Shown here: piece by piece, positions 1 to 64,000 of the stretch
How positions within the stretch are numbered: position 1 is the stretch's first letter
Layout of the letters: every line of letters starts with the position of its first letter
Assembly: GCA_902615325.1 (NCBI GenBank)
Contig: CACMOJ010000004.1
Span: 1-64,000 of the forward strand
Direction: 5' to 3'
Source of the DNA: an uncultured SAR116 cluster alpha proteobacterium
GTDB lineage: Bacteria; Pseudomonadota; Alphaproteobacteria; Puniceispirillales; Marisalimonadaceae
Length of the DNA stretch: 64,000 bases
Made by a program: the position numbers and the translations under genes
Notes under the pieces: model-generated
Databases searched by the model: none
What the model was told of the DNA's origin: nothing
The model's input: the letters and a program-made list of their open reading frames with translations, nothing else

Positions 1-101
1 TAGAAGATGAATTTATTGGAGTTGTTTTTGAGGATAATGAGGATGGAGAAACCTGTTTTCAATTTAATATGACTATATTAAATGAGGATCTTAAAGATTA
101 G
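1..101 (+). CDS. DUF3126 family protein, C-terminal fragment
   Basis: An open frame enters from the left edge and ends at the TAG at 99-101. The visible 32 residues include DEFIGVVFEDNEDGE followed by FNMTILNEDL. This matches the end of the short DUF3126 proteins of alphaproteobacteria, whose usual ending is similar to GDEFIGV...DEDEGE...FQMAIL. Function is unknown for the family. It converges on the next gene with one base between the stops. It is the best taxonomic marker in the window. Confidence 0.7.
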   Translation, partial: EDEFIGVVFEDNEDGETCFQFNMTILNEDLKD

Positions 102-102
102 A

Positions 103-642
103 TTACTTACCGATAATTGCCAGAAAATCCTTACTAATTTCTTTTAAAATACTAATATCAACTTTAAATTTATATAAAAAATACGATATACCTGAAACAA
201 GAAGTAGAAAAATAAAGAACTTGAGACCTTTCTGACTCGTTTTTTGTTGTGGTTTCTTCGTATTTTCTTGCATAGATTGCAGTTTTGTAATTGTTTCTAG
301 TTTTTCTACTCTTTGTGTTAATTCTAAAACAACTTCAACAGAATCATTGAATTTATTTGCAAGTAAATTAAAAGCCTTTTCATTTGTTTTGGCTACTTTG
401 TTTAAGTTTTCTATTATCCCAGATATTTCTGAATTTAAATCAGACTGACTATTTTTATAAACATCATTTTGATTAACTTTATCTTCATTTTCACTATTTT
501 TAATATTAGGATCATCTTTTTTAATTTCATAATTTTCAGGCTTTTCATTGTCATTTTTTTCATTTGGTTCACTAATTTTTTCACCAAAACTTTTTTGCCT
601 CATTAATAATATTTTACTTTTCAAATCTTTATTATCAGTCAT
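103..642 (-). CDS. Hypothetical coiled-coil protein with C-terminal membrane anchor
   Basis: A 179-residue protein with a polar, Asn/Lys/Glu-rich N-terminal half (about residues 1-70). A predicted coiled coil follows (about 75-120). One hydrophobic segment (GLKFFIFLLLVSGISYFLYK, about 138-157) could anchor it in the inner membrane with the bulk in the cytoplasm. I do not recognise a family. The ATG at 642 has an AAGG a few bases upstream. A copy of the GTCGTATA promoter element lies 20-27 bases upstream, inside the end of the ogt gene. That suggests possible co-expression with late flagellar genes, but nothing else ties it to motility. Confidence 0.6.
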   Translation of the reverse strand: MTDNKDLKSKILLMRQKSFGEKISEPNEKNDNEKPENYEIKKDDPNIKNSENEDKVNQNDVYKNSQSDLNSEISGIIENLNKVAKTNEKAFNLLANKFNDSVEVVLELTQRVEKLETITKLQSMQENTKKPQQKTSQKGLKFFIFLLLVSGISYFLYKFKVDISILKEISKDFLAIIGK

Positions 643-661
643 GATTTATACCTTATTAAAC

Positions 662-689
662 TATACGACAAATTTAAAAAAAAATTTTG
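662..689 (-). promoter_or_regulatory. Putative sigma-28-like promoter of the membrane protein gene at 103-642
   Basis: On the minus strand this reads CAAA-N16-GTCGTATA. The -10-like octamer is the same as that before flgM (48583-48590), but the -35 side is weak. The predicted start falls about 13 bases before the ATG at 642. It overlaps the 3' end of ogt, so it would be an internal promoter. Confidence 0.3.
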
Positions 690-982
690 CCATTTACAAA
701 TTTATGTCCCTCATTTTTTAACATAGTTTTTTTTCTTTCAACTCCACCATCAGCACTATACCCACCTAAACCTCCATCCTTTCTTACAACCCTATGACAT
801 GGTATTTCAGGAATATATGGGTTTTTACCACATGCACCAGCGACGGCTCTAACACAGTTTGGGTTACCAATTTTCAAAGCTAGCTCTTGATAAGTAATCA
901 CTTTACCTCTTGGTATTTTTGCAATTTCTATCCAAACTTTCTGCTGGAAGGTTGTGCCTTTGTTAAATTTAAATCTTTTCAT
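674..982 (-). CDS. ogt: Methylated-DNA--protein-cysteine methyltransferase (short form)
   Basis: Suicide DNA repair enzyme that moves the alkyl group from O6-alkylguanine to its own cysteine. The 102 residues cover only the C-terminal active-site domain. The catalytic PCHRV motif is intact (about residues 61-65), preceded by an RAVAGACGKNP DNA-binding helix and followed by GLGGYSGG-type residues (GLGGYSADGG). Cysteine is present, so this is not an alkyltransferase-like protein with Trp at that site. The N-terminal domain of long Ada/Ogt proteins is absent, as in other compact homologues. Confidence 0.9.
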   Translation of the reverse strand: MKRFKFNKGTTFQQKVWIEIAKIPRGKVITYQELALKIGNPNCVRAVAGACGKNPYIPEIPCHRVVRKDGGLGGYSADGGVERKKTMLKNEGHKFVNGKIFF

Positions 983-1013
983 AATATAACCTTCAATAAA
1001 TATGCCAAATATC

Positions 1014-1364
1014 TCAAAATAATTTAAAATTAAAGTTTTTTGATAAATAATGCATTAATAAGGTACAAATTAATGTTACAAAAACTGAAATTAAAATAGA
1101 TAACCAAAAACCAAACTTATTTATACAAAATGGAAATAGTAAAAACATTGGTATTGTTGGTAAAATATATAAAAGTGTGTATGTCATATGATTAGCTATT
1201 TTGATGGTAGATACGTCTTCATAATATAACCAAAATAAAATCAAAAATGTTGTAAGTGGCATTGCTGCAATTAGACCACCAAATCTATCATTTATTTTAG
1301 CTATTTCAGAAATTAAAACGATAATTACTGATGTAATTAAAACTTTGAAAAAAATAATAAACAT
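1014..1364 (-). CDS. Small integral membrane protein, DUF3147-like
   Basis: A 116-residue protein with four hydrophobic segments (about residues 2-20, 28-47, 60-78, 85-108). It carries the sequence FGGLIAAMPLTTFL after the first helix, typical of the DUF3147 family of inner-membrane proteins of unknown function. It lies 31 bases upstream of ogt on the same strand. The 183 bases between its start and the next gene on the right hold no clear motif. Confidence 0.6.
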   Translation of the reverse strand: MFIIFFKVLITSVIIVLISEIAKINDRFGGLIAAMPLTTFLILFWLYYEDVSTIKIANHMTYTLLYILPTIPMFLLFPFCINKFGFWLSILISVFVTLICTLLMHYLSKNFNFKLF

Positions 1365-1547
1365 AAAACAGATATTAATAAGTTTATAAAAAATTAATAT
1401 AATATTTTAAAAAATTTAAATTTAATTTAATTTTTCGTCTATAAATCTTACTAATATTTTAAAAAAAATCTAATCAAACTTTAATTGAATTTTTAAAAGA
1501 ATTTTTTCTATATAGTCTGATTCTTTTTTTAATTACACATTATAATA

Positions 1548-2276
1548 TTAATCAGTTTTGATAACTAATCCTTGCATAGTTGGCAATTCACAAACAAAAT
1601 AGCCTCTTTTAGTAAACCAGTCTAATTCAGCTTTCATCTGATGAATAGCATTATCTGATCCGTAATCATCTAATAGACAAATAGAGCCTCTTACCATTTT
1701 CTCAAATAAGACTTCTAACGCTGCAATTTCTGCGATTGAAGAATTCATGTCTATATGTAAAAAAGAGATCTTGTTTGGCATTTTAATTTCTTTAAAAATG
1801 TCAGGAACTCTTCCTTTAATAATTTTAACGTTTGGAAAAGATTTAAATCTTTGAAGTACCTTTTCATAATTTTCAGGTCCTTTATAACGATCATTAATTG
1901 AATTGAATTTAGATCCAACTCCTAATCTTTTTATATCTATTTGATCTTCTGGAATTCCATCCCAGGTATCAAACAAGTATAAAGTTTTATCATTTTGTTC
2001 AAAATCAGTATATCTAGTTGCAATTGATGAACAAAATCCTCTCCACACGCCACATTCAATTAAATCTCCTTCTAATTTCAAACCATTAATGAAAGACCAT
2101 AAAAAAACATGCATTCTCCATAATTTTCCTTGCTCTTTACTGTTTTCTGCAATTTCATTGAAGATAGAATAAAATTTTTCATCTCTTGTAAAACTTAAAT
2201 TTCTTGCAATAACTTCCATGCCCTCAGCTCTATATAAACTTCTTTCATGTATGTGATTTTGATTTTGTGAATTCAT
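1548..2276 (-). CDS. TylF/MycF-type SAM-dependent O-methyltransferase
   Basis: A 242-residue protein of the TylF/MycF family, which O-methylates sugars on macrolides and polysaccharides with a divalent metal. Visible motifs are the SAM-binding stretch LIECGVWRGFCSS (about residues 75-87), LYLFDTWDGIPED (about 106-118), the metal-ligand region LHIDMNSS (about 173-180) and LLDDYG (about 201-206). It sits at the left end of the flagellin-modification island and is preceded by a clear sigma-54 promoter and an AAAGGAATT ribosome site. I infer that it methylates a sugar of the flagellar glycan; the substrate cannot be read from sequence. Confidence 0.8.
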   Translation of the reverse strand: MNSQNQNHIHERSLYRAEGMEVIARNLSFTRDEKFYSIFNEIAENSKEQGKLWRMHVFLWSFINGLKLEGDLIECGVWRGFCSSIATRYTDFEQNDKTLYLFDTWDGIPEDQIDIKRLGVGSKFNSINDRYKGPENYEKVLQRFKSFPNVKIIKGRVPDIFKEIKMPNKISFLHIDMNSSIAEIAALEVLFEKMVRGSICLLDDYGSDNAIHQMKAELDWFTKRGYFVCELPTMQGLVIKTD

Positions 2277-2309
2277 TTTAATTCCTTTAAAAACTTTATT
2301 AAGAGTGGG

Positions 2310-2326
2310 TGCAAAATTTATTCCAA
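2310..2326 (-). promoter_or_regulatory. Sigma-54 promoter of the TylF-type methyltransferase
   Basis: The minus strand reads TTGGAATAAATTTTGCA: GG at -25/-24 and GC at -13/-12 with ten bases between. The predicted start is near 2299, with AAGGAAT next and the ATG at 2276. It is divergent from the site at 2390-2406. Confidence 0.7.
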
Positions 2327-2389
2327 TTTATCTTTTTGCATTGGTTTTTAGAGTATCAAGTACAACTTGAAATTAAATTCATGTTAATT

Positions 2390-2406
2390 TTGGAACAATA
2401 TTTGCA
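2390..2406 (+). promoter_or_regulatory. Sigma-54 promoter of the TPR-glycosyltransferase operon
   Basis: TTGGAACAATATTTGCA with exact -24/-12 geometry. The predicted start at about 2417 is only seven bases before the ATG at 2424, leaving no room for a normal ribosome site. Confidence 0.7.
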
Positions 2407-2423
2407 GTTATAATGCAAAATTT

Positions 2424-3950
2424 ATGAATAGATGTTTTAGCATGGATGATGTTTCAAAAAATAATAATTTACAAGCGTTATTAAATTATTATGATCAAAA
2501 AAATTTTGAAAAAGTAATCTCAAAATGTAAAAAATTAATCCCCTTAAACAATAAATCTTACATATTACATAGTTTAATGGGTGCGTCTTATGAAGCATTA
2601 AATTGTTACAACAAGGCAATTTTGAGTTACAAAGAATCTTTAAAAATAAATAATAAGATCTTTGAAACATATTTTAATGTAGGTAACATTTATCTTAAAA
2701 AGTTTGATTATAATAATGCGATAAAAAATTATAAAAAGGCATTATTATTAAATAAAACATATTCAGTTGCATACAATAATTTAGGTATCGCCTACTTAGA
2801 AAGTAATGATTTAAAGAATGCAGAAAAAACCTTTAAAAATTTAATGAAAATTGATCCAAATTTCTCCCAAGGAATTTGCAATCTTGCAACTGTATTTCTA
2901 CAAAATAATAATCATCCTGAAGCTTTAAAATTTTATAAATTGGCAATGAAATGTAAAACTTCTATAGAAGAAAAAATAGAAATACAAAAAAATTTATCTT
3001 TGTGTCAATTAAAAACAGAGAACTTTACTGAAGGCTGGAAAAATTATAAAGCAAGGTTAAATACCATTGATTATGTAACATTAAGTAATCTTCCATTTTT
3101 TAATTTTGAAACAAATTATAAAAAAATAATTATACTTCCTGAACAAGGAATTGGTGACGAAATTTTCTTTTCTAGATTTTTTAATGATTTGAAAAAAATA
3201 AATAAAACATTTTATTATTTATGTTCTAAAAAACTGAGCTTGCTTTTTAAAAACTCATTTCCAAACATAAATTTCATAGATAAAACAAAATTTATTCAAA
3301 ATAAAAATTTTCAACAATATTGCTTTAACAAGTATTGTTTTGATAGTCAAATTCACATTGGTGATATAGCAAGTTTTTTTATTAATAATAATAAGGATAT
3401 TGAAAGTAGATCTCAAAAATTCTTAAAAACAAATAAATTAATTCCGAAAAAAATCAATGAAATTTTGCCAAAAAATAAAGTAATATGTGGTCTTTCATGG
3501 ATATCTAAAAATAAAAATACTGCCTTAAAAGGAAAGAACAAAGAACATGTTTCAACAAGTTTAATCAATTTAAAACCTTTACTGACTCAAAAAAACTTTT
3601 ACTTCATAGATTTAAATTATGTAGATACACTTGATCAAAGAACTAAATTTTTTAATAATCATGGCATTAAAATTGTAAAGTTTAACCAAATTGATAATTT
3701 AAATAATTTAAATGAATTATCATCACTAATAAATAGTTGTGATTTTGTAATATCTGTTAGTAATACGACAGCACATTTATCTGCTGGATTAGGCAAAAAA
3801 ACTTTTTTACTCTTACCAAACAAAAATAAGAAAATTTGGTACTGGAATTCTAATTTTGGTAATAGTAGTTGGTACAATTCAATGCAAATATACGAGAATT
3901 TTAAAGAAAAAGATCTAAGAGAACTAATTAAAATATTAAACAATGAGTAG
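2424..3950 (+). CDS. TPR protein with GT9-like glycosyltransferase domain (1)
   Basis: A 508-residue protein. Residues about 15-200 are tetratricopeptide repeats, for example a unit ending NNLGIAYLESNDLKNAE. Residues about 230-505 resemble GT9/heptosyltransferase-like domains: PEQGIGDEIFFSRF near 237, GLSWISK near 355 and a terminal CDFVISVSNTTAHLSAGLGK nucleotide-sugar-site motif. Such TPR-glycosyltransferases often lie beside alphaproteobacterial flagellin genes. I infer flagellin or flagellar glycan glycosylation. It overlaps the next, paralogous gene by eight bases, so the two are translationally coupled. Start chosen: first ATG after the sigma-54 promoter; an in-frame ATG at 2442 is an alternative. 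Confidence 0.75.
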   Translation: MNRCFSMDDVSKNNNLQALLNYYDQKNFEKVISKCKKLIPLNNKSYILHSLMGASYEALNCYNKAILSYKESLKINNKIFETYFNVGNIYLKKFDYNNAIKNYKKALLLNKTYSVAYNNLGIAYLESNDLKNAEKTFKNLMKIDPNFSQGICNLATVFLQNNNHPEALKFYKLAMKCKTSIEEKIEIQKNLSLCQLKTENFTEGWKNYKARLNTIDYVTLSNLPFFNFETNYKKIIILPEQGIGDEIFFSRFFNDLKKINKTFYYLCSKKLSLLFKNSFPNINFIDKTKFIQNKNFQQYCFNKYCFDSQIHIGDIASFFINNNKDIESRSQKFLKTNKLIPKKINEILPKNKVICGLSWISKNKNTALKGKNKEHVSTSLINLKPLLTQKNFYFIDLNYVDTLDQRTKFFNNHGIKIVKFNQIDNLNNLNELSSLINSCDFVISVSNTTAHLSAGLGKKTFLLLPNKNKKIWYWNSNFGNSSWYNSMQIYENFKEKDLRELIKILNNE

Positions 3951-5787
3951 TAATATGAATTTAAAAGAAAATGAAATTTCAGTTGATGATTTAGTAGATA
4001 ATTTTCATTCTTCAAAATTTGATAAAGTATTAAATTTATCAAATTTATTACTAAAAAAAGAACCAAATAATTACATCATATATAATATTTTAGGTGCAAC
4101 ATATAGCAGCTTACAAAATTTCAGAAAATCTATCACATATTATAAAAAAGCTTTGAAAATAAATCCGAATTTTTCACACGGTTATAACAATTTAGGAGTC
4201 TCTTACCAACATATAAATGATATTGATTCTGCATTACAAAGCTATGAAAAATCAGCTCAATTAAACCCAAAATATCCTGGGCCTTTATATAATATAGCTA
4301 ACATATTTTTTGAAGAAAAAAAAGCTGAAAGAGCTATTGAATATTATCAAAAAGCAATAGAATTATCTCCTAATTTTTTAGATGCTTTTAATAATATGGG
4401 AAATTGTTATTTATCTCTTGGAAAATATGATGAATCTATCGATTGTTTTAATAAAATTCTTAAAATTGATAAATTTTATTATAAAGCATATAACAATTTG
4501 GGCCAGGTTTTAAATCTATTAGGAAAATATCAAGAGGCAGAAGAAGTTGTTTTAAAGGGTATAGATCTATGCCCTAAATTTATAGAATTTTATGTAACGC
4601 TCGGACACTCATATATTTCAAACTATGACTTATTAAAATGTATTAAAATTTATAAAAAGGGACTCAAAAGAGACAATGATAATCCTGTAATATTAAACAA
4701 TATTGGACACTATTATATGATTAGAAAAAAATATAAAATAGCCGAGAAATATTTCAAAAAAGCCAAATTAATCAAAAAGGATTATAATGATGTAATAAGA
4801 AACCTTGCACTTTGTCAATTAGCTATAAATAATTTTAAAGAGGGTTGGGAAAATTATAGCTTAAGATTTAATTGTGATGATGTATTGGTACCTCAATATT
4901 TACCAAAATGCAAAAAATACAATTTGAAGGATAGATTTAAAAAAGTTTATATTTGGACTGAACAAGGTATTGGAGATGAGATTTTTTTCTCAAGATTTTT
5001 AAATAATCTTAATACAAAAGAAACTGAATTTTTTTTTCGACCACAAATAAAATTAATACCACTTTTTAGAAATTGTTTCCCTAATTTAAATATTTTAGAC
5101 AGTAAAGTTGATCCAGGTGGCTTTTCTGCAAAAAATGATTTAAATGACTTTAATTTTGATGGCCATATAGCAATTGGAAGCTTGGCTGAATTATTTGCAA
5201 AAGATGAAAAAAAAGTTAGAGCTAGTTCTAAAAAATTTTTAAATCTAAATCATCCAGTTAAACTTACAATTGAAGATCAAATTCCAGAAAAAAATTTAGT
5301 GTGTGGAATTTCTTGGTTTACAAAAACATTGAGTTCAAAAGCAAGTTTAAAAATGTATAAGGAGTTTTTATCTACTACGCTAAATGATTTAAGAAAAATT
5401 TTAAAAATCAAAAATATTTCCTTTATAGACCTGCAATATGGGAATACTGCAATTGAAAAAAATAATTTTTATAAAAATAATGGAGTTAAAATAATTAAAG
5501 ATGGCAATATTGATAATTTCAATGATTTTGTCGGGTTATCTAGCTTAATAGAGAGATGTGATTTTGTTATTTCAGTAAGTAATTCAATTGCTCATTTGTC
5601 TTCAGCTTTAGGAAAAAAAACATATTTAATGCTACCAGGAGGAAAAGGAAAAATGTGGTATTGGAATTCTGATAAAAATGAAAGTTTGTGGTATGAAAAA
5701 ATGAAAATTTTTGTTCAAAAACAACCTGGATGTTGGAAATATGTAGTCGATGAAATTTATAATGATATTAATAATTCTTATCTATAA
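3943..5787 (+). CDS. TPR protein with GT9-like glycosyltransferase domain (2)
   Basis: A 614-residue paralogue of the preceding gene with a longer array. About eight TPR units cover residues 15-300; some end in NNLGVSYQHIND or FNNMGNCYLSLGKYDES. The glycosyltransferase-like domain follows: TEQGIGDEIFFSRF near 340, GISWFTK near 455 and CDFVISVSNSIAHLSSALGK near 545. The TPR part probably holds the protein substrate while the C-terminal domain transfers sugar. That division of labour is inferred from the architecture. The gene starts inside its neighbour, and the FkbM gene follows from its own promoter. Confidence 0.75.
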   Translation: MSSNMNLKENEISVDDLVDNFHSSKFDKVLNLSNLLLKKEPNNYIIYNILGATYSSLQNFRKSITYYKKALKINPNFSHGYNNLGVSYQHINDIDSALQSYEKSAQLNPKYPGPLYNIANIFFEEKKAERAIEYYQKAIELSPNFLDAFNNMGNCYLSLGKYDESIDCFNKILKIDKFYYKAYNNLGQVLNLLGKYQEAEEVVLKGIDLCPKFIEFYVTLGHSYISNYDLLKCIKIYKKGLKRDNDNPVILNNIGHYYMIRKKYKIAEKYFKKAKLIKKDYNDVIRNLALCQLAINNFKEGWENYSLRFNCDDVLVPQYLPKCKKYNLKDRFKKVYIWTEQGIGDEIFFSRFLNNLNTKETEFFFRPQIKLIPLFRNCFPNLNILDSKVDPGGFSAKNDLNDFNFDGHIAIGSLAELFAKDEKKVRASSKKFLNLNHPVKLTIEDQIPEKNLVCGISWFTKTLSSKASLKMYKEFLSTTLNDLRKILKIKNISFIDLQYGNTAIEKNNFYKNNGVKIIKDGNIDNFNDFVGLSSLIERCDFVISVSNSIAHLSSALGKKTYLMLPGGKGKMWYWNSDKNESLWYEKMKIFVQKQPGCWKYVVDEIYNDINNSYL

Positions 5788-5790
5788 ATT

Positions 5791-5807
5791 TTGGAATGAT
5801 ATTTGCA
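5791..5807 (+). promoter_or_regulatory. Sigma-54 promoter of the FkbM methyltransferase gene
   Basis: TTGGAATGATATTTGCA, exact -24/-12 geometry, partly within the gap after the preceding TPR gene. With initiation twelve bases after the -12 C, the transcript would start exactly on the A of the ATG at 5818, giving a leaderless message. Confidence 0.65.
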
Positions 5808-5817
5808 ACACAAAGTT

Positions 5818-6666
5818 ATGCTACCACAAGAATTAAATGAAAAAATAGAAGAATTTAAAAAGCTCGATATCACGGATACTCAATCTATTTGTAATAAAAT
5901 TATAGAGTTTAAAGAAATAGATTTACTAGCCCCTGTGCGAGATAAAGTTTCTAATAAAATTTTGAAATTTAGTGTACAAAATTCCTTCACCAATTACAGA
6001 GCTCAAAGTATATTTGATAAAGAACCAGAGACTATTGAATGGATAAGAGAATTCAAAGATAAATCAATTTTTTATGACATTGGCGCTAATGTTGGGGTTT
6101 ACACAATCTTTTGTGCTTTGATTAAAAATATTGATTGTTTTGCTTTTGAACCAAATGCTCTAAATTTTGAATCTTTGGTTAAAAATATTAATCTTAATAA
6201 ACTAACTGATAAAGTATTTGCATATCCAATAGGTTTAAGTGATATAACAGAATTTACAACACTATATATTAATAATTTAACTACAGGTAGCAGTGGGCAC
6301 TGTGTAGGCAAACCTTATGATCACAATCTACAACTATCTAAATTTGATATAAAGCAACAAGTTCTCTCAATTAAAATTGACGACTTAATAGAAAAATGGA
6401 ATTTTCCAATTCCTAATTATCTAAAAATCGATGTTGATAATATTGAAAATAAAGTTGTTAAAGGAGCATCAAAATTAATTAAAAACAAAAAATTAAAATC
6501 AGTACTTATAGAAATTAATCCACAAAGAAAAATTGATTTAGAGATTTTAAATTTTTTTAGTGCGAACGGTTTTAAATTTAACAAAGATCAAGTAAGAAGA
6601 GCTACAAGAAATGAAGGTTGGAATAAAGGTTACGCCAATCACATATTTTATAGAGAAAAGGAGTAA
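5818..6666 (+). CDS. FkbM family SAM-dependent methyltransferase
   Basis: A 282-residue methyltransferase. The SAM motif FYDIGANVGVYT is near residue 84, followed by CFAFEPNALNFESL. The FkbM signature LKIDVDNIENKVVKGA is near residue 201. Family members O-methylate polyketides and sugars in surface glycans. A frame also opens upstream at a TTG (5803), but that codon lies inside the sigma-54 -12 element, so the ATG at 5818 is preferred. It is followed three bases later by a 2OG oxygenase gene, suggesting successive modification of one substrate, probably a flagellar glycan. Confidence 0.8.
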   Translation: MLPQELNEKIEEFKKLDITDTQSICNKIIEFKEIDLLAPVRDKVSNKILKFSVQNSFTNYRAQSIFDKEPETIEWIREFKDKSIFYDIGANVGVYTIFCALIKNIDCFAFEPNALNFESLVKNINLNKLTDKVFAYPIGLSDITEFTTLYINNLTTGSSGHCVGKPYDHNLQLSKFDIKQQVLSIKIDDLIEKWNFPIPNYLKIDVDNIENKVVKGASKLIKNKKLKSVLIEINPQRKIDLEILNFFSANGFKFNKDQVRRATRNEGWNKGYANHIFYREKE

Positions 6667-6669
6667 ATA

Positions 6670-7425
6670 ATGGATTTAGAAAAATATATTCCTGAGTTAG
6701 AGTATAATATCAGAAATTTAAAATTAAACCATTATCCTTATTCACATTGCGAGACTGAAAATTTTCTTCCAAAAGAATTATTTAATAACGCTATAAAATA
6801 TTTTCCTGAAGACGAGATATTCATCCCTATAACCAAAGCTGATAGTGTTGAAGTTGAGAAAGTAAAAGACCATCCATATAATAACAGAGGGTGTTTAAAT
6901 ATTTATGATTATAATTACCTAAATTATTTAAAAGGAGAAAAATATACTTTTTGGAAAAATTTTAGGAATATCTTTGATTCACCTGAAATAATCAGAGCTT
7001 TTTTAAATTCTAATCCATATTATCTCAAACAACGATATCCAAATGGCTTGTCAGGATTGAAGGTTGGATCTAAATTTCAAATCATATATGATCACAAAGG
7101 TTATGAATTAGGACCTCACACTGATCATCCAGGAAAATTATTCACTATGTTAATTTATTTATCTGATGGACCAAATATAGATGAAAATGTAGTTGGTACC
7201 AGTGTCTATACACCTAAGGATAAGACATTCAAGTGTAACATAGGAAAACATTATGAAACTGAAACCTTTAATAAAGTTTATACGGCTAAGTTTAAAAAGA
7301 ATAACATTTTTGCATTTTATAGAACAAATAACTCATTTCATGGTGTTGAAAAAATAAAGACAAAAAACTTTGAAAGAAAATTAATTCAATACTCAATATG
7401 GCAGACGAACTATAAAGCTGCTTAA
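6670..7425 (+). CDS. 2-oxoglutarate/Fe(II)-dependent oxygenase
   Basis: A 251-residue protein with the double-stranded beta-helix motifs of the 2OG-Fe(II) oxygenase superfamily. The iron-binding HTD lies in GPHTDHPGKLFTMLIYLSDG (about residues 149-168). The distal His is in FYRTNNSFHGVEK (about residue 223), and KLIQYS is a likely 2OG-carboxylate region. The superfamily hydroxylates or desaturates proteins and small molecules. Position after FkbM and TPR-glycosyltransferases suggests it hydroxylates a sugar or a flagellin residue; neither is demonstrated. It converges on the fliT/fliS pair. Confidence 0.75.
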   Translation: MDLEKYIPELEYNIRNLKLNHYPYSHCETENFLPKELFNNAIKYFPEDEIFIPITKADSVEVEKVKDHPYNNRGCLNIYDYNYLNYLKGEKYTFWKNFRNIFDSPEIIRAFLNSNPYYLKQRYPNGLSGLKVGSKFQIIYDHKGYELGPHTDHPGKLFTMLIYLSDGPNIDENVVGTSVYTPKDKTFKCNIGKHYETETFNKVYTAKFKKNNIFAFYRTNNSFHGVEKIKTKNFERKLIQYSIWQTNYKAA

Positions 7426-7451
7426 TTAAATTAAAAATTTATAAAAATAAT

Positions 7452-7748
7452 TTAAACTTTTTTATACTCCGAAAACCTTCTAGCAGTTTCGTAATATTTT
7501 TTTAACTGGTTATTTTTCTTTTTTTGTATTTCTTGAATATTTAATGTATTTCCAACAATTAATTTAGTAAGAATCTCCTTTAATTTATCTTTATCATTGC
7601 CTTGAAATTCTCTAATAATTTCTAATCTTGATTTATCAAGTTTTGGTATTTCTTCAAATCGATTATTTGAGATACAATCTGAAATTTGTTCGGATAGTTC
7701 CTGAAGTTTGTGTAGTACAATCTTTTCAATTTTAAGTGTATTGTTCAT
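7452..7748 (-). CDS. Small helical protein after fliS, FliT-like
   Basis: A 98-residue, almost wholly helical and charged protein with no membrane segment. Its ATG at 7746-7748 overlaps the fliS stop as ATGA, the usual fliS-fliT arrangement. The frame also opens at 7769, but coupling favours 7748. FliT proteins are poorly conserved export chaperones for the cap protein FliD. I assign the role only by size, helicity and position; sequence motifs do not prove it. Confidence 0.45.
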   Translation of the reverse strand: MNNTLKIEKIVLHKLQELSEQISDCISNNRFEEIPKLDKSRLEIIREFQGNDKDKLKEILTKLIVGNTLNIQEIQKKKNNQLKKYYETARRFSEYKKV

Positions 7749-8176
7749 TTTATTTTTATTTCTTGCCATGCTCCGATTATTATATTTAGAGCATCATAAG
7801 CTTTTTTTAATTTTTTGTTATCATTGTCAGCAAAACTTTTTATGATTTGACACCTACAAAACTCGTAAAGTTGAAAAAGATTAATTGAGATGCTACCTCC
7901 TTTATCAAAATCTAAACTGCTTTGTAAGCTGTAAATTGTTGTTAAAGATCTTGTTACATATTTAGAAATAGACTTTTGAGTGTTTTTAAGATTTTGTCTT
8001 TGTTTCGAAATTAAAAAGGCATTTTTCTTATCAATCTCTAAAATTAAAAGATGCATAATACGTGAAAGATCATCAAGTAATAATTTTACAATCTCATATG
8101 GATTTTTTTGCATGTTACTGGTTTTATCAATTTGCTTATAAATATTAAGCATTTTTAAATTTTTTAATGTTGTCAT
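7745..8176 (-). CDS. fliS: Flagellin export chaperone FliS (1)
   Basis: A 143-residue protein with the FliS helical-bundle pattern. PYEIVKLLLDDLSRIMHLLI near residue 26 corresponds to the PxELI.LLYDG region. SSLDFDKGGSISINLFQLYEFC (read from about 88) corresponds to LD...GGEIA.NL..LYDY, and the end AWQEIK matches WxEI. FliS binds flagellin C-termini in the cytoplasm to prevent polymerisation before export. It lies beside flagellin 1; a second FliS is at 28118-28501. No sigma-54 or GTCGT element is visible upstream. Confidence 0.75.
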   Translation of the reverse strand: MTTLKNLKMLNIYKQIDKTSNMQKNPYEIVKLLLDDLSRIMHLLILEIDKKNAFLISKQRQNLKNTQKSISKYVTRSLTTIYSLQSSLDFDKGGSISINLFQLYEFCRCQIIKSFADNDNKKLKKAYDALNIIIGAWQEIKIK

Positions 8177-8212
8177 AATTTCAGTCCAAAACTTGAAATT
8201 TTTTTAAAATTA

Positions 8213-8578
8213 ATGTATTTTAGCAAGATGATTAATCCTATTCATTCTATAAGTTTGTCAGATTACAATACTCCGCATTCTAACAAATTAAATATTAATG
8301 ATAAAACTGCAAACAATATGCCAAATGGACTTCAAAGAGTTTCTGAGGTATCAGAAAATAAATATATAAATGGTAAGTTGCTAAATGATCCAAAAAAGCA
8401 AATTTTCACTGCAAGTTTAGCTCCATCAATTGGATTTTTGACTGAAAGTTTTGTTAAATCTAGAAGCTTATTTTCACCTCTATATAGAAATAATGAGGCT
8501 ATAGCTAAATATGAAGCTATAAGTATAAGTCCATTATCATTAACTACTGTGAAAAAAGATTTAGATAAAATAGCTTAA
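8213..8578 (+). CDS. Hypothetical protein upstream of flagellin 1
   Basis: A 121-residue Ser/Asn/Lys-rich protein without a signal peptide, membrane segment or recognisable domain. It reads in the same direction as flagellin 1, between divergent fliS and the flagellin promoter. The start is uncertain: ATG at 8213 or 8228 (MINPIHSIS), neither with a strong ribosome site. A role in flagellin export or modification is possible from position only. Confidence 0.45.
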   Translation: MYFSKMINPIHSISLSDYNTPHSNKLNINDKTANNMPNGLQRVSEVSENKYINGKLLNDPKKQIFTASLAPSIGFLTESFVKSRSLFSPLYRNNEAIAKYEAISISPLSLTTVKKDLDKIA

Positions 8579-8660
8579 ACCTAACAATTTTGACTAATTT
8601 ATATCTGGTTATTCCATTGTTTTCATTACATATTTAAGCCTCGAAGGATAAATTATTTAT

Positions 8661-8677
8661 TTGGCATATAGTTTGCA
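8661..8677 (+). promoter_or_regulatory. Sigma-54 promoter of flagellin 1
   Basis: TTGGCATATAGTTTGCA matches the -24/-12 consensus closely, including GGCA. The predicted start is at about 8688, followed by GGAGG at 8695-8699 and the ATG at 8705. Confidence 0.8.
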
Positions 8678-8704
8678 CAAATAATCCGACGAACGGAGGT
8701 ATAA

Positions 8705-10486
8705 ATGCCATCAATAAATTCTAATACTGGAGCAATGTATTCTGTAAATGCAACCCAGAAAATTGAAAGAGAGATGAGTACATCTATGAAAAGACTAGCT
8801 TCTGGTGAAAGAATCACTAATGCTGGTGATGATGCTGCTGGTGCTGCTATATCTGACAGGATGTTATCACAAGTAAAAGGCTTGGAAATGTCTATTAGAA
8901 ATGCAGGAGATGTTATTTCTATGGCGCAAGTTTCTGAAGGAGCATTAGGAGAAATTGGAGATATCTTACAAAGAGTAAGAGAACTTGCAATACAATCAGC
9001 CTCTGATACGTATAATGCTACTGAAAGAAATTATATACAAACTGAAACAAATCAACTTTTATCAGAATTTGATAGAGTTACTAAGGATACAGAATTTAAT
9101 GAAGTTAATGTTTTAGACGGATCATTTGCAAGTAAAACATTTCAAATTGGTGTAAGAAAAGGTGAAAATGCGAGTATTTCAGTTAGCTCAATGAGAATAG
9201 ATGCTATTGGCGCATATCAGCAAACTACTGACATGTCTACAACTGATACCGATATAGCAACTAGTGCGAAATTAGTAACAAGTGCTTCAGATTCTGGTCA
9301 TGTTGAAGCTGACACAGTAACCATTAATGGTCAATTTGGAAATAAAGCACTTAGTATTACAGCAGATATGAGTGCAAAACAAGTTGCTGACCTTGTTAAT
9401 CAAAATTTTGACAGCACAGGTGTAGATGCAGTAGCTTCTACTCAAGTAAAACTTGAAGCTGTAGCAAATTCTGTTTCAGGATCTGCTGGAACAGTAACTG
9501 TTGCATTTGATTTATATGGTAAAAATACTGATGTTGTAAATGTTTCGGCTGCTATAACAACTGGAACTACCAAAGCGACTTCAAATATAGAACCGCTTCG
9601 AGATGCAATAAACGCTTACACTGCTCAAACAGGCATAGAAGCCGTTTTGTCTTTAGATAAATCAAATTTAATTTTAACTCAATCTGAAGGTTATGACATA
9701 AAAATTGTAGATACTAATTTTGATTTAGAAACTGTAGATGATGTTGTTACAACCTCAGTTGATGTAGCATCAACTGGAACAACTTTGATGTTAGCTTCTA
9801 CAACTGGAGTTGAAGTAGGTGATTTTGTTGTTGTAACTTCTGATCATTCACCTGCACCAGCTGGCGCTTATATTACTTCAATATCTTCTGGTGCTCACGT
9901 TGTTCTATCAGAAGCAATCAGTGGTACTATAGATGCGAATGCGACTGTAAATATTGTTAATGCTGAAAGAGCATTAGCAGTCACAGGTTTAAGTGAAGAT
10001 TTATCTACTTCAGGCATGGGAGCAACTTTAATAGATAAAGATCAAACAACACACACTTTTGACTCTACACGCGTGACAGGACAAGTTACTTTTAATTCAA
10101 CAGCTCAATTTACTGTCCAAGCAGACACTGACAAAGGACTATTCACAACCGCACCTGGGTCTGCAACCTTAAAAAAACTTAGCACAATAAAACTTAATAC
10201 AAGAACAGCTGCCGTTGATGCTCTAGTAGTCCTAGATAAAGCTTTAGATAGAATAAATTTAGAAAGAGCTAAGCTAGGAGCTATAATGAGCCGTATGACA
10301 AAAGCAATTGATAATTTATCCAACGTGTCCATGAATACAACTGAATCAAGAGGAAGAATAGTTGATGCTGACTTTGCACTTGAATCAGCAAATCTAACGA
10401 AGTCTCAAATTTTACAACAGTCTGCAACTGCTATGATAGCTCAAGCAAGTAGATCAATGCAAACTGTACTAGAATTATTAAAATAA
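8705..10486 (+). CDS. fliC: Flagellin (1)
   Basis: A 593-residue filament subunit. The N-terminal D0/D1 region is conserved (LASGERITNAGDDAAGAAIS; VRELAIQSASDTY; residues 1-170). The C-terminal D1/D0 region matches (TKSQILQQSATAMIAQASRS; about 505-593). The middle holds a flagellin-IN-like domain (about 200-345) interrupted near 350-418 by a beta-rich segment with the motif TTGVEVGDFVVV. It is longer than minimal flagellins because of this exposed region, the likely glycosylation surface. GGAGG lies six bases from the ATG. The next gene begins ten bases after its stop, so flagellin and a glycosyltransferase/methyltransferase may be co-transcribed. Confidence 0.92.
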   Translation: MPSINSNTGAMYSVNATQKIEREMSTSMKRLASGERITNAGDDAAGAAISDRMLSQVKGLEMSIRNAGDVISMAQVSEGALGEIGDILQRVRELAIQSASDTYNATERNYIQTETNQLLSEFDRVTKDTEFNEVNVLDGSFASKTFQIGVRKGENASISVSSMRIDAIGAYQQTTDMSTTDTDIATSAKLVTSASDSGHVEADTVTINGQFGNKALSITADMSAKQVADLVNQNFDSTGVDAVASTQVKLEAVANSVSGSAGTVTVAFDLYGKNTDVVNVSAAITTGTTKATSNIEPLRDAINAYTAQTGIEAVLSLDKSNLILTQSEGYDIKIVDTNFDLETVDDVVTTSVDVASTGTTLMLASTTGVEVGDFVVVTSDHSPAPAGAYITSISSGAHVVLSEAISGTIDANATVNIVNAERALAVTGLSEDLSTSGMGATLIDKDQTTHTFDSTRVTGQVTFNSTAQFTVQADTDKGLFTTAPGSATLKKLSTIKLNTRTAAVDALVVLDKALDRINLERAKLGAIMSRMTKAIDNLSNVSMNTTESRGRIVDADFALESANLTKSQILQQSATAMIAQASRSMQTVLELLK

Positions 10487-10495
10487 AGGAAATTT

Positions 10496-13390
10496 ATGAA
10501 TTACATGAATGCAATTAATAATTCTCAAGATTATCTTGAGAGTATGAAGAAATCCTTTTTGAAATCAAAAGAATATTTAAAAAATAAAAATAATAATTAC
10601 AAAAGTGTTCATTGGAATAATTTTTTGCCAGAAAATTATGAAGTAATTTTTTCAAATAATGATTATTGGAATAATTTTTTAAGAAATGCTATTTCTATAG
10701 GTTGTAATGACGTATTAGCTTTTTATTTACAAGATAAAAATATTTCACCGCACAAATTTAAAAAGTCAAAATTCAAAAATAAAGATTTTAGCGAAATCAT
10801 ATTTCAATCAAAGCATTCCTCTACCGAGGAGAAAGAATTAATTAATTTGGCAACCGCTGTTATTAATTATGTTGGCACAGATTTCTTTTTTGCAAATCAA
10901 ATGTCAAATATTGGAAACCCAAGATTTTTAAAAATAAACGCTGAATGCAATAAAAAAATTGAAAATTTAAGAGCAAATAAACACGACATGTGTGATATTT
11001 ATCATTATAAATTGTTTAAAGAAAATATTTTAGATAAAATTAATACTGATAATTTAATTATCGCTGAGATTGGTGCTGGATACGGTGGTTTTGCATCAAA
11101 GGTCATAAGAAATAAGCAGTTAAAATATGTAATTTTTGATTTACCAGAAGTAAATGCACTTCAATATTATTATTTAAGTAAAAATTTTCCTGAAAAGATT
11201 ATTGTTGATTATGATACTTTTGTCAGAAATGGAAGAGATCTTAATCAGAAATTTGATATATTAATTCTTCCACCTTGGGAAATAGAAAGTTTCAAAAAAG
11301 ATTTTTTTAATATTTTTGTTAATATTAGATCTATGCAAGAAATGAATAAAAGTACAATAAAATTTTATTTTCAAAATATTCAAAATAATATTAGAAATGG
11401 CGGGTTATTTTTTAATTTAAACCGATATCAAAAACCTATAGGTAAAGAAATAATTAAATTTGAAGAATTTCCTTACGATTGTAAATGGTCAACTTCTTTT
11501 TATCAAAAATCTCAACTACAGGATTGTCATATTCTTATTACAAAGAGAGTTAAAAATAAAAAAACTTTTATATTAGAAAATGAAATCAAGCTATCAGAGA
11601 ATAATACTCATACAACTGAAAGCAAGCTTAAAGAAATTGATATTCAAAACAAAATTATAAATGATAATCTATTACAGTTAATGAAATTAGGTAGAAATGT
11701 TGACGTTAAATCTTTTGAAAAAAATTATCAAATAGAAGATATTAACGACCCTACTCTACTTTATATCTTTGGAACCAATAGATTACTATTAAACGAATAT
11801 TATGAAGCAAAATTGTATTTAAAAAAATCTGTAAAACTTAATAACAATTTTTGTGAAGCTTTTGCAAATTTAGCAGTTATTTTTGATAATGAAGAGGATT
11901 ATGATAATGCACTTTTTTATTACGATAGAGCACTTGAAATCAATCCTTCACATTCAACAACTATAATAAATCAATCTCATATTTATAACAAAAAGTTACA
12001 ATCTGAGAAAGTTATAGAAAACTTGTTAAAATTACCAAAAAGTTTGTATGACATTGAAGTCTGTAATTTATTTTCAAAAAACTATTTTAGATTAAATGAT
12101 TTTAAAAATGCACTTTATTTTTCAGAAAAAGCTCTAAAAAAAGATCCAGAAAATATTGTAGCTTTAAACAATCTTGGAAGAGCCTATTTGAATTATGAAG
12201 TAAACAATAAGACAAAAAAAATTGATTACTTAAATAAAGCTTTAAAATGTTTTAAAAAAGTTTTCATTATTGATCCCTCTTCAATTGAAGCATTATATAA
12301 TATCGGAACTGCTTATGAAAAACTTTCAAATGAAAAAAAGGCAGAAGAATATTATAGAAAAGTTCTTAATATTAATCCAGATTATAAGGATGCAAGTATC
12401 AATCTTGCTTTAATACTACTAAGAAAAGGAGAGTTCTCAGAAGGCTGGCAAAGATATGAGGATCGTCTTTTAATGGATAATCCTGAAAGAAAAAAAATTA
12501 TTGGGCCAAATACTTCCCTTCCCTTTTGGAGTTTAGATTGTAAAGATAGCAAACTATTTGTATGGCCTGAGCAAGGTATTGGTGATACTATTTTCTATTC
12601 CTCTCTTCTTAATGAACTCAATGAAAAATGCTCTTCTATAACATGCGTTATAGAACCTAGATTAAATAAACTTTACAAAAGATCTTTTCCTAATATTAAT
12701 TTTGGAAAACCCGGCGATGAGTATCAAGAAGATGACTTCACCCATCAACTGGCAATTGGAAGCATTCCAAAATTCTTTAGAAATAATTTAGAAGATTTTT
12801 CTAAGTCTCCTTACGCCTACCTTAAAGCTGACCTAAATCGTTCACTTAAAATTCAAGATGAAATAAAAAATAAAAATGACTTTACAGTTGGTATCTCTTG
12901 GACATCTCAAGGCAGCCAAAAAGATTTTAAATCTGTCGATATAAATCTTATAATAAATTGTTTAAAAAAACTTCCTGTGAAAATTGTTAACCTACAATAT
13001 GGTGAAGTTGATGAAGAAATATCAATGGTAAAAAAACAACATAACATTGATATTCTACAATGTCCTTCAGTTGATATTTATAATGATTTTGATGGATTAG
13101 CTAGTTTAATGGCAGCATGTGATGTTGTTTTAACAACTCCTAATGTTAATCAGACTATTGCAAGTGCACTTGGAGTACCAACATTTTTACTTTTGTCAGA
13201 TGATCCTAGTTTTAGATGGTTAAACAAAGGAATGGATTCGATATGGCATCCCAATACAAAATTATTTAGACAAGACAAAAATGGTGATTGGACGCAAGCT
13301 TTTAATCAAGTATCACAAATAATCTTTAATCTATACGTTCAATCTTTTCAAAACGATATTGAAACAATAAAACAAAATGTTGAAGATTAA
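10496..13390 (+). CDS. Fusion: sugar O-methyltransferase + TPR + GT9-like glycosyltransferase
   Basis: A 964-residue three-part protein. Residues about 1-350 resemble the putative sugar O-methyltransferase family, with SAM motif AEIGAGYGGFASKV near 190 and VIFDLPEVNALQYYYLSKNFP-type following sequence. Residues about 395-660 are TPR units. Residues about 670-960 are a GT9-like domain with PEQGIGDTIFYSSL near 690, GISWTSQGS near 798 and MAACDVVLTTPNVNQTIASA near 880. AAGGA precedes the ATG, ten bases after flagellin 1. The final 282 codons are almost identical in DNA to those of the next gene. I infer transfer and methylation of a flagellin sugar. Confidence 0.75.
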   Translation: MNYMNAINNSQDYLESMKKSFLKSKEYLKNKNNNYKSVHWNNFLPENYEVIFSNNDYWNNFLRNAISIGCNDVLAFYLQDKNISPHKFKKSKFKNKDFSEIIFQSKHSSTEEKELINLATAVINYVGTDFFFANQMSNIGNPRFLKINAECNKKIENLRANKHDMCDIYHYKLFKENILDKINTDNLIIAEIGAGYGGFASKVIRNKQLKYVIFDLPEVNALQYYYLSKNFPEKIIVDYDTFVRNGRDLNQKFDILILPPWEIESFKKDFFNIFVNIRSMQEMNKSTIKFYFQNIQNNIRNGGLFFNLNRYQKPIGKEIIKFEEFPYDCKWSTSFYQKSQLQDCHILITKRVKNKKTFILENEIKLSENNTHTTESKLKEIDIQNKIINDNLLQLMKLGRNVDVKSFEKNYQIEDINDPTLLYIFGTNRLLLNEYYEAKLYLKKSVKLNNNFCEAFANLAVIFDNEEDYDNALFYYDRALEINPSHSTTIINQSHIYNKKLQSEKVIENLLKLPKSLYDIEVCNLFSKNYFRLNDFKNALYFSEKALKKDPENIVALNNLGRAYLNYEVNNKTKKIDYLNKALKCFKKVFIIDPSSIEALYNIGTAYEKLSNEKKAEEYYRKVLNINPDYKDASINLALILLRKGEFSEGWQRYEDRLLMDNPERKKIIGPNTSLPFWSLDCKDSKLFVWPEQGIGDTIFYSSLLNELNEKCSSITCVIEPRLNKLYKRSFPNINFGKPGDEYQEDDFTHQLAIGSIPKFFRNNLEDFSKSPYAYLKADLNRSLKIQDEIKNKNDFTVGISWTSQGSQKDFKSVDINLIINCLKKLPVKIVNLQYGEVDEEISMVKKQHNIDILQCPSVDIYNDFDGLASLMAACDVVLTTPNVNQTIASALGVPTFLLLSDDPSFRWLNKGMDSIWHPNTKLFRQDKNGDWTQAFNQVSQIIFNLYVQSFQNDIETIKQNVED
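12533..13378 (+). repeat. 846-bp near-identical repeat, copy 1
   Basis: Matches 13981-14826 without indels at a constant offset of 1448 bases. It is almost base-perfect apart from a divergent patch near 12703-12735 and a few changes near 12645-12650. It encodes the glycosyltransferase domain of the 964-aa fusion. The abrupt left edge lies within the frame. Confidence 0.9.
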
Positions 13391-13395
13391 TTTAA

Positions 13396-14835
13396 GTGTA
13401 CCATCATTCAAAAACCCATAATATTAACAGTAAAGATTTTAAAAAATCAATTTATAATCTTTTAATTTCTTATAAATTTAAAGATATAAAAGATATTGAA
13501 TTAAGTATACATAGAAACAACTTAGAAGATCCTTTTTTACTTTATGTATTTGGAACCACTAGACTCGAATTAAACGAATTAGATGATGCTGAATTTTTAT
13601 TAAAAAAATCAATTGAGATGAGTAGTTTATTTTTTGAAGCTATTGTAAATCTAGCGGTCGTGTACGAAAAAAAAAATAAAATTCAAGACGCGATAAGTTT
13701 TTACAACAAAGGCCTAGAATTGAAACCTAATCATGATGCGACACTTTTTAATATAGGGAAAATTTACGATCGTATAAAAGAATTTGAAAAAGCTGTTATG
13801 TATTATAGAAAAACTTTAGATGTAAACCCTGCATTCTCTGACGCTAGTTATAATTTATCTCAACATTTATTAATAAAAGGAATTTTTAGAGAAGGTTGGG
13901 AAAGATATGAAGATAGATTTAATGTTATTTCAAAAATTAATAGGGTTAATAAACCTGACATATCCCTTCCTTTTTGGAATTTAGATTGTAAAGATAGCAA
14001 ACTATTTGTATGGCCTGAGCAAGGTATTGGTGATACTATTTTCTATTCCTCTCTTCTTAATGAACTCAATGAAAAATGCTCTTCTATAACATGTGCTTTA
14101 GAACCTAGATTAAATAAACTTTACAAAAGATCTTTTCCTAATATTAATTTTGGAGCTGGCAAGGAAACATTTGATGAAAAAGACTTCACCCATCAACTGG
14201 CAATTGGAAGCATTCCAAAATTCTTTAGAAATAATTTAGAAGATTTTTCTAAGTCTCCTTACGCCTACCTTAAAGCTGACCTAAATCGTTCACTTAAAAT
14301 TCAAGATGAAATAAAAAATAAAAATGACTTTACAGTTGGTATCTCTTGGACATCTCAAGGCAGCCAAAAAGATTTTAAATCTGTCGATATAAATCTTATA
14401 ATAAATTGTTTAAAAAAACTTCCTGTGAAAATTGTTAACCTACAATATGGTGAAGTTGATGAAGAAATATCAATGGTAAAAAAACAACATAACATTGATA
14501 TTCTACAATGTCCTTCAGTTGATATTTATAATGATTTTGATGGATTAGCTAGTTTAATGGCAGCATGTGATGTTGTTTTAACAACTCCTAATGTTAATCA
14601 GACTATTGCAAGTGCACTTGGAGTACCAACATTTTTACTTTTGTCAGATGATCCTAGTTTTAGATGGTTAAACAAAGGAATGGATTCGATATGGCATCCC
14701 AATACAAAATTATTTAGACAAGACAAAAATGGTGATTGGACGCAAGCTTTTAATCAAGTATCACAAATAATCTTTAATCTATACGTTCAATCTTTTCAAA
14801 ACGATATTGAAACAATAAAACAAAATATTGGATAA
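13396..14835 (+). CDS. TPR protein with GT9-like glycosyltransferase domain (3)
   Basis: A 479-residue protein with TPR units at about 20-160 and a GT9-like domain from about 195 (PEQGIGDTIFYSSL near 207). The C-terminal 280 residues are nearly identical to those of the preceding 964-aa fusion, while the TPR part is clearly divergent. The frame first opens at a GTG at 13396 right after an in-frame stop, with no ATG until much later, so GTG is used without an obvious ribosome site. Translation may be coupled to the upstream gene, whose stop is five bases away. Likely flagellin glycosylation, by context. Confidence 0.7.
   Translation: MYHHSKTHNINSKDFKKSIYNLLISYKFKDIKDIELSIHRNNLEDPFLLYVFGTTRLELNELDDAEFLLKKSIEMSSLFFEAIVNLAVVYEKKNKIQDAISFYNKGLELKPNHDATLFNIGKIYDRIKEFEKAVMYYRKTLDVNPAFSDASYNLSQHLLIKGIFREGWERYEDRFNVISKINRVNKPDISLPFWNLDCKDSKLFVWPEQGIGDTIFYSSLLNELNEKCSSITCALEPRLNKLYKRSFPNINFGAGKETFDEKDFTHQLAIGSIPKFFRNNLEDFSKSPYAYLKADLNRSLKIQDEIKNKNDFTVGISWTSQGSQKDFKSVDINLIINCLKKLPVKIVNLQYGEVDEEISMVKKQHNIDILQCPSVDIYNDFDGLASLMAACDVVLTTPNVNQTIASALGVPTFLLLSDDPSFRWLNKGMDSIWHPNTKLFRQDKNGDWTQAFNQVSQIIFNLYVQSFQNDIETIKQNIG
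13981..14826 (+). repeat. 846-bp near-identical repeat, copy 2
   Basis: Partner of 12533-13378. Identity drops sharply at both boundaries. This fits recent duplication or ongoing gene conversion of the glycosyltransferase domain, with the TPR domains kept different. Confidence 0.9.
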
Positions 14836-15035
14836 TATAATAGGCAATTACTTTATAAGATTTCTAATTCATTTCTTGTATTATCATAAGACTTTGTAAA
14901 TTATATATGAATAGCTTTTCCATTATACGATTTCATTACTTTAGGTATATGCTACCTTTCAATGGTTTAAATAATAATTGTCTGAATAATGTACATAACT
15001 AAACTTGCTTAACCGTCTTATAAATAAGTCCAATT

Positions 15036-16904
15036 TTAAAAATCTAATATGTATAAACCACCCCTGATAAATTGATTTTTATCTTTACGGAGATCCTGTG
15101 TTTCAAAATGACGTAATTTATAGTTAAATTTTTTACATAAACTTTCAATATACTTTTTTGAATGCGAGTAACGCCCAGATCGTTCAAGAAAAAAACCATC
15201 TCCGTCATAATCTTCTGTCGAAAAAGCTAACTTTCCACTTGTTTTGTTGCGAGATTTTATACATTTGAATATATCAGACAAATCTCCAATATAAACGAAG
15301 ACGTCAGTTGAAACAAAATAATCAAAATTCAAACTCGCATTTGATAGGTAGACTAAAATATCTTCTTTTATTAATTTATTATAAATGTCTTTTTTCTTTG
15401 CTTCGTCGAGCATTTTTTCTGATAAATCAATTCCCTCAAGATGCTCGCAAAATTGCTCAATTTCCATTCCAAACAAACCAGTGCCACATCCTAAATCCAT
15501 TATAGAACCCAATAAATCAGATTTACTGTCTTTTATGATCATTTCTGCGATGGCTCTTGGAATTTTATATTTAAGTTTGTCAACCAAAGAACTTTCAAAA
15601 TTAGCAGCATAATTATCAAAAAGCCCTTCAACGTAATCACGAGGTGCAATTGCAGTTGTTTTTCCAGTCAGAGCCGAAAGCATATGTTGAGCTGACAAAA
15701 GTTCAGGCTCCAATTCTATTGCCTGCATATAGCTCGCTTTAGCCTCTTCTAATCTATTTAATTTTTGGAGCATATTCCCCAAATTATTGTAGGCAAGGGC
15801 GTAGTCTGGTTTAAATGCTATCGCTTGTGTATAACTTGATTCAGCCTCATCTAATCTACCTAATTCTTTTAGAGTGTTACCCAAGTTATTGTGGGCCTCA
15901 GCATAATCAGGCTTCAATGATATCGCTTGTCTATAGCTTGTCTCTGCCTCATCTAATCTGGCTAATTTCTCAAGCATAATACCTAAGTTGTAATGAGCTT
16001 CGGCAAAGTCAGGCTTAAATGTTATCGCTTGTGTGTAACTTACTACAGCTTCGTCTAATCTTCCTAGTTCTTTGAGCATATTACCCAAATTATTATGGGC
16101 TTCGACATAGTTAGGTTTCAATGATATCGCTTGTCTATAGCTTGTCTCTGCCTGATCTAATCTGCCTACTTCCTGTAGTATAGAACCTAAATTATAGTGG
16201 GCTTGTACATAATTAGAGTTAAATTTTAGCGCTTGCCTATACCTTGTCTCTGCCTCGTCTAATTTACCCAGTTCCTGGAGTATGGCACCAAAGTTACTGT
16301 GGGCTTCGGCATCTTCAGGTGATAATTCCATAACCTTTTGACAGGCAGATAATGACTCAGTAACTCTACCTGTCTGTTTGAGGATAGCACTGAGCACTTT
16401 CCACCCAAATGGATGTTCAGGATATTCATTAGTCATGGATAGCGCTAATCGCTCTGCTTCACCAAAGCGACCATTTTGATAATGTTCTAAAAGACTATTT
16501 AATTGTTGCTGAGATGGATTAGAACTATGTCCATTTTCCGTTTGAGGTACAGAGAGTATTTTAGCCTGCAAAGCATGAAGCTTCTCACCATCAATACCCT
16601 GAGTTTTTGCCTGCTTAAAGACTTGCTTCGCATTCTCAAACTGTTGTGCTTTTATGAGGGCGTCAATGTAACTAAGCCAAAATTGTTCTATCTTTGGTTT
16701 GGCTTCAAGAGCAGCTTTAAATAATGGTAGTGCCACATCAGCTTTATTAGCTGATAATGCTAATACGCCTAGATTATGATTAGCATCCGGGTTTAAAGGC
16801 TGAGACTCCAAGATTGCCCGGTACAAACGTTCAGCATCTTGAAGCTTCCCCTCTTTATGTGCAGCAACACCCTGCTGCAATGCTTTTTCAATATTTAGTT
16901 CCAT
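15036..16904 (-). CDS. TPR protein with C-terminal SAM methyltransferase
   Basis: A 622-residue protein. Residues about 1-115 hold TPR-like units. Residues about 130-410 contain roughly eight highly regular 34-residue TPRs, several differing at only a few positions (for example YAEAHNNLGNTLKELGRLDE). Residues about 420-622 form a class I methyltransferase with IMDLGCGTGLFG near 467 and LEGIDLSEKMLDEAKKK. The N-terminus resembles TPR-methyltransferases common in GC-richer proteobacteria. Its DNA is visibly richer in G+C than the neighbours, a sign of transfer. The substrate is unknown; position suggests flagellin or its glycan. Confidence 0.75.
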   Translation of the reverse strand: MELNIEKALQQGVAAHKEGKLQDAERLYRAILESQPLNPDANHNLGVLALSANKADVALPLFKAALEAKPKIEQFWLSYIDALIKAQQFENAKQVFKQAKTQGIDGEKLHALQAKILSVPQTENGHSSNPSQQQLNSLLEHYQNGRFGEAERLALSMTNEYPEHPFGWKVLSAILKQTGRVTESLSACQKVMELSPEDAEAHSNFGAILQELGKLDEAETRYRQALKFNSNYVQAHYNLGSILQEVGRLDQAETSYRQAISLKPNYVEAHNNLGNMLKELGRLDEAVVSYTQAITFKPDFAEAHYNLGIMLEKLARLDEAETSYRQAISLKPDYAEAHNNLGNTLKELGRLDEAESSYTQAIAFKPDYALAYNNLGNMLQKLNRLEEAKASYMQAIELEPELLSAQHMLSALTGKTTAIAPRDYVEGLFDNYAANFESSLVDKLKYKIPRAIAEMIIKDSKSDLLGSIMDLGCGTGLFGMEIEQFCEHLEGIDLSEKMLDEAKKKDIYNKLIKEDILVYLSNASLNFDYFVSTDVFVYIGDLSDIFKCIKSRNKTSGKLAFSTEDYDGDGFFLERSGRYSHSKKYIESLCKKFNYKLRHFETQDLRKDKNQFIRGGLYILDF

Positions 16905-17350
16905 TAAATACTCTTAATCTTTACCTCGAACATGCTTAGTATCTATTTCAATTTAGTTGATGAACATTACGTCTATCTGTTCGATATAAGCATTGTATTT
17001 ATTTTTTTGGAATTCGTATAGTACGATTTATTGAAGACTAAATGCAACAATTAACCTTTCTACATAATCTCATTTAATAATATCTGCCCTAGCCTCTCCG
17101 AGCAAGTCTCTGACAACGTCAAACAGAATTATAAATACTTGAAAATATTATTTTAATAGGTATTTTTCAAACGCTTACCAATTTATTTGTTGATTTGAAA
17201 ATAAGTTTTGAGAAGTCATAGGTTCAACTTTAGTTCAAACTATATTGTTTACTGAGGTTTACTATATCGCTAAGTAAGATACTTAATAACTTAGCTGATT
17301 TTAAGATGACAAGATATAAGTATAAAAAGTAAGGATTTAATAGGTTAAAA
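16905..17350. other. Gene-poor spacer between the TPR-methyltransferase and flagellin 2
   Basis: About 450 bases without a convincing frame. It contains the upstream region of the TPR-methyltransferase. I see no sigma-54 or GTCGTWT element. Its composition is somewhat less AT-rich than other spacers, consistent with belonging to the same foreign segment as the TPR-methyltransferase. Confidence 0.4.
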
Positions 17351-17385
17351 ATAATATAAAGCTCATAAAATGAGCTTTATATTAT
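17351..17385 (-). terminator. Hairpin terminator after flagellin 2
   Basis: A perfect 16-base inverted repeat, ATAATATAAAGCTCAT, then AAA, then its exact complement. It begins 16 bases beyond the stop of flagellin 2. The AT-rich arms make it able to act in either direction. Confidence 0.75.
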
Positions 17386-17400
17386 CAAATATATTAAATA

Positions 17401-19191
17401 TTATCCTTGAAGTAAGGCTAATACAGTCTGCTTTGATGCATTAGCTTGAGCAAGCATTGAAGTTGATGCTTGAGCTAAAATCTGAGCTTTTGTCAATTTA
17501 GATGACTCAGAGGCAAAATCAGCATCAGTAATGTGACTTTTTGAAGCTTCTGTATTAAGAACAACATTCGTTAAATTTGAAACAACATTGTCTAATCTAT
17601 TTGAAATTGCTCCTTGTTCTGCTCTTGACAAATCAATCATACTTAATGCACCATCAACAATTGAAATAGCTTTTTCTGAGTTTGCGACAGTAGACAAGTC
17701 AACTGTACCTACATTAAGTAAAGTTGAAGTATCAGCTGATGTTCCACCACCTGTAAAGTCATCAGTTATTGCTGTTCCAGAACTTGATGTTACTGCAAAT
17801 GATTTAACTGAGTCAAATTGAACTTGACCTTTGAAGAAACCTCCAGCTGTATCATTTGCAGCTATGTAACCCGCATTTATATTACCAGCAGATGACGCAG
17901 ATATTGCTATGCTTGTAACTGTAGCAAACTGCTTAGTTGTTGTAACTGTAGCAGTGGCACCACCAGTTAAAGTTTCAACCAATGCTGAACCACTTAAATC
18001 TGTACCAGTAATTGTAACAGAAGCACCAGAGTCATCCCCAGATGATGTAACAGTAACGAGAGCACCAATGTGTGTACTCGCGTCAACAACTGATAATGTG
18101 TTAGTTTTTGCAATTGTAGCTAAAACACCTGCGGCACTAGCGGCACGAGCACCCATAACTATACCTTGAGTAGTTGATCCAGACGATAATGCTTGTGTAG
18201 TAGTTTCATCTGCACCCAAAGATCTCATTGTCATTGAAACACCAGTACTTAACATTCCAGATATTACAATGTCTTCTCCAGTTGCATGAGTTAAGAGAAT
18301 TCTACTAGAGTCAGCATTTTTCAAATTAGCTGTGATGTTAGTAGTACCAGTTTTATCATTGATAGCATCTCTTAATGCTGTAAGATCTGAAATAGATGAT
18401 ATTGCTGTTGTGTTTATAGTTGCAGAATTAGTACCATTACCAATAACAAAACCAATGTTACCTGCTCCACTTAAACCAACAATTTCAGCTTTTGTTACAG
18501 CAGAAGCTTCAACACCGGTAGATTCAGTTTGTCCATTTACAGCGGATGCAAATGTTGCAGCACTTGCGCCAGCTGCTACAGTAACTTCACCTTGACCAAT
18601 ATGACCATCAATTGTGTAAGTTTGTGAATCTATTGTTGCCGTTGAGCCAGCTACGTGAAATGCTGTACCTTCTACTCTATTAGTACCTATAGATGTTGCT
18701 TTAACATTTCTTATAGCTAAATCAATATCTTCAGATCGTTTGTGACCAACTTGTAGCTGAATGTCGTCGAATGTACCATCAAGAAGTTTCATTCCGTTCC
18801 ATCTAGTTTGATCACCAATTCTATTAATCTCAGCTAAAATCTGATCTGCTTCTTTTTCAAGGTAAATTCTGTCGGTTGCAGAATTTGTGTCGTTTGAACT
18901 TTGAACAGCAAGTTGTCTTAATCTTTGAAGTAAATTAACAACTTCCTTTTGTGCACCTTCTGCAGTATCTATCATAGCTTGGCCGTCAGAAGCATTTCTT
19001 ATTGCCTGATTAAGACCTCTTACCTGGCTTTCTAATTTATTAGAAATAGAACTGCCTGCGGCATCGTCAGCAGCAGAATTAATTCGCAAACCTGTGGAAA
19101 GTCTCTCGATAGCACTTTCTAGGTTTGCGTTATTTTTAGACATTGCAGCTTGTGCTGTTAAAGCCCCAACGTTTGTATTAATAACAGTCAT
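17401..19191 (-). CDS. fliC: Flagellin (2)
   Basis: A 596-residue flagellin distinct from flagellin 1. The N-terminal D0/D1 is TVINTNVGALTAQAA with RLSTGLRINSAADDAAGSSI (residues 2-170). The C-terminal D1/D0 ends ASTSMLAQANASKQTVLALL. The central region holds a flagellin-IN-like part (about 240-320) and, at about 370-445, one copy of the ~80-residue module found eight times in FlgK. It is preceded by AGGAGAT and a GTCGTTTT element rather than a sigma-54 site, so it is probably a late, FliA-dependent gene. FliD lies directly upstream in the same orientation. Confidence 0.92.
   Translation of the reverse strand: MTVINTNVGALTAQAAMSKNNANLESAIERLSTGLRINSAADDAAGSSISNKLESQVRGLNQAIRNASDGQAMIDTAEGAQKEVVNLLQRLRQLAVQSSNDTNSATDRIYLEKEADQILAEINRIGDQTRWNGMKLLDGTFDDIQLQVGHKRSEDIDLAIRNVKATSIGTNRVEGTAFHVAGSTATIDSQTYTIDGHIGQGEVTVAAGASAATFASAVNGQTESTGVEASAVTKAEIVGLSGAGNIGFVIGNGTNSATINTTAISSISDLTALRDAINDKTGTTNITANLKNADSSRILLTHATGEDIVISGMLSTGVSMTMRSLGADETTTQALSSGSTTQGIVMGARAASAAGVLATIAKTNTLSVVDASTHIGALVTVTSSGDDSGASVTITGTDLSGSALVETLTGGATATVTTTKQFATVTSIAISASSAGNINAGYIAANDTAGGFFKGQVQFDSVKSFAVTSSSGTAITDDFTGGGTSADTSTLLNVGTVDLSTVANSEKAISIVDGALSMIDLSRAEQGAISNRLDNVVSNLTNVVLNTEASKSHITDADFASESSKLTKAQILAQASTSMLAQANASKQTVLALLQG
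17865..18080 (-). repeat. Filament module copy in flagellin 2
   Basis: Encodes a unit of the form VTVTSSGDDSGASVTITGTD...GNINAGY. It matches the FlgK module consensus (VTI-S-G-SS-FTV-GTD-GN-E-TG-FK-ITSI-GNV-IGT). Confidence 0.6.
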
Positions 19192-19228
19192 TTAGTTATC
19201 TCCTAATTAAGTTTATGAGTCCTAATAG

Positions 19229-19254
19229 AAAACGACTTAAATGAAATTTGTTTA
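19229..19254 (-). promoter_or_regulatory. Putative sigma-28-like promoter of flagellin 2
   Basis: Minus strand reads TAAA-N14-GTCGTTTT, similar in layout to the canonical TAAA-N15-GCCGATAA. The predicted start at about 19223 lies upstream of AGGAGAT and the ATG at 19191. Confidence 0.5.
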
Positions 19255-19271
19255 GTTATTATAAAATTTAA

Positions 19272-21224
19272 TTAATCTTTATTAAATGATTCCATTAAAT
19301 TGGTCATGAATTCACCAGTATTTTTTAGGCTTGATATAGCCCCTTCCATCGCTGTAAATTGTTTTTTATATCTCTTTTCTAGGTTTTCACTAACAGTGTC
19401 AAGGTCAGTAAGTTCAAGATTAAAATCAGAAATATCTTGATTAAATTCGATCTCTTTGTTTGCTAAATCACCAGATACTTCTAAAAGTTTGTTGGTGTAT
19501 TTACTTAATTTTTCAACAAGACTTTCACCATAGAAAATAAATGCACTATCAACTGTCTGTGAGGGAGTTATTTTTATACCAGTTGCATCACCGGTCGTAC
19601 TAGCATAAAATGTATTGCCATTGTCATCTGTACCAGATGTCATGCCTAATCCATCAAGTGTAGCCGTACTATTTCCACTATCAAAAATAAAAGAATATTG
19701 TCCAGGCTTTGGTTTTATTGTTGTGTCGGAAGTGACTGACAAAAAAGCTGAGTTTGAAGAAAAAGATGAAATAAAAATTGCATTAAAGGCGTTTGGGTCT
19801 GCTAAAAAATTCTTTTTAAACTTTGCTTCATCTACTGAAAGACTTCCATCTCTGGCCGTTTGAAGGCCAAGACTTGAAGCATAATAATCATTTGAGCCAA
19901 AACCATTCAATTTTGAATTTACTAAATTATTTAATTGATTTTTTATAACTCCTATCATCACATCATCTGATAAAGGTCCCCTATTTTCCTCTAAATCAGA
20001 AGATTTTGTTAATTCCTCGAATAAAGATCTTGTTTGATTAAATGCACTTACAAATGTTTTCATATTTTCTAAAGAGGTATCTTCATCCAAAGAAGAAGAA
20101 ACTCTAAATGAAGAACTAGTTGTAGCACTAATTGACAGACTATATCCTTCAAATATGTCAGTTACAGTATTGGATGATCTATTTATACTAACTCCATCAA
20201 CAGTTAATTCTGCGTCAGAAGCAGATGTAGTTTGATGAGAATTGTTATCTGAGGTTGTGTCTAAAACTGAAAGTCCTGTGTCACCAGAATTTTCAGATAC
20301 TGTCAATCTTAAGGCACTATTTCTACCAGTATCAGATCTTAAAACAAGAGAATATGTTCCATCTCCTTTGTTAAGAACACTGGCAGTAACACCAGATATT
20401 TGGTTTAAATTATTTGCGATAGTTTCTATTGAAGAACCTTGGGTGATTGTAACTGTTTTGGATGTTTTAGCAGTATTTTTTCCAAATGTGTTGGCAGAAT
20501 GCCCAACAGTAACAGTTCCAGTTCCGACAGTTGACCCTGGGGTAATACTCGTTATAGATTTAAACACATTAATGCTTGAAACAGTTTGGCCATCTCCACC
20601 ACCTGTTACAACTTCAGTAACATTATTACCAGCCATATCTTTTCCAATTATGGTAAATGAAGTCGAGGACTGATTGCCACCAGCTGATGTAGATATAGTT
20701 ACTTGCCCGCCTAATGAATTATGACTAATTGGAGTTCCCAGTGAAGTACTTGCACTAACTGTTGTTCCTGAAGCAAATAATGAATCTGTATCTGTCGCAG
20801 TTCCATCGCTTGCAATCCAATTTCCAAAATCTATTGTTATCACTCCAGAACCAGTAGTAGATGTAGGTAAAGCAAAACCTGAAAATTCTAATGTTTGGGG
20901 AGTTGCTAAAGAAGAAATATTTATATCTGAGCTAAAAACATTTGCTTTGCTAGAATCAACAACGTTTAAAGATGTATTTACATTTCCACTTGCAGTTTTA
21001 AACTTAGATACATTTGTCAATGAAATAAGACTAGCATTAAGATTACTCAATTCACTTTTGATCTGTCCCAGAGCAGAAATATCTAAATTTTTTCCATCAA
21101 TTTTTTTGTTTATTAAATCTACTTTTGGTTTGGTTTCAGCTTCTACAAGACTTTCTACAATCTGTGTAATATTTAAACCACTTCCTTTGGTATTAATCGC
21201 GCTTACATAATCAACTGCTGCCAT
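19272..21224 (-). CDS. fliD: Flagellar filament cap protein FliD
   Basis: A 650-residue hook-associated protein 2. The N-terminus has the FliD signature (GLNITQIVESLVEAETKP, residues 17-34). The C-terminus has the coiled-coil end (FTAMEGAISSLKNTGEFMTNL, about 622-642). Between them lie a FliD_C-like region (SKLNGFGSNDYYASSLGLQ) and one module shared with FlgK at about 160-245. FliD caps the growing filament and guides flagellin assembly. AGGACG precedes the ATG. Two promoters overlap upstream, one sigma-54 and one of the GTCGTWT type. Confidence 0.92.
   Translation of the reverse strand: MAAVDYVSAINTKGSGLNITQIVESLVEAETKPKVDLINKKIDGKNLDISALGQIKSELSNLNASLISLTNVSKFKTASGNVNTSLNVVDSSKANVFSSDINISSLATPQTLEFSGFALPTSTTGSGVITIDFGNWIASDGTATDTDSLFASGTTVSASTSLGTPISHNSLGGQVTISTSAGGNQSSTSFTIIGKDMAGNNVTEVVTGGGDGQTVSSINVFKSITSITPGSTVGTGTVTVGHSANTFGKNTAKTSKTVTITQGSSIETIANNLNQISGVTASVLNKGDGTYSLVLRSDTGRNSALRLTVSENSGDTGLSVLDTTSDNNSHQTTSASDAELTVDGVSINRSSNTVTDIFEGYSLSISATTSSSFRVSSSLDEDTSLENMKTFVSAFNQTRSLFEELTKSSDLEENRGPLSDDVMIGVIKNQLNNLVNSKLNGFGSNDYYASSLGLQTARDGSLSVDEAKFKKNFLADPNAFNAIFISSFSSNSAFLSVTSDTTIKPKPGQYSFIFDSGNSTATLDGLGMTSGTDDNGNTFYASTTGDATGIKITPSQTVDSAFIFYGESLVEKLSKYTNKLLEVSGDLANKEIEFNQDISDFNLELTDLDTVSENLEKRYKKQFTAMEGAISSLKNTGEFMTNLMESFNKD
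20485..20745 (-). repeat. Filament module copy in FliD
   Basis: Encodes SLGTPISHNSLGGQVTISTS...SSTSFTIIGKDMAGN...VFKSITSITPGSTVGTGTVTVG. It is closest to FlgK modules at 31865-32115 and 32170-32410, sharing even the SLG-I-SH-GG lead-in. Confidence 0.75.
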
Positions 21225-21242
21225 AAATAACGTCCTAAAAAA

Positions 21243-21269
21243 ATAACGACTCTTTTAATGCAAATTTTA
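21243..21269 (-). promoter_or_regulatory. Putative sigma-28-like promoter of fliD
   Basis: Minus strand reads TAAA-N15-GTCGTTAT, with exactly the spacing of canonical FliA promoters. It overlaps the sigma-54 site at 21259-21275. The predicted start is near 21236, upstream of AGGACG. Confidence 0.55.
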
Positions 21270-21275
21270 TGCCTC
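21259..21275 (-). promoter_or_regulatory. Sigma-54 promoter of fliD
   Basis: Minus strand reads GAGGCATAAAATTTGCA. GG and GC have the correct ten-base separation; the first two bases deviate from TT. The predicted start is near 21248. Confidence 0.55.
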
Positions 21276-21288
21276 AATATAAGGTATT

Positions 21289-22047
21289 TTAAATAATATT
21301 TGAAACTGCCTCTGCCATTTTAAAGTCAAATTCATCATCTATATCAAAACACTCAATTTTAGAAATTTTAAAACCTAAAGAATTATTGGGATCATAGGTT
21401 TTACCGTTATTATTGAAAATTTTATTTTTAATTTCATTTTCAAAATATCTTACTTTTGTCAGTCTTAAAGCTGGACTTCCTTCCAAAACTTCTGGCCAAT
21501 CTTGGCTTCTTTCAATATCATTAATTGTACTATTATTTATAGAAATAACCCCATTCTTGATCTTATCTCTATCATTTAAATTAACTACTCTGAATGGATG
21601 AGTTTTAGCTTCAGAAATCGACACACAAGAATTTATATTTTCATCGGAAAACTCTAATTTTTTAATCATTTTTTCAATTGTTGATGCTTTTATAAATGGA
21701 TTAGTTGGTGGTTTTAATCCAACAATATAGGGTAGTTTTTTATATTTTTTAAAATAAACACTTAAAGCATGAATGATCACTGATCTTGAAGAGGAGTTAT
21801 CCTGACACAAATAATCAGGTCTTTCAAAAGGTACGTTTAGATTGTACTGTTCACAAATATCTAATGTCTCTATATCATTTGTTGAAACCAAAATGTCAAT
21901 ATTTTTGATTTTTAAACATTGTTCAATTGAATAACTTATTAAAGGCTTTTTATTTAAAAGCTTTATATTTTTCCCTTTTACTCTTTTAGACCCACTTCTC
22001 GCAGGTATTATTATAAGAGTATTATTATTACAAAACTCAAACGACAT
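21289..22047 (-). CDS. CMP-sugar (acylneuraminate-type) cytidylyltransferase
   Basis: A 252-residue enzyme of the NeuA/PseF/LegF/KdsB superfamily, which couples CTP to 2-keto-3-deoxy sugar acids. The nucleotide-binding loop IIIPARSGSKRVKGKNIKLL is intact at residues 12-31, followed by KPLISYSIEQCL, LVSTNDIETL and GLKPPTNPF. It is the last gene of a five-gene operon and overlaps the preceding glycosyltransferase by 11 bases. The exact sugar acid cannot be read from the motifs. The operon lacks the usual Neu/Pse/Leg genes, so I do not use those symbols. Confidence 0.85.
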   Translation of the reverse strand: MSFEFCNNNTLIIIPARSGSKRVKGKNIKLLNKKPLISYSIEQCLKIKNIDILVSTNDIETLDICEQYNLNVPFERPDYLCQDNSSSRSVIIHALSVYFKKYKKLPYIVGLKPPTNPFIKASTIEKMIKKLEFSDENINSCVSISEAKTHPFRVVNLNDRDKIKNGVISINNSTINDIERSQDWPEVLEGSPALRLTKVRYFENEIKNKIFNNNGKTYDPNNSLGFKISKIECFDIDDEFDFKMAEAVSNII

Positions 22048-23437
22048 TCTTAAGAATTCTTTGGTTTGTGTTCAATTTAATTATTTTAAACTTCTGAATA
22101 TTGTTCTTGTAATAATCAATAAAATCCTTTTGACAATTAATTTGTATGCTGGCGAATTGGTCACTAAGTCTTTTCATTTCAAAATCTTCGTGAATTGAAA
22201 TTTCTTTTGTAAGCATATCTCCGTCAGCAACCATTCCGAAACCCTTCAATGCACTATAATAAAGATTTTTTTCTATACCTTTAGGAGCAAAAGGCAATCC
22301 GATAGGCTTATACTTTTTCTTACTTTTCTCAAAAATAGTATTTCTTATTTTTTGTCCATACATCACAACTCTTGATTTACTGTTTAAATAAAATTCAACC
22401 AACTCATCAATTTGCTTGCTATTTCTATAAGGGTAATTTTCTTGTAAAACAAAAAAAGACTTACATTTAAAACTTTTTAAAGATTTAACGACATGGGATA
22501 TACTTGGCCATTGACCAAGAATTAAAGATGATAAATGTTTTGGCCTTATTATTATGTCATCAACATCAATATCTTTAAAATTACATTTTTTTTGATCACT
22601 TCCTAGCAAAAGAATTATCTTTTTTATGTATTTTGATTGTTTAATATCATTGATTGATTTTTTAAGTAAATACATGTCCTTATCGAAGAGAAAGGGATCT
22701 AAACAAGGTAAAATTGCAATCTCAGGTATTTTTTTCTTATTTTTAATTTCATAAGATGGTGTGATAAGGTTGTTATCTTCAAGAATTCTTACTACGCCAG
22801 ATAATCTTTTTTTGTTATTATCTTGGTTTATTCCATGCCAATGATACACACTTGCGTTTGAATTATAAAATATCCTGTAGCCTTGTTTAATTCTTTCAGT
22901 AGACCAAATTCGATCTTCGATATTGGTCGCAGTTTCATCAAACTTATATTTTTTTAAAAGTTCTAATGGGATACAACTATTTGCATTATGGAAAAAACTA
23001 TCTTTAATTTGAAGTTTACTATCTAAACCAAAAGTATTCCATAAATCTCTTTTATTTGAATCAGTTGTAAATCTAAAAGGCTCTTGTCTTCCATAAACAC
23101 CAGCAAGATTATTATATTTTTTAAATGGTTTTATAAGATTTTCTAACCAATACGGATTTTTAGGTATGCAGTGTCCAGATAAAAAAACAATGAAATCCCC
23201 TTTTGCTTTCGAAACACCAAAATTAAGGGATTTACCTGGCATATAATCCCCTTTATATTGATATAGATTCACTGGATAATTTTTTAAAATATCAAGAGTT
23301 TTATCAGTACTAGCATCGTCAATTACAACAATTTCTTTATCAGAATAATTTTGATTTATAACAGCTTCTAAACAATAGGGTATCCACTGTTCTTCATTTT
23401 TAGTTCTAATGATTATGGATGCTTTAAATTTCGACAT
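22037..23437 (-). CDS. GT2 glycosyltransferase fused to a cytidylyltransferase-like domain
   Basis: A 466-residue two-domain protein. Residues about 3-215 are GT2/GT-A, with ASIIIRTKNEEQWIPYCLEA, EIVVIDDASTDKTLDIL, a nucleotide-site variant FLSGHCIPKN in place of the classic DxD, and RIWSTERIKQGYRIFY. Residues about 235-440 look like a second CMP-sugar synthetase fold: AILPCLDPFLFDKDMYLLKK, then LQENYPYRNSKQIDELVEFY, which parallels LQPTSPLRT...IDEAIE. The PARSGSKR loop is lost, so this half is probably inactive or only binds. Its start overlaps the upstream gene's stop by one base. Likely transfers the operon's CMP-sugar or an attached glycan. Confidence 0.7.
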   Translation of the reverse strand: MSKFKASIIIRTKNEEQWIPYCLEAVINQNYSDKEIVVIDDASTDKTLDILKNYPVNLYQYKGDYMPGKSLNFGVSKAKGDFIVFLSGHCIPKNPYWLENLIKPFKKYNNLAGVYGRQEPFRFTTDSNKRDLWNTFGLDSKLQIKDSFFHNANSCIPLELLKKYKFDETATNIEDRIWSTERIKQGYRIFYNSNASVYHWHGINQDNNKKRLSGVVRILEDNNLITPSYEIKNKKKIPEIAILPCLDPFLFDKDMYLLKKSINDIKQSKYIKKIILLLGSDQKKCNFKDIDVDDIIIRPKHLSSLILGQWPSISHVVKSLKSFKCKSFFVLQENYPYRNSKQIDELVEFYLNSKSRVVMYGQKIRNTIFEKSKKKYKPIGLPFAPKGIEKNLYYSALKGFGMVADGDMLTKEISIHEDFEMKRLSDQFASIQINCQKDFIDYYKNNIQKFKIIKLNTNQRILKNVV

Positions 23438-24312
23438 TATGAGTTCATAATTTCAAAAATTTCATTCAATCTCTGACTTGGATTGACTTTTTGAAATCCA
23501 ATAGCTGCTTGAAGTAAATTAATTTCCAACCCATTTTGACTTGGTATTCCTAAATAATCAGCTAAATTTAACAATAAAGTTTTTTCAGGCTGATAAATTA
23601 CATCTAATATATATCTTACATCTTTAAATGATCTTATTGTAGACAAACATTGTTCAAAATAATCATTTTTATTTTCTAAAGAAAAAAAATAAGGATGTAT
23701 TTCGAAAACTTTTTTATTAATTTTTCCAATTTCTATACCATTAAAATACCCTGCAGAAGAACAATTAATAAAGATAGTTTTAAGAGACTTATCTACAACA
23801 TCATTTGTTTTTATTAATTTTCCATTTTGAGAAATCAGGCAATCATTATTTCTATCCAAAATTAATAATTTTAATTCAGAATACTTTTTTTGTATTTCAG
23901 AAATCACAGCCTTCGCCATGCCACCTGTTCCAAACAAAATTATTTGTTCAATCGATTTGATATCGGTATTTTTCTCTAAAATATTTAAGGTCGCGATACC
24001 ATCTGTATTATACCCATAAAGTTTATTGTCTTTTCTTACTAAACAATTTACAGCTTGAGGGCCTAATAAAATATCTTTTTTATTTTCTGTATAATGAATT
24101 ATTTTTTCTTTATAAGGTACAGCTACAGCACCACCAAGAAAATTATAATCTTTAAATATTTTTGGAATTTGTATATCAAAATCATTCAATGCTATGTCTT
24201 TTGGATACATTTTTTGACTTATATTAAAATGACTATATGTTTTGTTCCATAAAACAGGAGAACGTGCTCCCTTAGAGGGGTTTTCACCTAATATTAATGT
24301 ATAATTCTCCAT
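23437..24312 (-). CDS. Shikimate/quinate dehydrogenase-like oxidoreductase
   Basis: A 291-residue AroE-superfamily protein. Conserved are the catalytic Lys in VAVPYKEK (K68), Asn in QAVNC (N89), Asp in GYNTD (D104), the dinucleotide loop FGTGGMAKA and Gln in GLEINLLQAAIGFQ (Q268). The carboxylate-binding loop, normally HSLSP or HSKSP, reads GARSP at residues 15-19, losing the first Ser. It is embedded between DAHP-synthase-like and glycosyltransferase genes with almost no spacing. I therefore expect a keto-reduction in sugar-acid synthesis rather than the aromatic pathway, but a true AroE role is not excluded. Confidence 0.7.
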   Translation of the reverse strand: MENYTLILGENPSKGARSPVLWNKTYSHFNISQKMYPKDIALNDFDIQIPKIFKDYNFLGGAVAVPYKEKIIHYTENKKDILLGPQAVNCLVRKDNKLYGYNTDGIATLNILEKNTDIKSIEQIILFGTGGMAKAVISEIQKKYSELKLLILDRNNDCLISQNGKLIKTNDVVDKSLKTIFINCSSAGYFNGIEIGKINKKVFEIHPYFFSLENKNDYFEQCLSTIRSFKDVRYILDVIYQPEKTLLLNLADYLGIPSQNGLEINLLQAAIGFQKVNPSQRLNEIFEIMNS

Positions 24313-24313
24313 A

Positions 24314-25216
24314 TTATGATTTTAAAATATTATGTATTTTATTCATTTTATTCATTACTTCTGAAAAATCCTCAAAACCAATTGGTTGCAGAGGATCAGT
24401 AGCAGCGTTCTTTGGATCTGGATGTACTTCTATCATAACACCATCAACACCAGCTCCTACAGAGGCATAACACATTGATGGAACCCAATCTGCCCAAAAG
24501 GTAGCGTGGGAAGGGTCTGAAATAATTGGTAAATGAGTAAAATCTCTTGCTGCGGGTATAACCTGTAAATCCAATAAAAATCTTGAGGTTGACCTGTGTG
24601 TGTGAGTTACACTTACACCTCTTTCGCATAAAATAACATTTGGATTTCCATTATAAAGAATATATTCTGCTGCTCCAAGCCAATCTCTTAATGAAGCTCC
24701 ATAATGTCTTTTTAACATTACTGGTTTTTTTTGTTTCCCTAAAGCTTCCAAAAGAGGATAATTTTGCATATTTCTTGTTCCCACTTGAAGAATGTCAGAT
24801 ACAGAAGATATCTCTTCAATTTTTTCAATATGCATGATTTCTGTTATGATATTAATGCCGGTTAATTCTTTTGCCTCTTTTAAATATTCAATACCTTTTT
24901 CTCTTAATTCAAAATAACTACTGCTTCTATATGGAAATGTAAGTGGTTTGTATGCACCAGCTCTTAGAAAGTGTGCACCTCTTTTTTTAACTTGCTTAGC
25001 AGTTTCAATAATCATTTCTTTGTTTTCAACTGTGTTTGGTCCTGCAAAAATAATTAATTCATCTCCACCTATTTGGTGATTACCTACTTCTATAATTGTT
25101 TTATGTTTAGAATGTTTTTTTGCTGCCAAGGGAAATTTAGATTGTAAATCCTCATTTGTTATATCTTTACCAGGTATTTTATTATCAACATCAAAGTTGT
25201 TTTTTAAGTCATCCAT
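24314..25216 (-). CDS. DAHP-synthase (type I beta)-like PEP-condensing enzyme
   Basis: A 300-residue aldolase-fold protein. Type I DAHP synthases join PEP to erythrose 4-phosphate; KDO8P synthases are relatives. Visible: FAGPNTVENKEM (from residue 57), LRAGAYKPLTFPYRSS, LQVGTRNMQNYPLL, VMLKRHYGAS, ILCERGVSVTHTHRS, ISDPSHATF and EVHPDPKNAATDPLQP. The usual metal-ligand Cys of AGPCSVE is Asn61, the residue found in metal-independent KDO8P synthases. KRG is changed to KRH. The His, Glu and Asp ligand positions remain. GGGGAG precedes the ATG. I infer a divergent ulosonate synthase working with the adjacent CMP-sugar synthetase. Confidence 0.75.
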   Translation of the reverse strand: MDDLKNNFDVDNKIPGKDITNEDLQSKFPLAAKKHSKHKTIIEVGNHQIGGDELIIFAGPNTVENKEMIIETAKQVKKRGAHFLRAGAYKPLTFPYRSSSYFELREKGIEYLKEAKELTGINIITEIMHIEKIEEISSVSDILQVGTRNMQNYPLLEALGKQKKPVMLKRHYGASLRDWLGAAEYILYNGNPNVILCERGVSVTHTHRSTSRFLLDLQVIPAARDFTHLPIISDPSHATFWADWVPSMCYASVGAGVDGVMIEVHPDPKNAATDPLQPIGFEDFSEVMNKMNKIHNILKS

Positions 25217-25218
25217 AA

Positions 25219-26277
25219 TTATCTCCCCAACTTATTAAATTTATTTTTTGAATTTAAATTAACCCACTTTTTTTTATCTGAACTCTCATAAATAGCATTC
25301 ATCAATAAAACACTTTTCTTTGCTTCTATATAATCAATAGGTGGTTCAATTATACCTTCTTTTAGTCTTTTAAGTGTTTCATCGAGAATTCTTGGATGAG
25401 ATACTCCATAACCATGTTTTACATTTTCAGAAAACTGTTTTTTGATTTTAATGCAGTCATCAATCTTTGATGACTTTAATTCGATTATTTTATTCATTGA
25501 CAATCCACCAACCACGATGAAACCTTCAGAACCAAAAATTGAAATTTCTGCGTCATAATCCTTTGGTCTGACTGATGTTGTTGCCTCAAATGTTCCAACT
25601 GATCCATTATCAAATTCTAATAAAGAAATATTTGTATCTTCTGCTTCAAGTTTATTAATTTGATTAGATGAATGAGAAACGACCTTTTTAACTCCTCCAC
25701 TTATCCATTGAAGTGCATCTAAATGATGAATAGCTTGTTGAGATACAACACCGCCATCCATTTTCCATGTTCCGTGCCATCCATCTTCATAATAATCTTG
25801 TTCTCTACACCACCTTACTCTTGCAGAGATCATATTAATGTTTCCCAAAAGTTTCTTTTCTACAATTTCTTTAGTTTTCATCAATGCCGGATTAAATCTA
25901 TTTTGGTAAATAGTTGCATACATCAAATTATTTTTCTTTGCTAACTTACCTAAAGTTGTTATTTGGTTAGGAATTAAACAAGCTGGTTTTTCTGTGATCA
26001 CATGTTTTCCATTATTAAGAGCAAGTTTTGCGTCTCTATAATGATTTCCACTTTCAGTTAGAATGATAACGGCGTCAATTTCGTTATCGTTTATAAAACT
26101 CTTACTATCTTGGTAATAATTACAATCAAATTTTTTCACAAATTTGTTAGTTTTGGACTCTATTAAATCAGAAACACTCGATAATTTAATTCCTTCAATT
26201 CCTCTTGAAAAACAATCATAATAAGTTGAGGAAATTCTACCACATCCTAAAATTCCGATATTTAAAGTATTCTTCAT
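25219..26277 (-). CDS. Gfo/Idh/MocA family NAD(P)-dependent sugar dehydrogenase
   Basis: A 352-residue oxidoreductase. It has a Rossmann loop NIGILGCGRISSTYY (from residue 6), the EKPACL signature with the catalytic-site Lys (EKP near residue 96) and a substrate-site segment SQQAIHHLDALQWISGG (about 185-201). Family members oxidise or reduce sugar hydroxyls, often on nucleotide sugars. The ATG at 26275-26277 is chosen because GGAG lies six bases upstream and the sigma-54 promoter predicts transcription from about 26289; the upstream ATG at 26289 would be leaderless. It heads the putative CMP-ulosonate operon. Confidence 0.85.
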   Translation of the reverse strand: MKNTLNIGILGCGRISSTYYDCFSRGIEGIKLSSVSDLIESKTNKFVKKFDCNYYQDSKSFINDNEIDAVIILTESGNHYRDAKLALNNGKHVITEKPACLIPNQITTLGKLAKKNNLMYATIYQNRFNPALMKTKEIVEKKLLGNINMISARVRWCREQDYYEDGWHGTWKMDGGVVSQQAIHHLDALQWISGGVKKVVSHSSNQINKLEAEDTNISLLEFDNGSVGTFEATTSVRPKDYDAEISIFGSEGFIVVGGLSMNKIIELKSSKIDDCIKIKKQFSENVKHGYGVSHPRILDETLKRLKEGIIEPPIDYIEAKKSVLLMNAIYESSDKKKWVNLNSKNKFNKLGR

Positions 26278-26299
26278 ATAAATCTCCAAAACTTAATAT

Positions 26300-26316
26300 T
26301 GCAAAATATATGCCAA
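26300..26316 (-). promoter_or_regulatory. Sigma-54 promoter of the putative ulosonate operon
   Basis: Minus strand reads TTGGCATATATTTTGCA, an excellent -24/-12 match almost identical to the flagellin 1 promoter. It places the whole five-gene operon in the flagellar regulon. Confidence 0.8.
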
Positions 26317-26330
26317 CTAATATTATAAAA

Positions 26331-28055
26331 ATGTGGGTGGAATTGAGTTTTATGAAAAAAAATATTTTAGAAATATTAAAGATTAATTTTGCTTTAGTTT
26401 TTACTTCAATTGTTGTTGGTATAATAGTTTCAATAGTTGCTCAATTTTTTTCATTCGTGGCAAATAAAGTATTTAACTTAATACAATCACAAGATTCATA
26501 TAGTTTTTTATATGTTGAAATGTTTGAATTTAGTTTTTTTCCATTACTAGCTTGTATGATTGCTGGATTACTTATTGGTTTATTAATCAAAGTTTTTGGT
26601 GTTACAAGATGGCACGGACCTGCAGATACTATTTACGCAGCACATCAAAAAGCAGGCTCATTAGACACAAAAAGTGGATTTTTATCAACTATAGCTGCCT
26701 TTTTTTCTATTTCTGGCGGTGCTTCTGTAGGTATTTATGGTCCATTAGTACATTTTGGTGGAACACTTGGGGCATTTTTAAGAAGTAGAAGTTTTATTCC
26801 TAATATACCACATGACATTATTATCGGTTCAGGCGTTGCAGCTGCTATTTCGGCAGGTTTTAGCTCACCTCTTGCGGGAATTATCTTTGCTCATGAAGTT
26901 ATTTTAAGACATTTCTCAATGAGGGCTTTAACAGCAATTTCTTTGGCATCTGTTTCAGCAAGTTTTTTAGCAAGATGGGTTAATTTAGTTGAACCAACTT
27001 TTAAATTTAATGAGATTAGTTTTCAATTAATCCAGTCAATCCCTGGACTCATAATAGTTGGATTTATGTCAGGCTTCATTGCTTTTATTTTTATGAAATC
27101 ATTATTATTTTTTACTAAACAAGCAAACAAAATTGATTTACCTATTTATTATAAGCCTTTATTTCCTGCTTTACTATGCGGTGTATGTGGAATATTTTTT
27201 CCAGAAGTAATAGGGCTTGGTTCTGAAACAATAAAAAGTGTAATTATTGAGAATAACACTTTACTTTTTTTATTTATGTTACTCACATTTAAAATTGTTT
27301 TATCTTCTTTATGTATAGGATTTGGAATGTTTGGTGGTGTATTATCACCTGCTTTATTAATTGGAAGTTGTGTTGGAGCAATGATTTATTATATTCCGTT
27401 ATTAGGTATAAATGAAAATTTAAGCCAAATATTAGCTGTTTCTGGCATGGCTGCAGTTGCGAGTTCAATTATTGGTGGTCCCATTACAGCTGTAGTTTTA
27501 GTTTTAGAATTAACTGGATCTTATCAATATGCAATAGCTTCAATTTTTTCTGTAGCGATCAGTAATTTAATTACTTACATGATTTTTGGATCAAGTTTCT
27601 TTGATGCCCAACTAAAAACAAGAAATATCAACATTGGTTTTGGTAGAGAATATATTTATATGAGTCAAATCCAAATAAAAAATTTAATTAATAAAAATTT
27701 TCTATTATTTGACAAAAATATATCAGTAAATGATGCGTTAAAATTATTTAAATCACAGAATGTTACTGAAGCCTATTTTAAAGATGAGCAGGGTAAATTT
27801 GCTGGTAAAGTAAGAGTAATAGATATTTTTGACAAAAAAAATGTTAAAGCAATTTTGTATAAAGAAAAAAAAGTAATTAAATTAAAACCTGATAATACAT
27901 TACTGGAATCAATCAAAATATTATCTAATTTTGTAGGGGAAAGCGTGCCAGTTGTTGATAAAGAAGCATTGATACTTGGTACAATTTCAGAAAACGAAAT
28001 TTTAAAAAGTTATGATGAAATTGCCAAAGATATTAAAAATATTGAAAAAAATTAA
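26331..28055 (+). CDS. ClC-type chloride channel/transporter with CBS domains
   Basis: A ~574-residue protein with about ten hydrophobic helices (residues 10-440) and two C-terminal CBS domains (about 455-570; ISVNDALKLFKSQNVTEAYF and LLESIKILSNFVGESVPVVD). Selectivity-filter motifs are SGGASVGIYGPLVHFGG and GMFGGVLSPALLIG. The gating glutamate of GxEGP is Tyr136, which argues for channel-like or altered transport rather than standard 2Cl-/H+ exchange. The frame is open back to 26205 inside the divergent dehydrogenase gene; ATGs at 26331 and 26352 are both plausible. No motility link beyond position. Confidence 0.85.
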   Translation: MWVELSFMKKNILEILKINFALVFTSIVVGIIVSIVAQFFSFVANKVFNLIQSQDSYSFLYVEMFEFSFFPLLACMIAGLLIGLLIKVFGVTRWHGPADTIYAAHQKAGSLDTKSGFLSTIAAFFSISGGASVGIYGPLVHFGGTLGAFLRSRSFIPNIPHDIIIGSGVAAAISAGFSSPLAGIIFAHEVILRHFSMRALTAISLASVSASFLARWVNLVEPTFKFNEISFQLIQSIPGLIIVGFMSGFIAFIFMKSLLFFTKQANKIDLPIYYKPLFPALLCGVCGIFFPEVIGLGSETIKSVIIENNTLLFLFMLLTFKIVLSSLCIGFGMFGGVLSPALLIGSCVGAMIYYIPLLGINENLSQILAVSGMAAVASSIIGGPITAVVLVLELTGSYQYAIASIFSVAISNLITYMIFGSSFFDAQLKTRNINIGFGREYIYMSQIQIKNLINKNFLLFDKNISVNDALKLFKSQNVTEAYFKDEQGKFAGKVRVIDIFDKKNVKAILYKEKKVIKLKPDNTLLESIKILSNFVGESVPVVDKEALILGTISENEILKSYDEIAKDIKNIEKN

Positions 28056-28062
28056 ATTTTAC

Positions 28063-28088
28063 TAAATTTATTTAAACTACGTCGTTTA
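28063..28088 (+). promoter_or_regulatory. Putative sigma-28-like promoter of the second fliS
   Basis: Reads TAAA-N14-GTCGTTTA. The predicted start at about 28095 precedes the ATG at 28118 by some 23 bases. It supports late, FliA-linked expression of this chaperone with flagellin 2. Confidence 0.5.
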
Positions 28089-28117
28089 TAATTTTGAAAG
28101 GTCACATAGGTTTACAA

Positions 28118-28501
28118 ATGAATTTCCATCACATGATGTCACAATATAAAGATATTGACATAATATCTAAAGTGGAAGGTGCTTCGAAATATGACTTTAT
28201 TAAAATCGTATTAGAAGAGCTTTACGTCAATCTACACATATTAGCTGATGCAATAAAAACAAAATCTAAAACTAATCCAGAAAAGTCAAAAAGTTTTGCA
28301 AAATCTCTTACTTCGCTTATGATTTTAATGGATAGTCTTGATTTTAAAAAAGGCGAACCAATAGCAAGTAATTTATTTAATTTATATGATTATTGTAGAA
28401 GATCTGTGATAGATGATTATCGAAAACTTGAAACAGATGGTATTATATCATCAGCAAATGTAATTGCCGATATCTTATCGGGATGGAAAGAGATTAAATA
28501 A
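28118..28501 (+). CDS. fliS: Flagellin export chaperone FliS (2)
   Basis: A 127-residue FliS paralogue. It has LEELYVNLHILADAI near the start, MDSLDFKKGEPIASNLFNLYDYC (read from about 75) and the end GWKEIK. The LD-KGE-IA-NL-LYDY pattern is closer to textbook FliS than copy 1. The open frame reaches a TTG at 28094, but that lies at the predicted transcription start. ATG 28118 with AGG seven bases upstream is preferred. Two flagellins with two FliS genes under different promoters suggest dedicated chaperone-flagellin pairs; this pairing is inference. Confidence 0.75.
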   Translation: MNFHHMMSQYKDIDIISKVEGASKYDFIKIVLEELYVNLHILADAIKTKSKTNPEKSKSFAKSLTSLMILMDSLDFKKGEPIASNLFNLYDYCRRSVIDDYRKLETDGIISSANVIADILSGWKEIK

Positions 28502-28578
28502 AAATAAAATATTGTCTTGAATTTAAAAAATAAAAATTATAAAAAATACTAGATATAATTATTGATTTTAGAGAGATA

Positions 28579-29070
28579 ATGTCAAATTTTTGTCCAGAAT
28601 GGATATTTGGTGTATGTAGTGCTTTAACAGCTAAAGAATTTCTAGCTAGTGAAAATTCTTTGAATTCAGTTGCTAGAAAATATGCATCAGGATTATCAGA
28701 AAAATATAACGAAATTAAATTTGAAGAATTATCAGAATGCGCAGAACAAATTCTTCAATTTTTGTCTGAAATTGAGGCTAACGATGAAGCTACCAACTAT
28801 ATTGATAGATATAACTATAGGAGAGTTTGTTTTAAAGCTAATGGTGCAGAGAGAAAGATTTCAGGTGTTTTTTCGTCAGCTCTAGACCCTATTAAACAAA
28901 AAGAGTACCAAATCAAAAATGTTACAAAAATTTTTAGAGCAACAATTTTCGGTTTGAGAAATCATACTGTCGAAGACATGCCACCTGGATGGGATATTTC
29001 AGAGGTTGACGAACTTGATTGGTTTGGAGAATTAATAAAAAAACCAACAGACATTCTAGATAATTTTTAA
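28579..29070 (+). CDS. Hypothetical protein between fliS and flgL
   Basis: A 163-residue soluble protein without signal peptide or membrane segment. Cysteines lie at the N-terminus (NFCPEWIFGVCSA), an acidic helical middle follows, and the end contains TVEDMPPGWDISEVDELDWF. No family is recognised. GAGAGATA precedes the ATG. It follows the second fliS in the same direction and ends one base before the flgL stop on the other strand, so a flagellar role is possible but unproven. Confidence 0.55.
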   Translation: MSNFCPEWIFGVCSALTAKEFLASENSLNSVARKYASGLSEKYNEIKFEELSECAEQILQFLSEIEANDEATNYIDRYNYRRVCFKANGAERKISGVFSSALDPIKQKEYQIKNVTKIFRATIFGLRNHTVEDMPPGWDISEVDELDWFGELIKKPTDILDNF

Positions 29071-29071
29071 T

Positions 29072-30355
29072 TTATTTTATGTAATTAAATAAATTCAAAT
29101 CAGATATTTTTACAAAAGCTTGCTGACTTGCTTGGAGGCCAGTTAGTTGTGACTTTAAATCAGTTACTAATTTAGCTAAATCCGCATCTTCTAAATCACT
29201 CAAATCTTTTTTTATTGCTAAATCTCTTTGGTTTAAATTTTCGAACTGCCTTTCTAATAAATTTAATTTTGCACCAACTTTTCCTCTAAAATTAGCTATA
29301 TGAACTTGTGCATCAGCAATATTATTTAATTGAGATGTTGTTAATTGATTATTGTCATATAAAGTCTGAGAGTGACCAATTTTATTTCCACTTGCATCCA
29401 AAGGGTCAAAGGTGATAAATGATGTAGGAACTTCCTGAGCATGATTTATATAAGGAATTTCTAAATTTTTTATTTCAATTATACCTTCTTGACTTCCATC
29501 TAATTTAATTTTCTTTGGATTTGTAGATGATTGTGATGCTGTTATACCAATATTTGCGTCGTTTATTGCTTTAATTATATCTGCAGGATCTTCGCCTGTT
29601 AACTCAACAGATATATTTGCTGTTCCTGCATGCCCTGTGATATCAAATGACCAAGTTCCAAAATCACTATTTGTTATTTCAAATTCAGCGTGAGTATTTG
29701 CATTAGTAGCATGAACAGCATTTGAGGCTGTTCTGATTGAATGTGAAACATTTTCGAGCATAGTAAACATAGATACTGCTAAACCTGAAGATTCTTTTAC
29801 TTTTTGAAACAATGATTCTCCATCAACAGAGGTTTCCACAATCATTGTTTCAGAAATAGATAATGATGAAATTCCTGAATCTCCATGATATTTAATTTCA
29901 CCATTCAAGTTCTTTTGAAATGGCTGTTCTTTACTTTTATAACCACTAAATATAAAAGAACCATTAGCATCCTGTTGATTTGCAAGCGATAATAATTCTT
30001 CTTTCATCTCATTAATTTCTAAAGCGATTGCTTCTCTATCACTTCTCCCTAAAACATCACTAGATGCTTGAATCAAAAGTTCATTTGCCCTAATCATTAT
30101 CGTTGATAAATTTTGCAAATTTGTGTCAACTAAGCTTAATCTTGTTTGAGAAGAGTTAACATTTTTTAAATATTGGTCTAATTGTTGTTTCACTGTCTTG
30201 TAACCAGATAAATTTACAGACCCTACAGGATCATCAGATGCAACGACAATATTTTTACCAGATGAAATTTTATCTTGTAATTTTTGAATATCTTCATTTA
30301 AAGATGAAAATTGACGAATTTGTTGTTCATTAAATAATTTTGTACTAACTTTCAT
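29072..30355 (-). CDS. flgL: Hook-filament junction protein FlgL
   Basis: A 427-residue hook-associated protein 3. The N-terminus has the flagellin-like pattern (KVSTKLFNEQQIRQF; LQDKISSGKNIVVASDDPVG, residues 25-44). The C-terminal helix is FRGKVGAKLNLLERQFENLN (about 353-372) with LVTDLKSQLTGLQASQQAFV. FlgL joins FlgK to the filament. It is the last gene of the flgG-to-flgL run, one base after flgK. It is longer than enteric FlgL (about 320 residues) because of a central insert of roughly 100 residues. Confidence 0.9.
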   Translation of the reverse strand: MKVSTKLFNEQQIRQFSSLNEDIQKLQDKISSGKNIVVASDDPVGSVNLSGYKTVKQQLDQYLKNVNSSQTRLSLVDTNLQNLSTIMIRANELLIQASSDVLGRSDREAIALEINEMKEELLSLANQQDANGSFIFSGYKSKEQPFQKNLNGEIKYHGDSGISSLSISETMIVETSVDGESLFQKVKESSGLAVSMFTMLENVSHSIRTASNAVHATNANTHAEFEITNSDFGTWSFDITGHAGTANISVELTGEDPADIIKAINDANIGITASQSSTNPKKIKLDGSQEGIIEIKNLEIPYINHAQEVPTSFITFDPLDASGNKIGHSQTLYDNNQLTTSQLNNIADAQVHIANFRGKVGAKLNLLERQFENLNQRDLAIKKDLSDLEDADLAKLVTDLKSQLTGLQASQQAFVKISDLNLFNYIK

Positions 30356-30356
30356 A

Positions 30357-33300
30357 TCAAACTACTTTTATCAAAGCTTCAAATAACTCTCTTGCTGTTT
30401 GCAATATACGTGCCGATGCTTGATAAGCCTGTTGAAACTCTAGTAAATGAGAAGCTTCGTCATCAAGGCTTACTCCAGCGAATTCACTTTGAGCTGATTC
30501 AGCAGCCTTTTTATTACTATTTGCAGCATTTAGAGACAAATCATTTGCTTGAACATTTGATCCAACTTTAGCAACAGTATTTGAAAAAATTTCTTGAAAA
30601 TTTCCTTTATTTTGATCTCTCATCTTTTCTAATTGAAGGTCTAACATATTCAAAACATTTCTATTATCTCCTGTACCTTTAGTATTATTAGAAATAAGGA
30701 AACTATCTCCTATAATTGCTTCCTCAGAGAACTGAAACCTTGACCCGATAGCTTCAAAAGATCTGTTTTGATCAAGAATTCGAGTTGAAATTGAATGACC
30801 AAATTTTTTATCAAAAATTTCAACTTTATTTTTATTAAGTTTGTCAATTTTAATTTCATATTCTGTATTATCTAATTTTGGAGCATTTTCTAGAATCTTA
30901 TATTCTGAACTTATTTTTTTTGCACCACCGTTCATTACAACAGCTACAAGCTCTTCTTGAGGTAAATTAGAAATTATAATTTGTTCTGAAACAATATTTT
31001 TTGTAGAATTTTCTGGTACTTTGGCTTGAATTGGCTTTCCACTTAATGAAATTAATTGAATTTCATCATTATTAACAATTGCTCGAGTATTTTTAGTTTT
31101 CAATCCATAAAGTTTATGATTATTTGGATCTCTAGAAAGGATGACATCATTTTTGCCAATATTATGAGAGATTGAAAATCTTCCTGTAGCCTGAGTTCCA
31201 ATTGAAACATTTCCAGATTCAGTTGCGGATGGTACTATTGAACTAATTAACTTAAAAACCTTTTTACCATAAACAGTAGTATTATTTCCTCCCGTAATTA
31301 CCTCTGTCATTGAATTTCCAAACATATCAGTGCCAGTTACTGTAAACTTGTTAGATGTTAAATTACTTCCCGAAGTAATCGTAACCGTTGACCCATTAAT
31401 CAAAGCAGATTGAGCTAGAGTTCCTATTTTTACATCATTACCTGTCGCTGAAGAAGGTGTTATAGATAAGATTTCTTTGAACTCTACAGCTCCATTTACA
31501 GTCCCAGACCCTCCATTAATAATGTCACTCTGATATTTTCCATCTTTGTCATACCCAGCAACTGTAAATGTTTTTCCAGTTTCATTTCCTGTAAAAGTAA
31601 TTTGAACTTTAGCATATAAGTTTTTATTACTTTTTAATACACCATCCAAATTCAAAGGATCGGCAGAAATAATTTGTTTCGACTTAAACAAGCTATCATC
31701 ATCAGTTGTGCTGAATGCCCCATCAAATTGAAGTGCTGCAACAGAACTAATAGCCTTAGAAGTTACTAAACTATCATTGTCAGTACTACCACCTTTATTA
31801 TCATCAAAGAAGAGAGTTACTCCAGATGGTGGTGAATAAGAAATATCTGAATTGACAGCATAATCTACTGATACGTTACCAGTACCTACAGTACCTCCTG
31901 CTGAAATGCTTGTAATTGTGTTAAATGTTGTATTTCCAATTACAAATTCATTTCCATTAGCACCAGTTATGCTTTCAGAGATTGAATTACCATCTATATC
32001 AGTACCATTTACAGTAAATGTTGTTGAAGTTTGATTACCTCCACTTGCTGTAAATAATTTAACCTTGCCTCCATACCCAGTATGACTTTTAATTGAACCT
32101 AGTGAAGTATTTGCAGAAACAGTTGCTAAAGAAATAAGATTAATATCCCTAGAATCGTTATAGAAAACAGGCTGTGAATCTTTTCCAATTTCTACATTGC
32201 CAGTCCCGACTGAAGAACCAGTTGTTATTGAAGTAATTTTTCTAAATACTTTTAACCCAGTAGAAGTCTGCCCCCCTGTAGCTCCAGTTATGACCTCTGT
32301 CTGAGCAGTGCCAGACATATCGGTTCCTACAACTGTAAATTCAGTTGAAGATTGGTCTCCTCCAGAAGCTGTCGAAATTGTTACTTTTCCAGCTAATAAA
32401 TTTGTTGCATTTATGCTTAAAGTAGCGTTTGTTGAGATTGAATTCGAAGAAAAGAGTTGTGATGCATCAGAATTTCCAGCAAGTTTAACATAGAAATTTT
32501 CATAAGTATCTCCCGTATTAACTGAAAGTCTTAGTGGAATATTTTCTTCGTTATCATCAAATGATGGTTTTTTAATCAAATTACCAATTAAAGTTGTAGT
32601 TGCATTTGTCAAACCAAAATTAGAGGCATTTGACAAATTATTTGTATTTTGCACTAATTCAAATTGATCTCCTTCTATAGAACCCTCAGTCGAAATAGTA
32701 AGTTTATATCCAGGAGCGGTACCAACTTCAATATTTCCAGATGTGGAGCTAGTAGCTGATATTGAAGTTATAGTTTTAAATATCTTTAAACCGGATACAG
32801 TTTGACCTTTTTCACTACCAGTTATTTTTTCAGAAATAGAATTACCATCAAGATCAGTTCCAGTTACAGTAAAACTGTTATTACTTTCATCTTCAACTGA
32901 CTTAATAGTAACTCTTGTTCCTTGAAATGTTGTTGTGGCATTAACTCCATTTAATGAAAAATTGTTGCCAGCATTAACGCTTTGAGATTTTGCTAGAGCA
33001 TCTTCATCTAATGACGACATCTCTTCAAAAGAAGCTCTGACTCTATTATGTTCTAATCCTGACACTACCAATTCACCAGAATTCATGGATATTTCGTAAT
33101 CTTGACCTTCAAATATTAATGAGATTTTTGAATTCTCTTTAGGTAATTGATTAATGACCTCTCCTTTCAATAAAGATGTTGGAGACTCTTTTCTAAGTTC
33201 TTTTATTAGCTCGTTAGAAATTTCTTGAGAAGTGTCTGCATTTAAACTGTTGGCATCAATTTCTGCAATCCAAGAACTATCTCCTACTACAGTTCCAATC

Positions 33301-36300
33301 ATGATATTGCCGGTTGTATTGCTTGCTACAGTTATAGAAGTAACTTTTTTAAATACCTCAGTGCCTTCAATCGCACCCCCATTAGTACCTTGAATAGTTT
33401 CACTTATTGTTTTTCCATCCATATCTAAGCCATTGATGGTAAAACTATTTGAAGATTCATTTTCAGAACATTCCACTCTAATTTTGGCATTTAAATAATC
33501 TGCAGTAGATAACACCCCTTTCATGGTAATACTACCAGAAGAATAATTGTCATTTTTTACCAAAGAATCATAATCAATAAGTTTATGCCTTCCGCGTGTT
33601 CCTATTTCTATATTTCCGTTAGCTGTTGCAGTTGTAGTTATGGATGTAATTGACGTGAATATTTGCGCAGATTGAACACTTTCACCGTTTTTACCAGTAA
33701 CCGTTTCAGAAATAGTATTTCCATCAATGTTTTTTCCAACTATTACAAAACTATTACTAGTTTCATCACCTGAACAATTAATAGTAATAGACGAATTTAA
33801 GTTTGTTTCATTAATCAATGCACCATTTAGAGTTAACACGCCAGCCGCACCTGGATTAGAACTGGTAAACAAACTATCATCGTCTTTTGCAAAAACTCTG
33901 TAACCACTTAGTGGTATGTTTATCCCATAGTTTGATAATCCAGCTTGAGCTTTTTTACCATTTTCGTTGCTTAAATTATTATCTAACAATCCCATCGAAA
34001 TAGGTTTAAAATTAATTATTTCTCCTGAAGCATTATATTTTATATCATATAAATTATTTAACGATGGATCTTGTTTTGCACTAATTATTTGTCCACTATC
34101 AATTTGAGAATTAAAGTTTAAACTAGATTCAAATCTTATATTTCCCTTAACAAAAGCACTTTTTTCGTCTTCATCACTAATATCAATCCTATGCAATCTA
34201 TCATTCAATAATTCAAATTCACTATTAAGAATACCCATTGAAACATCCGATGGAGAAACAATATTAGTCATTTCTATATCATAACCTTCTTCGGAAATTA
34301 ATATAACTCTATCAAAATCAGACGTACTTACAGCTTTAATGTTTGTTTGAGATGTAAATTGATTTATTTGTTTAGCTAAATCAGATATATCATCTGAATC
34401 TACATTTGCAATAATTGAAACTTCTTCACTATTACTCCCTTTTAGATCAAAACTAAATGTACCACTTCCAGTTTTACTCAAGGGACCAATAGCTAAAATT
34501 GTTTTAGCAGAAGCAACAACTCCAGTGCCTACCAAATTTTCATTCAGTTTTTTTGCTGTATAATAGGCTGACGAGTTTATTGGTACAGATATTGTTTTAG
34601 ATTGATCATTATCATTAGTTATCTTTAAACTATAACCTGATGCTTTCGTTCCTATTTTAAGTTCTCCAGCAGCATTTGCACTTGAGGAAATAGATGAAAC
34701 AGACTTAAAAACTTTATTTCCAGTCACACTTGTTGCATTAACACCCGGTATAGTTTCAGATTGAAAATTTCCATCTAAATCATAGCCTTCCACAGTAAAA
34801 TTTACAGAGGAATCATTTCCAGTACTTGTTATTGTTACAAAAGCGTCAAGATCATTCGAATTACTCAAGACACCATCTAAAGTAAGGGAACCACTTAAAC
34901 TTGATGCATCTTTATTAGTGAATAAACCATCATTATCAGTCGCTTGTTTGTCATAACTAATATTAGCACCAAAGTCTAAAACGTAATCACCAGAAGTTGA
35001 AATTCTCTTACTATCTATTCCTCGATAATTAAGATTCAAATAATCATTTTTGTATTCTGCATTTTTAAGAAAGCCGTTACTTTCTTTAATAATTTTTGCA
35101 ATATCTGATGAGTTTAGTGCTGTTCCTGAGATATGCCTTCCATCTCTTGTAAATAATTGGATTTCACTTGCGGTTGCATCAGAAGTATCAATTTGTGATA
35201 TACTGGATGAGTATGTATTTCCATTAGATAAAATAGATGCTGATGTTACACTTGCATTACTTGATTTAATCGTAAGTGCACCATCTCCACCAGAGGCAAA
35301 AAGTCCATATTTCCTAAAGTTATGCTCATTTTTCCCATCAAGCGCTAAACCAGAGTTCAAATAATCAGCTAACTCTTTAACTGATCTTATTCCATCTCCT
35401 GGATCTTCATTTGCAGAAGTTAATGTCAATGAATTACCATCTGACAAATTTATTGTAATATTTGAAAACCCTTTAATTTGACTGTCATAAAGATTAAACT
35501 GTGCAGATGATTGATCTGCTAAAGAAGATAAATTAAAAAACTCTGTGCTTGGATTAATTATAGTAAAAGCACCATCATTCAAAAATTTTGATGCTAACAA
35601 GGGATTATTTGATGAAGAAAAGACTTCATCAATATTTCTTATATTACTTTTATTTATGATATTTTCTTTTCCAATTATTTTTAAGTCAGCTTTACTAATA
35701 TTATCTAAACTTGATGAAATAATTTGTTTTGATGCAGCAGCCAGAGATGAAGGGTCTTTTAATAAAAAAGAAAATGCAGAGGCTTTGGATGAATTTGGTT
35801 CAATTATAAATTGATCATTGTCAGATATTTGACCTTTTATTTTTAGACTAAATCCCTCGAAATTTAAATTATTATTACCATAAATTTTTATTCCTTCAGA
35901 ACTTGATACTTCCCAACTATTTGATGAGGCAAGATATTTGAATTTTATTTTTTCTTGATTAATGAGATTTTCATTACCTACAATCATATCTACATTAAAA
36001 CCACCAACGTTTTGTTGAATTTTTGGTTTCATTGAGTTGATAGAGAACATCGAAATACCTGTTTTACCATTTAAATCGATGCCATTTTGCTGTATTTCGT
36101 TAAAGTTTTGTGACAATCTGAAAGCTAATTGATTAATTTCAGATTCTACTTCTCCAACAAAATCATAGAAATTCTTTACTCCGAACAATAATCCTGAAGA
36201 CACATCATTATTTATTGAATTTATTCCATTTCTAGAAATATTAAAAATTAATCTTCCTTCTTGAATATCTGACAACAAAATTGATTTATTTGTCTTTTCC

Positions 36301-37019
36301 AATAAAATTTTACCATTTCCAGAATTTCCTAATCTTATAATAGCATCATTACTATCGCCATAATCTACCGTAAAATTAATATATTTTGATAAATCTAATA
36401 GTAATTGATCCCTCGCATCTAAAATGTCTGGTGATGAATTTTTTGATCCTCCACTCATAATTAATTTATTGACCTGAGCAAGTTGATCCACAAGTGAATT
36501 GACAACCTTTAAATCATCTTGCACCTCTTTATGAGCACTTGATTTAAAGTTTTTTAATTGATTGTCATAATTGTTAAATGAATTTGCAAGAGCTTTACCA
36601 TTTTCTAATGCAACAGTCCTAGCTGACAATTCATCTGGTCTTGAAGCAATATCTTGTAATGAGTTAAAAAATCTTCCTATAAAGGTTCCAAGATCACTAT
36701 CACCTGGGAGTAACATATTTTCTAATTTGTTTAATTTATTAACAAAGCCATCTAATCTCTCATATTCACCATTTGTGTCTCTTAAGTTAGATGATAAAAA
36801 TGCATCAAATGATCTTCTAATTTGATTAACCCTTACCCCTAATCCTGACTGATCTGGGACATTAGTTACTCCACCTTGAACACTGGGAACTTCTTCAAGG
36901 TCAGCATTTCTTTTATTATATCCTTCTGTATTTACATTGGCGATATTTTGACCAGTAACTGCCAAAGCTTGTCTATAAGCTTGTACACCGGATTTACCTA
37001 TTTCAAATAAACTAGCCAC
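30357..37019 (-). CDS. flgK: Giant hook-filament junction protein FlgK
   Basis: A 2220-residue FlgK, about four times the usual 450-650. The ends are canonical: FEIGKSGVQAYRQALAVTGQ and NIANVNTEGYNKR at the N-terminus, SLDDEASHLLEFQQAYQASA and LQTARELFEALI at the C-terminus. In between are the ordinary FlgK domains (to about 640), then a region with one flagellin-like domain (about 790-1000) and eight copies of an ~80-residue module (consensus with FTVxGTDxxGN, ExITG, FKxITSI, GNVxIGT). It has no internal stop in 6.6 kb, so selection keeps it intact. It probably forms a large exposed collar at the hook-filament junction. Confidence 0.9.
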   Translation of the reverse strand: MASLFEIGKSGVQAYRQALAVTGQNIANVNTEGYNKRNADLEEVPSVQGGVTNVPDQSGLGVRVNQIRRSFDAFLSSNLRDTNGEYERLDGFVNKLNKLENMLLPGDSDLGTFIGRFFNSLQDIASRPDELSARTVALENGKALANSFNNYDNQLKNFKSSAHKEVQDDLKVVNSLVDQLAQVNKLIMSGGSKNSSPDILDARDQLLLDLSKYINFTVDYGDSNDAIIRLGNSGNGKILLEKTNKSILLSDIQEGRLIFNISRNGINSINNDVSSGLLFGVKNFYDFVGEVESEINQLAFRLSQNFNEIQQNGIDLNGKTGISMFSINSMKPKIQQNVGGFNVDMIVGNENLINQEKIKFKYLASSNSWEVSSSEGIKIYGNNNLNFEGFSLKIKGQISDNDQFIIEPNSSKASAFSFLLKDPSSLAAASKQIISSSLDNISKADLKIIGKENIINKSNIRNIDEVFSSSNNPLLASKFLNDGAFTIINPSTEFFNLSSLADQSSAQFNLYDSQIKGFSNITINLSDGNSLTLTSANEDPGDGIRSVKELADYLNSGLALDGKNEHNFRKYGLFASGGDGALTIKSSNASVTSASILSNGNTYSSSISQIDTSDATASEIQLFTRDGRHISGTALNSSDIAKIIKESNGFLKNAEYKNDYLNLNYRGIDSKRISTSGDYVLDFGANISYDKQATDNDGLFTNKDASSLSGSLTLDGVLSNSNDLDAFVTITSTGNDSSVNFTVEGYDLDGNFQSETIPGVNATSVTGNKVFKSVSSISSSANAAGELKIGTKASGYSLKITNDNDQSKTISVPINSSAYYTAKKLNENLVGTGVVASAKTILAIGPLSKTGSGTFSFDLKGSNSEEVSIIANVDSDDISDLAKQINQFTSQTNIKAVSTSDFDRVILISEEGYDIEMTNIVSPSDVSMGILNSEFELLNDRLHRIDISDEDEKSAFVKGNIRFESSLNFNSQIDSGQIISAKQDPSLNNLYDIKYNASGEIINFKPISMGLLDNNLSNENGKKAQAGLSNYGINIPLSGYRVFAKDDDSLFTSSNPGAAGVLTLNGALINETNLNSSITINCSGDETSNSFVIVGKNIDGNTISETVTGKNGESVQSAQIFTSITSITTTATANGNIEIGTRGRHKLIDYDSLVKNDNYSSGSITMKGVLSTADYLNAKIRVECSENESSNSFTINGLDMDGKTISETIQGTNGGAIEGTEVFKKVTSITVASNTTGNIMIGTVVGDSSWIAEIDANSLNADTSQEISNELIKELRKESPTSLLKGEVINQLPKENSKISLIFEGQDYEISMNSGELVVSGLEHNRVRASFEEMSSLDEDALAKSQSVNAGNNFSLNGVNATTTFQGTRVTIKSVEDESNNSFTVTGTDLDGNSISEKITGSEKGQTVSGLKIFKTITSISATSSTSGNIEVGTAPGYKLTISTEGSIEGDQFELVQNTNNLSNASNFGLTNATTTLIGNLIKKPSFDDNEENIPLRLSVNTGDTYENFYVKLAGNSDASQLFSSNSISTNATLSINATNLLAGKVTISTASGGDQSSTEFTVVGTDMSGTAQTEVITGATGGQTSTGLKVFRKITSITTGSSVGTGNVEIGKDSQPVFYNDSRDINLISLATVSANTSLGSIKSHTGYGGKVKLFTASGGNQTSTTFTVNGTDIDGNSISESITGANGNEFVIGNTTFNTITSISAGGTVGTGNVSVDYAVNSDISYSPPSGVTLFFDDNKGGSTDNDSLVTSKAISSVAALQFDGAFSTTDDDSLFKSKQIISADPLNLDGVLKSNKNLYAKVQITFTGNETGKTFTVAGYDKDGKYQSDIINGGSGTVNGAVEFKEILSITPSSATGNDVKIGTLAQSALINGSTVTITSGSNLTSNKFTVTGTDMFGNSMTEVITGGNNTTVYGKKVFKLISSIVPSATESGNVSIGTQATGRFSISHNIGKNDVILSRDPNNHKLYGLKTKNTRAIVNNDEIQLISLSGKPIQAKVPENSTKNIVSEQIIISNLPQEELVAVVMNGGAKKISSEYKILENAPKLDNTEYEIKIDKLNKNKVEIFDKKFGHSISTRILDQNRSFEAIGSRFQFSEEAIIGDSFLISNNTKGTGDNRNVLNMLDLQLEKMRDQNKGNFQEIFSNTVAKVGSNVQANDLSLNAANSNKKAAESAQSEFAGVSLDDEASHLLEFQQAYQASARILQTARELFEALIKVV
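31190..31405 (-). repeat. FlgK module 8
   Basis: Encodes VTITSGSN..NKFTVTGTDMFGN..EVITGG...VFKLISSI...SGNVSIGT. Full-length copy; boundaries approximate. Confidence 0.7.
31419..31650 (-). repeat. FlgK module 7
   Basis: Encodes AKVQITFTGNETGKTFTVAG-YDKDGK...FKEILSI...GNDVKIGT. Immediately precedes module 8. Confidence 0.7.
31865..32115 (-). repeat. FlgK module 6
   Basis: Encodes SLGSIKSHTGYGGKVKLFTA, then STTFTVNGTDIDGN...FNTITSISAGGTVGTGNVSV. Closest, with module 5, to the FliD copy. Confidence 0.75.
32170..32410 (-). repeat. FlgK module 5
   Basis: Encodes GKVTISTASGGDQSSTEFTV, VGTDMSG, EVITGATGGQT and FRKITSITTGSSVGTGNVEI. Same TASGG-QSST core as the FliD copy. Confidence 0.75.
32710..32950 (-). 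repeat. FlgK module 4
   Basis: Encodes RVTIKSVEDESNNSFTVTG, TDLDGNSISEKITG and FKTITSISATSSTSGNIEVG. Confidence 0.75.
33280..33520 (-). repeat. FlgK module 3
   Basis: Encodes IRVECSENESSNSFTINGLD, ISETIQGTNG and FKKVTSITVASNTTGNIMIG. Confidence 0.75.
33590..33830 (-). repeat. FlgK module 2
   Basis: Encodes ITINCSGDETSNSFVIVGKN, TISETVTGKNG and FTSITSITTTATANGNIEIG. Confidence 0.75.
34635..34875 (-). repeat. FlgK module 1
   Basis: Encodes VTITSTGNDSSVNFTVEGYD, SETIPGVN and FKSVSSISSSANAAGELKIG. Separated from module 2 by the flagellin-like domain. Confidence 0.7.
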
Positions 37020-37343
37020 TTATTTTTCTCTTTCATTAATCACTTGCGCCTTAAACTGATTGAATAAGGCATCTGCAATTCCAAAATTTGTTTTTTTAGA
37101 TAAAATTTCTGAGTATTGTTGATCAATCATAGAGTTAAATGTATTTATTGCCTCAGAGTCAAAAAGACCATTTTTTATTTTATTTTGTCTAGCTTGTTTT
37201 AAAATCTGATTAATAAATATCGATTCAAACTGATTTGAAATTTCCTTTAATTCTTTTAGTTTTTTATTTGAGTCTAATGTATTGATACTTAAATTATTTT
37301 TATAATTTTGTTGTAAATTATCTTTTAAAGTAATTTCATCCAT
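37020..37343 (-). CDS. flgJ: Rod-binding protein FlgJ (N-terminal domain only)
   Basis: A 107-residue protein with the rod-binding FlgJ pattern: LKELKEISNQFESIFINQIL (about residues 28-47), a KNGLFDSEAINTFNSMIDQQ segment and SEILSKKTNFGIADALF. It promotes rod assembly in the periplasm. The C-terminal muramidase domain of enteric FlgJ is absent, as is usual in alphaproteobacteria, so a separate lytic enzyme is needed. It sits in the run flgG-H-I-J-K-L, directly before flgK. Confidence 0.85.
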   Translation of the reverse strand: MDEITLKDNLQQNYKNNLSINTLDSNKKLKELKEISNQFESIFINQILKQARQNKIKNGLFDSEAINTFNSMIDQQYSEILSKKTNFGIADALFNQFKAQVINEREK

Positions 37344-37352
37344 ATTGTTCTC

Positions 37353-38492
37353 TTAAATGATAATCATTTGAGCTCTTAATGCTCCTGCTTCTCTCAGTGC
37401 TTCCAAAATGGCTACTAAATCAGCACTATTTGTGCCTATAGCGTTGATAGCGTCGACAATGTCTGATAAAGTTGTCCCAGCATCAAAAACAAATGCAGAA
37501 ACATTCTCAGCACCAGCCGTTATTTCAGTATCCTCATTTGTTACTGGATCTGTAGTATTTGTAACAGTAGTGTTAGCATTTTGTGTAGTAGTTGTTTGAC
37601 CGGGTGTTGTTGTAGTATTTTCTTGTACTTTTACAGTAAGGCTTCCATGGCTTACAGCTGCAGGTGTTACTCTTACATCACCACCAATAACAACTGTCCC
37701 TGTTCTAGCATTTACTACAACTCTTGCTACAGGAGAAGCTGGTTTTACTTCAATATTTTCTAATAAACTCATAAATGAAACTTTTTGAGAAGGATCTTTA
37801 GGTGCATTTACACTGATTGATGTGCCATCTAATGCCCTAGATACACCTGGTCCAAAAAGCTTGTTAATTTCTTCTACAATTCTGTTAGCTGTAGTGAAAT
37901 CTCCTTGATGTAAATTCATTACAAAATTTTTATTTTTTATAAATGGCGTTTCTACCATTTTTTCAACAGTTGCCCCATTAGCAATTGAACCAACAGTCGG
38001 AATGTTAACAGATAAAGATGACCCGTCTTTTCCTTCAACACCAAACCCGCCTACTGCAAGATTTCCTTGGGCAATTGCATATACTTGACCGTCAGCACCT
38101 TTTAATGGAGTCATCAATAAAGTCCCACCCCTTAAGCTTTTAGCTTTACCCATTGATGACACTGTAACATTTATAGTTTGTCCAACTTTAGTAAAAGGTC
38201 TTAATTCTGCAGTAACCATTACTGCCGCAGCATTTTTAGCACTTATATCAGCCGGCCCAACCTTCAAACCAAACTGAGATACCGTTGATGCCATGCTTTG
38301 AAGAGTTAGGTTAGATGCTGAGTCTCCAGTTCCATCCAAACCAACAACAAGTCCATAACCAAGAAGTTGATTGCTTCTAATTCCAGCAAAACTTACTAAA
38401 TCTTTTAATCTATCACCTTTCGCTTGACTTATAATCGAAAAAATAAGAGTTAGAAGTGAAATAGTCAAAAATACTTTTTTTTCAAATTTCAT
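37353..38492 (-). CDS. flgI: Flagellar P-ring protein FlgI
   Basis: A 379-residue P-ring subunit with an N-terminal signal sequence (hydrophobic residues about 7-22, cut near AKG). It has the FlgI landmarks [55 protein letters not shown] and an [14 protein letters not shown] end. It polymerises in peptidoglycan around the rod. A Thr/Asn-rich low-complexity stretch ([17 protein letters not shown], about residues 288-304) lengthens the usual loop. Gap of eight bases to flgH. Confidence 0.93.
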
Positions 38493-38500
38493 AATTTCTC

Positions 38501-39166
38501 CTAAAATGGTGATATCGCTCTTATGAACATACTACCCCAACCTGGCTTTGATTCATTTGATAAAGTTCCAGCACCAACATACTCAATTTGAGCTTCAGCT
38601 ATCAAATTTGATGAAACAGTATTTGACGCGCTTATATCTTGAGGTCTAACTATGCCAGCTAATCTTATATATTCTGACCCGTCTGTTAGTCTTAATCTTT
38701 TTTGACCTTTTATTTCTAAATTTCCATTTGGATAAACTTTTACTACAGTTGCTGAAATAAAACCAGTCAATGAATTTGACTGAGATGCTGACCCAGAACC
38801 TTTGAAACTATTTGATTTAGAAACATTACCACCAAGTCCAGCAAAGTTTCTTAAAATCCCCGTTGGACCAACCTCAGCACCAATAGAATCTTCTTTTGCG
38901 CTTTGACTAGTAACAGACTTTGTTGAAGAGAAAGTCTCGCTTAATTGTACAGTTAATATGTCTCCGACTTGGTGAGCCCTTTTATCTGACGAAAATAAAC
39001 CTGGAGAAGAAGTGCTGTATATTGCACCATTACTTGCTTTTGTTGCTTTCATCTCTGAAATTGTTGGAACAAGTGGCTTAAAATCTTTGTTAATTGCTTC
39101 TTCAACATACGTCGAACAATTAGTTATTATTAATAATAATACAAAACTTAAACTAAACTTTTTCAT
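38501..39166 (-). CDS. flgH: Flagellar L-ring lipoprotein FlgH
   Basis: A 221-residue outer-membrane ring lipoprotein. The signal peptide ends with a lipobox-like ITNC, making Cys17 the acylated residue. Conserved parts are SLFSSDKRA-type sequence ([20 protein letters not shown]), [27 protein letters not shown] and ending in [12 protein letters not shown]. It forms the L ring with FlgI below it. AAATGAAAAAG start region; same operon as flgG and flgI. Confidence 0.93.
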
Positions 39167-39187
39167 TTTTTAAACTTCTTTATCTTC

Positions 39188-39973
39188 TTACAAATTTTGA
39201 TTAACAAATCTTAACATATCATCAACTCCTGAAATCGCTTTTGAGTTGATTTCGTAAGCTCTTTGGGTCTCAATCATATCAACTAATTCCTGAACAACAT
39301 TAACATTAGAACTTTCTAATGCACCTTGTACTAACTTACCAAAACCATTGGTAAATGGATTTTCAACAATCGGAGGCCCGCTTGCGGGAGTTTCAATTAA
39401 TAAATTCTGACCTATAGGCTGTAAACCTGTTGGATTTGCAAAATCAGCTAATTGAAGTTGCCCAACTTCTTCTGCATCAACCTGACCAGGAACTTGAACT
39501 GAAACTATTCCATCGGATGAGATGTTGATGGATGTTACGCCTTCAGGGATTTCTATTTCGGGCTGTAAAACAAAACCTGATGGCGATGTTAATAATCCCT
39601 CAGCATTCTTCCCAAAAGTACCTGCCCTTGTATACGAAATAGTTCCATCAGGATTTAAAATTTGAAAAAAACCGCTACCGTCAATTGCGATATCCAGAGC
39701 ATTATCAGTTGTAATAATATTTCCTTGAGTGAATAATTTATCAGTATTAATTATCTTTACACCAGTTCCAACATTGAAACCTGAGACGTTTCTAGTTTCA
39801 CCAGTTGTTTGTGCGCCTGACGTTTTTAATACTTGGTATAAAAGTGATTCAAAATTTGCTCTATCTCTCTTAAAACCAGTTGTATTTACGTTAGCTAAAT
39901 TATTTGAAATAACTTGCATTCTTTTATTTTGGGCATTTAAACCTGTTTTAGCTACATGCATTGCATTTGACAT
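39188..39973 (-). CDS. flgG: Distal rod protein FlgG
   Basis: A 261-residue axial rod protein. N-terminal flagellar rod motif: AKTGLNAQNKRMQVISNNLA with NVNTTGFKRDRANFE (residues 8-42). C-terminal motif: LESSNVNVVQELVDMIETQR and AYEINSKAISGVDDMLRF. The length matches FlgG (about 260). It is the first gene after a sigma-54 promoter with CAGGAG before the ATG. This separates flgGHIJKL transcription from flgBCDEF, although the genes are contiguous. Confidence 0.95.
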   Translation of the reverse strand: MSNAMHVAKTGLNAQNKRMQVISNNLANVNTTGFKRDRANFESLLYQVLKTSGAQTTGETRNVSGFNVGTGVKIINTDKLFTQGNIITTDNALDIAIDGSGFFQILNPDGTISYTRAGTFGKNAEGLLTSPSGFVLQPEIEIPEGVTSINISSDGIVSVQVPGQVDAEEVGQLQLADFANPTGLQPIGQNLLIETPASGPPIVENPFTNGFGKLVQGALESSNVNVVQELVDMIETQRAYEINSKAISGVDDMLRFVNQNL

Positions 39974-40006
39974 AAAAAAAACTCCTGATGTTTATACATT
40001 AGAGTT

Positions 40007-40023
40007 TGCAATACATATGCCAA
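40007..40023 (-). promoter_or_regulatory. Sigma-54 promoter of flgGHIJKL
   Basis: Minus strand reads TTGGCATATGTATTGCA with exact geometry. The predicted start is near 39996, 23 bases before the flgG ATG. It lies in the 55-base gap between flgF and flgG. Confidence 0.8.
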
Positions 40024-40028
40024 AAAAT

Positions 40029-40784
40029 TTAATTTGGCATTCGCATCAAACTTGCACCTGCCTCATCTAGTTCTTTTGCAGTTGTTATGAATTTAACATT
40101 AATCTCAAAAGCTCTTGATTGTTCTATTCCAGCAACCAATTGGTCAACACTTTTAACATTAGAACTTTCTAAAAATCCTGAAACAATATTCGATAATTGA
40201 TCTGGCTCAGGTATTCCACCTTGTTCAGTTCTAATATATCCATCTAAAGATTTAACTAACTTTACGTTTTCCGTACCTCTTGTAGTGCCAATTTGTCCTA
40301 CATTAATTTCCTCTCCAGGCTCAGCATTTAAAGGTTGTATTGTAATTATTCCATCTTTTGCAATTGAAATTTTTTGAAAAGGTGGAACCTCAATTGGCTC
40401 TAAATCTACAGATAAAATTTGAGCACCCGTGTTGTCAATTAAGATTCTGTTTTCATCAATTTTTAGATCCCCTCTTCTAGATAGTGCTTGATTTCCATTT
40501 TTTGGATTAACAATAAAAAAACCATCTCCATCAATTGATAAATCTAGTGGTCTTTCTGTAGGATTTAAAGTTCCTTGACTATTATCAAATGCACCAACAT
40601 CGCTTAAAGCATAAACTCTTGGATCTATCCCCTTTTCTCTATCAAGATATATGGATCCAAAATTAGCATGAATATCTTTTTTAAAACCAGGAACATTAGT
40701 ATTTGATAAATTTTGAGAAGTGACAGATTGATTATTTTTCAAAATCTGCATGCTATTCAAAGCTGTGAATATACTTTTGTCCAT
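40029..40784 (-). CDS. flgF: Proximal rod protein FlgF
   Basis: A 251-residue rod protein. It begins SIFTALNSMQILKNNQSVTS with NLSNTNVPGFKKD (residues 4-36), has the central LDLSIDGDGFF and NQALSRRGDL, and ends with LESSNVKSVDQLVAGIEQSR and AFEINVKF. It is shorter and more divergent than FlgG. It lies directly after flgE, as the last gene of the flgB-led operon, 20 bases from flgE. Confidence 0.9.
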   Translation of the reverse strand: MDKSIFTALNSMQILKNNQSVTSQNLSNTNVPGFKKDIHANFGSIYLDREKGIDPRVYALSDVGAFDNSQGTLNPTERPLDLSIDGDGFFIVNPKNGNQALSRRGDLKIDENRILIDNTGAQILSVDLEPIEVPPFQKISIAKDGIITIQPLNAEPGEEINVGQIGTTRGTENVKLVKSLDGYIRTEQGGIPEPDQLSNIVSGFLESSNVKSVDQLVAGIEQSRAFEINVKFITTAKELDEAGASLMRMPN

Positions 40785-40803
40785 TTATTAAATCCTTTTT
40801 AAT

Positions 40804-43800
40804 TTATGCTCTAATTTGAATAATTGCCTGAGTTAAAGTCGTATTTGTTTCGATGGTTTTGGCATTAGCCTGAAAGTTTCTTTGAGCTGTAATTAAGTTT
40901 ACAAGTTCTTCGGTAATATCAACATTTGATCTTTCAAGAGAACCTGAAAGTATTGTACCATAACCATCAGCACCAGCTTCACCAACATTTGCAACACCAG
41001 AAACCGACGTCTCTACATATGTAGCGTTACCAATCTGCTTTAAACCATTTTGGTTATTAAAATTTACAGTAACTAATCTTCCAAGAGCAATGTTTAAACC
41101 GTTTGTATAGTTAGCACTCACTAATCCATTTGAAGCCACATCTAGACCATCAAGCTTACCAACAGTTTGACCGTCTTGAGTTACAGATCTTACGTTAAAA
41201 TCTGATGCAAATTGTGTGGACCCATTAAAATTTAAATCAAGATCAATAGACAATGCAGACTGATCTAAATCAGCATTTGCTGCAAAGTCGCCTTTATAAC
41301 CTACTTTTTGAATTGGACTAACAAGATTACCTTGAGTATCAAAAGTTAATTCACCAGGTCTTAAATATACCTTAGCAAATGTTCCATTTGTAGTGGGTGT
41401 CCAAGCGCTATCAGGTGCTAAAGTAGTAGTTGTTCCTGCATCATTCACAAAAAGTGACTGCCCCGTAGCTGACTTTGCTGTAGCATTAGCCATATTAACA
41501 AATGAAGGAGTAGATCCTGTCTGTAATTCTAGATTATCTAATCCTAATCTTGTACTTCCAGATACAAATATTTTACTATTTGCACCAGTTGTTCCAGTTG
41601 TGAAGGTAAAAGAATTTGATACTGTATTATACACTACAGTAACTCCATTTACTGTATTACCAGAACTATCTTCCATTTGATTAATTCTTTCTTGTAGGGC
41701 TGTGGCTAATTGTGTTCCATTATAAACACCCTCAGGAACTTTAATAGCAGCAGTTATGTCATTTACGTTAACAACAAATATAGTTTCTTCTGCAGCTTCA
41801 GATAAAAAGAAGTCTTCTGATAAATCCTCGTTAGAAGTTTTACCTGTAAGAACAGCTGCTGTTGACTTTAAACCCTGTCCAGCACCCTCACCTGTAGCAG
41901 TAGAAATTGCAGTCGTCGCGTTTACACCAAGAAGAGCATTTGTTCCTCCTGTTCCAGTGGTTGCAGCTGTTGCAACACCATCAACAATAGCTAATCTTCC
42001 TATTTCAATATTAGAGGAAGCTTGACCAGCATCACCAACGCCAACAGCTGAATTTGAAGGAATGTTCTCACCAGTCGTACCACTAGATATACTAAATTTC
42101 CTTGTTAAGTTATTATACTCAACTTCTACACCAAAAGCTCTCTGAGTGTCAGCAGCAATCTGATCACCTTTAAATACAACTGACTCAGCTTTAAGTACAG
42201 CACCACCACCAATATTTGCTGTTGCTTTATTAGCTAATGTTTTTAGTCCAATAGCATTTGACCCAGTTCCTTCTCCAGGCGCAAAAGCAGAAAAAGAAAA
42301 CATCTTACTAGATGTTGATGTTCCAATTTTTGAAGGTACACCTTGCAAAGTAAAATTTTGACCTGATGAATCATATGCTATTTTCAGTGCTGGATCATTT
42401 TCATCCACCCAATCATCAGTTATTCCCAGATCTTGAAAAATGGAAACATTATCATTATGAGCTGCAGCAGTTGTGCCACCAACACCTCTTGTTAATCCAG
42501 TAAAAGTTGTAGCAGTTTTACCAGTATATTGGACTAACTCATTTTCAATTCTGAGAAATCCACTATCATCAAAACCCGTTGTGTCATCAACAGTAATAGT
42601 GGTCGCCGCATCTGTAATATTTGATGTATTATTAATCAATGTGTGTCTTCTTTCTAACCCTAAACCCTCTATACTTTCAACAAGACTAACTTCAGGTAGT
42701 AACGTTATTGTTGCGTTATCTGCATGAGTAGCGGCTGTAGTTCCATTAGCACCACGAGTTAATCCAGATAAAACACTTCCTGTATTACTAGTATACGTTA
42801 TTTGTTCTGAACCTATTAATATAGTTCCTTTTGACGGTAATGGACCATTACTGGTTCCATCATAATTGATTGTTGTTTCGGTAGCAGTTAAATCATCATT
42901 TCCTGAAGTATCTGAATTATCGTTTAAAACTGCAGTAGCTGAGGCAGAAGCAGATGTACCATCAACTCCCCTTGTAACACCTGTAAAATCAGTACCATTA
43001 TCATCAAGGCCAGTGTAAGAGATTTTCTCATTACCTATTTTGATTGTTCCAGTCGCTGGAAAACCTGCAGTAGAACCTACTGTTAATGTTCCTCCTGTAG
43101 CTGGAGTTCCAGTCGCAACAGCAGCTGCAGTAACTGTATTCCTTAATTCATCTCTAAAATCACTTATTATACCTTCAGTAAATGATACTAATGAAACAGC
43201 TGTATCATCAACTATATTGTTAGAACTAAAGTCAGTACTCGAAATTGTAATTTGATTAGTGGATGTATCGGTAGCGGAGTAATCAACCTCTGTTGTTCCA
43301 ATTTTAATTCTTCCGCCAGTTGAAGGAAATCCTGTTACATCGTCAACTGTAATAGTCGTTGTAGTAGATGAAGTTAATGCTCCATTTAATAACGTACTTG
43401 GTTGTTTTAAATCCTTATTAAGATACGCATGCTTGTTTAATTCTTTTAGAACAATTCTTTTACTTCCAAAATGAGTTGTTTGATTGTCAAAAATGTCTGA
43501 ACCACCCTCAAAATAGGCGTCTACATCTTTTGAAGCTGTGTGTAGAACTTTAATTTTAGTGTCTGTAATATTTATAGCTGCTGTAGAGTCTGATTTTAAG
43601 TTAAGAAATTTATTACCATTTGCATCAGTTCCAGCACTTGAAACAGAAAACTTTGCACCATTATACTTTAAATTGTTTACAGTTGAAGTAGTTGTATCAA
43701 ACTCCCCTGCAAGATAAACTTCAGTGGGAAATGAAGTTGTTGAAATAGTATCATCAGGATCATTAATAAATACTTTTAATGTTCCACTTGCATCTTGGAC

Positions 43801-45471
43801 CATAGTATTACCGCTAACAGCCTTAACATCTAAAGATTTTTCAAAAACTTTCAATAGCGGTGAATTGTTATAATAACTATGCAATAAAAATTTTGTTTCA
43901 TCAGTTGCGGCTTGTTCATTAGTTAAATCAGTGGATGGTTGCTTATAGTTAAAACTTAAAACTTCAGTTTCTTGCACAGCTCCAGCTAATTTTGTTCCAG
44001 TTGCTCTTGCAAATAAGGCTGAACTCACTCCGTATGTTGAAGCATTGTTAGTGGCACCATCTGCTGACACACCAGCTCTGTTTAGTGCATCATTAATTCT
44101 CAATTGAGCGTGTGCCAAAAACTCTTCTCTTTTGAAGTTTGGTGATGCAACGTTTTCAATTCCGCTAGTTGTACTGAACAAATCTTCTGTTACAAAACTA
44201 TCTTTCATTAAGTCAACATTTATTGCAGTAAGAGTTTGAAGTTCATCATTGTTATCTAATTGGTTAAATTGAATTGAAAAACTACCATCAGTAACAGGAT
44301 CTATGGATAACTTTGAGTCATCACCAAGTCCAGCGTTAATAGCTCTTTGAACCTCTTTAGCTAAAGTGGCCGCTGTATAGGTTCCTGGTCTAATATCAAT
44401 ACTTTTGAACGCAGCACTACCAGTCGTGTCATCTACTCTGACTGTTAGGAAATCTTTTCCCCAATATGTTGACTTATTCAATGTTGGGTTGGCTTCATAA
44501 GTAGTATAATATTGCAATGGATCTGTTACGACTGTTATAGATGGAGCAGTAGTAGTAAAGGCAGCATCTTCTAAAACTTTATTTGAAATAGTAGCTGCTT
44601 TCGAAGTTGTTTTGTTTGCTAAATCATCAAGAAAGAATAATGGTTGTGTTTGAGCTACTGAAATAATTTGAGGTTTTTCATCTATTGGAATTACTTGACC
44701 AAATCTATCAACTACCAGGGTTTGTCCAGTAGGTGAAATAGCTTCTGTAAGAGATGGTTCAACTTCTCTTCCATCAACAATAAATTTTGTTTGATATTTA
44801 TGTGTTACATTATCTCCAGATGCAGCTTGAGTTTTTATAAAAAATGCAGTTGCAATTACTGGATTACCCAAATTATCAAAAATTGTAACAGAAGTTGAAG
44901 AATTGAAAGTTTCAGGATTTGATGGGTCAAAATCATCAGCATTTGCAAATACAGTTGAAGATGCAGGTAAGTTAACAGATAATGCTAAATTTTTAGTAGC
45001 TTTTGCTTCACCAGCTTCAAGTTCAAGTTTTAAAGGTTTCGCATCTACAATTTCACCACCTTGAACAGATCCATCATTTGATACAGGAAGTGCTAAAACA
45101 TACTGACCAGCTGAATCAACAACAAATCTATCGTTATTAACTGAGAAAGATCCATTTCTGGTGTAAACTGTTTGGTTAGTTGTAAGAGAAGGTCTCAAAG
45201 CAAAGAAACCTTGACCAGATATCGCTAAATCAAGTGCATTAAGGGAAGATGTAACATTACCTTGAGTAAATTGCTGTTTAATACCTTTTAAAATAGTACC
45301 AGAACCAATTGATGATGATGCATTTTGTAATGGTGAGGTTGCAAAAATATCACCAAATTCAGCTTTACTTCTCTTATAACCTGTAGTAGCGACGTTTGCT
45401 ATGTTATTCGAAGTTGCTGAGATGTCAGCCTGAGATCCATTCAAACCTGTTAAAGCGGTATAAAACGACAT
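40804..45471 (-). CDS. flgE: Giant flagellar hook protein FlgE
   Basis: A 1555-residue hook subunit, about three to four times normal. The N-terminus is canonical (FYTALTGLNGSQADISATSN, NIANVATTGYKRSKAEFGDI) and so is the C-terminus (VDITEELVNLITAQRNFQAN, AKTIETNTTLTQAIIQIRA). The middle contains two copies of a domain with I-V-PG-YT-LA-vqxAIN character (about 345-390 and 1240-1300). Four ~60-residue repeats lie at about 700-1015, with TTITVDDTTGF, GxIxIGxExIxYTG and FTGLTRGxxGT motifs as in phage virion proteins. AAGGAG precedes the ATG. The frame is intact over 4.7 kb. Confidence 0.92.
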   Translation of the reverse strand: MSFYTALTGLNGSQADISATSNNIANVATTGYKRSKAEFGDIFATSPLQNASSSIGSGTILKGIKQQFTQGNVTSSLNALDLAISGQGFFALRPSLTTNQTVYTRNGSFSVNNDRFVVDSAGQYVLALPVSNDGSVQGGEIVDAKPLKLELEAGEAKATKNLALSVNLPASSTVFANADDFDPSNPETFNSSTSVTIFDNLGNPVIATAFFIKTQAASGDNVTHKYQTKFIVDGREVEPSLTEAISPTGQTLVVDRFGQVIPIDEKPQIISVAQTQPLFFLDDLANKTTSKAATISNKVLEDAAFTTTAPSITVVTDPLQYYTTYEANPTLNKSTYWGKDFLTVRVDDTTGSAAFKSIDIRPGTYTAATLAKEVQRAINAGLGDDSKLSIDPVTDGSFSIQFNQLDNNDELQTLTAINVDLMKDSFVTEDLFSTTSGIENVASPNFKREEFLAHAQLRINDALNRAGVSADGATNNASTYGVSSALFARATGTKLAGAVQETEVLSFNYKQPSTDLTNEQAATDETKFLLHSYYNNSPLLKVFEKSLDVKAVSGNTMVQDASGTLKVFINDPDDTISTTSFPTEVYLAGEFDTTTSTVNNLKYNGAKFSVSSAGTDANGNKFLNLKSDSTAAINITDTKIKVLHTASKDVDAYFEGGSDIFDNQTTHFGSKRIVLKELNKHAYLNKDLKQPSTLLNGALTSSTTTTITVDDVTGFPSTGGRIKIGTTEVDYSATDTSTNQITISSTDFSSNNIVDDTAVSLVSFTEGIISDFRDELRNTVTAAAVATGTPATGGTLTVGSTAGFPATGTIKIGNEKISYTGLDDNGTDFTGVTRGVDGTSASASATAVLNDNSDTSGNDDLTATETTINYDGTSNGPLPSKGTILIGSEQITYTSNTGSVLSGLTRGANGTTAATHADNATITLLPEVSLVESIEGLGLERRHTLINNTSNITDAATTITVDDTTGFDDSGFLRIENELVQYTGKTATTFTGLTRGVGGTTAAAHNDNVSIFQDLGITDDWVDENDPALKIAYDSSGQNFTLQGVPSKIGTSTSSKMFSFSAFAPGEGTGSNAIGLKTLANKATANIGGGAVLKAESVVFKGDQIAADTQRAFGVEVEYNNLTRKFSISSGTTGENIPSNSAVGVGDAGQASSNIEIGRLAIVDGVATAATTGTGGTNALLGVNATTAISTATGEGAGQGLKSTAAVLTGKTSNEDLSEDFFLSEAAEETIFVVNVNDITAAIKVPEGVYNGTQLATALQERINQMEDSSGNTVNGVTVVYNTVSNSFTFTTGTTGANSKIFVSGSTRLGLDNLELQTGSTPSFVNMANATAKSATGQSLFVNDAGTTTTLAPDSAWTPTTNGTFAKVYLRPGELTFDTQGNLVSPIQKVGYKGDFAANADLDQSALSIDLDLNFNGSTQFASDFNVRSVTQDGQTVGKLDGLDVASNGLVSANYTNGLNIALGRLVTVNFNNQNGLKQIGNATYVETSVSGVANVGEAGADGYGTILSGSLERSNVDITEELVNLITAQRNFQANAKTIETNTTLTQAIIQIRA
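42430..43370 (-). repeat. Four phage-like ~60-residue repeats inside FlgE
   Basis: Units (gene order) at about 43190-43370, 42915-43110, 42690-42890 and 42430-42615. Shared signature: TTITVDDxTGF, then GxIxIGxExIxYTG, then FTGLTRGVxGTTAAxHxDN. The last three are closest to each other; the first lacks the LTRG part. Confidence 0.75.
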
Positions 45472-45495
45472 TTTTGTTTCTCCTTAAACTATAAA

Positions 45496-46185
45496 TTAAT
45501 TCTTAAATCTTACTACTTGTGATGGATCAACAGATCCATAGTCTTCAACTTCAAGCATATAACCATTATCTGTTTTGGATGTGCCTTCAACTTTAGCGAA
45601 AACTTTTGTTGATAATTGATCTGCATCACCTTGGTTGCCAGTAAAAGCTTTGATCATTATTTGTTTTTTACTCTCTACCATATCTTTTGGTAAATCTTTC
45701 CATTGAAAACCAACTAATCCTGCCACTTGTGGGCCTAAATTTTCTTCATGAAGGACTTCTCCTTCCATACTTTCAAAAATAATTTTTAAGTTTGATGCTG
45801 TTTTAGGTAGATCAACAACACCACTTACAATGCCTTCATGATTGGGCCTTGCCATTTTTCCAGGGACTAATACAGAATGACCCATTAACTGAGTTGCTGA
45901 AGCTATTCTTAATTCAGACAACTGATTATTAACATTTTTCATAGTTTCACCCATTTGAGTGATACCTGTAACAGTTGAAAATTGGGCCATTTGTGCAATA
46001 AAATCTGCATTATCTACAGGCGCAAAAGGGTCTTGATTTTGCAGCTGAACAGTCATTAATTTTAAAAAATCTTCTTGACCTAATTGATCTTTTACTTCTC
46101 TAGGTGCAAATTTGTCTTTTGTTTTATTAATACCTAATTGATCTAATATTTTATTTAATGATTGATTAGAAGAAATTTCTGACAT
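45496..46185 (-). CDS. flgD: Hook assembly scaffold FlgD
   Basis: A 229-residue hook-cap protein. The conserved N-terminal block is LGQEDFLKLMTVQLQNQDPF with PVDNADFIAQMAQFSTVTGI (about residues 33-73). A beta-rich C-terminal half follows with the FlgD tudor/Fn3-like region (VSGVVDLPKTASNLKIIFES). It caps the growing hook and is discarded. Located between flgC and flgE in the sigma-54 flgB operon. Confidence 0.93.
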   Translation of the reverse strand: MSEISSNQSLNKILDQLGINKTKDKFAPREVKDQLGQEDFLKLMTVQLQNQDPFAPVDNADFIAQMAQFSTVTGITQMGETMKNVNNQLSELRIASATQLMGHSVLVPGKMARPNHEGIVSGVVDLPKTASNLKIIFESMEGEVLHEENLGPQVAGLVGFQWKDLPKDMVESKKQIMIKAFTGNQGDADQLSTKVFAKVEGTSKTDNGYMLEVEDYGSVDPSQVVRFKN

Positions 46186-46197
46186 TTTTTTTCCCTT

Positions 46198-46611
46198 TTA
46201 TTTTCCTAAATTTATAGTTTTTAATGTTAATGCTTTTAAAGTTGTTACTACTTCAATGTTATTTTGATATTGTCTAGAAGCATCCATCATATCGACCATC
46301 TCTTCTTCAACATTAATTGGTGCTTTGTAAATGTATCCATCTCCATCCGCTAATGGGTGGTTAGGATCAAAAATTTTAAAAGGTTCTTTTTGAAGTTCTA
46401 CGACTTTAGACACATTAACTGTGGATATACCATTTTTTTTTACACTTTCACTATATTGTGTTTTAAATTCTGGTTTAAGGGGTTTATAAACTGTTTCTGG
46501 ATCTCCAGTGGTTGCTCCAGCATTGGCTAAATTAGATGAAATTGTATTTAGTCTAACCATCTGTGCTGCCATTGCCCTACCTGCAATATCGAATATATTT
46601 TTAATTTTCAT
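46198..46611 (-). CDS. flgC: Proximal rod protein FlgC
   Basis: A 137-residue rod protein with FDIAGRAMAAQMVRLNTISS, NLANAGATTGDPE and the C-terminal NVEEEMVDMMDASRQYQNNI. The length and the DPNHPLADGDGYIYKAPINV region are typical. Its start overlaps the flgB stop by one base. Confidence 0.95.
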   Translation of the reverse strand: MKIKNIFDIAGRAMAAQMVRLNTISSNLANAGATTGDPETVYKPLKPEFKTQYSESVKKNGISTVNVSKVVELQKEPFKIFDPNHPLADGDGYIYKAPINVEEEMVDMMDASRQYQNNIEVVTTLKALTLKTINLGK

Positions 46612-46997
46612 TATTCACCTTTAATTGCAGAAATCATTTTTGAAATTTTTCCATTCAAAAAATTTAAAGTAGTCTGATATCTTGTTGTATTTTCAGCAAA
46701 TTGCATTTGTTCAACTGATAATTCTACAGTATTGCCATCTAAGGAAGCTATAACGGGATCTCTATAAAATGCTTTACCGGAAATATTATAATTTTTTGTA
46801 GGTATATGTTTAGAATGTGTTGTTTTAATTTCACCAGTATTCGTAACTTTTTTAAATTCATCTAAAAAATTAATGTCTCTTGCTTTATAATTTGGAGTTG
46901 CTGCATTAGCTATATTAGATGCAATGATATCATTCCTCTTGTTTCTTATTTTTAAAGCACTACCAAAAAAAGTTAGTTGTTTTTTAATTGAATCCAT
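46611..46997 (-). CDS. flgB: Proximal rod protein FlgB
   Basis: A 128-residue rod protein with LTFFGSALKIRNKRNDIIAS, NIANAATPNYKARDINF and the C-terminal VELSVEQMQFAENTTRYQTT. It is the first gene of the flgBCDEF operon. The sigma-54 promoter lies 27-43 bases upstream and AGGATAAAAAC precedes the ATG. fliE, often adjacent, is not in the window. Confidence 0.93.
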   Translation of the reverse strand: MDSIKKQLTFFGSALKIRNKRNDIIASNIANAATPNYKARDINFLDEFKKVTNTGEIKTTHSKHIPTKNYNISGKAFYRDPVIASLDGNTVELSVEQMQFAENTTRYQTTLNFLNGKISKMISAIKGE

Positions 46998-47023
46998 GTT
47001 TTTATCCTAATTGAATGATTAAT

Positions 47024-47040
47024 TGCAATTATAATGCCAA
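47024..47040 (-). promoter_or_regulatory. Sigma-54 promoter of flgBCDEF
   Basis: Minus strand reads TTGGCATTATAATTGCA, exact geometry. The predicted start is near 47013, 16 bases before the flgB ATG. It overlaps the -35 side of the divergent GTCGTTAT element. Confidence 0.8.
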
Positions 47041-47065
47041 ACATTTTAAGAACTAAGTCGTTATT
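47038..47065 (+). promoter_or_regulatory. Putative sigma-28-like promoter of the gene at 47072
   Basis: Reads CAAA-N16-GTCGTTAT. The predicted start falls on or within two bases of the ATG at 47072, giving a leaderless transcript. It shares bases 47038-47040 with the divergent sigma-54 promoter. Confidence 0.45.
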
Positions 47066-47071
47066 TTAATT

Positions 47072-47497
47072 ATGGAAACATTAGCACCTTCTATACTAGA
47101 TGTAAGAAACTCATTTTTAGACCAATTTAAAAATGAAAAATTAGAATCAATATCAAAAAAATTAGACCAATTGTTCGACATAGAAAAAGATCCAGTAAAA
47201 AGAATAGTTATATTGGCATCAAGAGTTGAAACTATTAGAAAAAGAATTGAGGAAATATATCTGGATGAAGTTAACGAAAAGAAAATAGTAAAAACTGCTG
47301 AAGAAAAAAAAGAAACATTGACTGAAGTTACTTCAGATAATGATGAAAAAAATGAAACTGACAAGTGGATAAGAGTTATCATGAAAGAAAGTACTGAAGT
47401 GAATGGTGTTAGATTTCCTGAAGGAATTCAAATTGATGTTACTGAGGATGACTCCAAAAAATTGATTGAGTCTGGTAAGGCCGCAATCATAACATAA
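47072..47497 (+). CDS. Hypothetical flagellar-locus protein
   Basis: A 141-residue soluble protein. An N-terminal helical half contains VKRIVILASRVETIRKRIEE (about residues 38-57) and an acidic Lys/Glu linker (about 65-95). A compact C-terminal unit has STEVNGVRFPEGIQIDVTED (about 106-125) and SKKLIESGKAAII. I do not recognise the family. It is divergent from flgB, with a late-type promoter, and converges on the DUF2802 gene with three bases between stops. Probably motility-related by position and promoter. Confidence 0.6.
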   Translation: METLAPSILDVRNSFLDQFKNEKLESISKKLDQLFDIEKDPVKRIVILASRVETIRKRIEEIYLDEVNEKKIVKTAEEKKETLTEVTSDNDEKNETDKWIRVIMKESTEVNGVRFPEGIQIDVTEDDSKKLIESGKAAIIT

Positions 47498-47500
47498 TTT

Positions 47501-47923
47501 TTACTTTACATTTTTATGATAAGCGTAAATTGTTTCTATTTCACCATCATTTAAACCAGTTTTAGTTTTAATTTCTTCTTTTGAGCTTCCTGAACGAACC
47601 ATCTCTATTGCTAAAGTTAAAACATCATCATCGCCTTTTACTGCTTTAATATTTGATAAATTTTTTTCCATATTTGAGATATCAAGTATTAATTCATCTA
47701 ATTTTTTCTTATTAATTTCTGTTATTTTAGACAACGTATTGACATAATCAGCTAATTCAGAGTTATTTTTTTTTAATAGATTTTGATAATCATCAATTTT
47801 TTTATCAGTTTTTTTTATAAAATTATTTTGTACAAACAAAATGCCAATTGTACTTATTGTTATGATTATTAGAATTGAAATAATAATTAATTCAAAATTT
47901 TGTAAAATAAAATTTAAATACAT
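47501..47923 (-). CDS. DUF2802-like membrane-anchored coiled-coil protein
   Basis: A 140-residue protein with one N-terminal membrane segment (about residues 11-31), a coiled coil (about 38-95) and a C-terminal helix-turn unit VLTLAIEMVRSGSSKEEIKT followed by GLNDGEIETIYAYHK. That tail matches DUF2802 proteins, typically found in flagellar and chemotaxis operons of proteobacteria with unknown function. It is the last gene of the flgP-to-flgN run. Confidence 0.65.
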   Translation of the reverse strand: MYLNFILQNFELIIISILIIITISTIGILFVQNNFIKKTDKKIDDYQNLLKKNNSELADYVNTLSKITEINKKKLDELILDISNMEKNLSNIKAVKGDDDVLTLAIEMVRSGSSKEEIKTKTGLNDGEIETIYAYHKNVK

Positions 47924-47966
47924 AGATGTATTCTAAAAATTTAATTAGAAAAATACTACTAAATTG

Positions 47967-48257
47967 TTAAGAATTCAAATAAGAGCTGTATTTTTCAGTA
48001 ATTATTAATTTATTTTTTACATTTAGTTCAATTTGATTAATTCTATTTAAAACATTCTCAATTTTAGTTTTAATATCATTATTTTGAATATCTTGAAATC
48101 GAATGCTGTCAGTATCTACATCTTTATAATTTGAAAGGTCGTCTGAAATATTGATTAATCTTTCTTTTAAAATACTATAACTTGTTTCACTAATTATTGC
48201 TCTGTCTAATTTATTAAACAGCTCAACAGTGTTATTTAATTTATTAACAAAATTCAT
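47967..48257 (-). CDS. flgN: FlgN-like flagellar export chaperone
   Basis: A 96-residue, all-helical protein directly after flgM, the standard flgM-flgN order. FlgN chaperones FlgK and FlgL for export. Sequence similarity in this family is very low; I see the expected length and heptad-rich helices (ELFNKLDRAIISETSYSILK, then IKTKIENVLNRINQIEL) but no diagnostic motif. The call therefore rests mainly on position. Confidence 0.5.
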   Translation of the reverse strand: MNFVNKLNNTVELFNKLDRAIISETSYSILKERLINISDDLSNYKDVDTDSIRFQDIQNNDIKTKIENVLNRINQIELNVKNKLIITEKYSSYLNS

Positions 48258-48273
48258 ATCAAAAAATTTCAGT

Positions 48274-48561
48274 CTATGATTTCAAGTCGTTATAAGCTTC
48301 CATTAAAGCATCAGATATTTTATCTAAATCAAGAGGATAATTACCAGATGAAATAGCTTTTTTTATACTCGAGACCTTATCATAATCAATTGGTGCATTA
48401 GATGCTAAATCATTTATAATATTTTTTTGCTCTATCTTTATATCTGTAGAGTTATCACTAATATAATTACTTGAATTAGCTATAGAATTATTAACTTTAG
48501 CTGAATTTTTAGATGATTTACCATCTAAATTTATTAAAGTATTTGTTATTTTATCAACCAT
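48274..48561 (-). CDS. flgM: Anti-sigma-28 factor FlgM
   Basis: A 95-residue protein with an Asn/Ser-rich disordered N-terminus. The C-terminal sigma-binding half is diagnostic: APIDYDKVSSIKKAISSGNY then LDLDKISDALM (residues 55-88). FlgM holds FliA (55635-56354) inactive until the hook is complete and is then exported. GGAGAAC lies upstream. Its own GTCGTATA promoter with a 15-base spacer fits feedback control by FliA. Confidence 0.88.
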   Translation of the reverse strand: MVDKITNTLINLDGKSSKNSAKVNNSIANSSNYISDNSTDIKIEQKNIINDLASNAPIDYDKVSSIKKAISSGNYPLDLDKISDALMEAYNDLKS

Positions 48562-48582
48562 TATTAGTTCTCCACATTTTCA

Positions 48583-48609
48583 TATACGACATTAATTTAA
48601 TTCATTTTA
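48583..48609 (-). promoter_or_regulatory. Putative sigma-28 promoter of flgM
   Basis: Minus strand reads TAAA-N15-GTCGTATA, the canonical FliA spacing with a variant -10. flgM is a known FliA target in many bacteria, which makes this the best anchor for interpreting the recurrent element. Confidence 0.6.
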
Positions 48610-49293
48610 GAAAAAAACATTTATTTTTTTATTTTTTTTTAAAATTCCTTTAATAACTTTTCCACTTCTTTCATTTTTGACTTCTATTAAATCACCAATA
48701 TTACCTGATTTCATTGCAAATCCTCTAGTGCTTATTATAGTATTTTTAAATTTTAACTCTATAACTATTGGGTCACCTTCATTAACAGAATACTTTTCAA
48801 AAAGATGTCTGGGTTGTATTAATTGACCTACTCTTAAATTTTGTTTAACTTTTCTTCCTATTAACTCTTCTTTTTTAGTAAAAAAAACATTATTTTTGGA
48901 ACTATTAACATAAATAAGGTCGTCTGTAGATATATAATTTCCTTTTTCAATTGACTTATTCAACACAATTATTTGAGTATGATTTGATAACTTAAATCTT
49001 TTTTCTCTAATTTTATCTGCATTAGTTTTAACAAAAATTGTCCAAGATTTTCTGCCCTTACAGGTTACCCTTACTAGCTTATAGTTATTAAAATGCTTTT
49101 TGAATGATATATCTTTATCACAATCGGGTAGTATTTTATTCTTGGAAAATTTTGGGCTAGACTCTATACCCATAGTAGCTAACCAGGTTTTTACATAATC
49201 ATTAATTTCAGTTCCAGATATTGCATAAAGATTTTTTGGAAGTAAAATTAAGGTTAATATAATTAAATTAATTTTTAAAAATCTTTTATTCAA
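48607..49293 (-). CDS. flgA: P-ring assembly chaperone FlgA
   Basis: A 228-residue periplasmic chaperone for FlgI. Signal sequence FLKINLIILTLILLPKNLYA is followed by a C-terminal SAF domain (about residues 105-225) with IVLNKSIEKGNYISTDDLIY, LIGRKVKQNLRVGQLIQPRH and MKSGNIGDLIEVKNERSGKV. The start is a TTG at 49291-49293: a strong GGAGG lies six bases upstream, and the stop of the previous gene is two bases before it. In-frame ATGs further upstream (49347, 49326) would overlap that gene and spoil the signal peptide. Confidence 0.88.
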   Translation of the reverse strand: MNKRFLKINLIILTLILLPKNLYAISGTEINDYVKTWLATMGIESSPKFSKNKILPDCDKDISFKKHFNNYKLVRVTCKGRKSWTIFVKTNADKIREKRFKLSNHTQIIVLNKSIEKGNYISTDDLIYVNSSKNNVFFTKKEELIGRKVKQNLRVGQLIQPRHLFEKYSVNEGDPIVIELKFKNTIISTRGFAMKSGNIGDLIEVKNERSGKVIKGILKKNKKINVFF

Positions 49294-49294
49294 A

Positions 49295-49726
49295 TTATCC
49301 TCCAAAAAAATAAATATGCTTTTCATCTTTAGAATAAACTTTTTCATTAGGTTTTCTTTTTATAATTAAGTTTTTTATTTCTTCTATACTTGGAAGATAT
49401 AGAATTTTATCTGCAAATAAAAAGTTAGGATTTTTTCTTACAAATGCATGTTTATTATAATGAACAATTGATAATGTTAAAACATCTTTGTTAAAGTTTT
49501 TAACTCCATAGTTTTTTAAAATTATATCCGATAATGTTTCATTCTTTTTCACTTTATATTGTTTTGAAAATTTTTGGTCATTTAAAAATGGGTTCTTTAT
49601 TTGATCAAATGATATTATACCATTATCATCACTGTATTCTAAAACTACAAAAGGCTCACTTAACACTATTTTTGTAATTAATTGTAAAAATATTAATATC
49701 GATAAAAGTTTAATGCTTTTTTTCAT
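49295..49726 (-). CDS. Periplasmic LysM/FimV-like protein
   Basis: A 143-residue protein with a signal peptide (about residues 1-23) and a LysM- or FimV-like segment YKVKKNETLSDIILKNYGVK with a closing ADKILYLPS (about 57-112), a peptidoglycan-binding type of fold. It lies between flgT and flgA. A role in anchoring the basal-body rings to the cell wall is plausible but inferred. Not recognised as a named flagellar gene. Confidence 0.55.
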   Translation of the reverse strand: MKKSIKLLSILIFLQLITKIVLSEPFVVLEYSDDNGIISFDQIKNPFLNDQKFSKQYKVKKNETLSDIILKNYGVKNFNKDVLTLSIVHYNKHAFVRKNPNFLFADKILYLPSIEEIKNLIIKRKPNEKVYSKDEKHIYFFGG

Positions 49727-49729
49727 AAC

Positions 49730-50878
49730 TTACTCTATAAATTGTATTTTCATTCTATCTAATTCAGAAAGTTTAATTTTGTCATTTAAAGTGACTAACT
49801 TACTTCTATTTTCTGTTATTTCTGAAATAAATAAAACAGTCGTATCTAAATTTGATTTAATACTATTTTGATAGTTTTTCTTAACAATCCCAATTTGTCT
49901 ATTTTTTAAACCATGTTTTTTTCCTAAATCAACATACAAAGCATTATTTACAAAATTAATTCTTGCTTCAGTTGGTAGACAATTAAATGTTTTCACCATT
50001 TCAATTATCCCTTCAGATATTCCAGATATCACATCTGAGTTAACTTCTTCTTTAGTTTTACTTGCTAAAGCAGAAATTAATTGAAATTTACTTAGAAATA
50101 TATTTTGAAACTCTTTAGTAATCATAAAAGTCTTAAAAAACTTATAATCTGGTCCCTTGAAAAAATTCAATTGAATGGAATACTCAGCTAAATTATATGC
50201 ATTTTCAACTTTTTTGTAAGAATTAACTGGTACGACTTTAAATACTGGCGCTACGAGAAATTCTCCAGTCTCTATTGTTGGAGTGCCTTCTACATTTGAT
50301 GAGTAGTCAAATTCTTCATTATTGGAAGATTTAATAATTTTATTTAGTTCAAAGTTATCATAATTTTTTAATATAAATTGATTATCATTCGAAATTTTAT
50401 TTATAAAAAATTCATTCCATTCATACATTGATCTTAACACATAGGAAGGAAGAGAATGGTTGTAAATTATTGTTGGCTTAAATATAGAAATATTAATTGG
50501 TTTTTTTTTACATTCAAATATTTTATTCTTACCACCAATTACTGCTAAAATTTTAACTTCGTAATGATCATTTATTTTATTTTCTGAAATAATTTTAAAG
50601 TCTAAAATCTGCGAGTTTGATTTGATAATCGACTGATCATTTAAAATTGTATTTTGAGAAACGCTTGAAAATCCATCAACAAAAGCTCCACCTTTTAATG
50701 ATGCAAGATATAAAGCATCTTCAAGTGCTAATCTTCGAGCTTTTTCTTGATTATTATTTAATACAACTGCTCTACCAGTAACTTCTGTTTTTAAAACATT
50801 TAGATCTTGGAACGCGCAAACATCAAAAGCAATAACTGATAATATTAAAAAAAAGTAATATTTAATAAACTTCTTCAT
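49730..50878 (-). CDS. flgT: Flagellar H-ring protein FlgT
   Basis: A 382-residue exported protein (signal about 1-22). The N-terminal FlgT domain is recognisable: TEVTGRAVVLNNNQEKARRL, ALEDALYLASLKGGAFVDG and ILDFKIISENKINDHYEVKI (about residues 30-115). A C-terminal beta-barrel-like part contains YVDLGKKHGLKNRQIGIVKK. In Vibrio, FlgT builds the H ring around the LP ring and helps recruit the stator T ring. Four bases from flgP and from the LysM-like gene, in the same operon. Confidence 0.82.
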   Translation of the reverse strand: MKKFIKYYFFLILSVIAFDVCAFQDLNVLKTEVTGRAVVLNNNQEKARRLALEDALYLASLKGGAFVDGFSSVSQNTILNDQSIIKSNSQILDFKIISENKINDHYEVKILAVIGGKNKIFECKKKPINISIFKPTIIYNHSLPSYVLRSMYEWNEFFINKISNDNQFILKNYDNFELNKIIKSSNNEEFDYSSNVEGTPTIETGEFLVAPVFKVVPVNSYKKVENAYNLAEYSIQLNFFKGPDYKFFKTFMITKEFQNIFLSKFQLISALASKTKEEVNSDVISGISEGIIEMVKTFNCLPTEARINFVNNALYVDLGKKHGLKNRQIGIVKKNYQNSIKSNLDTTVLFISEITENRSKLVTLNDKIKLSELDRMKIQFIE

Positions 50879-50881
50879 AAA

Positions 50882-51385
50882 TTAAGATCTTCTAGCATTT
50901 CTTAAAAGTGCCATCATCATATCTCTATCTATTTCAAGAACAGTTTCATATGTGTCCTTACCTGTTGGATTTATTCTAACTGTCTTTGCACCTCTGATAA
51001 CACCTTTTACAACTGCTCTAAATGTATCATTTTGAACCATTAAATCTATAACAGTTGTATTAGAATCAACTTGAATACCATGAATCTGTTCTGCCAACTC
51101 TCTCATAGCTGACATCCTTGAAGACCTTATAGCCATTAATCTTTTTTGAGCTTGAGTTCTGCCAGGTTGACTTGATACAACAGCGTAACCTACAGCCGTT
51201 AATGTAGGAATTTTTTCTACAGAACTGTCAAAAACTTCTTTTAAAGCAACTATACCATTAGTATTTTTATCTATACTTATAGAATTGTTTTTAGACAAAT
51301 TTAGATCATCAAAACTTTGCATACAACTTGTCAAAAATAAAAAACAAGATGTAACTATAATTTTTATAAGGTTAATAAACTTCAT
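50882..51385 (-). CDS. flgP: Flagellar outer-membrane lipoprotein FlgP (LPP20 family)
   Basis: A 167-residue lipoprotein with lipobox LTSC (Cys21). The LPP20/FlgP domain (about 58-165) includes LTAVGYAVVSSQPGRTQAQK, RLMAIRSSRMSAMRELAEQI and the end VLEIDRDMM. FlgP forms H-ring or basal-disc structures in Vibrio and Campylobacter. It heads the operon flgP-flgT-LysM-flgA, under a sigma-54 promoter with GGAG before the ATG. The usual partner flgO is not seen. Confidence 0.82.
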   Translation of the reverse strand: MKFINLIKIIVTSCFLFLTSCMQSFDDLNLSKNNSISIDKNTNGIVALKEVFDSSVEKIPTLTAVGYAVVSSQPGRTQAQKRLMAIRSSRMSAMRELAEQIHGIQVDSNTTVIDLMVQNDTFRAVVKGVIRGAKTVRINPTGKDTYETVLEIDRDMMMALLRNARRS

Positions 51386-51411
51386 TATAATCTCCTAATT
51401 TGAATTTGATC

Positions 51412-51428
51412 TGCACAAATTATGCCAA
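51412..51428 (-). promoter_or_regulatory. Sigma-54 promoter of the flgP operon
   Basis: Minus strand reads TTGGCATAATTTGTGCA, correct geometry with TGTGC at -12. The predicted start is near 51401, then GGAG and the ATG at 51385. Divergent from the flhA site 43 bases away. Confidence 0.7.
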
Positions 51429-51471
51429 TTATGGTTAGAGACTTTTTTTTTAAAAATAAATTTTAATTAAA

Positions 51472-51488
51472 TTGGCATTCTTCTTGCT
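51472..51488 (+). promoter_or_regulatory. Sigma-54 promoter of flhA-flhF-flhG-fliA
   Basis: TTGGCATTCTTCTTGCT, a strong -24/-12 match. The predicted start at about 51499 leaves an unusually long 70-base leader before flhA. Since fliA lies downstream, this puts FliA under sigma-54 control. Confidence 0.8.
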
Positions 51489-51569
51489 TCTAAATTGAAC
51501 GTAAAGAATTATTAAATCACAGGATTCTAACTATATGTTTTTATTGAATAAATTAAATAAGGAAGTGTC

Positions 51570-53684
51570 ATGAATTTGACAAGCCAGAATATTTCACAAC
51601 ATTTTCTAGCGATTACTAAATTAAAATCGTTAGCTTTACCTTTAGGAATTTTAGTTTTAATTGTCATGATGGTAATACCTTTACCCTCATATCTACTTGA
51701 TGTTTTTTTTACAAGTAATATTCTACTTTCTTTATTAATATTGATGGTTGCACTTCATACTTTCAGACCTCTAGATTTTTCAAGTTTTCCTACTGTCTTA
51801 TTATTTGCTACTATATTAAGATTAGGTTTAAATGTAGCCTCCACAAGAATAGTTCTCAGTCAAGGGCATACTGGCCCTGATGCAGCAGGTAAAGTAATAG
51901 AAGCGTTTGGATCATTTGTTATTGCTGGAAATTACGTTGTTGGTATCTTTGTATTTGCAATTTTAATTATAATCAATTTGGTTGTTGTTACCAAAGGTGC
52001 TGGTAGAGTATCAGAAGTATCAGCTAGATTTACCTTAGATGCAATGCCAGGAAAACAAATGGCCATAGATGCAGATTTAAACGCTGGTCTATTAACAAGT
52101 GAAGATGCAAAAAATAGAAGAGAGGAAATTGGAAAAGAGGCTGATTTTTATGGAGCAATGGACGGCGCATCAAAATTTGTTAAAGGTGATGCAATAGCAG
52201 GAATTCTAATTTTATTAATTAACATAGTAGGTGGCCTTACTATTGGTTTAGCACAACACGATTTACCATTATCAACTGCAGCTGAAAACTACATAATTTT
52301 ATCAGTTGGTGATGGATTAGTTGCTCAAATACCTTCCCTACTATTAGCAATTTCTACTGCAATAATTGTTACTAGAATATCTTCAAATCATGATTTGTCA
52401 GAACAAATAGGATCACAAATAGGAGTTAAAGAAGCATGGCTTCCAAGTTCTGCCGTATTATTTTTAATTGGCATGATCCCTGGAATGCCAAACTTTTTAT
52501 TTTTAATTGCTTCAGTTCTGTCTTTTTCGATATGGTTTTATTTATATAAAAATAAAAGCAATGATGAAGATAAAAAAGAATTATTAACAGAAGATGATAA
52601 AATTGGTTCAGATCAGTCTGAAAACAACAAAATTGAGCTTGATGAGATATCAGATAATTCTCAAATTTCTATGCAGCTTGGCTATGGGCTTATACAATTA
52701 GTAGACGACAATAATGAAGGACCTTTAATTTCTAGAATAACTGGTGTTAGAAAACAATTATCAAAGGAGTTAGGCTTTATAGTACCTCAAGTAAGAGTTA
52801 GAGATGATTTATCATTAGATTCAAATACGTATAGAATTAGAATTGGTCAAACGATTGTAGGCGAAGATAATATTTATCCAAATTTATTATTAGCCATACC
52901 AAGTGACAATTCACAAACAAAAATTGAAGGAATTAATGTTAAAGACCCAAGTTTTAAAATGGATTCAACTTGGATAGAAAAACATGAAATGTCAAAAGCT
53001 GAAAGTTTAGGTTATATGGTAGTTGAACCTGAAGCAGTAATTGCAACTCATCTTAATCAACTTTTAAATAAATATTCAAGCGAGTTAATTGGTCAAGATG
53101 ATGTGCAATCTTTACTTGATAACCTAAGTAAGACTTCACCTCAATTGGTGTCCTTAACCGTCCCTAAAATTTTTCCATTAAACATTTTAACGACTATACT
53201 TAAAACTTTATTATCTGAAAGGATACCTATAAATGATTTAAGAAAAATTCTAGAAAAATTGTCAACTATAAATAATAAAAATTTATCACCCTATGAATTA
53301 GCCGAAATAGTAAGGTCATCTATAATAGGCTTATTAATTCAGCAATTAGCACCATTAAATCAACCATTACCAATAATTTCATTTTCGGGCAATTTAGAAC
53401 AAATGATTTTAAACATAGCAAATCAATCTGGCGAAAATGGATTAATATTAGAACCAAGTTTAATTCAAAAAATAGTAAGCTCAATAAATAATGCAGTTGA
53501 AAAGCTACAAAATGAAAACAAAAAGCCTGTTTTAATTACTGCTCCAGCAATTAGAAAAGATATTTCATTAATGTTGAGACAGCATATTGACAACATTGAC
53601 GTGTTGTCTTTTACAGAACTACCTGACGATAAAAAAATTGATGTAGTAGCTACTATTGATCTTGATCAAGAAAATACAAACTAA
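51570..53684 (+). CDS. flhA: Flagellar type III export gate protein FlhA
   Basis: A 704-residue export-gate protein. It has eight membrane segments in the first 330 residues with the FHIPEP-type signature region (TFRPLDFSSFPTVLLFATIL, RLGLNVASTR) and the cytoplasmic loop VSARFTLDAMPGKQMAIDAD. The FlhA_C domain follows (about 360-700; GYMVVEPEAVIATHLNQLL; LSPYELAEIVRSSI). FlhA forms the nonameric ring that receives substrates. It is the first gene of the flhA-flhF-flhG-fliA operon. Confidence 0.96.
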   Translation: MNLTSQNISQHFLAITKLKSLALPLGILVLIVMMVIPLPSYLLDVFFTSNILLSLLILMVALHTFRPLDFSSFPTVLLFATILRLGLNVASTRIVLSQGHTGPDAAGKVIEAFGSFVIAGNYVVGIFVFAILIIINLVVVTKGAGRVSEVSARFTLDAMPGKQMAIDADLNAGLLTSEDAKNRREEIGKEADFYGAMDGASKFVKGDAIAGILILLINIVGGLTIGLAQHDLPLSTAAENYIILSVGDGLVAQIPSLLLAISTAIIVTRISSNHDLSEQIGSQIGVKEAWLPSSAVLFLIGMIPGMPNFLFLIASVLSFSIWFYLYKNKSNDEDKKELLTEDDKIGSDQSENNKIELDEISDNSQISMQLGYGLIQLVDDNNEGPLISRITGVRKQLSKELGFIVPQVRVRDDLSLDSNTYRIRIGQTIVGEDNIYPNLLLAIPSDNSQTKIEGINVKDPSFKMDSTWIEKHEMSKAESLGYMVVEPEAVIATHLNQLLNKYSSELIGQDDVQSLLDNLSKTSPQLVSLTVPKIFPLNILTTILKTLLSERIPINDLRKILEKLSTINNKNLSPYELAEIVRSSIIGLLIQQLAPLNQPLPIISFSGNLEQMILNIANQSGENGLILEPSLIQKIVSSINNAVEKLQNENKKPVLITAPAIRKDISLMLRQHIDNIDVLSFTELPDDKKIDVVATIDLDQENTN

Positions 53685-53699
53685 ATTATGGAGAAATTA

Positions 53700-54836
53700 A
53701 TGACACAACATAAAGTCTTATCTGATGATAGCATGACAGCAATGGATGAAATTTCGAGGGTTTTAGGTCAAGATGCTGTGATTTTATCAACCAAAAAAAT
53801 TGGCGAAAAAATTGAAATAATTGGTTCCAATGACATTAAAGATATTTTAAAATCAAATAAAAAAAGTAAAAATAAGCCAAATTTTAAAGAACTTTTTTCA
53901 CAGGTCCCATTATCTAAAAACATTGGTAAAAATGATATTAAAACTGTGAAAAGTAAAAATGATAAAATGTTTAATGAACAAAATTTTATTTCAGCAAATG
54001 ATTTAGAAAACTTTAAAACTGAGATTAAATCAATTTTAAACCAAACTATCATAACTGATTTAACCTCTTTAGATAACAACATTGAAAATACTAATTTTAT
54101 AAAGCTTATGAAGAAAGGTTATTCAAAAAAAACAATTAATAGAATTTTTGAATACCTAAATGAAAAAGAAATACCATTGTCAGTTAACAATTTTTATAGA
54201 GGTTTAGCTGAAAAGCTCACTTATGACTTAAAGAATACACTATTAAATTCAAAGACTATTTTTGTTAGTGGATTAACTGGTGTTGGAAAAACTACCATAT
54301 GTGCGAAAATTGCATCTTATTTTCTTGATCAATCAAATTCATCATATAATTGTAAAAGTATTTCATTAATAAATCTTGGAAAAAAATCACCAAATAAAAT
54401 TTCGAATTTATTTAATTTTGGCAGAGTTTTAAATTTAAATGTTAACACTTTCTCTGAAATTAAAGATTTTGATAAATATTTATCAGATAATCAAAATAAA
54501 ATTGCAATAGTGGATGTATCTAAAGATTTTTTAGAGGATAAAAATTTTTACAATTACTTAAAAATTTCCCTTTCAGACAATAGGAAACTACTTTTAAATG
54601 TTATTCAATCAGGAATTAACATTAAAAGTTTAGAAAAACAGATGACTTATCTAGATAGACTAAATCCAGTAAATGTATTAACAAAACTCGATGAAATAAT
54701 GGTAAATTCTTACGATTTTTCAATGTATAATGATTTAGATTGTAAATTAGGCTTATTATCTGGAACAAATAACATTATTGATTCAATTGCTTTTGCAAAT
54801 AGCCTGATTTTGGCACAATATATGAAAGAAAATTAA
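53700..54836 (+). CDS. flhF: Polar flagellar GTPase FlhF
   Basis: A 378-residue SRP-type GTPase that marks the pole for flagellar assembly. The N-terminal B domain opens [20 protein letters not shown]. The NG domain has [17 protein letters not shown] (G1, near residue 198) and NVLTKLDE (G4). Start: ATG 53700 has GGAG six bases upstream; an ATG four codons earlier (53688) lies three bases after flhA and is possible. The middle is rich in Asn/Lys and shorter than in Vibrio FlhF. Confidence 0.88.
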
Positions 54837-54859
54837 ATATACTAAAAAAAGGTAAATTT

Positions 54860-55633
54860 ATGACTGAAAGTATTGCCGTATCAAGTGGTAAAGGTGGAGT
54901 TGGTAAAACAACTATTGCAGTTAATGTAGCTTTAACATTGGCAAAAAATGGATATAAGACTTTGCTATTAGATGCAGACTTAGGAATGGCTAACGCACAT
55001 TTAGTATTAGGAGTTAACCCAGAAAAAAATTTAGATGATTTCATTAACAAAAAAATTCCAATTAGTAAAATTTCATATAAAATTAACAAAAATCTAGATT
55101 TTATATCCGGAGGTAGTGCTGTACACTCTCTACTAAATCTAGAAAATTCTGAAAGATATAATATTATTAAAAGCTTTAATGATGTAAAAAAAACATATGA
55201 CTATATGATAATCGATATCGGTGCTGGAGCAGATGCTTCTTCAATTTCATTTATGTCAGCTGCAAATAAAATAATCACTGTTTTAGTGAGTGAACCTACT
55301 AGCTTTGCAGATGCTTATAGTTTAGTTAAAGCTAGTTTCTTAGATGAAAAGATAGACAATTTTGGGATTGTTTGGAATATGAGCAACAATAATTTTCAAG
55401 CAAAGAGCCATTTTGAAAAATTTAGATCAATATCTACAAAATTCTTAGATGTAAAATTAACATATCTAGGATCCGTAAATAATTCGAAAATTATTAAACA
55501 GTCTATTCTATCGCGTAAACCAATAATAAATAATCATAATACTAAAGAAATAGAATATTTTGATAATATTTGTAAAAACCTTAAAAATCTTAAGTCAAAT
55601 AAAAATAAAAGCATAAAATTTTTTGAAGAATAA
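54860..55633 (+). CDS. flhG: Flagellar number regulator FlhG (MinD/ParA ATPase)
   Basis: A 257-residue MinD-family ATPase. Deviant Walker [21 protein letters not shown] (about residues 8-27), [17 protein letters not shown] (about 38-54) and [15 protein letters not shown] for the Walker B region. FlhG (FleN/YlxH) antagonises FlhF and limits polar flagella, usually to one. AAAGG lies upstream. Next gene fliA starts one base after its stop. Confidence 0.92.
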
Positions 55634-55634
55634 A

Positions 55635-56354
55635 ATGAATAATTATCAAAAAATTGTTGGTCCTAAAATTGAAGATTTAATCGAAAATAATTACCAATTA
55701 GTTAAAAAAATTGCGTGGCATCTTCACGGACGAGTTCAGTCAATCATTGATGTTGAAGATTTAATTCAGATAGGAATGATAGGATTAATTTCCGCTGCAC
55801 AAAATTACACGCCTGTAAAAGACGCTTCTTTCAGCTCTTATGCAAGTTTAAGAATCAGAGGAGAAATAGTTGATTATCTAAGAAAAAATTCTAGTTTATG
55901 TAGATCTACAATTAAGGTTAAAAAATTAGCTGATAATGCTATTGAAAATTTAAATAAAAGACTTGGTAGACAGCCTGACAGTGTCGAGATTGCAGAAGAA
56001 ATTAATATTGAGCATGATAAATATCTAGAATGGGAAGCAGCTTTTCAAGCAAGTACAATTAAAAATATTGATGATATTTATGATGAATTTTCCTTTTGGT
56101 TTGCTAGCAGTGAAGATAATCCGGAACAAAATATAAATAATAAAGAATTAAAAGAAATTTTAAGAAAATCCTTATCTATTTTAAATGAAAAGCAAGCAAT
56201 GCTAATTCAACTATATTATGTAGAAGAATTAAATATTTACGAAATAGCCAAAATTTTGGATATTTCCACAGGTAGAGTGTCACAAATAAAATCATCAGCT
56301 TTAAAACTTATAAGATCAAACATTAAAGATGAATTAAGTTCAAATTATGAATAA
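55635..56354 (+). CDS. fliA: Flagellar sigma factor FliA (sigma-28)
   Basis: A 239-residue sigma-70-family factor. Region 2: VEDLIQIGMIGLISAAQNYT and SFSSYASLRIRGEIVDYLRK (about residues 40-85). Region 3: LADNAIENLNKRLGRQPDSV. Region 4: LNEKQAMLIQLYYVEELNIY with IAKILDISTGRVSQIKSSAL. It drives late flagellar genes and is held by FlgM (48274-48561). The frame is open to a TTG at 55623, but the ATG at 55635 just after the flhG stop is preferred. Region 2.4/4.2 differences from enteric FliA could fit the variant GTCGTWT promoter. Confidence 0.92.
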   Translation: MNNYQKIVGPKIEDLIENNYQLVKKIAWHLHGRVQSIIDVEDLIQIGMIGLISAAQNYTPVKDASFSSYASLRIRGEIVDYLRKNSSLCRSTIKVKKLADNAIENLNKRLGRQPDSVEIAEEINIEHDKYLEWEAAFQASTIKNIDDIYDEFSFWFASSEDNPEQNINNKELKEILRKSLSILNEKQAMLIQLYYVEELNIYEIAKILDISTGRVSQIKSSALKLIRSNIKDELSSNYE

Positions 56355-56727
56355 TTTAGAAATGCAAATTCAATCTGTAGATTTTAGATATGATCATAAT
56401 TCTAAAATTACTTACTACAACATGTCATGCAGTTTGTTAAATATCTATAAAGGTAGATGCGATTTGTTTTTAGTTAATTCAAAAACTAATTTAAAACAAG
56501 AATTATTAATAAAACATAATAGAGCTATTATGGAAGGAAATCTAATTGCTGAGGATCATTTTTTTGAAAAATTCCACACTTTATTTTCAATAAAATTTGA
56601 TAAACCAGGCAGAATTGAATTACATATTGACGAAAATCTTAAAATTAATAATCAAGGTATATTAGAAATTAAAGATGAAATTATAACAAATATTAATAAT
56701 TATAAAATTTATCTGCCACTCTTGTAA
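56347..56727 (+). CDS. Hypothetical protein coupled to fliA
   Basis: A 126-residue soluble protein, likely beta-rich, starting inside the last codons of fliA (8-base overlap). There is no signal peptide, and Cys residues occur in SCSLLNIYKGRCDLF. I do not recognise it. Tight coupling to fliA suggests a role in flagellar regulation or assembly; no motif supports a more specific statement. It ends one base before the stop of the divergent hook/rod-like gene. Confidence 0.55.
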   Translation: MNNLEMQIQSVDFRYDHNSKITYYNMSCSLLNIYKGRCDLFLVNSKTNLKQELLIKHNRAIMEGNLIAEDHFFEKFHTLFSIKFDKPGRIELHIDENLKINNQGILEIKDEIITNINNYKIYLPLL

Positions 56728-56728
56728 A

Positions 56729-57547
56729 TTATCTATCTAAAAGTCTTTTGGTTATATCAATTTCTGTTTGTAACAACCTTGAATTTCCCGAATAAGCTTG
56801 TTGATATTTTAGCATTTTTACCAACTCATCTGTAATTTCAACATTAGAACTTTCTAAAAAACCTGGAATGATTTCTCCCATATTTTTTTCTAAAGCTATT
56901 CCAATTATTGGTTCACCTGATTCAGTTGTTGGTTTGAAGAGATTGTTCCCTTCAGACTTTAAAGATTCCATGTTTTCGAAAGAAGTAAGAGGTATTTTAG
57001 CAATTACTACTTCTTCATCTAAACCATAAATAGCTTTTAAAACACCTGTTGATGACACATTTACATTTGTTAGAATTCTTTTATTGCCCAGAATATCCTC
57101 TATATTTGGTTGAATAACAACTTTTTCTAAAATATTTGGATTATATGTAGCATTATCTATAACGGGGTGTGCAAGAAGTTTTAACCCTTGTTGATTTATG
57201 ATTTCACCCTTGTTTGACAAACCTAAACTTCCATCTCTAGTATAAAATCTATCTTCAGAATTATTTACACTTGCTAATGTTAGAAAGCCTAAACCACTGA
57301 CGGCAAGATCTAATGCTCCATCAGTTTGTTTAAGGGGCCCTTGAAACATCTGTTTTCTTGGAGAATCGTTAATAACTCCCATGCCTGAGAATGCTTTAGG
57401 ATTATCATTAATATTCTTAGAATAAATATCTGAGAAATTACTATAACTTTTTTTAAAAGCTGTCGTATTAATGTTAGCAATATTGTTTGAAACAAGAGAG
57501 ATTCCTCTCATGTTTGCATTCAAGGACGATTTTATGATATTTAACAT
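56729..57547 (-). CDS. Additional rod/hook-family axial protein (FlgF/FlgE-like)
   Basis: A 272-residue flagellar axial protein outside the main flg runs. N-terminus: LNIIKSSLNANMRGISLVSN, NIANINTTAFKKSYSNFSDI (residues 2-41). Centre: LDLAVSGLGFLTLASVNNSE and TRDGSLGLSNKGEI. C-terminus: LESSNVEITDELVKMLKYQQ and AYSGNSRLLQTEIDIT. It has the length of FlgF/FlgG, but the TDELVKMLKYQQAY end is more hook-like. I infer a third rod-type or short hook-type component. ATG at 57547 chosen because an upstream TTG frame start falls in the promoter. Confidence 0.8.
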   Translation of the reverse strand: MLNIIKSSLNANMRGISLVSNNIANINTTAFKKSYSNFSDIYSKNINDNPKAFSGMGVINDSPRKQMFQGPLKQTDGALDLAVSGLGFLTLASVNNSEDRFYTRDGSLGLSNKGEIINQQGLKLLAHPVIDNATYNPNILEKVVIQPNIEDILGNKRILTNVNVSSTGVLKAIYGLDEEVVIAKIPLTSFENMESLKSEGNNLFKPTTESGEPIIGIALEKNMGEIIPGFLESSNVEITDELVKMLKYQQAYSGNSRLLQTEIDITKRLLDR

Positions 57548-57557
57548 ATTGTTAGAC

Positions 57558-57574
57558 TGCAATTAATGTACCAA
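57558..57574 (-). promoter_or_regulatory. Sigma-54 promoter of the extra axial-protein gene
   Basis: Minus strand reads TTGGTACATTAATTGCA, correct geometry. Initiation twelve bases past the -12 C would fall exactly on the A of the ATG at 57547, a second predicted leaderless sigma-54 transcript. Confidence 0.6.
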
Positions 57575-57629
57575 ATTAGATTCAAACAAAATTTGAAAAA
57601 TTTTTAAATATGAAATAATAATAAACATT

Positions 57630-58019
57630 ATGTCTTCATTATCAAAAAGCAAAGAACTTATAATTTCAAATAAAGAAAAAGATAATTTACCTGTTAAGTA
57701 TTCAGAAAGCTCAGTTCTAGATTTAGTAGACAGTGAAATTTTTTTAGAAAATAGAAATGAAGTTAAAAAATTTTTACCAGAAATACTTGGAAGAGTATTA
57801 GCTAGAACCTGGATAGATGAACATTTTAAAGAGATTTTTAAAAAAGATCCCTTAAAAACATTATCAGATAATGGAGTTTTTTTACCTGACGACATGTTTT
57901 TAGAATTTCAAAAACCGGATACAAAAAGACCTAAAATTGTTGTTTATGAAAAAAAAGGTAAATCAAACTTCAAAGTTAGAGTTGTTCAACTTCAACTTAT
58001 AATGATGGCTGGGAGGTAA
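57630..58019 (+). CDS. Nitrile-hydratase-alpha/NHLP-leader-like small protein
   Basis: A 129-residue protein. Residues about 50-110 resemble the nitrile hydratase alpha-type leader fold used in some peptide precursors: LGRVLARTWIDEHFKEIFKK, DPLKTLSDNGVFLPDDM, then a PKIVVYEKK strand (compare LIAKAW-D-F--LL-DPK-AL-ELGI-LPEGVEV). The N-terminal 45 residues are charged. The end RVVQLQLIMMAGR lacks a clear core peptide, and the usual modification enzymes are not nearby. It starts a co-directional run towards fliL. Function unknown; a chaperone or scaffold use of this fold in the motility locus is possible. Confidence 0.5.
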   Translation: MSSLSKSKELIISNKEKDNLPVKYSESSVLDLVDSEIFLENRNEVKKFLPEILGRVLARTWIDEHFKEIFKKDPLKTLSDNGVFLPDDMFLEFQKPDTKRPKIVVYEKKGKSNFKVRVVQLQLIMMAGR

Positions 58020-58023
58020 ACTT

Positions 58024-58644
58024 TTGAAAATAAAAAAAATTTATTATTTTTTTGTTATAATCCTTAATTTTTTTATTTTTACAAATGTCTCTTTGGGTAA
58101 TAATCATGATAGTTATCTTAAACAAGTATATGAAAACTTAAAAAATAAAAAATTTTCAGAAGCTATAAATGAACTTCAAAAGCTTTCTGAAAAAAACAAC
58201 CCAAAAGCACAACTTCTCTATGCAAAAATACTTTATTCAGGAGAAATTACAACTCAGAATTTTGAAATGTCGTATTTTTGGGCCAATACTTCAAAATTAG
58301 GTGGTGTTAAAAAAAGTTCTAATATCCTTAACATACTAGATAATTTGATAGATAACGAGAATAAGATAAAAATTAATGAAAAAATTAAAATATTTCTTAA
58401 CAAACTTGCTCTTTCTGGAAATAAATTAGCAATTGTCCAAATAGCTAAGTGGAATCTTGAGCTTTCAGAAGAGCCTAATTTTGAGAATGCATATAAATGG
58501 TATAATATTGCAGTAGCTTTAGGTATAAAATCAGCTAAAATTAAAAGAGATGAAATGTTAGAAAATATAGAAAAACAAAGGTTATTTGAAATTCAAAAAG
58601 AATCGACTAACATTTTTAAAAAAATCAACAATCAGGGAGATTAA
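58024..58644 (+). CDS. Exported Sel1-repeat protein, possibly MotX-like
   Basis: A 206-residue protein with a signal sequence (about residues 4-25, ending NVSLG). It has Sel1-like helical repeats: AINELQKLSEKNNPKAQLLY, AKILYSGEITTQNFEMSYFW and NAYKWYNIAVALGIKSAKIK. The start is a TTG at 58024 with GGGAGG eight to thirteen bases upstream. In Vibrio, the periplasmic T-ring protein MotX is a Sel1-repeat protein that works with the FlgT H ring; both FlgT and FlgP occur here. The MotX-like role is inference from architecture and neighbours. Confidence 0.6.
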   Translation: MKIKKIYYFFVIILNFFIFTNVSLGNNHDSYLKQVYENLKNKKFSEAINELQKLSEKNNPKAQLLYAKILYSGEITTQNFEMSYFWANTSKLGGVKKSSNILNILDNLIDNENKIKINEKIKIFLNKLALSGNKLAIVQIAKWNLELSEEPNFENAYKWYNIAVALGIKSAKIKRDEMLENIEKQRLFEIQKESTNIFKKINNQGD

Positions 58645-58645
58645 A

Positions 58646-58840
58646 ATGTATAAAGTTCATTGGATTATTGATGGTATCGCAAATGTTAATGAAAAAAATC
58701 AAGAAGATGCAGAAAATTTAATTAATTCAAAGATTCAAAATTTTTTATCTGAACATTCTGATTTCTTTGATAAAATAGGTGCAAAAGCAATACAGGGAAA
58801 AGCATATTTACCTGGGAAAGATGAAAAAAATGATAAATAA
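58646..58840 (+). CDS. Small hypothetical protein
   Basis: A 64-residue acidic protein beginning MYKVHWIIDGIANVNEKNQE, without signal peptide. GGGAGATTAAA precedes the ATG, a good ribosome site. The frame is also open upstream inside the Sel1 gene, but the ribosome site fixes the start. Not recognised. It overlaps the following secreted-protein gene by 20 bases. Confidence 0.6.
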   Translation: MYKVHWIIDGIANVNEKNQEDAENLINSKIQNFLSEHSDFFDKIGAKAIQGKAYLPGKDEKNDK

Positions 58841-59117
58841 AATGTTTATTTTTATTTTATCTATACTTTTAATGTCTCATACACAATTAAGTTATGGAAG
58901 CGGTAAAATTTACGGAAAATCTAAAACAATTGACAAAGAATATAAAAAATATGAATTGTGCAGATTGAAAAAAGTAGAAGTTAATCTTAAAGATGGGAAA
59001 AAAGATGGCTATAAATGTATTTTTAAAAGACAATTAAAAGGTAAAGATGTGACTGTAATGCAACCATCACCACAATGCCAAACAAGTTTTAGATGTAAAA
59101 GAGAAGATCAAAATTAA
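58821..59117 (+). CDS. Small secreted four-cysteine protein
   Basis: A 98-residue protein with a signal peptide (MFIFILSILLMSHTQLSYGS, about residues 8-27). The mature part has four Cys (YELCRL, GYKCIF, PQCQTSFRC), which could form two disulfides in the periplasm. Possible starts are ATG 58821 and ATG 58830; the GGGAAAG at 58814-58820 is better spaced from 58830. No family recognised. A motor- or ring-associated periplasmic role is conceivable beside the Sel1 protein, with no direct evidence. Confidence 0.6.
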   Translation: MKKMINKMFIFILSILLMSHTQLSYGSGKIYGKSKTIDKEYKKYELCRLKKVEVNLKDGKKDGYKCIFKRQLKGKDVTVMQPSPQCQTSFRCKREDQN

Positions 59118-59203
59118 ATAGGAGAAACTATTTAATTTTTTAATTATGACATGTTTTTCAATTACTTATAGACAAATTCGATAATATAGTATAGTTTCAA
59201 AAA

Positions 59204-59587
59204 ATGGATAATTATGAAGTAAATGTTTTAACTAGAAAAGGCGGTTGGAAAAGATTACCGCAAGAAGTTCTAAATAATAATGTTGTAAATGGTGATTTAG
59301 ATTCACATAATTCTGAAAACCTCAATATTAATGTTACAGAAGATACTTTCGATGATGAAAGTCATGGTAATAATTTATTTGAGAATTTTACTGAAATTAA
59401 TAGTATTATAAATAAGCTTAAAAGTGTTGAAAAACAAAAAAATGTCCTAATAGATGAATTGGATGAATTAATGAAAAACTTTGAAACTAGAAAAGGTAAT
59501 TTAGATAAAAAGTTAATAAATTTTCAAAAAGAAAAAGAAATGTACCAAAAAGCAATAGATTTAATAATATCATTAAAGAATGCATAA
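59204..59587 (+). CDS. Hypothetical coiled-coil protein before parA-like gene
   Basis: A 127-residue acidic protein. The N-terminal part contains LTRKGGWKRLPQEVL, the middle is disordered (about 30-75), and a coiled coil follows (about 80-125; LKSVEKQKNVLIDELDELMK). It ends three bases before the ParA-like ATPase gene, so it may be the ATPase's partner or cargo adaptor. A weak TCAA-N15-TTCGATAA element at 59158-59184 could be a late flagellar promoter. Confidence 0.55.
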   Translation: MDNYEVNVLTRKGGWKRLPQEVLNNNVVNGDLDSHNSENLNINVTEDTFDDESHGNNLFENFTEINSIINKLKSVEKQKNVLIDELDELMKNFETRKGNLDKKLINFQKEKEMYQKAIDLIISLKNA

Positions 59588-59590
59588 GTA

Positions 59591-60346
59591 ATGAATGATT
59601 TTTCAATTAAAGAAAGCGCAAAATCTATATTCATAGCTAATGTTAAAGGTGGAGTTGGTAAAAGCACACTTAGTATTATGTTAGCAAGAGCTCTAGCCTG
59701 TAATTTGCCACCTCAAAATATAACAGTTATTGACACTGATTTACAGAGAACAACTACTGAGTTTTTATCTGCGAGTAATCCTGAAATAAATATTGAGTTT
59801 GTTCCAATTACTCCTGCTTTTGAAAACACAAATATCGCACTTCTTCAACAATTCATAAAACAAAATAGTTTTAAAAATGGTCATATAGTCATAATTGACA
59901 CACCCGCCGGAACATCACAACGTCTATGGAATCTAGTTGCTGAAAGTTATTGTGTATTAATACCAACATCATTAAGTAATGCTGATTTAGCTCCAACTGA
60001 AAGTTTTATAAAAAGCATGGACAAAGTTAAAGCAAGATATAACCAGGTTTACCCACACCTAGTTGTTTGTCCAAATAAAATTCCTTTTGGACAAAAAGAC
60101 TACTCTACGATGGCAAAAAGACTTTCAAACCATGATGTAGTTATTGGGCCGGCTATAAGAGATTTAGCTAGCGTTAGACATTTTTACAATGGTAATTATA
60201 AAATGAATCAAAGTGAGAACGCTACAGAAGATTTTGGAAGATTTGGAGATTTTGTTAACAAATTTGTTGTTAAAGGCGAATTGGACAAAATTTATCATGA
60301 TAGTAAAAATAATTTAAATGTTGTCCCATTCTCAAAGAATAATTAA
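59591..60346 (+). CDS. ParA/MinD-type partitioning ATPase
   Basis: A 251-residue ParA-superfamily ATPase: deviant Walker A IANVKGGVGKSTLSIMLARA (about residues 14-33), TVIDTDLQRTTTEF (Walker A') and IVIIDTPAGTSQRLWNLVAE (Walker B). No parB gene is nearby, so chromosome partition is unlikely to be its main job here. Orphan ParA-like proteins position chemotaxis arrays, polar organelles or carboxysomes. Between flagellar genes and paired with a coiled-coil protein, it may position motility machinery. It is clearly different from FlhG at 54860. Confidence 0.8.
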   Translation: MNDFSIKESAKSIFIANVKGGVGKSTLSIMLARALACNLPPQNITVIDTDLQRTTTEFLSASNPEINIEFVPITPAFENTNIALLQQFIKQNSFKNGHIVIIDTPAGTSQRLWNLVAESYCVLIPTSLSNADLAPTESFIKSMDKVKARYNQVYPHLVVCPNKIPFGQKDYSTMAKRLSNHDVVIGPAIRDLASVRHFYNGNYKMNQSENATEDFGRFGDFVNKFVVKGELDKIYHDSKNNLNVVPFSKNN

Positions 60347-60501
60347 TTATTTTTCCTTGAACCTAACTGTGCTAACCAGCAATCTGTAGTAATAAACAAA
60401 GTTTCTTGTTTAGAACTCGAAACAAAATTGTCATCACTTTTAAGTATTTCTAAAAATGTCGCATTATTCTTATTATCAATATCGTCTTTTTTTATATCCA
60501 T
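60343..60501 (-). CDS. Possible small protein (52 aa) antisense to the parA-fliL spacer
   Basis: An intact frame from ATG at 60499-60501 to TAA at 60343-60345 encodes MDIKKDDIDNKNNATFLEIL, an acidic middle and the end TDCWLAQLGSRKNN. It fills most of an otherwise empty spacer, and its amino-acid content looks natural. No ribosome site is visible upstream. It overlaps the end of the ParA-like gene by four bases. Confidence 0.35.
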   Translation of the reverse strand: MDIKKDDIDNKNNATFLEILKSDDNFVSSSKQETLFITTDCWLAQLGSRKNN

Positions 60502-60560
60502 ATTAATTAAAACGGTAAGTTTTCAAAAATATTTAATTAAAATAATTTTTTAAAAATTAA

Positions 60561-60588
60561 TAAATAATAATGTTATAATAGTCGTTTA
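60561..60588 (+). promoter_or_regulatory. Putative sigma-28-like promoter of the cNMP-binding gene and fliL
   Basis: Reads TAAA-N16-GTCGTTTA. The predicted start near 60595 lies nine bases before the ATG at 60604, and fliL follows downstream. Confidence 0.45.
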
Positions 60589-60603
60589 ATAGTATTATCA
60601 CTT

Positions 60604-61011
60604 ATGGTTCTAAATATGGTAAGTAAATCAATAATCCAAACAAAGACATTTGCTAAAGACGATATAATATATTCTCACAATGATCTATCTGACTTTATTT
60701 ATTTAATTGAAAGTGGTGAAGTCAAGATATTAAGTAAAAATGGTTTACAACTTGGGCTTCTTCAAGAGGGTGAGATATTTGGCGAGGTTGGACATATTAT
60801 CAAAACACCAAGAACAGTTTCTGCTATCGCGACGAAAAATAGCTTAATAAAAATTATACATGAAAACGTATTGATAAAAAAAATGAATGAATCAGATCCT
60901 CTCTTAAGTGCTATTATTAGAGGATTATCTTTAAGAATTGGGGATGCTAATGATTTGGCTGAAAAATTTTGGATTGAAAGAGATATATATAAGTCAATTA
61001 AAGATCAATAA
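60604..61011 (+). CDS. Cyclic-nucleotide-binding domain protein without DNA-binding domain
   Basis: A 135-residue protein consisting of one Crp-like cyclic-nucleotide-binding beta-roll: FAKDDIIYSHNDLSDFIYLI, SGEVKILSKNGLQLGLLQEG and EIFGEVGHIIKTPRTVSAIA (phosphate-binding cassette, about residues 55-80), then a helix. No helix-turn-helix follows, so it is not a transcription factor by itself. It lies 15 bases before fliL and might couple a nucleotide signal to the motor. Start either ATG 60604 or 60616. Confidence 0.75.
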   Translation: MVLNMVSKSIIQTKTFAKDDIIYSHNDLSDFIYLIESGEVKILSKNGLQLGLLQEGEIFGEVGHIIKTPRTVSAIATKNSLIKIIHENVLIKKMNESDPLLSAIIRGLSLRIGDANDLAEKFWIERDIYKSIKDQ

Positions 61012-61026
61012 AGATTAAATGTAAAT

Positions 61027-61614
61027 ATGAAAAAACTTATTTTGTTTTTAACTCAAAAAAGATACCTTTTTCTTGCAGGATTAGGGCTAATTTCAAGTAT
61101 ATTAACTTTTTTATTTTTCTTCTTTTCTAATACACTTTTTTTCAAACACGAACCAAAAAAAGAAAAAATAAATATTTATGAACTAGCTAAGGAAGAGGCT
61201 ATAAAATTAGGTAGAATTGAAAGTGACAAAGAAATTCCCAAAATCGGTCCTGATGGGAAAGTAATTGTACCTTCTTTAACATATTATGACATAGGTGGAA
61301 TGGGGCCAAATTCAAACAAATCTTTTGTATCCAACATCATCGGGTCAGATAATTATTTGAGTATGGAAATTGCTTTTTCATCATATGAAGGAGAAAAATT
61401 GGGTGATTTTTTAAAAGAATATGATCCAGACTTCCGTAATATAGTTATGAAAGAAATCGAAAAAAGAGAAACAAAAGACTTCTTGGGTAGTAAAAAAAGA
61501 AATGAATTTTTGAATGCTATTAGAGACTCTATGAATGAATTCTTAATATCCAAAGATGAGGAGCCAATTATATTTAATGCGGTTTTCAAAACATTTGTAA
61601 TCAAAAAAGGTTAA
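61027..61614 (+). CDS. fliL: Flagellar basal-body protein FliL
   Basis: A 195-residue inner-membrane protein with one N-terminal membrane segment (about residues 14-36) and a periplasmic domain. Matching FliL features: PSLTYYDIGGMGPN, YLSMEIAFSSYEGEKLGDFL, DPDFRNIVMKEIEKRETKDF and the C-terminal PIIFNAVFKTFVIK, corresponding to V..V.FT.FV.Q. FliL surrounds the stator and raises torque. It follows the cNMP-binding gene, and its stop overlaps the end of the AbrB-type transporter gene by four bases. Confidence 0.8.
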   Translation: MKKLILFLTQKRYLFLAGLGLISSILTFLFFFFSNTLFFKHEPKKEKINIYELAKEEAIKLGRIESDKEIPKIGPDGKVIVPSLTYYDIGGMGPNSNKSFVSNIIGSDNYLSMEIAFSSYEGEKLGDFLKEYDPDFRNIVMKEIEKRETKDFLGSKKRNEFLNAIRDSMNEFLISKDEEPIIFNAVFKTFVIKKG

Positions 61615-62621
61615 TTTTTTAATAGGTATTTTTTTAACAATGCTGCCATAATTATTACAAAAAAAACTCTAAATACGTGATGAATACTCACGAACACTAT
61701 ATCTCCTCCAATAGATAATGTAAGAATACACATCTCTGCTTGTCCGCCAGGAGCATAAGATAAAATTAAAGATAAAAGATCAAACCCCAAAAAATTCAAA
61801 TAATATAAAAATAAGCTAAGTGGTATAAAAGAGATAAATGTACTTAAAACTCCAGCTTTAATAGGTCCCACAAATTCTTGTAAATTGATACCTTTAAAAT
61901 ATAAGCCTAGATTTGAACCTAGATAAATTTGTATAACAATAATCAGGATTATATTTGGCGTTACATTTATAAAACCAAAAGCATGCAAAAAACTTGAAAG
62001 TAACATAGGACCAATTATAGAATAGCCTGGAATAGACAAAATTTTTCCTATAAAAAAACCAATAATTGAAATTATAAAAATAAAAAGCAAGTCATCTAAA
62101 TTAGAAAAATATAAAATTTCAGAAGTTTCATTTATAAGATCTTCAGTAAATAAATGAGTTAAAACTGATGCAATTGTAACTACCACAATAATTCTTGTTG
62201 TATTCAATAAAGTTACAATTCTTTCATTTCCTCCAATCTCAGATACAAGTAAAACCATTTCATTTAATCCCCCTGGCATAGATCCAATTAAAGAAGTTTT
62301 TTTGTCATAATTCATAATTATTTTTAAAACAAAATAAGTACTTAAAATCATCAAAATAACAAAAAAAGGCAAAATAAATAAAGACTTACCAATTTGATTA
62401 ATATTAATAAAAATCTCATTAGTAAAATTTGAACCTATGACACATCCAAGTAAGGCTCTGATTAACGGAAGTGGTTTTTTGGGAAGTTTTATTTCAAACT
62501 TTAGTGCACAAAAAAAACCTATGATAATTAAAGGTCCTAGCATCCATGGGAGAGGAATACCAATTTTATATGCAACAAAACCTCCAAATAATCCTAAAAA
62601 TATACTAAGTAAATATTTCAA
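61611..62621 (-). CDS. AbrB family transporter-like membrane protein
   Basis: A 336-residue protein with about ten hydrophobic helices. It is internally duplicated as in the Gram-negative AbrB-duplication family formerly called putative ammonia monooxygenase: first half FGGFVAYKIGIPLPWMLGPL, LIRALLGCVIGSNF; GSMPGGLNEMVLLVSEIGGN; second-half counterpart SYAPGGQAEMCILTLSIGGD. The two PGG-(N/A)EM motifs mark the repeats. Likely an inner-membrane transporter of unknown substrate. Thirty bases after the PrpF-type gene, it may import the acid that enzyme handles. Confidence 0.8.
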   Translation of the reverse strand: MKYLLSIFLGLFGGFVAYKIGIPLPWMLGPLIIIGFFCALKFEIKLPKKPLPLIRALLGCVIGSNFTNEIFININQIGKSLFILPFFVILMILSTYFVLKIIMNYDKKTSLIGSMPGGLNEMVLLVSEIGGNERIVTLLNTTRIIVVVTIASVLTHLFTEDLINETSEILYFSNLDDLLFIFIISIIGFFIGKILSIPGYSIIGPMLLSSFLHAFGFINVTPNIILIIVIQIYLGSNLGLYFKGINLQEFVGPIKAGVLSTFISFIPLSLFLYYLNFLGFDLLSLILSYAPGGQAEMCILTLSIGGDIVFVSIHHVFRVFFVIIMAALLKKYLLKN

Positions 62622-62650
62622 GTTATTTTACCAATATAAAATTAATGTTT

Positions 62651-63748
62651 TTAAAAATAAACTTGACCCTTCATTAAAATTCTAGATGTTCTGAAAATAC
62701 CACATGAATTTATTAAATTTTTTTTTGAAATTAAATTATTTTTAAAATTTGAATTTAATATAATTGAACAATCTATAGTTCCCATGGGATGCTCAATTTT
62801 TATAATTTCTGATTTTAAATCTAAACCTGCATTTTTTTTTAATAAATTAAACCCAATAGTTCCAGGAATTAAACAAGAAGAAGCAACACAACATGTTCCT
62901 GTTACCGCGTGAGTTTCGTGACATGAGTAAGGAGTAAAGTATCTTGATGAAATAGAATTTTTATTCATACTTTTTGATAATAATGATACTTTTGGTAAAA
63001 CTTTTCCACTGACATCGCCCATTCCCATTTTTTTTCCAGCAAGTAATCTAATTTGTTCAATTCTATCTAAGAGTTTTTTATTATTGTTTAATTCCTTTGG
63101 ATCTTCGTTTCCTAATATATTGAAGTCTTTGGCATCACATATAATCATAGTAGTTGCAAGATCAAAACATGTGACATTTATTCCATCAAAAGTGTCTGTT
63201 GTTTTACCAGTTGGAAATAAATTTCCTGTGGTTTTACCTTCTAAATTTTTAAAATTCATTAAAATTTGAGAACCAGTTCCTGGCACACCATCAATTTTAA
63301 AATTACCAGAATATTTTAATTTTCCATCGGGCGTTGGAACATCTAAGGTTATTAAAGAGTTAGTATTTATAGACTTTACATTAACTTTTGTAATTTCATT
63401 TCTGGTTTCTACCAACCTTTCTTCAATTGCAAAAGGACCTAGAGCTGATAACATATTTCCACACGTAGGAGCATAATCAACGTGGTTTCTATCTACTTCT
63501 ACTTGTGCAAACAAATAATCTATATCTACGCCTTTTTCTAAACTTTTAGATATTATACAAACTTTACTTGTTACTGATGTTCCTCCACCTAACCCATTGA
63601 TTTGTCTTACATCAGGAGAACCCATGATTTTTAATAAATATTTAGTTAATTCATTTCTATCGTGAGGTAAATCCTTTTTATGAAAGATTAATCCTTTTGA
63701 GGTTCCACCTCTCATCAAGTATGCTGGTATAGATCTTAAGTCATTCAT
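62651..63748 (-). CDS. PrpF-type isomerase (4-oxalomesaconate tautomerase-like)
   Basis: A 365-residue PrpF-family protein, acting on dicarboxylic or tricarboxylic enol acids (methylaconitate isomerase, oxalomesaconate tautomerase GalD). Motifs: SIPAYLMRGGTSKGLIFHKK, MGSPDVRQINGLGGGTSVTS and VDYAPTCGNMLSALGPFAIE with the active-site Cys; GFNLLKKNAGLDLKSEIIK near the end. ATG 63748 overlaps the upstream stop as ATGAATGA and is preferred over a TTG at 63757. Paired with an isopropylmalate-dehydrogenase-like gene and a transporter, so probably a catabolic acid cassette. Confidence 0.8.
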   Translation of the reverse strand: MNDLRSIPAYLMRGGTSKGLIFHKKDLPHDRNELTKYLLKIMGSPDVRQINGLGGGTSVTSKVCIISKSLEKGVDIDYLFAQVEVDRNHVDYAPTCGNMLSALGPFAIEERLVETRNEITKVNVKSINTNSLITLDVPTPDGKLKYSGNFKIDGVPGTGSQILMNFKNLEGKTTGNLFPTGKTTDTFDGINVTCFDLATTMIICDAKDFNILGNEDPKELNNNKKLLDRIEQIRLLAGKKMGMGDVSGKVLPKVSLLSKSMNKNSISSRYFTPYSCHETHAVTGTCCVASSCLIPGTIGFNLLKKNAGLDLKSEIIKIEHPMGTIDCSIILNSNFKNNLISKKNLINSCGIFRTSRILMKGQVYF

Positions 63749-64000
63749 AATTTTCAATCTTATCTATTATGTGATCAGTCAATATTTGCGAAGATGATGT
63801 TCCTCCTAAATCAGGAGTTAAATACTTACTTTCTTCTAAAATATTTCCTATGACTTTAAAAATTAATTCGTTTGCCTTAATATATTCCATTTGACAGTTC
63901 AGTTTTCCTAGCCATTTCAACAACATTGCCGTAGAAAAAATTAAAGAAATTGGATTAGCAATACCTTTATTCATAATGTCTATTGCTGCTCCATGCTGGG
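63741..64000 (-). CDS. Isocitrate/isopropylmalate dehydrogenase family protein, C-terminal part
   Basis: The gene enters from the right edge; only the last 85 or so codons are visible. The edge reads SHGAAIDIMNKGIANPISLI, the NAD-binding HGxAxDIxxKxIANP motif of 3-isopropylmalate, tartrate and D-malate dehydrogenases. The Ala-Pro-Asp of the HGSAPDIAGK consensus is changed. It ends LTPDLGGTSSSQILTDHII, the usual LGG-T-TDA-end. The next gene is PrpF-type, which argues for oxidation of an unusual hydroxy-diacid rather than leucine synthesis. Confidence 0.8.
   Translation of the reverse strand, partial: QHGAAIDIMNKGIANPISLIFSTAMLLKWLGKLNCQMEYIKANELIFKVIGNILEESKYLTPDLGGTSSSQILTDHIIDKIENYE

Follow-up and report, generated by a model that had tools for sequence, protein, structure and literature searches.

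In FlmG of Caulobacter crescentus, a cytoplasmic protein that combines an N-terminal TPR part with a C-terminal GT-B glycosyltransferase (GT) part, the TPR part binds flagellin and the GT part alone does not; this one enzyme serves all six flagellins of an organism with several flagellin genes, according to those parts of the published account that were drawn upon here (PMC7591256). Flagellin modification has been described in other forms as well. In the portions of the literature consulted, the maf genes of Campylobacter are paralogous flagellin-modifying genes, and the flagellar glycosylation islands of Clostridium are variable and described as recombination hotspots. Maf, however, is another protein family, its variation is brought about via phase variation in repeat tracts, and those same portions describe no homogenisation of a GT domain with distinct TPR parts. 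How O-glycosyltransferases pick their protein targets is poorly understood, and a literature search that reached few subscription journals found no paper on the conversion of TPR-linked glycosyltransferases.

The window, a stretch of 64,000 nucleotides from an uncultured alphaproteobacterium of the SAR116 cluster, encodes two neighbouring proteins of the FlmG-class architecture, with TPRs in the N-terminal part and a GT-B domain in the C-terminal part (copy 1 and copy 2, Table 1). Copy 2 starts 5 nt past the end of copy 1 and consists of TPRs and the GT domain only; copy 1 contains an additional region that matches TIGR04371 with 92.8 bits (cut-off 44). In contrast to FlmG, where one enzyme acts on all of the flagellins (as stated in the same parts of PMC7591256), the window contains several paralogues, with one GT sequence, and the extra methyltransferase-like part of copy 1 also sets it apart.

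Table 1. Positions of the features in the window and of the related genes in genome G048.
Feature	Position	Strand	Remarks
Flagellin gene 1	8705..10486	+	9-nt gap to copy 1; NCBIfam flagellin models, PF00669 match
Copy 1, NanM-like part + TPR + GT9-fold glycosyltransferase, 964 aa	10496..13390	+	TIGR04371 over cut-off
TIGR04371-matching part of copy 1 (NanM-like putative sugar O-methyltransferase)	11009..11398	+	
Copy 2, TPR + GT9-fold glycosyltransferase, 479 aa	13396..14835	+	Structure model, mean pLDDT 93.6
Homogenised GT tract, copy 1	12532..13378	+	
Homogenised GT tract, copy 2 (residues 196-477)	13980..14826	+	
Unconverted island, copy 1	12707..12733	+	17/27 nt differ; most variable loop of the family
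Unconverted island, copy 2 (residues 254-262)	14155..14181	+	Loop between strands 251-253 and 266-269
Small difference cluster, copy 1	12646..12650	+	3 nt; counterpart in copy 2 at 14094-14098
Island TPR-GT paralogue, not homogenised	2424..3950	+	
Island TPR-GT paralogue, not homogenised	3943..5787	+	
TPR + methyltransferase protein	15036..16904	-	Conserved right edge of variable segment; 85% identical in G009
Flagellin gene 2	17401..19191	-	Convergent with flagellin gene 1
Five TPR-GT genes of G048	C1:2247818, 2249410, 2251864, 2253963, 2275216		

The segment that holds the pair, with a flagellin gene on either side, is variable, since two relatives, G009 and G012, differ at the locus and the near-identical block has no DNA homologue in relatives. 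The same-genus bin G009 is 91.5% identical over 13 kb and collinear with the window down to 14972, beyond which it carries other genes, namely a stretch resembling a flagellin 3' end and a cytidylyltransferase gene. In G012, flagellin 1 is kept (83% amino acid identity) and the pair is replaced by flagellin 2 and another TPR-GT. Among 57 other genomes of the family, the GT block gave only short chance-like matches at the DNA level, and an orthologous copy 1/copy 2 pair was absent. A search for the methyltransferase part of copy 1, run without a positive control, gave no match in G009, G011, G002 or G012.

The two GT tracts align without indels at a fixed offset of 1448, with 20 mismatches in the 846-nt block, which bears out the near-identity reported in the preliminary description. 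Exact runs extend over 12532-12645 (114 nt), 12651-12706 (56 nt) and 12734-13378 (645 nt), and the mismatches form two clusters, one at 12646/12648/12650 and one of 17 within 12707-12733. The divergent patch previously placed at 12703-12735 is thus real in the latter form, whereas the former cluster had been missed. The upstream border is sharp, identity dropping to 53-74% per 90-nt codon window, and directly past 13378 it is at chance level. In copy 2 the block runs from residue 196 to two residues short of the C-terminus. In the entire bin (1.78 Mb in 63 contigs, 81.6% complete) it was found at these two sites only. The proteins are 95% identical in the GT part and 37% in the TPR part, in line with the strong difference ahead of the block noted earlier; fourfold-degenerate sites are alike in 93 of 95 cases in the GT domain and in 6 of 15 before it. 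The longest run of identical codons, 215, was matched in none of 2000 column shuffles.

The predicted structure of copy 2 (mean pLDDT 93.6, pTM 0.90, from a 76-row alignment) places TPR helices at residues 13-176 and the start of the GT domain at a strand at 202. By these modelled borders, the homogenised tract (196-477) comprises the whole GT domain and little else. In VIA-align comparisons the modelled domain adopts a GT9-type fold, matching the GT9 enzymes 3tov and 1psw with Z 17.2 over 254 residues (rmsd 3.2 and 3.5) and the protein O-heptosyltransferase TibC (4rap) with Z 16.3. The likeness to the GT9 heptosyltransferases and TibC lies in the fold of the GT domain, whereas the aligned entries cover the GT part alone and the window domain falls below the Pfam and NCBIfam cut-offs: the curated GT9 model PF01075 gave no match to it, and a weak match to TIGR04414 was below the NCBIfam cut-off. 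For the GT domain of G048, PF01075 scored 14.7 bits against a cut-off of 22. By E-value, the top Foldseek matches were the TPR-GT proteins SPINDLY and OGT, with whole-model TM-scores of ~0.2-0.34. These protein O-glycosyltransferases of family GT41 share the combination of a TPR array and a GT-B domain; the GT domain of the window nevertheless fits GT9 better.

Catalytic domains are commonly more conserved than TPR arrays, and purifying selection on the GT protein alone might be invoked to explain why the copies remain alike. Two orthologue pairs from different genomes served as controls. Between the C17 gene of the same bin and G012, amino acid identity was 71% in the N-terminal part and 73% in the GT domain, with 27 of 45 and 27 of 50 fourfold sites alike; between L066 and L084, the values were 84% and 81%, with 38 of 57 and 44 of 60. 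Neither pair has a break at the TPR/GT border, and a difference in constraint between the domains therefore cannot yield the pattern. Orthologues with 73-81% amino acid identity in the GT domain reach just 54-73% fourfold identity, in contrast to the near-complete agreement of such sites within the window tract. Purifying selection alone is ruled out by the fourfold sites together with these controls, and we regard it as scarcely credible. The suggestion that the TPR parts are diversifying was not sustained either: TPR and GT parts evolve alike in both orthologue pairs, so that the TPR parts would merely be old. Faster TPR evolution in general was rejected on the same comparison.

Synonymous identity is confined to the tract, the borders are sharp, and the orthologue controls show no counterpart. 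Judged from these sequence comparisons, the identity of the GT domains is due to recent non-reciprocal recombination (gene conversion) and not to selection at the protein level. The conversion of the catalytic domain proposed in the preliminary description is accordingly upheld by the homogenised synonymous sites, the coincidence of tract and domain borders, the unbroken orthologues and the recurrence of the pattern in G048.

The two internal islands suggest that the recipient already had a GT domain of its own, which favours conversion over a fresh duplication. In the structure model the smaller one corresponds to residues 233-235, at the end of strand 230-234, and the larger one (residues 254-262) to a loop, in the N-terminal half of the GT domain, that is flanked by a strand on either side. 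This loop is among the most variable regions of the family: in 74 relatives, with the window copies excluded, three of 266 nine-residue blocks, the loop included, are equally variable, and 26 sequences gave a like result. The loop may have escaped because it is important that the copies differ here, or conversion may have halted at it owing to the lower DNA similarity. In G048 the loop is homogenised too, so its retention is no rule, and a general need for a difference in the loop is not supported.

G048 belongs to the same order and is represented by one contig of 2.59 Mb, listed as 100% complete. Its GT domains are 97.9-99.5% identical in nucleotide sequence across all ten pairs of the five genes. 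In the four pairs tested, 109-113 of 111-113 fourfold sites were alike and the N-terminal parts were 37-52% identical at the amino acid level. In the TPR arrays, most 90-nt windows show 35-69% identity, with a rise in the last TPRs; the exception is formed by the first and fourth genes, which have a 100% identical 5' part in common. Six flagellin-like genes lie within the same 40 kb, and 12 flagellin-domain matches were found genome-wide. The copies occur in both orientations and up to ~27 kb apart, with ~19 kb separating one of them from the others. Simple unequal crossing-over of tandem copies therefore does not suffice to account for an arrangement in which copies are inverted and dispersed. 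Among the congeners of G048, 4 of 16 genomes had any match, G048 included; the other three contributed four weaker matches and no similar array.

In the region covered by L053 (G048:C1:2240000-2259900), positions 8960-10443 and 14331-12848 form a 1484-nt inverted repeat of 98.7% identity. This repeat runs from the end of a GT domain through the intergenic gap into the first TPRs of the neighbouring gene, and an inversion could thereby swap TPR parts. The shared 5' segment and the inverted block in two G048 genes hint at shuffling there. For the window, the likeness to a cassette system drawn in the preliminary description, with switching or shuffling within a population, is conjectural. The flagellin genes of this island are homogenised too, with 1086 nt that are 100% identical (1-1086 versus 2734-3819) and other blocks at 86-99%.

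A single recent transfer of the 3' half onto another TPR gene, i.e., domain shuffling with no continuing homogenisation, would be enough for the window taken alone. Such a one-off transplant would agree with the absence of the pair from the other family genomes, and with the TPR part of copy 2 being weakly the best match of that of copy 1 (82 bits, versus 81 for the next). We nonetheless consider it unlikely, given that the two internal islands imply a prior GT domain in the recipient and that the five copies of G048, at 98-99.5% identity and with graded identity in the last TPRs, point to repeated exchange.

It is also conceivable that the second GT domain was filled in from, or collapsed onto, the first during assembly of the 63-contig bin. 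The exact repeat of 645 nt is difficult for short reads, the contig of the relative G009 ends near the locus, and G010 has duplicated contig ends. Such an artefact appears quite improbable, however, since both copies have unique flanks on both sides, true differences are retained inside the block, and the same architecture is present in an independent single-contig genome, G048. Arrays of this kind would be prone to being broken or collapsed when assembled from short reads, and their number may consequently be underestimated. In G010, contigs C19 and C59 (L050 and L051) share 3992 nt at 98.7% identity at their ends, which probably reflects strain variants or a repeat left unresolved in this bin.

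The frequency of such homogenisation was surveyed with 236 GT domains from 93 genomes or loci (L004-L045, L047-L052 and L146-L154 being left out), contigs being grouped by genome via their handles and contig prefixes. At least two GT domains were present in 57 of these genomes or loci. Among 328 within-genome GT pairs, 13 reach 80% identity over 300 nt, in 4 of the 57 genomes: ten pairs in G048 and one each in the window, G031 (partial) and L082 (cut by a contig end). The G031 pair is partly homogenised, with a longest run of 18 codons that was matched in 6 of 2000 shuffles (79 of 2000 inside the GT domain). The last two cases are counted as weak because of the partial homogenisation and the contig-end cut, respectively. 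In the arrays on Azospirillum plasmids no homogenisation was seen, within-record GT pairs reaching at most ~79% over part of the domain. A search across the class, with five candidates scored per genome, gave a match at E 1e-75 in 24 of 387 genomes. On this survey, homogenisation is rare, with two strong cases, the window and G048, which belong to one order and in each of which the genes lie in a flagellin cluster. The alignments in these two genomes demonstrate, at the level of sequence, homogenisation by recombination that is limited to the domain.

The association of TPR-GTs with flagellins was analysed in 56 genomes of the order (nominal completeness 85%, with the 82% bin of the window included). 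Both were present in 20 genomes, TPR-GTs only in 1, flagellin only in 17 and neither in 18. The counts of the two are correlated (rho 0.61), PF00669 also matching FlgL, so that about one flagellin too many is counted in each flagellated genome. Of the 39 TPR-GTs of the order, 15 have a flagellin gene at a distance of at most 10 kb, versus ~0.7 expected by chance, the 39 genes being non-independent and derived from few genomes.

By analogy with FlmG, we infer that flagellin is the acceptor. The domain could instead be homogenised as described, with another protein or a polysaccharide as acceptor: the remaining 24 of the 39 TPR-GTs are not near a flagellin, TPR-GTs on the Azospirillum plasmids stand beside polysaccharide genes, and the genomes reached via L130 (from a single cell of the SAR116 cluster, its GT being similar), L082, L066 and L084 contain TPR-GTs and gave no flagellin-domain match. 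The TPR-GT family is thus not tied to flagella, being present at L066 and L084, the genomes of which (G108 and G109) gave no flagellin-domain match. For the homogenised genes themselves, a non-flagellin acceptor is a serious but less likely alternative, because copy 1 lies only 9 nt behind a flagellin gene, all five homogenised G048 genes are in a flagellin cluster, and the excess of TPR-GTs in proximity to flagellins is strong.

With regard to the donor, a NeuB-family synthase (PF03102) was not found in the bin of the window (G000, 81.6% complete), in G012 or in G009, and was found in G048, G031, G025 and G038. A nonulosonate donor of the FlmG type is therefore unsupported in this organism. 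A later paper on FlmG reportedly deals with donor switching. Beside flagellar genes, the window contains at 21289-26289 a cluster of genes for a PseF-like cytidylyltransferase (21289-22047, below cut-off), a GT2 glycosyltransferase, a shikimate dehydrogenase-like protein, a DAHP synthase (over cut-off) and Gfo/Idh/MocA proteins. The cluster is 91-99.7% identical in G009 and is possibly an unusual route to a CMP-ulosonate donor, in a bin with no detected NeuB.

The best reading, by analogy, is that the proteins are FlmG-like modular protein O-glycosyltransferases, with conversion maintaining the uniformity of the GT domain. In this view, a variable glycosylation island would have held, right after a flagellin gene, two tandem paralogues of old standing, both composed of a TPR array and a GT-B domain of predicted GT9 fold. 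Recent homologous recombination of a non-reciprocal kind would then have overwritten the complete GT domain, probably that of one gene with that of the other, while the TPR arrays and two small islands escaped conversion. If both enzymes use one sugar donor, a shared GT domain would be tolerated or favoured; as in FlmG, the different TPR arrays would dock different acceptors, most likely flagellins or regions of them, and the loop retained in the N-terminal half of the GT domain may tune the choice of acceptor. We consider it probable that a converted GT domain, a common donor and acceptor-specific TPR arrays together explain the locus. A wider scheme of combinatorial glycosylation, in which one catalytic sequence kept uniform by conversion is matched to a single activated sugar and exchangeable TPR adaptors each serve a flagellin of their own, with flagellins and GTs co-homogenised as in G048, is a doubtful extension.

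Domain-limited concerted evolution is hereby seen in a flagellar island of alphaproteobacterial type. Several putative acceptor-binding arrays on one catalytic domain amount to a clean natural experiment, and such pairs, when expressed, could show how much the TPR array contributes on the one hand and the GT domain with its variable loop on the other.

Two further kinds of repeats were observed in the window. At 15688-16395, five in-register copies with a spacing of 102 nt, 61-75% identical to a reference copy, represent the TPR array of the TPR-methyltransferase gene. In addition, by eye in the translations, a module of ~70 residues ending near 'SIT...IGT' recurs in a FliD-like protein and, in many copies, in a FlgK-like protein of great length; traces of it are seen in the flagellins (regions 8705-10486, 17401-19191, 19272-21224 and 30357-37019).

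Follow-up and report, generated by a model that had tools for sequence, protein, structure and literature searches.

The window, a stretch of 64,000 nucleotides from a SAR116-type alphaproteobacterium, carries a five-gene operon on its minus strand (26277-21289) within a flagellar gene cluster. The operon encodes, in this order, a Gfo/Idh dehydrogenase, a DAHP synthase (DAHPS)-like protein, an AroE-like protein, a GT2 fusion protein, and a NeuA-like CMP-sugar synthetase. Two of the gene junctions have gaps (2 and 1 bp) and two have overlaps (1 and 11 bp), which bears out the near-zero spacing described in an earlier, sequence-only reading of this DNA. The block lies directly upstream of fliD and flagellin 2, all on the same strand, and, flanked by a ClC-channel gene and fliD, occupies a site that is empty in three congeners. 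As its GC content (0.26 to 0.32) resembles that of the window (0.29), composition gave no signal of horizontal gain. No kinase or phosphatase gene and no dehydratase or acetyltransferase gene occurs among the five, and the aminotransferase and hydrolase genes had been correctly noted as missing.

The block is preceded by a sigma-54 (-24/-12) promoter (26300..26315, minus strand; TGGCATATATTTTGCA) of the form TGGC-N8-TTGC, which has the full consensus score and lies about 22 bp ahead of the ATG of the Gfo/Idh gene. It had been described as almost identical to the promoter of flagellin 1, and indeed it differs from that element (8662-8677, plus strand) at two positions, both in the spacer. Four full-score elements were found in the window versus 0.025 expected. 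The block element is conserved in L011 and in the related contig L012, where it reads TGGCACATTTTTTGCA. A second sigma-54 element is located upstream of fliD (21259..21274, minus strand; AGGCATAAAATTTGCA) and is also present in the congeners with an empty site.

Directly downstream of the block lies the gene for the filament cap FliD (19272..21224, minus strand; PF07195/PF02465), followed by that for flagellin 2 (17401..19191, minus strand), a homologue of FliC1. Flagellin 1 is encoded on the plus strand (8705..10486; PF00669/PF00700), and both flagellins are likely acceptors of a glycan. Adjoining flagellin 1 is a gene (10496..13390, plus strand) for a protein combining a sugar O-methyltransferase of the NanM family (TIGR04371, 92.8 bits; cut-off, 44) with a TPR and a putative glycosyltransferase region, a candidate modifier or transferase that matches the TPR-GT protein of L020 at 26%. 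The next gene (13396..14835, plus strand) encodes a TPR protein with a putative glycosyltransferase region, a candidate FlmG-like flagellin transferase. These candidates have a TPR match and a C-terminal part without a Pfam match, and they show 26 to 29% similarity to another TPR-GT-like protein.

The second block gene (24314..25216, minus strand) encodes a predicted PEP-condensing synthase derived from type Ibeta DAHPS, with the motifs AGPN, KPLTFPYR, HTHR, DPSHATFW, and DPLQ. The protein scores 182 bits with DAHP_synth_1 and belongs to the type Ibeta sequence family, exceeding the cut-offs of NF006421 (335.4 bits; cut-off, 335) and TIGR01361 (295 bits; cut-off, 268); by sequence it scores 213 bits to type Ibeta DAHPS versus 74 bits to KdsA structures. 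In a tree with seven canonical DAHPS and two KdsA proteins, the DAHPS-like proteins form a monophyletic, long-stemmed clade with 100/100 support, whose carriers are a minority of the alphaproteobacteria plus a single genome from a different class. This clade is placed outside KdsA, and its 22 aligned members lack the KANRS motif. In all 22, the metal-binding Cys of AGPC, present in 7/7 reference DAHPS, is replaced to give AGPN, D-P-L-Q is invariant, and the acceptor motif KPRT (again 7/7 reference DAHPS) has been rebuilt to KPL[T/S]FPYR. In DAHPS, the Arg of KPR(S/T) is part of erythrose 4-phosphate (E4P) binding. Because this Arg is lost in every clade member, the acceptor aldehyde is, judging from the motifs, probably not E4P, and the heptulosonate-type product that had been proposed is disfavored. 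Changes at the same two places as AGPN and D-P-L-Q have been reported for metal-independent KDO8P synthases, in which Asn likewise stands in place of Cys at the metal site (PMC3052366). We rejected a virus- or plasmid-borne origin: the best plasmid and phage matches are canonical DAHPS with 37 to 45% identity, and a search of viral_contigs yielded one relative (42%).

The AroE-like gene (23437..24312, minus strand) encodes a predicted NAD(P)-dependent reductase of the shikimate dehydrogenase (SDH) family with an altered substrate pocket, as judged from profiles, alignment, and a predicted model. It scores 30 bits with Shikimate_dh_N and 110 bits with aroE TIGR00507 (cut-off, 200), and a Foldseek search with the model (pLDDT, 85.6) hit SDH structures, with a best E value of 3.4e-17. 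The catalytic residues K68 and D104 are invariant in 16/16 members, and an Asn and a Gln are also kept. Of the shikimate-site residues Ser13, Asn58, and Thr60 (Staphylococcus epidermidis numbering; PMC6270726), the first two and usually the third are replaced; the window protein has Ala at all three positions, and a few members retain the Thr. Neither this gene nor the DAHPS-like gene is the only one of its kind, since the genome also encodes two other AroE homologues (C11 and C12), a separate type II DAHPS (G000:C20; 684 bits), and a KdsA-like protein (C1). This disposes of the objection, raised in the sequence-only reading itself, that they might be the genome's sole copies. The first block gene (25219..26277, minus strand; ATG start at 26277, listed TTG start at 26289) encodes a Gfo/Idh/MocA-family dehydrogenase (PF01408/PF22725) whose nearest NCBIfam is inositol 2-dehydrogenase (126 bits; cut-off, 355) and whose relatives in L012, L025, and L020 are 70%, 40%, and 35% identical, respectively.

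The fourth gene (22037..23437, minus strand) had been read as a GT2. A GT2 domain is indeed present (about residues 1 to 220; 97 bits), but the same polypeptide also carries a degenerate cytidylyltransferase-like domain (about residues 225 to 466), making it a fusion rather than a plain GT2. The CTP-binding motif RxGSKxxxKN is absent from the latter domain in the window, L012, L062, and L063 as well as in the stand-alone relatives that are complete at that end. Its link to NeuA rests on BLAST matches to the fused domains of L062 and L063 (E values of 2e-7 and 5e-9 in single comparisons) and on an hhalign match of the fused/degenerate group as a whole to NeuA proteins (99.7%); the window's own domain, represented by two sequences, gave no significant hhalign match. 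The structure prediction for the fusion was poor (pLDDT, 61.8 with four sequences), and the fold search gave only GT-A/GT2 enzymes. In the last gene (21289..22047, minus strand), both RxGSKxxxKN and DID are intact, pointing to a CMP-sugar synthetase of the NeuA/PseF/KdsB superfamily (CTP_transf_3, 73 bits; PseF TIGR03584, 107 bits, cut-off, 206).

The absence of NeuB/PseI noted earlier extends to the genome, in which family searches, the basis of all our genome-level absence claims, found no NeuB-family protein over the cut-off; the DAHPS-like protein alone matches PF03102, at 20.4 bits (cut-off, 22.1). Eight of 11 congeners without the block encode NeuB versus none of the two block-carrying SAR116 genomes, suggesting an apparent inverse occurrence in this small sample. 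As the latter are 82% and 75% complete, the absence of NeuB is not certain. Elsewhere, the order DAHPS-AroE-GT2-(degenerate NeuA)-NeuA is repeated in about 10 genomes of another order, and NeuA-GT2fusion-Gfo-DAHPS-AroE is found in G812 and G625. NeuA belongs to the block in most genomes, while in L048, L055, L056, and L059 (four genomes) and in L061 the synthase lacks AroE and NeuA neighbours. The block is a conserved unit with CMP-synthetases and glycosyltransferases; it does not generally sit beside flagellin, being found in most other genomes among general glycan genes. Likewise, the flagellar link holds for this locus, with its flagellar-type promoters and adjoining fliD and flagellin genes, but the block is not inherently flagellar.

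On balance, we favor with moderate confidence the view that the operon is devoted to making, with PEP, a CMP-3-deoxy-2-ulosonic acid without amino groups, that it is switched on along with the late flagellar genes, and that the sugar decorates flagellin. The outline of a dedicated CMP-ulosonic acid operon given by the sequence-only reading is retained here, stripped of its heptulosonate detail. The DAHPS-derived synthase would condense PEP with an aldose other than E4P, and the Gfo/Idh and AroE-family enzymes may carry out an oxidation and a reduction at a single position, in either the precursor or the product, with net epimerization or keto reduction as the outcome. The NeuA-like enzyme would then activate the 2-ulosonic acid with CTP, and attachment might be carried out either by the GT2 fusion protein or by the candidate FlmG-like TPR transferases encoded next to flagellin 1. 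Against this pathway, CMP-sugars are not the usual donors for GT2 enzymes, and the block brings no kinase or phosphatase for supply of the precursor.

Since the block elsewhere resides in general glycan clusters, it may make a general-purpose surface sugar. The CMP-activated acid could then serve a cell-surface polysaccharide (lipopolysaccharide, capsule, or exopolysaccharide), the flagellar site lending only its regulation. The G812 and G625 blocks, surrounded by asparagine-synthase-like, ABC-transporter, methyltransferase, and carbamoyltransferase-like genes, are consistent with this, as are a GT2 suited to chain assembly and the usual location of the block away from flagellin in the order of G415. 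We nevertheless consider it rather unlikely, because the block here has a flagellar-type sigma-54 promoter, kept in a diverged relative, because fliD and flagellin follow it immediately, and because the flagellin 1 cluster contains genes for a sugar methyltransferase and for TPR transferase-like proteins.

A shikimate- or aminoshikimate-type side pathway would instead lead to a carbocyclic acid, and the cytidylyltransferase would have some other substrate. The trio of DAHPS-like, SDH-like, and Gfo/Idh enzymes does resemble the set for AHBA (cf. RifH/RifI/RifL). However, RifH is a type II DAHPS whereas the block synthase is type Ibeta derived, NeuA accompanies the block in most genomes, and neither this block nor any of its relatives that we examined contains a 3-dehydroquinate-synthase- or dehydratase-like gene, which also speaks against the carbocycle-related acid considered earlier. 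We regard such a pathway as very improbable. We give hardly any credence to the view that the DAHPS-like and AroE-like proteins are common paralogues from the aromatic pathway, differing in flux or feedback, whose genes by chance lie beside glycan genes. Their top HMM matches are DAHPS and AroE, the former barely reaching one subfamily cut-off, but the motifs (22/22 members lack the metal-site Cys and the KPR Arg), the separate clade, and the other DAHPS and AroE copies in the genome led us to reject them as aromatic duplicates. The AroE score well below the equivalog cut-off, the constant partnership with NeuA and GT2, and the sigma-54 promoter argue in the same direction.

More tentatively, and with slightly less than an even chance in our estimation, the block may define an undescribed class of amino-free CMP-3-deoxy-ulosonic acids, made by a new metal-independent family of PEP-condensing synthases derived from DAHPS together with a repurposed SDH; in some marine bacteria, such an acid would take the place of nonulosonic acids on flagellin. 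In the literature searched, we found no report of a DAHPS-type CMP-sugar cluster or of SAR116 flagellin glycosylation. If true, this would be a third type of PEP-condensing synthase, beside NeuB and KdsA, that feeds CMP-activated ulosonic acids, and it would have arisen via recruitment of two shikimate-pathway enzymes. A class of acidic surface sugars would then be hidden in annotation as "DAHP synthase" and "shikimate dehydrogenase," to be found by the AGPN/KPL[TS]FPYR signature. The apparent NeuB swap, within a single SAR116 genus, offers a way to test whether flagellin sugars are replaced.

The system shares a PEP-condensing synthase, a CMP-sugar synthetase, and a flagellar setting with the pseudaminic, legionaminic, and sialic acid pathways (NeuB/PseI/LegI) used for flagellin, such as the Flm system of Caulobacter, which includes FlmG (PMC7591256), and with the latter also candidate TPR-type transferases near flagellin and an alphaproteobacterial host. 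Unlike these pathways, the block lacks a NeuB-family synthase, dehydratase, aminotransferase, acetyltransferase, and hydrolase, and combines a DAHPS-derived synthase with SDH-like and Gfo/Idh enzymes. The use of PEP and an aldose, as predicted here, the Cys-to-Asn change at the metal site, and CMP activation are reminiscent of the Kdo pathway (KdsA-KdsB) and the metal-independent KDO8P synthases (PMC3052366), and CMP-Kdo can serve as a donor for some flagellin Maf transferases (PMC11339370). In contrast to KdsA, the block synthase groups with type Ibeta DAHPS and has no KANRS, and the genome's own KdsA-like protein is separate. With type Ibeta DAHPS (TIGR01361, PRK08673) it has in common the family, fold, and PEP-side motifs (GARNMQN-like, KR, ERG, DPSH, and EVHP), but it differs in having Asn for the metal Cys, Leu and an FPYR insertion for the KPR Arg, an extra HTHR motif, DP for DG, and no link to aromatic genes. 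The AroE-like protein resembles the SDH family, including 5-ketofructose reductase (7cok/7col), in fold, NAD(P) site, and catalytic Lys and Asp. It departs from that family in the change of Ser-x-Ser to Ala-x-Ser and in replacement of the carboxylate-side Asn and, usually, Thr. The AHBA/aminoshikimate set (RifH, RifI, and RifL) likewise draws on enzymes of the DAHPS, SDH, and Gfo/Idh types; unlike that set, the block described here has no aminotransferase or dehydroquinate-synthase-like gene and carries CMP-sugar genes instead.

The block comprises five minus-strand genes, packed with nearly no intergenic spacing between 26277 and 21289. In order, their products are a Gfo/Idh/MocA dehydrogenase, a DAHP synthase (DAHPS)-like protein, a reductase resembling AroE, a GT2 protein, and a CMP-sugar synthetase; fliD and a flagellin come next. 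The genome to which the window belongs, as contig C4, spans 1.78 Mb in 63 contigs and is about 82% complete. About 22 bp ahead of the first ATG is a full-score sigma-54 element; four such elements were observed in the window, one of them preceding flagellin 1, versus 0.025 expected. Gene calls and this element bear out the sequence-only reading of five tightly packed genes behind a promoter resembling that of flagellin 1. The element is also of full consensus at L012, another block-carrying locus whose Gfo protein is just 70% identical to that of the window; the AroE-like protein is 95% identical in the close relative L011, a single-cell genome. A separate, slightly weaker sigma-54 element serves fliD and is shared with block-less congeners. 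FliD (19272-21224) is interrupted at residues 145 to 250 by a module of about 100 aa, of the type seen in at least eight stretches of the 2220-aa FlgK (30357-37019) at up to 49% identity, an expanded repeat common to these filament-junction proteins.

In the window, L011 (probably the same genome as G056), and L012, the block occupies the position between the ClC-channel gene and fliD, while in three congeners lacking it (G051, G053, and G060) fliD and its sigma-54 site directly border the ClC-channel gene, in part with TPR genes on one side. Since G053 has other sugar genes close by, namely, a formyltransferase-like gene and a DegT-type aminotransferase alongside TPR proteins (L112, 3360-10534, flanked by flaF/flbT-like genes on one side and the ClC-channel gene on the other), this appears to be a region of variable flagellin-sugar genes. 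L012 comes from a MAG (G877) assigned to the order of G415, another alphaproteobacterial order carrying related blocks, yet this contig (C83, L012/L064) is AT-rich with SAR116-like flagellar genes beside the block; its placement may reflect mis-binning or transfer.

The nonulosonic acid synthase NeuB, claimed from the sequence to be missing, was not found: a family search gave no match over the cut-off in the block's genome. Within the genus, NeuB exceeded the cut-off in 8 of 11 block-less genomes versus neither of the two block carriers, an inverse occurrence that is suggestive but not proof because the genomes are 54 to 84% complete and the carriers only two. In the congener G058, NeuB/PseI lies immediately next to a flbD-like regulator and fliE/F/G/H/I-like genes (L091, 1836-11939).

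At an E-value limit of 1e-74, the synthase family was present in 6/385 sampled alphaproteobacteria, 18/36 genomes from the order that contains G415 (including G877), and 1/48 genomes of a different class, that of G145; the AroE-like partner occurred in just 2/136 genomes of the window's own order. Members share 55 to 82% identity with the window protein, versus at most 45% for plasmid-borne canonical DAHPS. In a tree that set 17 of them against 7 canonical type Ibeta DAHPS and 2 KdsA (KDO8P synthases), they form a single clade with 100/100 support. All 22 aligned members have HTHR and DPSHATFW motifs and carry DPLQ instead of the DAHPS DG-Q and KPL(T/S)FPYR instead of KPRT-PY. Because erythrose 4-phosphate is bound through the KPR(S/T) motif, the altered motif makes a different acceptor likely. 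In the same 22 proteins, AGPN replaces AGPC; in KDO8P synthases, a Cys-to-Asn change confers metal independence and is accompanied by other changes to the CDGP loop (PMC3052366).

The catalytic Lys and Asp are invariant across 16 AroE-like members. Among the shikimate-site residues listed for the Staphylococcus epidermidis enzyme (PMC6270726), nearly all members carry Ala in place of Ser13 and Asn58, and most have a replacement at Thr60. The predicted model (pLDDT 85.6) matches SDH structures and also 5-ketofructose reductase, and the plain reading of sequence and model is a putatively active reductase acting on another polyol or ulosonate. The block's DAHPS-like and AroE-like genes are not the housekeeping copies. 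That they might be the sole copies, a possibility weighed in the sequence-only reading, did not hold: the genome also encodes a type II DAHP synthase (684 bits) and two further AroE homologues, as well as a KdsA-like protein with the motif KANRT.

About 10 genomes of the order of G415 carry the genes as DAHPS, AroE, a small ORF, GT2 (~227 aa), and two NeuA-like genes. The conserved ORF of about 170 aa between AroE-like and GT2 genes (L053, 8087-8599, and equivalents) had no NCBIfam match. The GT2 and first NeuA-like proteins are fused as a single polypeptide in the window, L012, L062, and L063. Although akin to the second group (hhalign, 99.7%), the first NeuA-like group lacks the RxGSKxxxKN motif, and its domain is therefore probably a non-catalytic partner; the second protein (21289-22047 in the window) has intact motifs.

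Some loci depart from this arrangement: five (L048, L055, L056, L059, and L061) have the synthase without AroE or NeuA within the stretch examined, and in G145 the DAHPS-AroE pair neighbours dioxygenase-like and methyltransferase-like genes, with the Gfo homologue about 29 kb away. Hence, the block is probably a surface-glycan module put under flagellar control in this SAR116 lineage, not a purely flagellar system. In G415 and G871, it adjoins a TPR transferase-like gene and a gene for a large secreted protein (L020, 13029-18649; L053, 1-5974), which is a possible alternative acceptor.

In the proposed pathway, a precursor aldose would be supplied, possibly after oxidation by the Gfo/Idh enzyme, and the DAHPS-derived synthase would condense it with PEP, giving a 3-deoxy-2-ulosonic acid; the AroE-like enzyme would reduce the keto group, and activation with CTP would precede transfer, for which either FlmG-like TPR proteins beside flagellin 1 or the GT2 fusion may be responsible. 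Around flagellin 1 (2424-16904) lie TPR proteins, one of them with a NanM-type sugar O-methyltransferase domain, a TPR-methyltransferase fusion, an FkbM methyltransferase, and a 2OG-oxygenase-like protein. CMP-Kdo is a substrate for some flagellin transferases (PMC11339370), which shows that flagellin can receive ulosonic acids free of amino groups. The likeness that we propose for the TPR proteins near flagellin 1 is to FlmG of Caulobacter, a cytoplasmic transferase combining TPR and GT-B (PMC7591256).

Follow-up and report, generated by a model that had tools for sequence, protein, structure and literature searches.

A 2220-residue FlgK in a SAR116 alphaproteobacterium carries eight repeated modules with probable relatives among tailed-phage head-region proteins

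SAR116 is a widespread marine lineage, represented here by a genome of 1.78 Mb (63 contigs, 82% complete) from which we analyzed one stretch of 64,000 nucleotides, hereafter the window. Its flgK gene occupies positions 30357..37019 on the minus strand and forms a single stop-free frame of 2220 codons with a GTG start at 37019. The encoded protein scores 240.3 bits against the FlgK model TIGR02492 (cut-off 170.75), and its ends are those of an ordinary FlgK, with FlgK_D1 (PF22638, residues 96-325) and the terminal rod/hook motifs PF00460 (Flg_bb_rod, N-terminal) and PF06429 (Flg_bbr_C, residues 2179-2218) all above their Pfam cut-offs. The N-terminal D0-D1 core (residues 1-340; 36000..37019, minus) is matched by the solved FlgK structures 9go6_A, 4ut1_A and 2d4y_A, the solved chains aligning inside residues 1-436, and the C-terminal D1-D0 part is encoded at 30357..30722 (minus). 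The FlgK N-terminus of the nearest named relative in our scan, the uncultured SAR116 isolate AG-914-E17, is 96% identical.

An earlier, sequence-only reading of the locus had described a FlgK of 2220 residues with ordinary terminal domains, built from repeated modules, and the open frame, the family assignment and the eight modules described below bear this out. Its further statement that more than 1200 central residues consist of eight modules plus a flagellin-like domain holds in part: both elements are present, accounting for ~620 and ~110 residues, respectively, but ~500 residues of the insert belong to other, unassigned segments. The flagellin-like segment (approximately residues 808-917; 34269..34598, minus) was recognized in one pairwise BLASTP comparison with the flagellin encoded at 8705-10486 (E 9e-13), and its match to the flagellin at 17401-19191 is weaker (E 1e-6). 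Pfam detects no flagellin IN domain in FlgK, and the assignment of the segment rests on the pairwise match; Flagellin_N (PF00669), by which a giant flagellin would be recognized, is likewise absent from the protein at E <= 1.

By iterated profile search we identified eight modules of ~77 amino acids in FlgK, and none further, all encoded on the minus strand: module 1 at residues 716-792 (34644..34874), module 2 at 1066-1142 (33594..33824), module 3 at 1168-1244 (33288..33518), module 4 at 1358-1435 (32715..32948), module 5 at 1534-1614 (32178..32420), module 6 at 1641-1721 (31857..32099), module 7 at 1793-1868 (31416..31643) and module 8, which abuts module 7 directly, at 1867-1943 (31191..31421). 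The domain E-values of ~1e-27 to 1e-34 are to be read as those of a profile built from these same eight modules; in the first single-sequence pass, before iteration, the seven other modules were already retrieved at E 1e-9 to 1e-18. Modules 2-8 share 34-45% identity with module 1, and TRF reports no tandem DNA repeats in the module region because the modules are too diverged at the DNA level. In translation, modules 2 (33594-33824) and 3 (33288-33518) have a cysteine at an equal position (NCSG and ECSE).

The module structure prediction that the sequence-only reading had proposed was carried out with AlphaFold2 on module 2 (alignment of 107 rows, 19 of them viral) and yielded a confident all-beta domain of ~77 residues (mean pLDDT 89.7) with predicted strands at 7-17, 25-31, 37-43, 49-64 and 72-76. 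A 901-residue model of modules 2-8 reached a pLDDT of 76.2 and a pTM of 0.42, a low global confidence as would be expected of loosely placed beads. A PDB search with the module model returned no fold match at E <= 0.001, and VIA-align gave no convincing chain (best Z 5.2, with Z < 8 being the tool's stated background). Foldseek results for the 901-residue model were discarded as meaningless, with TM-scores <= 0.10 by query length and rmsd values mostly of 20-40 Å.

In the flagellar cluster, flgK lies directly before flgL (29072..30355, minus), whose 427-residue product is of normal size; the call is based on Flagellin_N/C (Pfam), size and position after flgK, and FlgL has no clear match to either the FlgK module profile or the flagellin-like segment. 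The hook protein gene flgE (40804..45471, minus; identified as an ORF with Pfam and NCBIfam profiles) encodes a giant FlgE of 1555 residues that contains four copies of a ~63-residue module different from that of FlgK, at residues 700-758 (43198..43374), 789-853 (42913..43107), 861-925 (42697..42891) and 952-1016 (42424..42618), all on the minus strand. This second, virion-like type of module has phage matches of its own: the four-module stretch matches phrog_4406, a virion structural protein, in four stretches (E 4e-17), and also a constituent protein of Roseobacter phage CRP-901. Conservation in the cluster is lowest in the middle of flgE (~42500-43500), which is 60-67% identical to three close relatives. 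FlgE-type modules, three per protein, also occur in the FlgK (2374-2474 aa) of five relatives (L160 10001-17125, L161 4674-12098, L163 10001-17410, L164 10001-17410 and L166 10001-17416), so that beads seem to pass from one to the other of the genes for hook and junction.

The FlgK-type module likewise extends to other axial genes. Ten profile matches were obtained in the window's own genome, comprising the eight in FlgK, one in the flagellin at 17401-19191 (17866..18090, minus, E 4.8e-16; flagellin by PF00669/PF00700) and one in FliD at 19272-21224 (20499..20729, minus, E 3.9e-21; FliD_N/FliD_C). The flagellins themselves are 593-596 aa long. Of 136 genomes of the SAR116 order, 48 have the module, all but one of these (47) belonging to the window's family; among the loci examined from families f2-f4, giant FlgK occurs without it. 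The one genome from another family (G421, family f2) has a flagellin with two f1-type modules at locus L083, attributable to either horizontal transfer or a binning error. At the level of the class (289 genomes drawn), the module was present in three: the window's own genome, a prophage-like locus in genome G156, and a marginal hit in G083 (E 9e-4) that looks like chance. Between the flagellin genes of the window lie two TPR-type ORFs (10496-13390 and 13396-14835) with nearly identical C-terminal halves, as after gene conversion. The ORFs that flank the flagellin genes at 1548-7425 and 21289-23437 are putative methyltransferase, TPR/glycosyltransferase and CMP-sugar synthase genes, and flagellin glycosylation is possible.

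FlgK length was surveyed in 61 genomes, the window's own and 60 relatives, as had been suggested. The survey yielded 38 FlgK matches over cut-off, 34 of which lie in frames of >= 1200 aa (up to 2475 aa); the remaining four (401, 438, 340 and 962 aa) are on short contigs and extend up to a contig end. Within the SAR116 order, FlgK lengths of 1199-2475 aa occur repeatedly, also in single-contig genomes (1199 aa in G037, 1402 aa in G042 and 1620 aa in G048). Among 80 named loci, picked by their likeness to the giant-FlgK clade, all 63 complete FlgK proteins measure 1439-2474 aa. We can therefore rule out an assembly artefact that expanded the repeats, the circumstance named beforehand as fatal to the reading: the modules are diverged, TRF detects no tandem repeat, giant FlgK is encoded in single-contig genomes, and gene length and module order are equal in independent genomes.

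The FlgK modules are under purifying selection, as had been anticipated for the insert. Comparing the window with four close relatives, we determined dN/dS values of 0.09, 0.09, 0.11 and 0.12 for the eight modules together and of 0.05-0.11 for FlgK residues 1-340; within each module group the ratio is ~0.1 to 0.2. Orthologues have 7 to 10 module copies in largely kept order, with inserts 43-87% identical, and in the sampled orthologues the closest relative of each window module is the module at the same position, which argues that the array is old and has not been homogenized. Relative to AG-914-E17 (L147), the window's stretch at 26000-31000 is 96-99% identical over flgL and downstream and then 82-85% identical in the FlgK insert, a drop that suggests a mosaic produced by recent recombination. 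Recombination of the FlgK insert itself was rejected, because several genes upstream are also ~85% identical, so that the high-identity stretch, and not the insert, is what is unusual.

The surprising part of the finding is the link of the modules to phages. The route to it was the prophage-like hit in the class survey, G156, in which the gene of the module-bearing protein follows that of the major head protein; used as a query, this protein led to 50 viral contigs. Of the 53 loci formed by these contigs and L062, L066 and L067, a profile built from FlgK only detects the domain at E <= 0.01 in 49 and at E <= 1e-3 in 36, figures that include several near copies and contigs collected via a protein first found by the FlgK profile. 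In a profile-profile comparison, the FlgK module matches the phage protein with 97.5% probability (E 8e-12). Among 37 chosen upstream ORFs, 20 match phrog_10 and 8 match phrog_371, both of which are major head proteins, and in the phage record MW202545.1 the related hypothetical protein (38663-39628) stands directly after the annotated major capsid protein. Direct searches were negative: tblastn with two pairs of FlgK modules found no match at E <= 0.01 among 50,697 phage records, and one FlgK module as the sole query retrieved no viral relative. Foldseek against predicted viral structures (BFVD) returned uncharacterized Caudovirales proteins with probability 1.00, the hits at ranks 1, 2, 4 and 5 superposing with rmsd 0.8-1.2 Å over 66-70 residues at a modest best E of 1.0e-3; the models are predicted on both sides, and the query alignment had 19 viral rows. 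Judged by profile similarity, the FlgK module has a homologue in a phage protein whose gene usually follows that of the major capsid protein directly, and the predicted models agree in fold with the domain of that capsid-adjacent protein.

In the module tree, which is unrooted as regards the direction of transfer, phage and flagellar copies fall on opposite sides of one weak branch (83/64), the module of FliD groups with FlgK modules 5-6, and that of the flagellin sits close to where the flagellar side begins. The simplest history would be one acquisition from phage, a direction that we infer, followed by exchange among axial genes, most probably by duplication within flgK and transfer of a copy to fliD, the copy in the flagellin standing beside that group.

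Giant FlgE, too, is found throughout the SAR116 order; in the relatives' loci FlgE measures 1269-1709 aa and FlgL 300-430 aa where complete. A cultured relative, IMCC14465 of the PS1 clade, likewise has both proteins enlarged, with 1439 aa for FlgK and 1265 aa for FlgE. Class survey medians are 631 aa for FlgK and 498 aa for FlgE, and among the 115 genomes with both proteins, both exceed 1000 aa in seven, FlgK only in one, FlgE only in two and neither in 105. In the phylum survey (249 genomes), the window alone among the rows listed exceeds 1000 aa for FlgK or FlgE. The two lengths correlate with a Spearman coefficient of 0.43 over the 115 class pairs and of 0.66 over 27 pairs that we picked by hand within the clade, both uncorrected for relatedness. 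A FlgK tree of 31 rows places the 16 giant FlgK proteins on one side of one branch (support 96/95), so that giant FlgK and giant FlgE form, as judged from these sequences, one clade of marine Alphaproteobacteria, and their joint enlargement is best counted once. Phylogenetic replication of the coupling was looked for and not found.

What, then, might such a protein build? The part of PMC12221982 available to us describes the FlgK of Salmonella and Campylobacter as one ring of 11 subunits between the hook and FlgL. The reading that we hold slightly more probable than its opposite is that the window's FlgK, which keeps the ordinary D0-D1 core, would be seated in such a ring, with its outer domain enlarged about fourfold by flagellin-like segments and a string of small beta-sandwich beads, the beads facing outward. 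With FlgE about three times the normal size, the FlgK ring would continue and close off a thick hook, forming its distal rim, and the diameter would step down at the FlgK/FlgL boundary to a normal FlgL and filament. The outward beads and the thick hook are proposed by analogy with the Salmonella and Campylobacter junctions and with giant-flagellin filaments. The sequence-only reading had cast FlgK as a massive collar at the hook-filament junction; such a collar is plausible where it rims a thick hook, given the single 11-subunit ring, but not as a lone oddity or separate device, since the enlargement belongs to the whole flagellar exterior, with FlgE at 1555 aa and the FlgK-type module in one flagellin and FliD. 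Among the roles which that reading had suggested (surface adhesion, phage defence, junction stiffening), no specific result of ours favors any.

In favor of the distal-rim reading are the giant FlgE and normal FlgL beside the giant FlgK, the co-occurrence in the class survey, the standing of giant FlgK as a lineage trait under selection, the position-locked modules, their phage homology and shuffling, and a precedent for FlgK following FlgE (PMC5691160, in its accessible part). Against it, the co-occurrence amounts to one event in a single clade, and the survey contains two genomes with giant FlgE and normal FlgK and one with the reverse. The 901-residue model does not fix the arrangement of the beads, the branch separating phage and flagellar modules is weak, and the Foldseek E-values for the viral models are modest.

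Of the rival explanations, adhesion fares best, although we regard it as unlikely: the modules would bind, making the FlgK ring and thick hook sticky towards particles, algae or cells. A series of beta-sandwich beads on an organelle that is exposed would suit this role, and phage proteins encoded beside capsid genes can themselves be displayed on the surface. The module model also resembles carbohydrate-binding modules weakly, among many unrelated chains, but at Z 3.8-4.6 these matches lie within the tool's background, Pfam and NCBIfam recognize no binding family in FlgK, and eleven subunits at the cell-proximal end would be an odd site for an adhesin.

We give little credence to an interplay with phages, in which hook, junction, filament and cap would display virion-like domains that serve as decoys or keep off phages binding to the flagellum. 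It would draw on the homology of the modules to proteins of phage head-gene neighborhoods and on the second virion-type module in FlgE. Decoys, though, would be expected to mimic receptors rather than capsid-side proteins, an arms race would change the modules rapidly where we find strong purifying selection and locked positions, and there is no sign that module-bearing phages infect SAR116. A purely mechanical role, with beads that stiffen or damp the junction irrespective of FlgE size, strikes us as comparably improbable; the Salmonella junction does buffer stress between hook and filament (PMC12221982, as far as its available text goes), yet such a role leaves the giant FlgE and the modules in FliD and flagellin unexplained. 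Least credible is neutral expansion, that is, inserts tolerated without gain in exposed loops of axial proteins: flagellar outer domains vary greatly in size among species (PMC6248924 and PMC5691160, both in their accessible portions), but the low dN/dS in each module group, the largely kept order and the conservation of the inserts already disfavor it.

More broadly, and with rather less confidence than for the distal rim, we propose that the exterior of the SAR116 flagellum, at the hook, the junction, the cap and some of the filament, might consist of beads of two types, both domesticated from structural proteins of tailed phages and handed on from one axial gene to another. The hook would then be thick and armored and end in a FlgK rim of ~2.5 MDa, an estimate based on 11 x 2220 residues. 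Should structure follow the sequences, the hook and junction of the SAR116 flagellum would be exceptionally large. The system is a natural test of the size that axial proteins can reach and still be exported through the channel and assembled, and of whether the size of FlgK has to follow that of FlgE. It would also link phage head-region domains to domains of the flagellar surface.

We found no paper on SAR116 that treats flagella and FlgK, and none that reports an oversized FlgK or flagellar modules related to phages, in a search that covered subscription journals thinly. Among known systems, the FlgK (HAP1) of Salmonella and Campylobacter (9go6, 2d4y) has the same termini, the same D1 family and a gene directly before flgL; 9go6_A aligns with the window's FlgK at 118 bits, with its best stretch at residues 1-436, but is 553 aa long, whereas the window's protein has ~1250 extra central residues with eight repeated modules. 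In the available text of PMC5691160, Campylobacter FlgK is argued to have changed because the hook protein gained extra domains, a co-divergence alike in setting an enlarged FlgE beside an enlarged FlgK; that text reports no repeated or phage-related modules, unlike the FlgK described here. It also gives FlgL of 750-950 residues for Campylobacter and relatives, so that of a junction scaled in this manner the window has the enlarged FlgE (1555 aa) and not the enlarged FlgL (427 aa). The giant flagellins of Bermanella and Oleibacter, for which the accessible part of PMC6248924 shows thicker filaments, are likewise oversized marine axial proteins with an internally repeated, exposed insert, but there the oversized proteins are the flagellins, whereas here they are those of junction and hook. 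With the uncharacterized capsid-adjacent protein of Caudoviricetes (for example in MW202545.1), finally, FlgK appears by profile and predicted fold to have a ~77-residue domain in common; the phage protein, known by its gene position, mostly carries one copy in 200-300 aa and is not flagellar.

What the first reader, a model, noticed from the sequence alone, without database searches (positions are those of the whole stretch)
42430..43370. Phage-virion-like repeats inside a giant hook protein
FlgE has four ~60-residue units with TTITVDDTTGF, GxIxIGxExIxYTG and FTGLTRGVxGTTAAxHxDN. I associate this GFPxxGxIxIGxExIxYTG signature with tail and fibre proteins of tailed phages. The hook protein is 1555 residues, so each of its many subunits would display these units. 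This could be phage-derived decoration or a decoy surface.
Basis: partly seen in the sequence, partly recalled or inferred. Interest (0 to 1): 0.7.

Follow-up and report, generated by a model that had tools for sequence, protein, structure and literature searches.

The report
Phage-tail modules in SAR116 flagella
In one family of abundant ocean bacteria (SAR116), the giant flagellar hook protein carries, in its fastest-changing part, small building blocks otherwise found almost only in virus tails, and virus-shared blocks also sit in other outer flagellum proteins, which points to marine phages as a source of variable flagellar surface parts.

Summary
Observation confirmed. The 1555-aa FlgE (45471..40804, -) carries four ~60-aa units at aa 703-1011 (42439-43365). 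An HMM from these four alone hits all 122 viral loci collected for the unit, none when shuffled. PHROG 4406 ("virion structural protein") hits at 4e-17. AlphaFold models each unit as a confident small beta-domain; the only solved folds with Z>=8 are six phage virion proteins. Among 384 other Alphaproteobacteria none has it; other Pseudomonadota hits are mostly phage tail genes.

FlgE is mostly 73-100% identical across the SAR116 family except at the array (26-70%), where dN/dS is about tenfold higher. In relatives a three-unit cassette occupies FlgK and a giant flagellin, with clean empty sites in sisters. A second ~85-aa module, also in marine viral contigs, occurs 8x in the window's FlgK and once each in FliD and a flagellin.

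Best reading: virion-type modules were captured into outward slots of flagellar axial proteins and now form a variable surface. Shown: homology, distribution, hypervariability, insertion. Inferred: phage-to-host direction, exposure, selective reason. A decoy role is untested. The unit tree resolves neither direction nor number of captures.

The parts
40804..45471 (-). FlgE, giant flagellar hook protein, 1555 aa
   Evidence: ORF; Pfam FlgE_D2, Flg_bbr_C, Flg_bb_rod; NCBIfam FlgE models match aa 1-327 and the C-terminal part
42412..43401 (-). hypervariable slot of FlgE, aa 691-1020, holding the unit array
   Evidence: 26-70% identity in 30-aa bins across 33 family FlgEs versus 73-100% in nearly all other bins; dN/dS about tenfold above core
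43186..43365 (-). virion-type unit 1 (aa 703-762), degenerate second half
   Evidence: unit HMM 44 bits
42934..43098 (-). virion-type unit 2 (aa 792-846)
   Evidence: unit HMM 67 bits; profile E=4e-22
42700..42882 (-). virion-type unit 3 (aa 864-924)
   Evidence: unit HMM 73 bits; profile E=1e-24
42439..42606 (-). virion-type unit 4 (aa 956-1011)
   Evidence: unit HMM 86 bits; profile E=3e-27; modelled fold matches six phage structures at Z 8.0-11.4
30357..37019 (-). FlgK (HAP1), 2220 aa, with 8 copies of a second (~85 aa, 'DGN') virus-shared module; lacks the three-unit cassette present in some relatives
   Evidence: Pfam FlgK_D1; 8 repeats; empty site
34638..34895 (-). FlgK DGN repeat 1
33588..33845 (-). 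FlgK DGN repeat 2
33282..33542 (-). FlgK DGN repeat 3
32712..32969 (-). FlgK DGN repeat 4
32172..32417 (-). FlgK DGN repeat 5
31854..32108 (-). FlgK DGN repeat 6
31410..31667 (-). FlgK DGN repeat 7
31185..31409 (-). FlgK DGN repeat 8
19272..21224 (-). FliD (filament cap), one DGN module at 20493-20747
   Evidence: Pfam FliD_N and FliD_C; DGN HMM 2.7e-21
17401..19191 (-). flagellin, 596 aa, one DGN module at 17860-18096
   Evidence: Pfam Flagellin_N/C; DGN HMM 3.4e-17

Best explanation
The array is a run of four small beta-domains of a type that tailed phages carry in many virion proteins (tail sheath, tail tube, baseplate wedge, hub, tail fibre). In the ancestor of this SAR116 family such modules were captured into the middle of the hook protein, between the halves of the chain that form the D2 domain, a position that in known hooks points away from the axis. 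There they form a variable coat on each hook subunit while the core keeps its shape. The same kind of module, and a second virus-shared module, were inserted into other axial proteins (FlgK, flagellin, FliD), and homologous recombination in the conserved flanks helps spread array alleles. The likely benefit is a changing surface towards flagellum-binding phages, grazers or surfaces. Shown: homology to virion modules, predicted fold, hypervariability confined to the array, cassette presence/absence at clean sites, near-absence in other sampled bacteria outside phage-type genes. Inferred: phage-to-host direction, exposure in the assembled hook, the selective reason.
For: Structure: four units modelled at pLDDT about 80-92; six phage structures at Z 8.0-11.4 stand above F1-ATPase barrels at <=7.4; viral models with 40-49% identity at rmsd about 1 A. 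Distribution: 0 of 384 other alphaproteobacterial genomes; 11 other genomes among 398 Pseudomonadota, mostly tail-type genes. Variability. Insertion: FlgK cassette in 7 loci, empty site in 20; flagellin with and without it. Second module in marine viral contigs.
Against: The unit tree does not resolve direction or number of captures, and one flagellar clade is not rejected (p-AU 0.877). Best identity of units to viral ones is only about 40-64%, so any capture is old or from unsampled phages. Array dN/dS is below 1 (0.13-0.35 in the closest pairs), so positive selection is not shown. Recombination signals also occur elsewhere in FlgE, if less strongly. The cultured SAR116 phage HMO-2011 shows no unit in the 50 of 55 kb read. 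Foldseek against PDB had no hit at E<=0.001. Exposure is not modelled.
Confidence: 0.7

Rival explanations
1. Host-to-phage direction: the module is an old bacterial surface domain that marine phages took up and multiplied; the SAR116 flagella are a source or a side branch.
For: The unit tree cannot give direction. A few non-phage bacterial proteins carry the unit: a pilin-like protein (L098) and a secreted-looking protein in relatives.
Against: In sampled bacteria outside this family the unit is almost confined to phage-type tail genes, while it spans many virion protein families and hundreds of viral contigs.
Confidence: 0.13
2. Decoy or interference: the modules mimic virion parts, so that phages or their tail fibres bind the hook or filament unproductively, or tail assembly is disturbed.
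For: Shared module on host surface and virion; the tail tip of phage Chi, which uses flagella as receptor (PMC10399903), carries the fold.
Against: No evidence that virion modules bind each other; the fold occurs in phages with no known tie to flagella (VP1, JBD30, GP4, Mystique, LKA1). The array varies fast, whereas mimicry of one partner would favour constancy.
Confidence: 0.06
3. Mechanical filler: the arrays only thicken or stiffen a large hook and filament; the phage likeness reflects a handy, stable beta-module and the variability is lack of constraint.
For: Giant FlgE is order-wide, with other contents in the slot in other families; dN/dS below 1 fits relaxed constraint; giant flagellins give thick filaments elsewhere (PMC6248924).
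Against: Does not explain why virus-shared modules recur in four axial proteins, nor array alleles with discordant synonymous divergence.
Confidence: 0.2
4. Convergence or low-complexity resemblance of Thr/Gly-rich beta proteins.
For: The region is Thr/Gly rich; PDB Foldseek E-values are weak.
Against: Composition-preserving shuffles give 0 hits against 134 real; invariant I, E, R and A and near-invariant T, T and H columns between hook and phage units; Z above 10 to phage structures at 16-22% identity.
Confidence: 0.03

Closest known systems
PHROG 4406 / 2885 / 708 / 11439 virion structural, baseplate wedge and tail fibre families; cyanophage tail sheath with the unit (P-RSM6, S-WAM1)
   Same: Same ~60-aa unit by profile and fold; the tail sheath, like the hook, is a helical tube whose subunit carries the unit
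   Different: Here the carrier is a bacterial hook protein in an intact flagellar operon, not a virion protein
Flagellin hypervariable region D2/D3 (PMC7018530)
   Same: Central, nested, variable slot between conserved ends, exchanged by recombination; [quoted passage not shown]
   Different: Here it is mainly the hook protein, and a likely source pool (virion modules) can be named
Flagellinolysin: metallopeptidase domain inserted in flagellin (PMC5595980)
   Same: A foreign domain inserted into the central surface region of a flagellar axial protein
   Different: No enzyme here; virion-type beta-modules, in tandem, and in several axial proteins
Giant flagellins of marine gammaproteobacteria (PMC6248924)
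   Same: Greatly enlarged axial flagellar protein in marine bacteria
   Different: That work concerns flagellin size and thick filaments; 'phage' does not occur in its text
Prophage-encoded flagellin and TldR flagellar remodelling (PMC13418256, abstract only)
   Same: Phage genes shape the host flagellum
   Different: There a phage-encoded regulator acts on flagellin expression; here virion modules sit inside host chromosomal axial proteins

Membership tests
Flagellar hook protein FlgE | N- and C-terminal rod/hook domains, D1 and D2 domains | tested here: met
   Pfam Flg_bb_rod, FlgEFG D1, FlgE_D2, Flg_bbr_C all over cut-off; TIGR03506 265.8 bits over cut-off 70.25
Flagellar hook protein FlgE | Place in a flagellar rod/hook operon | tested here: met
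   FlgB/C-type rod proteins, FlgD, FlgF/G-type, FlgH, FlgI and rod-binding neighbours by Pfam
Flagellar hook protein FlgE | Score over curated equivalog cut-offs for FlgE | tested here: not met
   Best FlgE equivalog 364 bits against cut-off 472; the models match only the two ends because of the roughly 1050-aa central insert. The subfamily model TIGR03506 is met
Tailed-phage virion beta-module (PHROG 4406-type unit) | Profile match in both directions between hook and phage | tested here: met
   PHROG to FlgE 4e-17; FlgE-only HMM to 122 viral loci, shuffled 0
Tailed-phage virion beta-module (PHROG 4406-type unit) | Same fold as solved phage virion domains | tested here: met
   9in6_M Z 11.4 (80 aa, 3.5 A), 8rk3_b Z 10.6 (73 aa, 1.7 A), 8jov_1 Z 10.3 (82 aa, 3.2 A); predicted model, unit 4 mainly
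Tailed-phage virion beta-module (PHROG 4406-type unit) | Encoded in a virion gene or inside a prophage | tested here: not met
   The carrier is FlgE within a flagellar operon: it shares the module, it is not a virion protein
Hypervariable region of a flagellar axial protein | Variable centre between conserved ends | tested here: met
   Array 26-70% versus mostly 73-100% elsewhere; dN/dS 0.13-0.35 versus about 0.01-0.03 in the closest pairs
Hypervariable region of a flagellar axial protein | Exchange of the variable part as a block | tested here: met
   FlgK and flagellin cassette present/absent at clean sites; array synonymous divergence discordant with core in both directions, though other FlgE windows also show some
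Hypervariable region of a flagellar axial protein | Surface exposure in the assembled structure | not testable with these tools
   Full FlgE exceeds the length limit; the flagellin model was poor (pLDDT 49)

The most novel reading that the evidence does not exclude
Marine phages and the flagella of this family draw on a shared pool of exchangeable surface modules: two unrelated virus-shared module types are repeatedly captured into nearly all outer axial proteins of the flagellum (hook, junction, cap, filament), as a continuing arms-race strategy in which host flagella are rebuilt from viral surface parts.
Probability: 0.3. Interest if true: 0.85.

Novelty: new variant of a known kind. Interest (0 to 1): 0.7.

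Why it matters
Variable regions of flagellins are among the most diverse protein parts known, and a large survey states that the source of those it studied is unknown (PMC7018530). Here a concrete source pool, virion modules of marine phages, can be named, with present/absent cassettes, conserved flanks and many single-cell genomes. That makes origin, exchange and function of variable flagellar parts directly testable in an abundant ocean clade. It also links the decoration of two kinds of helical tube, the phage tail sheath and the flagellar hook.

Tried and rejected
tblastn of the unit stretch against phages at 1e-5 gave nothing; at E<=10 it gave 261 records, mostly cyanophages and pelagiphages, the best around 1e-5. 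Plasmids: no match. A degenerate viral search from the mixed alignment A1 failed for lack of conserved stretches. The phage-flagellin idea (PHROG 16088 matching a relative's flagellin) was followed: flagellin-bearing records in the phage collection matched mainly the flagellin ends and are mostly short or unannotated, and a viral scan with the giant flagellin gave none; dropped. HMO-2011, a phage of a SAR116 member, showed no unit in the 50 kb read. The unit tree was too short to resolve and a one-clade test did not reject a single flagellar origin; the test for FlgE alone did not finish. The giant flagellin model was too poor to use. tblastn of two FlgK repeats against phages gave none at 0.01 and PHROGs gave only weak hits, but IMG/VR contained 54 loci. 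A possible different phage-like module in the FlgE slot of another family (L071, E=5.8e-4) was not confirmed and is not claimed. Assembly artefact rejected: the array is in dozens of independent single-cell and metagenome genomes and under purifying selection.

Full report
What is there. The ORF 45471..40804 (-) encodes a 1555-aa protein with all FlgE domains; NCBIfam FlgE models match its two ends, aa 1-327 and about 1400-1554. It stands in an intact row of FlgB/C-type rod proteins, FlgD, FlgE, FlgF/G-type proteins, FlgH, FlgI, a rod-binding protein and FlgK. The window has 29% GC and comes from a SAR116-cluster alphaproteobacterium, as record titles of close FlgE orthologues show.

Is the phage likeness real? 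Yes. hmmscan of FlgE against PHROGs gives phrog_4406, virion structural protein, E=4e-17 in four stretches. Single units hit baseplate wedge, tail fibre and virion structural families. tblastn finds the unit, at relaxed E-values, in pelagiphage Skadi 'tail tube B', roseophages CRP-901/902, the tail sheath of cyanophage P-RSM6 and S-RIM2 structural proteins, and an HMM places units in them. An HMM made only from the four window units hits 134 viral ORFs in all 122 collected loci, and none after shuffling the ORFs or permuting the HMM columns. Most of these loci were collected because they have the unit, so the count is not a frequency; the controls show only that composition does not explain the match.

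Fold. AlphaFold2 on aa 560-1085 with 33 orthologues models each unit at about pLDDT 80-92; overall pLDDT is only 66.5 and pTM 0.41, so the arrangement of units is not known. Among solved structures re-aligned by VIA, the six best (Z 8.0-11.4) are all phage virion proteins: VP1, JBD30 baseplate, Chi tail tip, GP4 portal-tail, Mystique tail tube and LKA1 tailspike; unrelated F1-ATPase barrels follow at Z<=7.4. Foldseek itself gave no PDB hit at E<=0.001 but 74 viral models at that level, some with 40-49% identity at about 1 A. A sequence profile of the units also finds the Chi minor tail protein (E=2e-4).

Who has it. In 385 genomes spread over Alphaproteobacteria only the window's own has the unit at 1e-4. 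Among 398 Pseudomonadota, 11 others do; read by eye and by PHROGs these are mostly tail hub, sheath, baseplate or tail fibre genes, with one pilin-like exception. Within the order, phrog_4406 finds it in most genomes of the window's family and, apart from one weak hit (G053), in none of the other families sampled, although giant FlgE of about 1230-1580 aa is order-wide. So the enlarged hook is older; the virion-type filling of its slot belongs to this family.

The array is the hypervariable part. Aligned with 32 family orthologues, FlgE is 73-100% identical in 30-residue bins, except one bin at 67% (aa 1171-1200) and residues 691-1020, at 26-70%. In the closest pairs dN/dS is about 0.01-0.03 for the core and 0.13-0.35 for the array. 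For window versus L024 synonymous divergence is nearly the same in both (0.35 and 0.33), yet the nonsynonymous proportion is 0.063 in the array and 0.007 in the core. In other pairs array synonymous divergence is far lower (L037/L059 0.06 against 0.30) or far higher (L041/L062 0.57 against 0.27) than core, which points to exchange by recombination; other FlgE windows show milder discordance, so recombination is not unique to the array. Alignment between the arrays of different genera is uncertain, so the exact array identities are rough.

Spread to other axial proteins. In sister genus g2 the FlgK of five genomes (seven loci, two of them repeats) carries a three-unit cassette of about 235 aa, while 20 other FlgKs lack it at a clean site between LLTSKT and the following LDG stretch. 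The same cassette, 76-85% identical in protein, sits in a giant flagellin of G013, G022 and G035, and is missing from the flagellin of G032, which is almost identical to that of G035 over the first 180 residues. The giant flagellin model was too poor to place it.

A second module. FlgK of the window holds eight ~85-aa 'DGN' repeats, and one copy each lies in FliD and a flagellin. One FlgK repeat finds 54 viral loci at 42-57% identity; an HMM from the eight repeats hits all 54, shuffled none. In Alphaproteobacteria it occurs in the window genome and 2 of 384 others: one beside a phage-like gene set (L343), one in a secreted-looking protein (L342). The function of the viral proteins that carry it is not known here. 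So hook, junction, cap and filament of this flagellum each carry a virus-shared module.

How it most likely works. The array is a nested insertion between the two halves of the D2 region (Pfam FlgE_D2 matches at aa 168-290 and again near aa 1359-1434). From known hook architecture (own knowledge) such insertions face outwards. I therefore infer a variable coat on the hook, with core and assembly surfaces unchanged, and the usual explanation for variable flagellar parts, escape from flagellum-binding phages or other agents (discussed for flagellin in PMC7018530). Direction from phage to host is inferred from distribution only: the 57-column unit tree is unresolved and a single flagellar clade is not rejected (p-AU 0.877). 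Relaxed constraint instead of diversifying selection is not excluded.

Comparison with the known. Domain insertion in flagellin (PMC5595980), giant flagellins (PMC6248924), recombining hypervariable regions (PMC7018530) and phage-encoded flagellar remodelling (PMC13418256) are known. My literature searches found no report of virion modules in hook proteins, but the library holds only open-licence papers. I rate this a new variant of a known kind.

Noticed in passing
L071:5196-9305 and L163-L168: Giant FlgE of about 1230-1580 aa is order-wide in SAR116 relatives; the same slot (between IVLRE.. and WVDE..PP) holds unrelated sequence in other families.
   Followed up: partly
L066:4302-5657 (-), also L067, L069, L072, L073: A ~450-aa secreted-looking protein of unknown family in genus g2 carries one virion-type unit near aa 330-370; no Pfam or NCBIfam family over cut-off.
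   Followed up: partly
L098:1090-2748 (+): A pilin-like (PilX-type N-terminus by eye) protein in another pseudomonadote has one unit: possibly a second kind of bacterial filament with the module.
   Followed up: no
L093:3-1301 (-) and L080:4647-7481: Phage tail sheath proteins carry two or three of the units, a close parallel to the hook as another helical tube with the same insertions.
   Followed up: no
L342:700-2649 (+): An exo-sialidase-like protein (by eye) of an alphaproteobacterium carries one DGN module.
   Followed up: no
window 8705-10486 (+) and 17401-19191 (-): Two flagellin genes on opposite strands; only the second has a DGN module and neither has the barrel unit.
   Followed up: no
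FlgE of genus g2, e.g. L044:7678-9726: The array region has a further stretch (VxGxxIDxxTxVxAxxG type) between units that may be yet another module; not identified.
   Followed up: no
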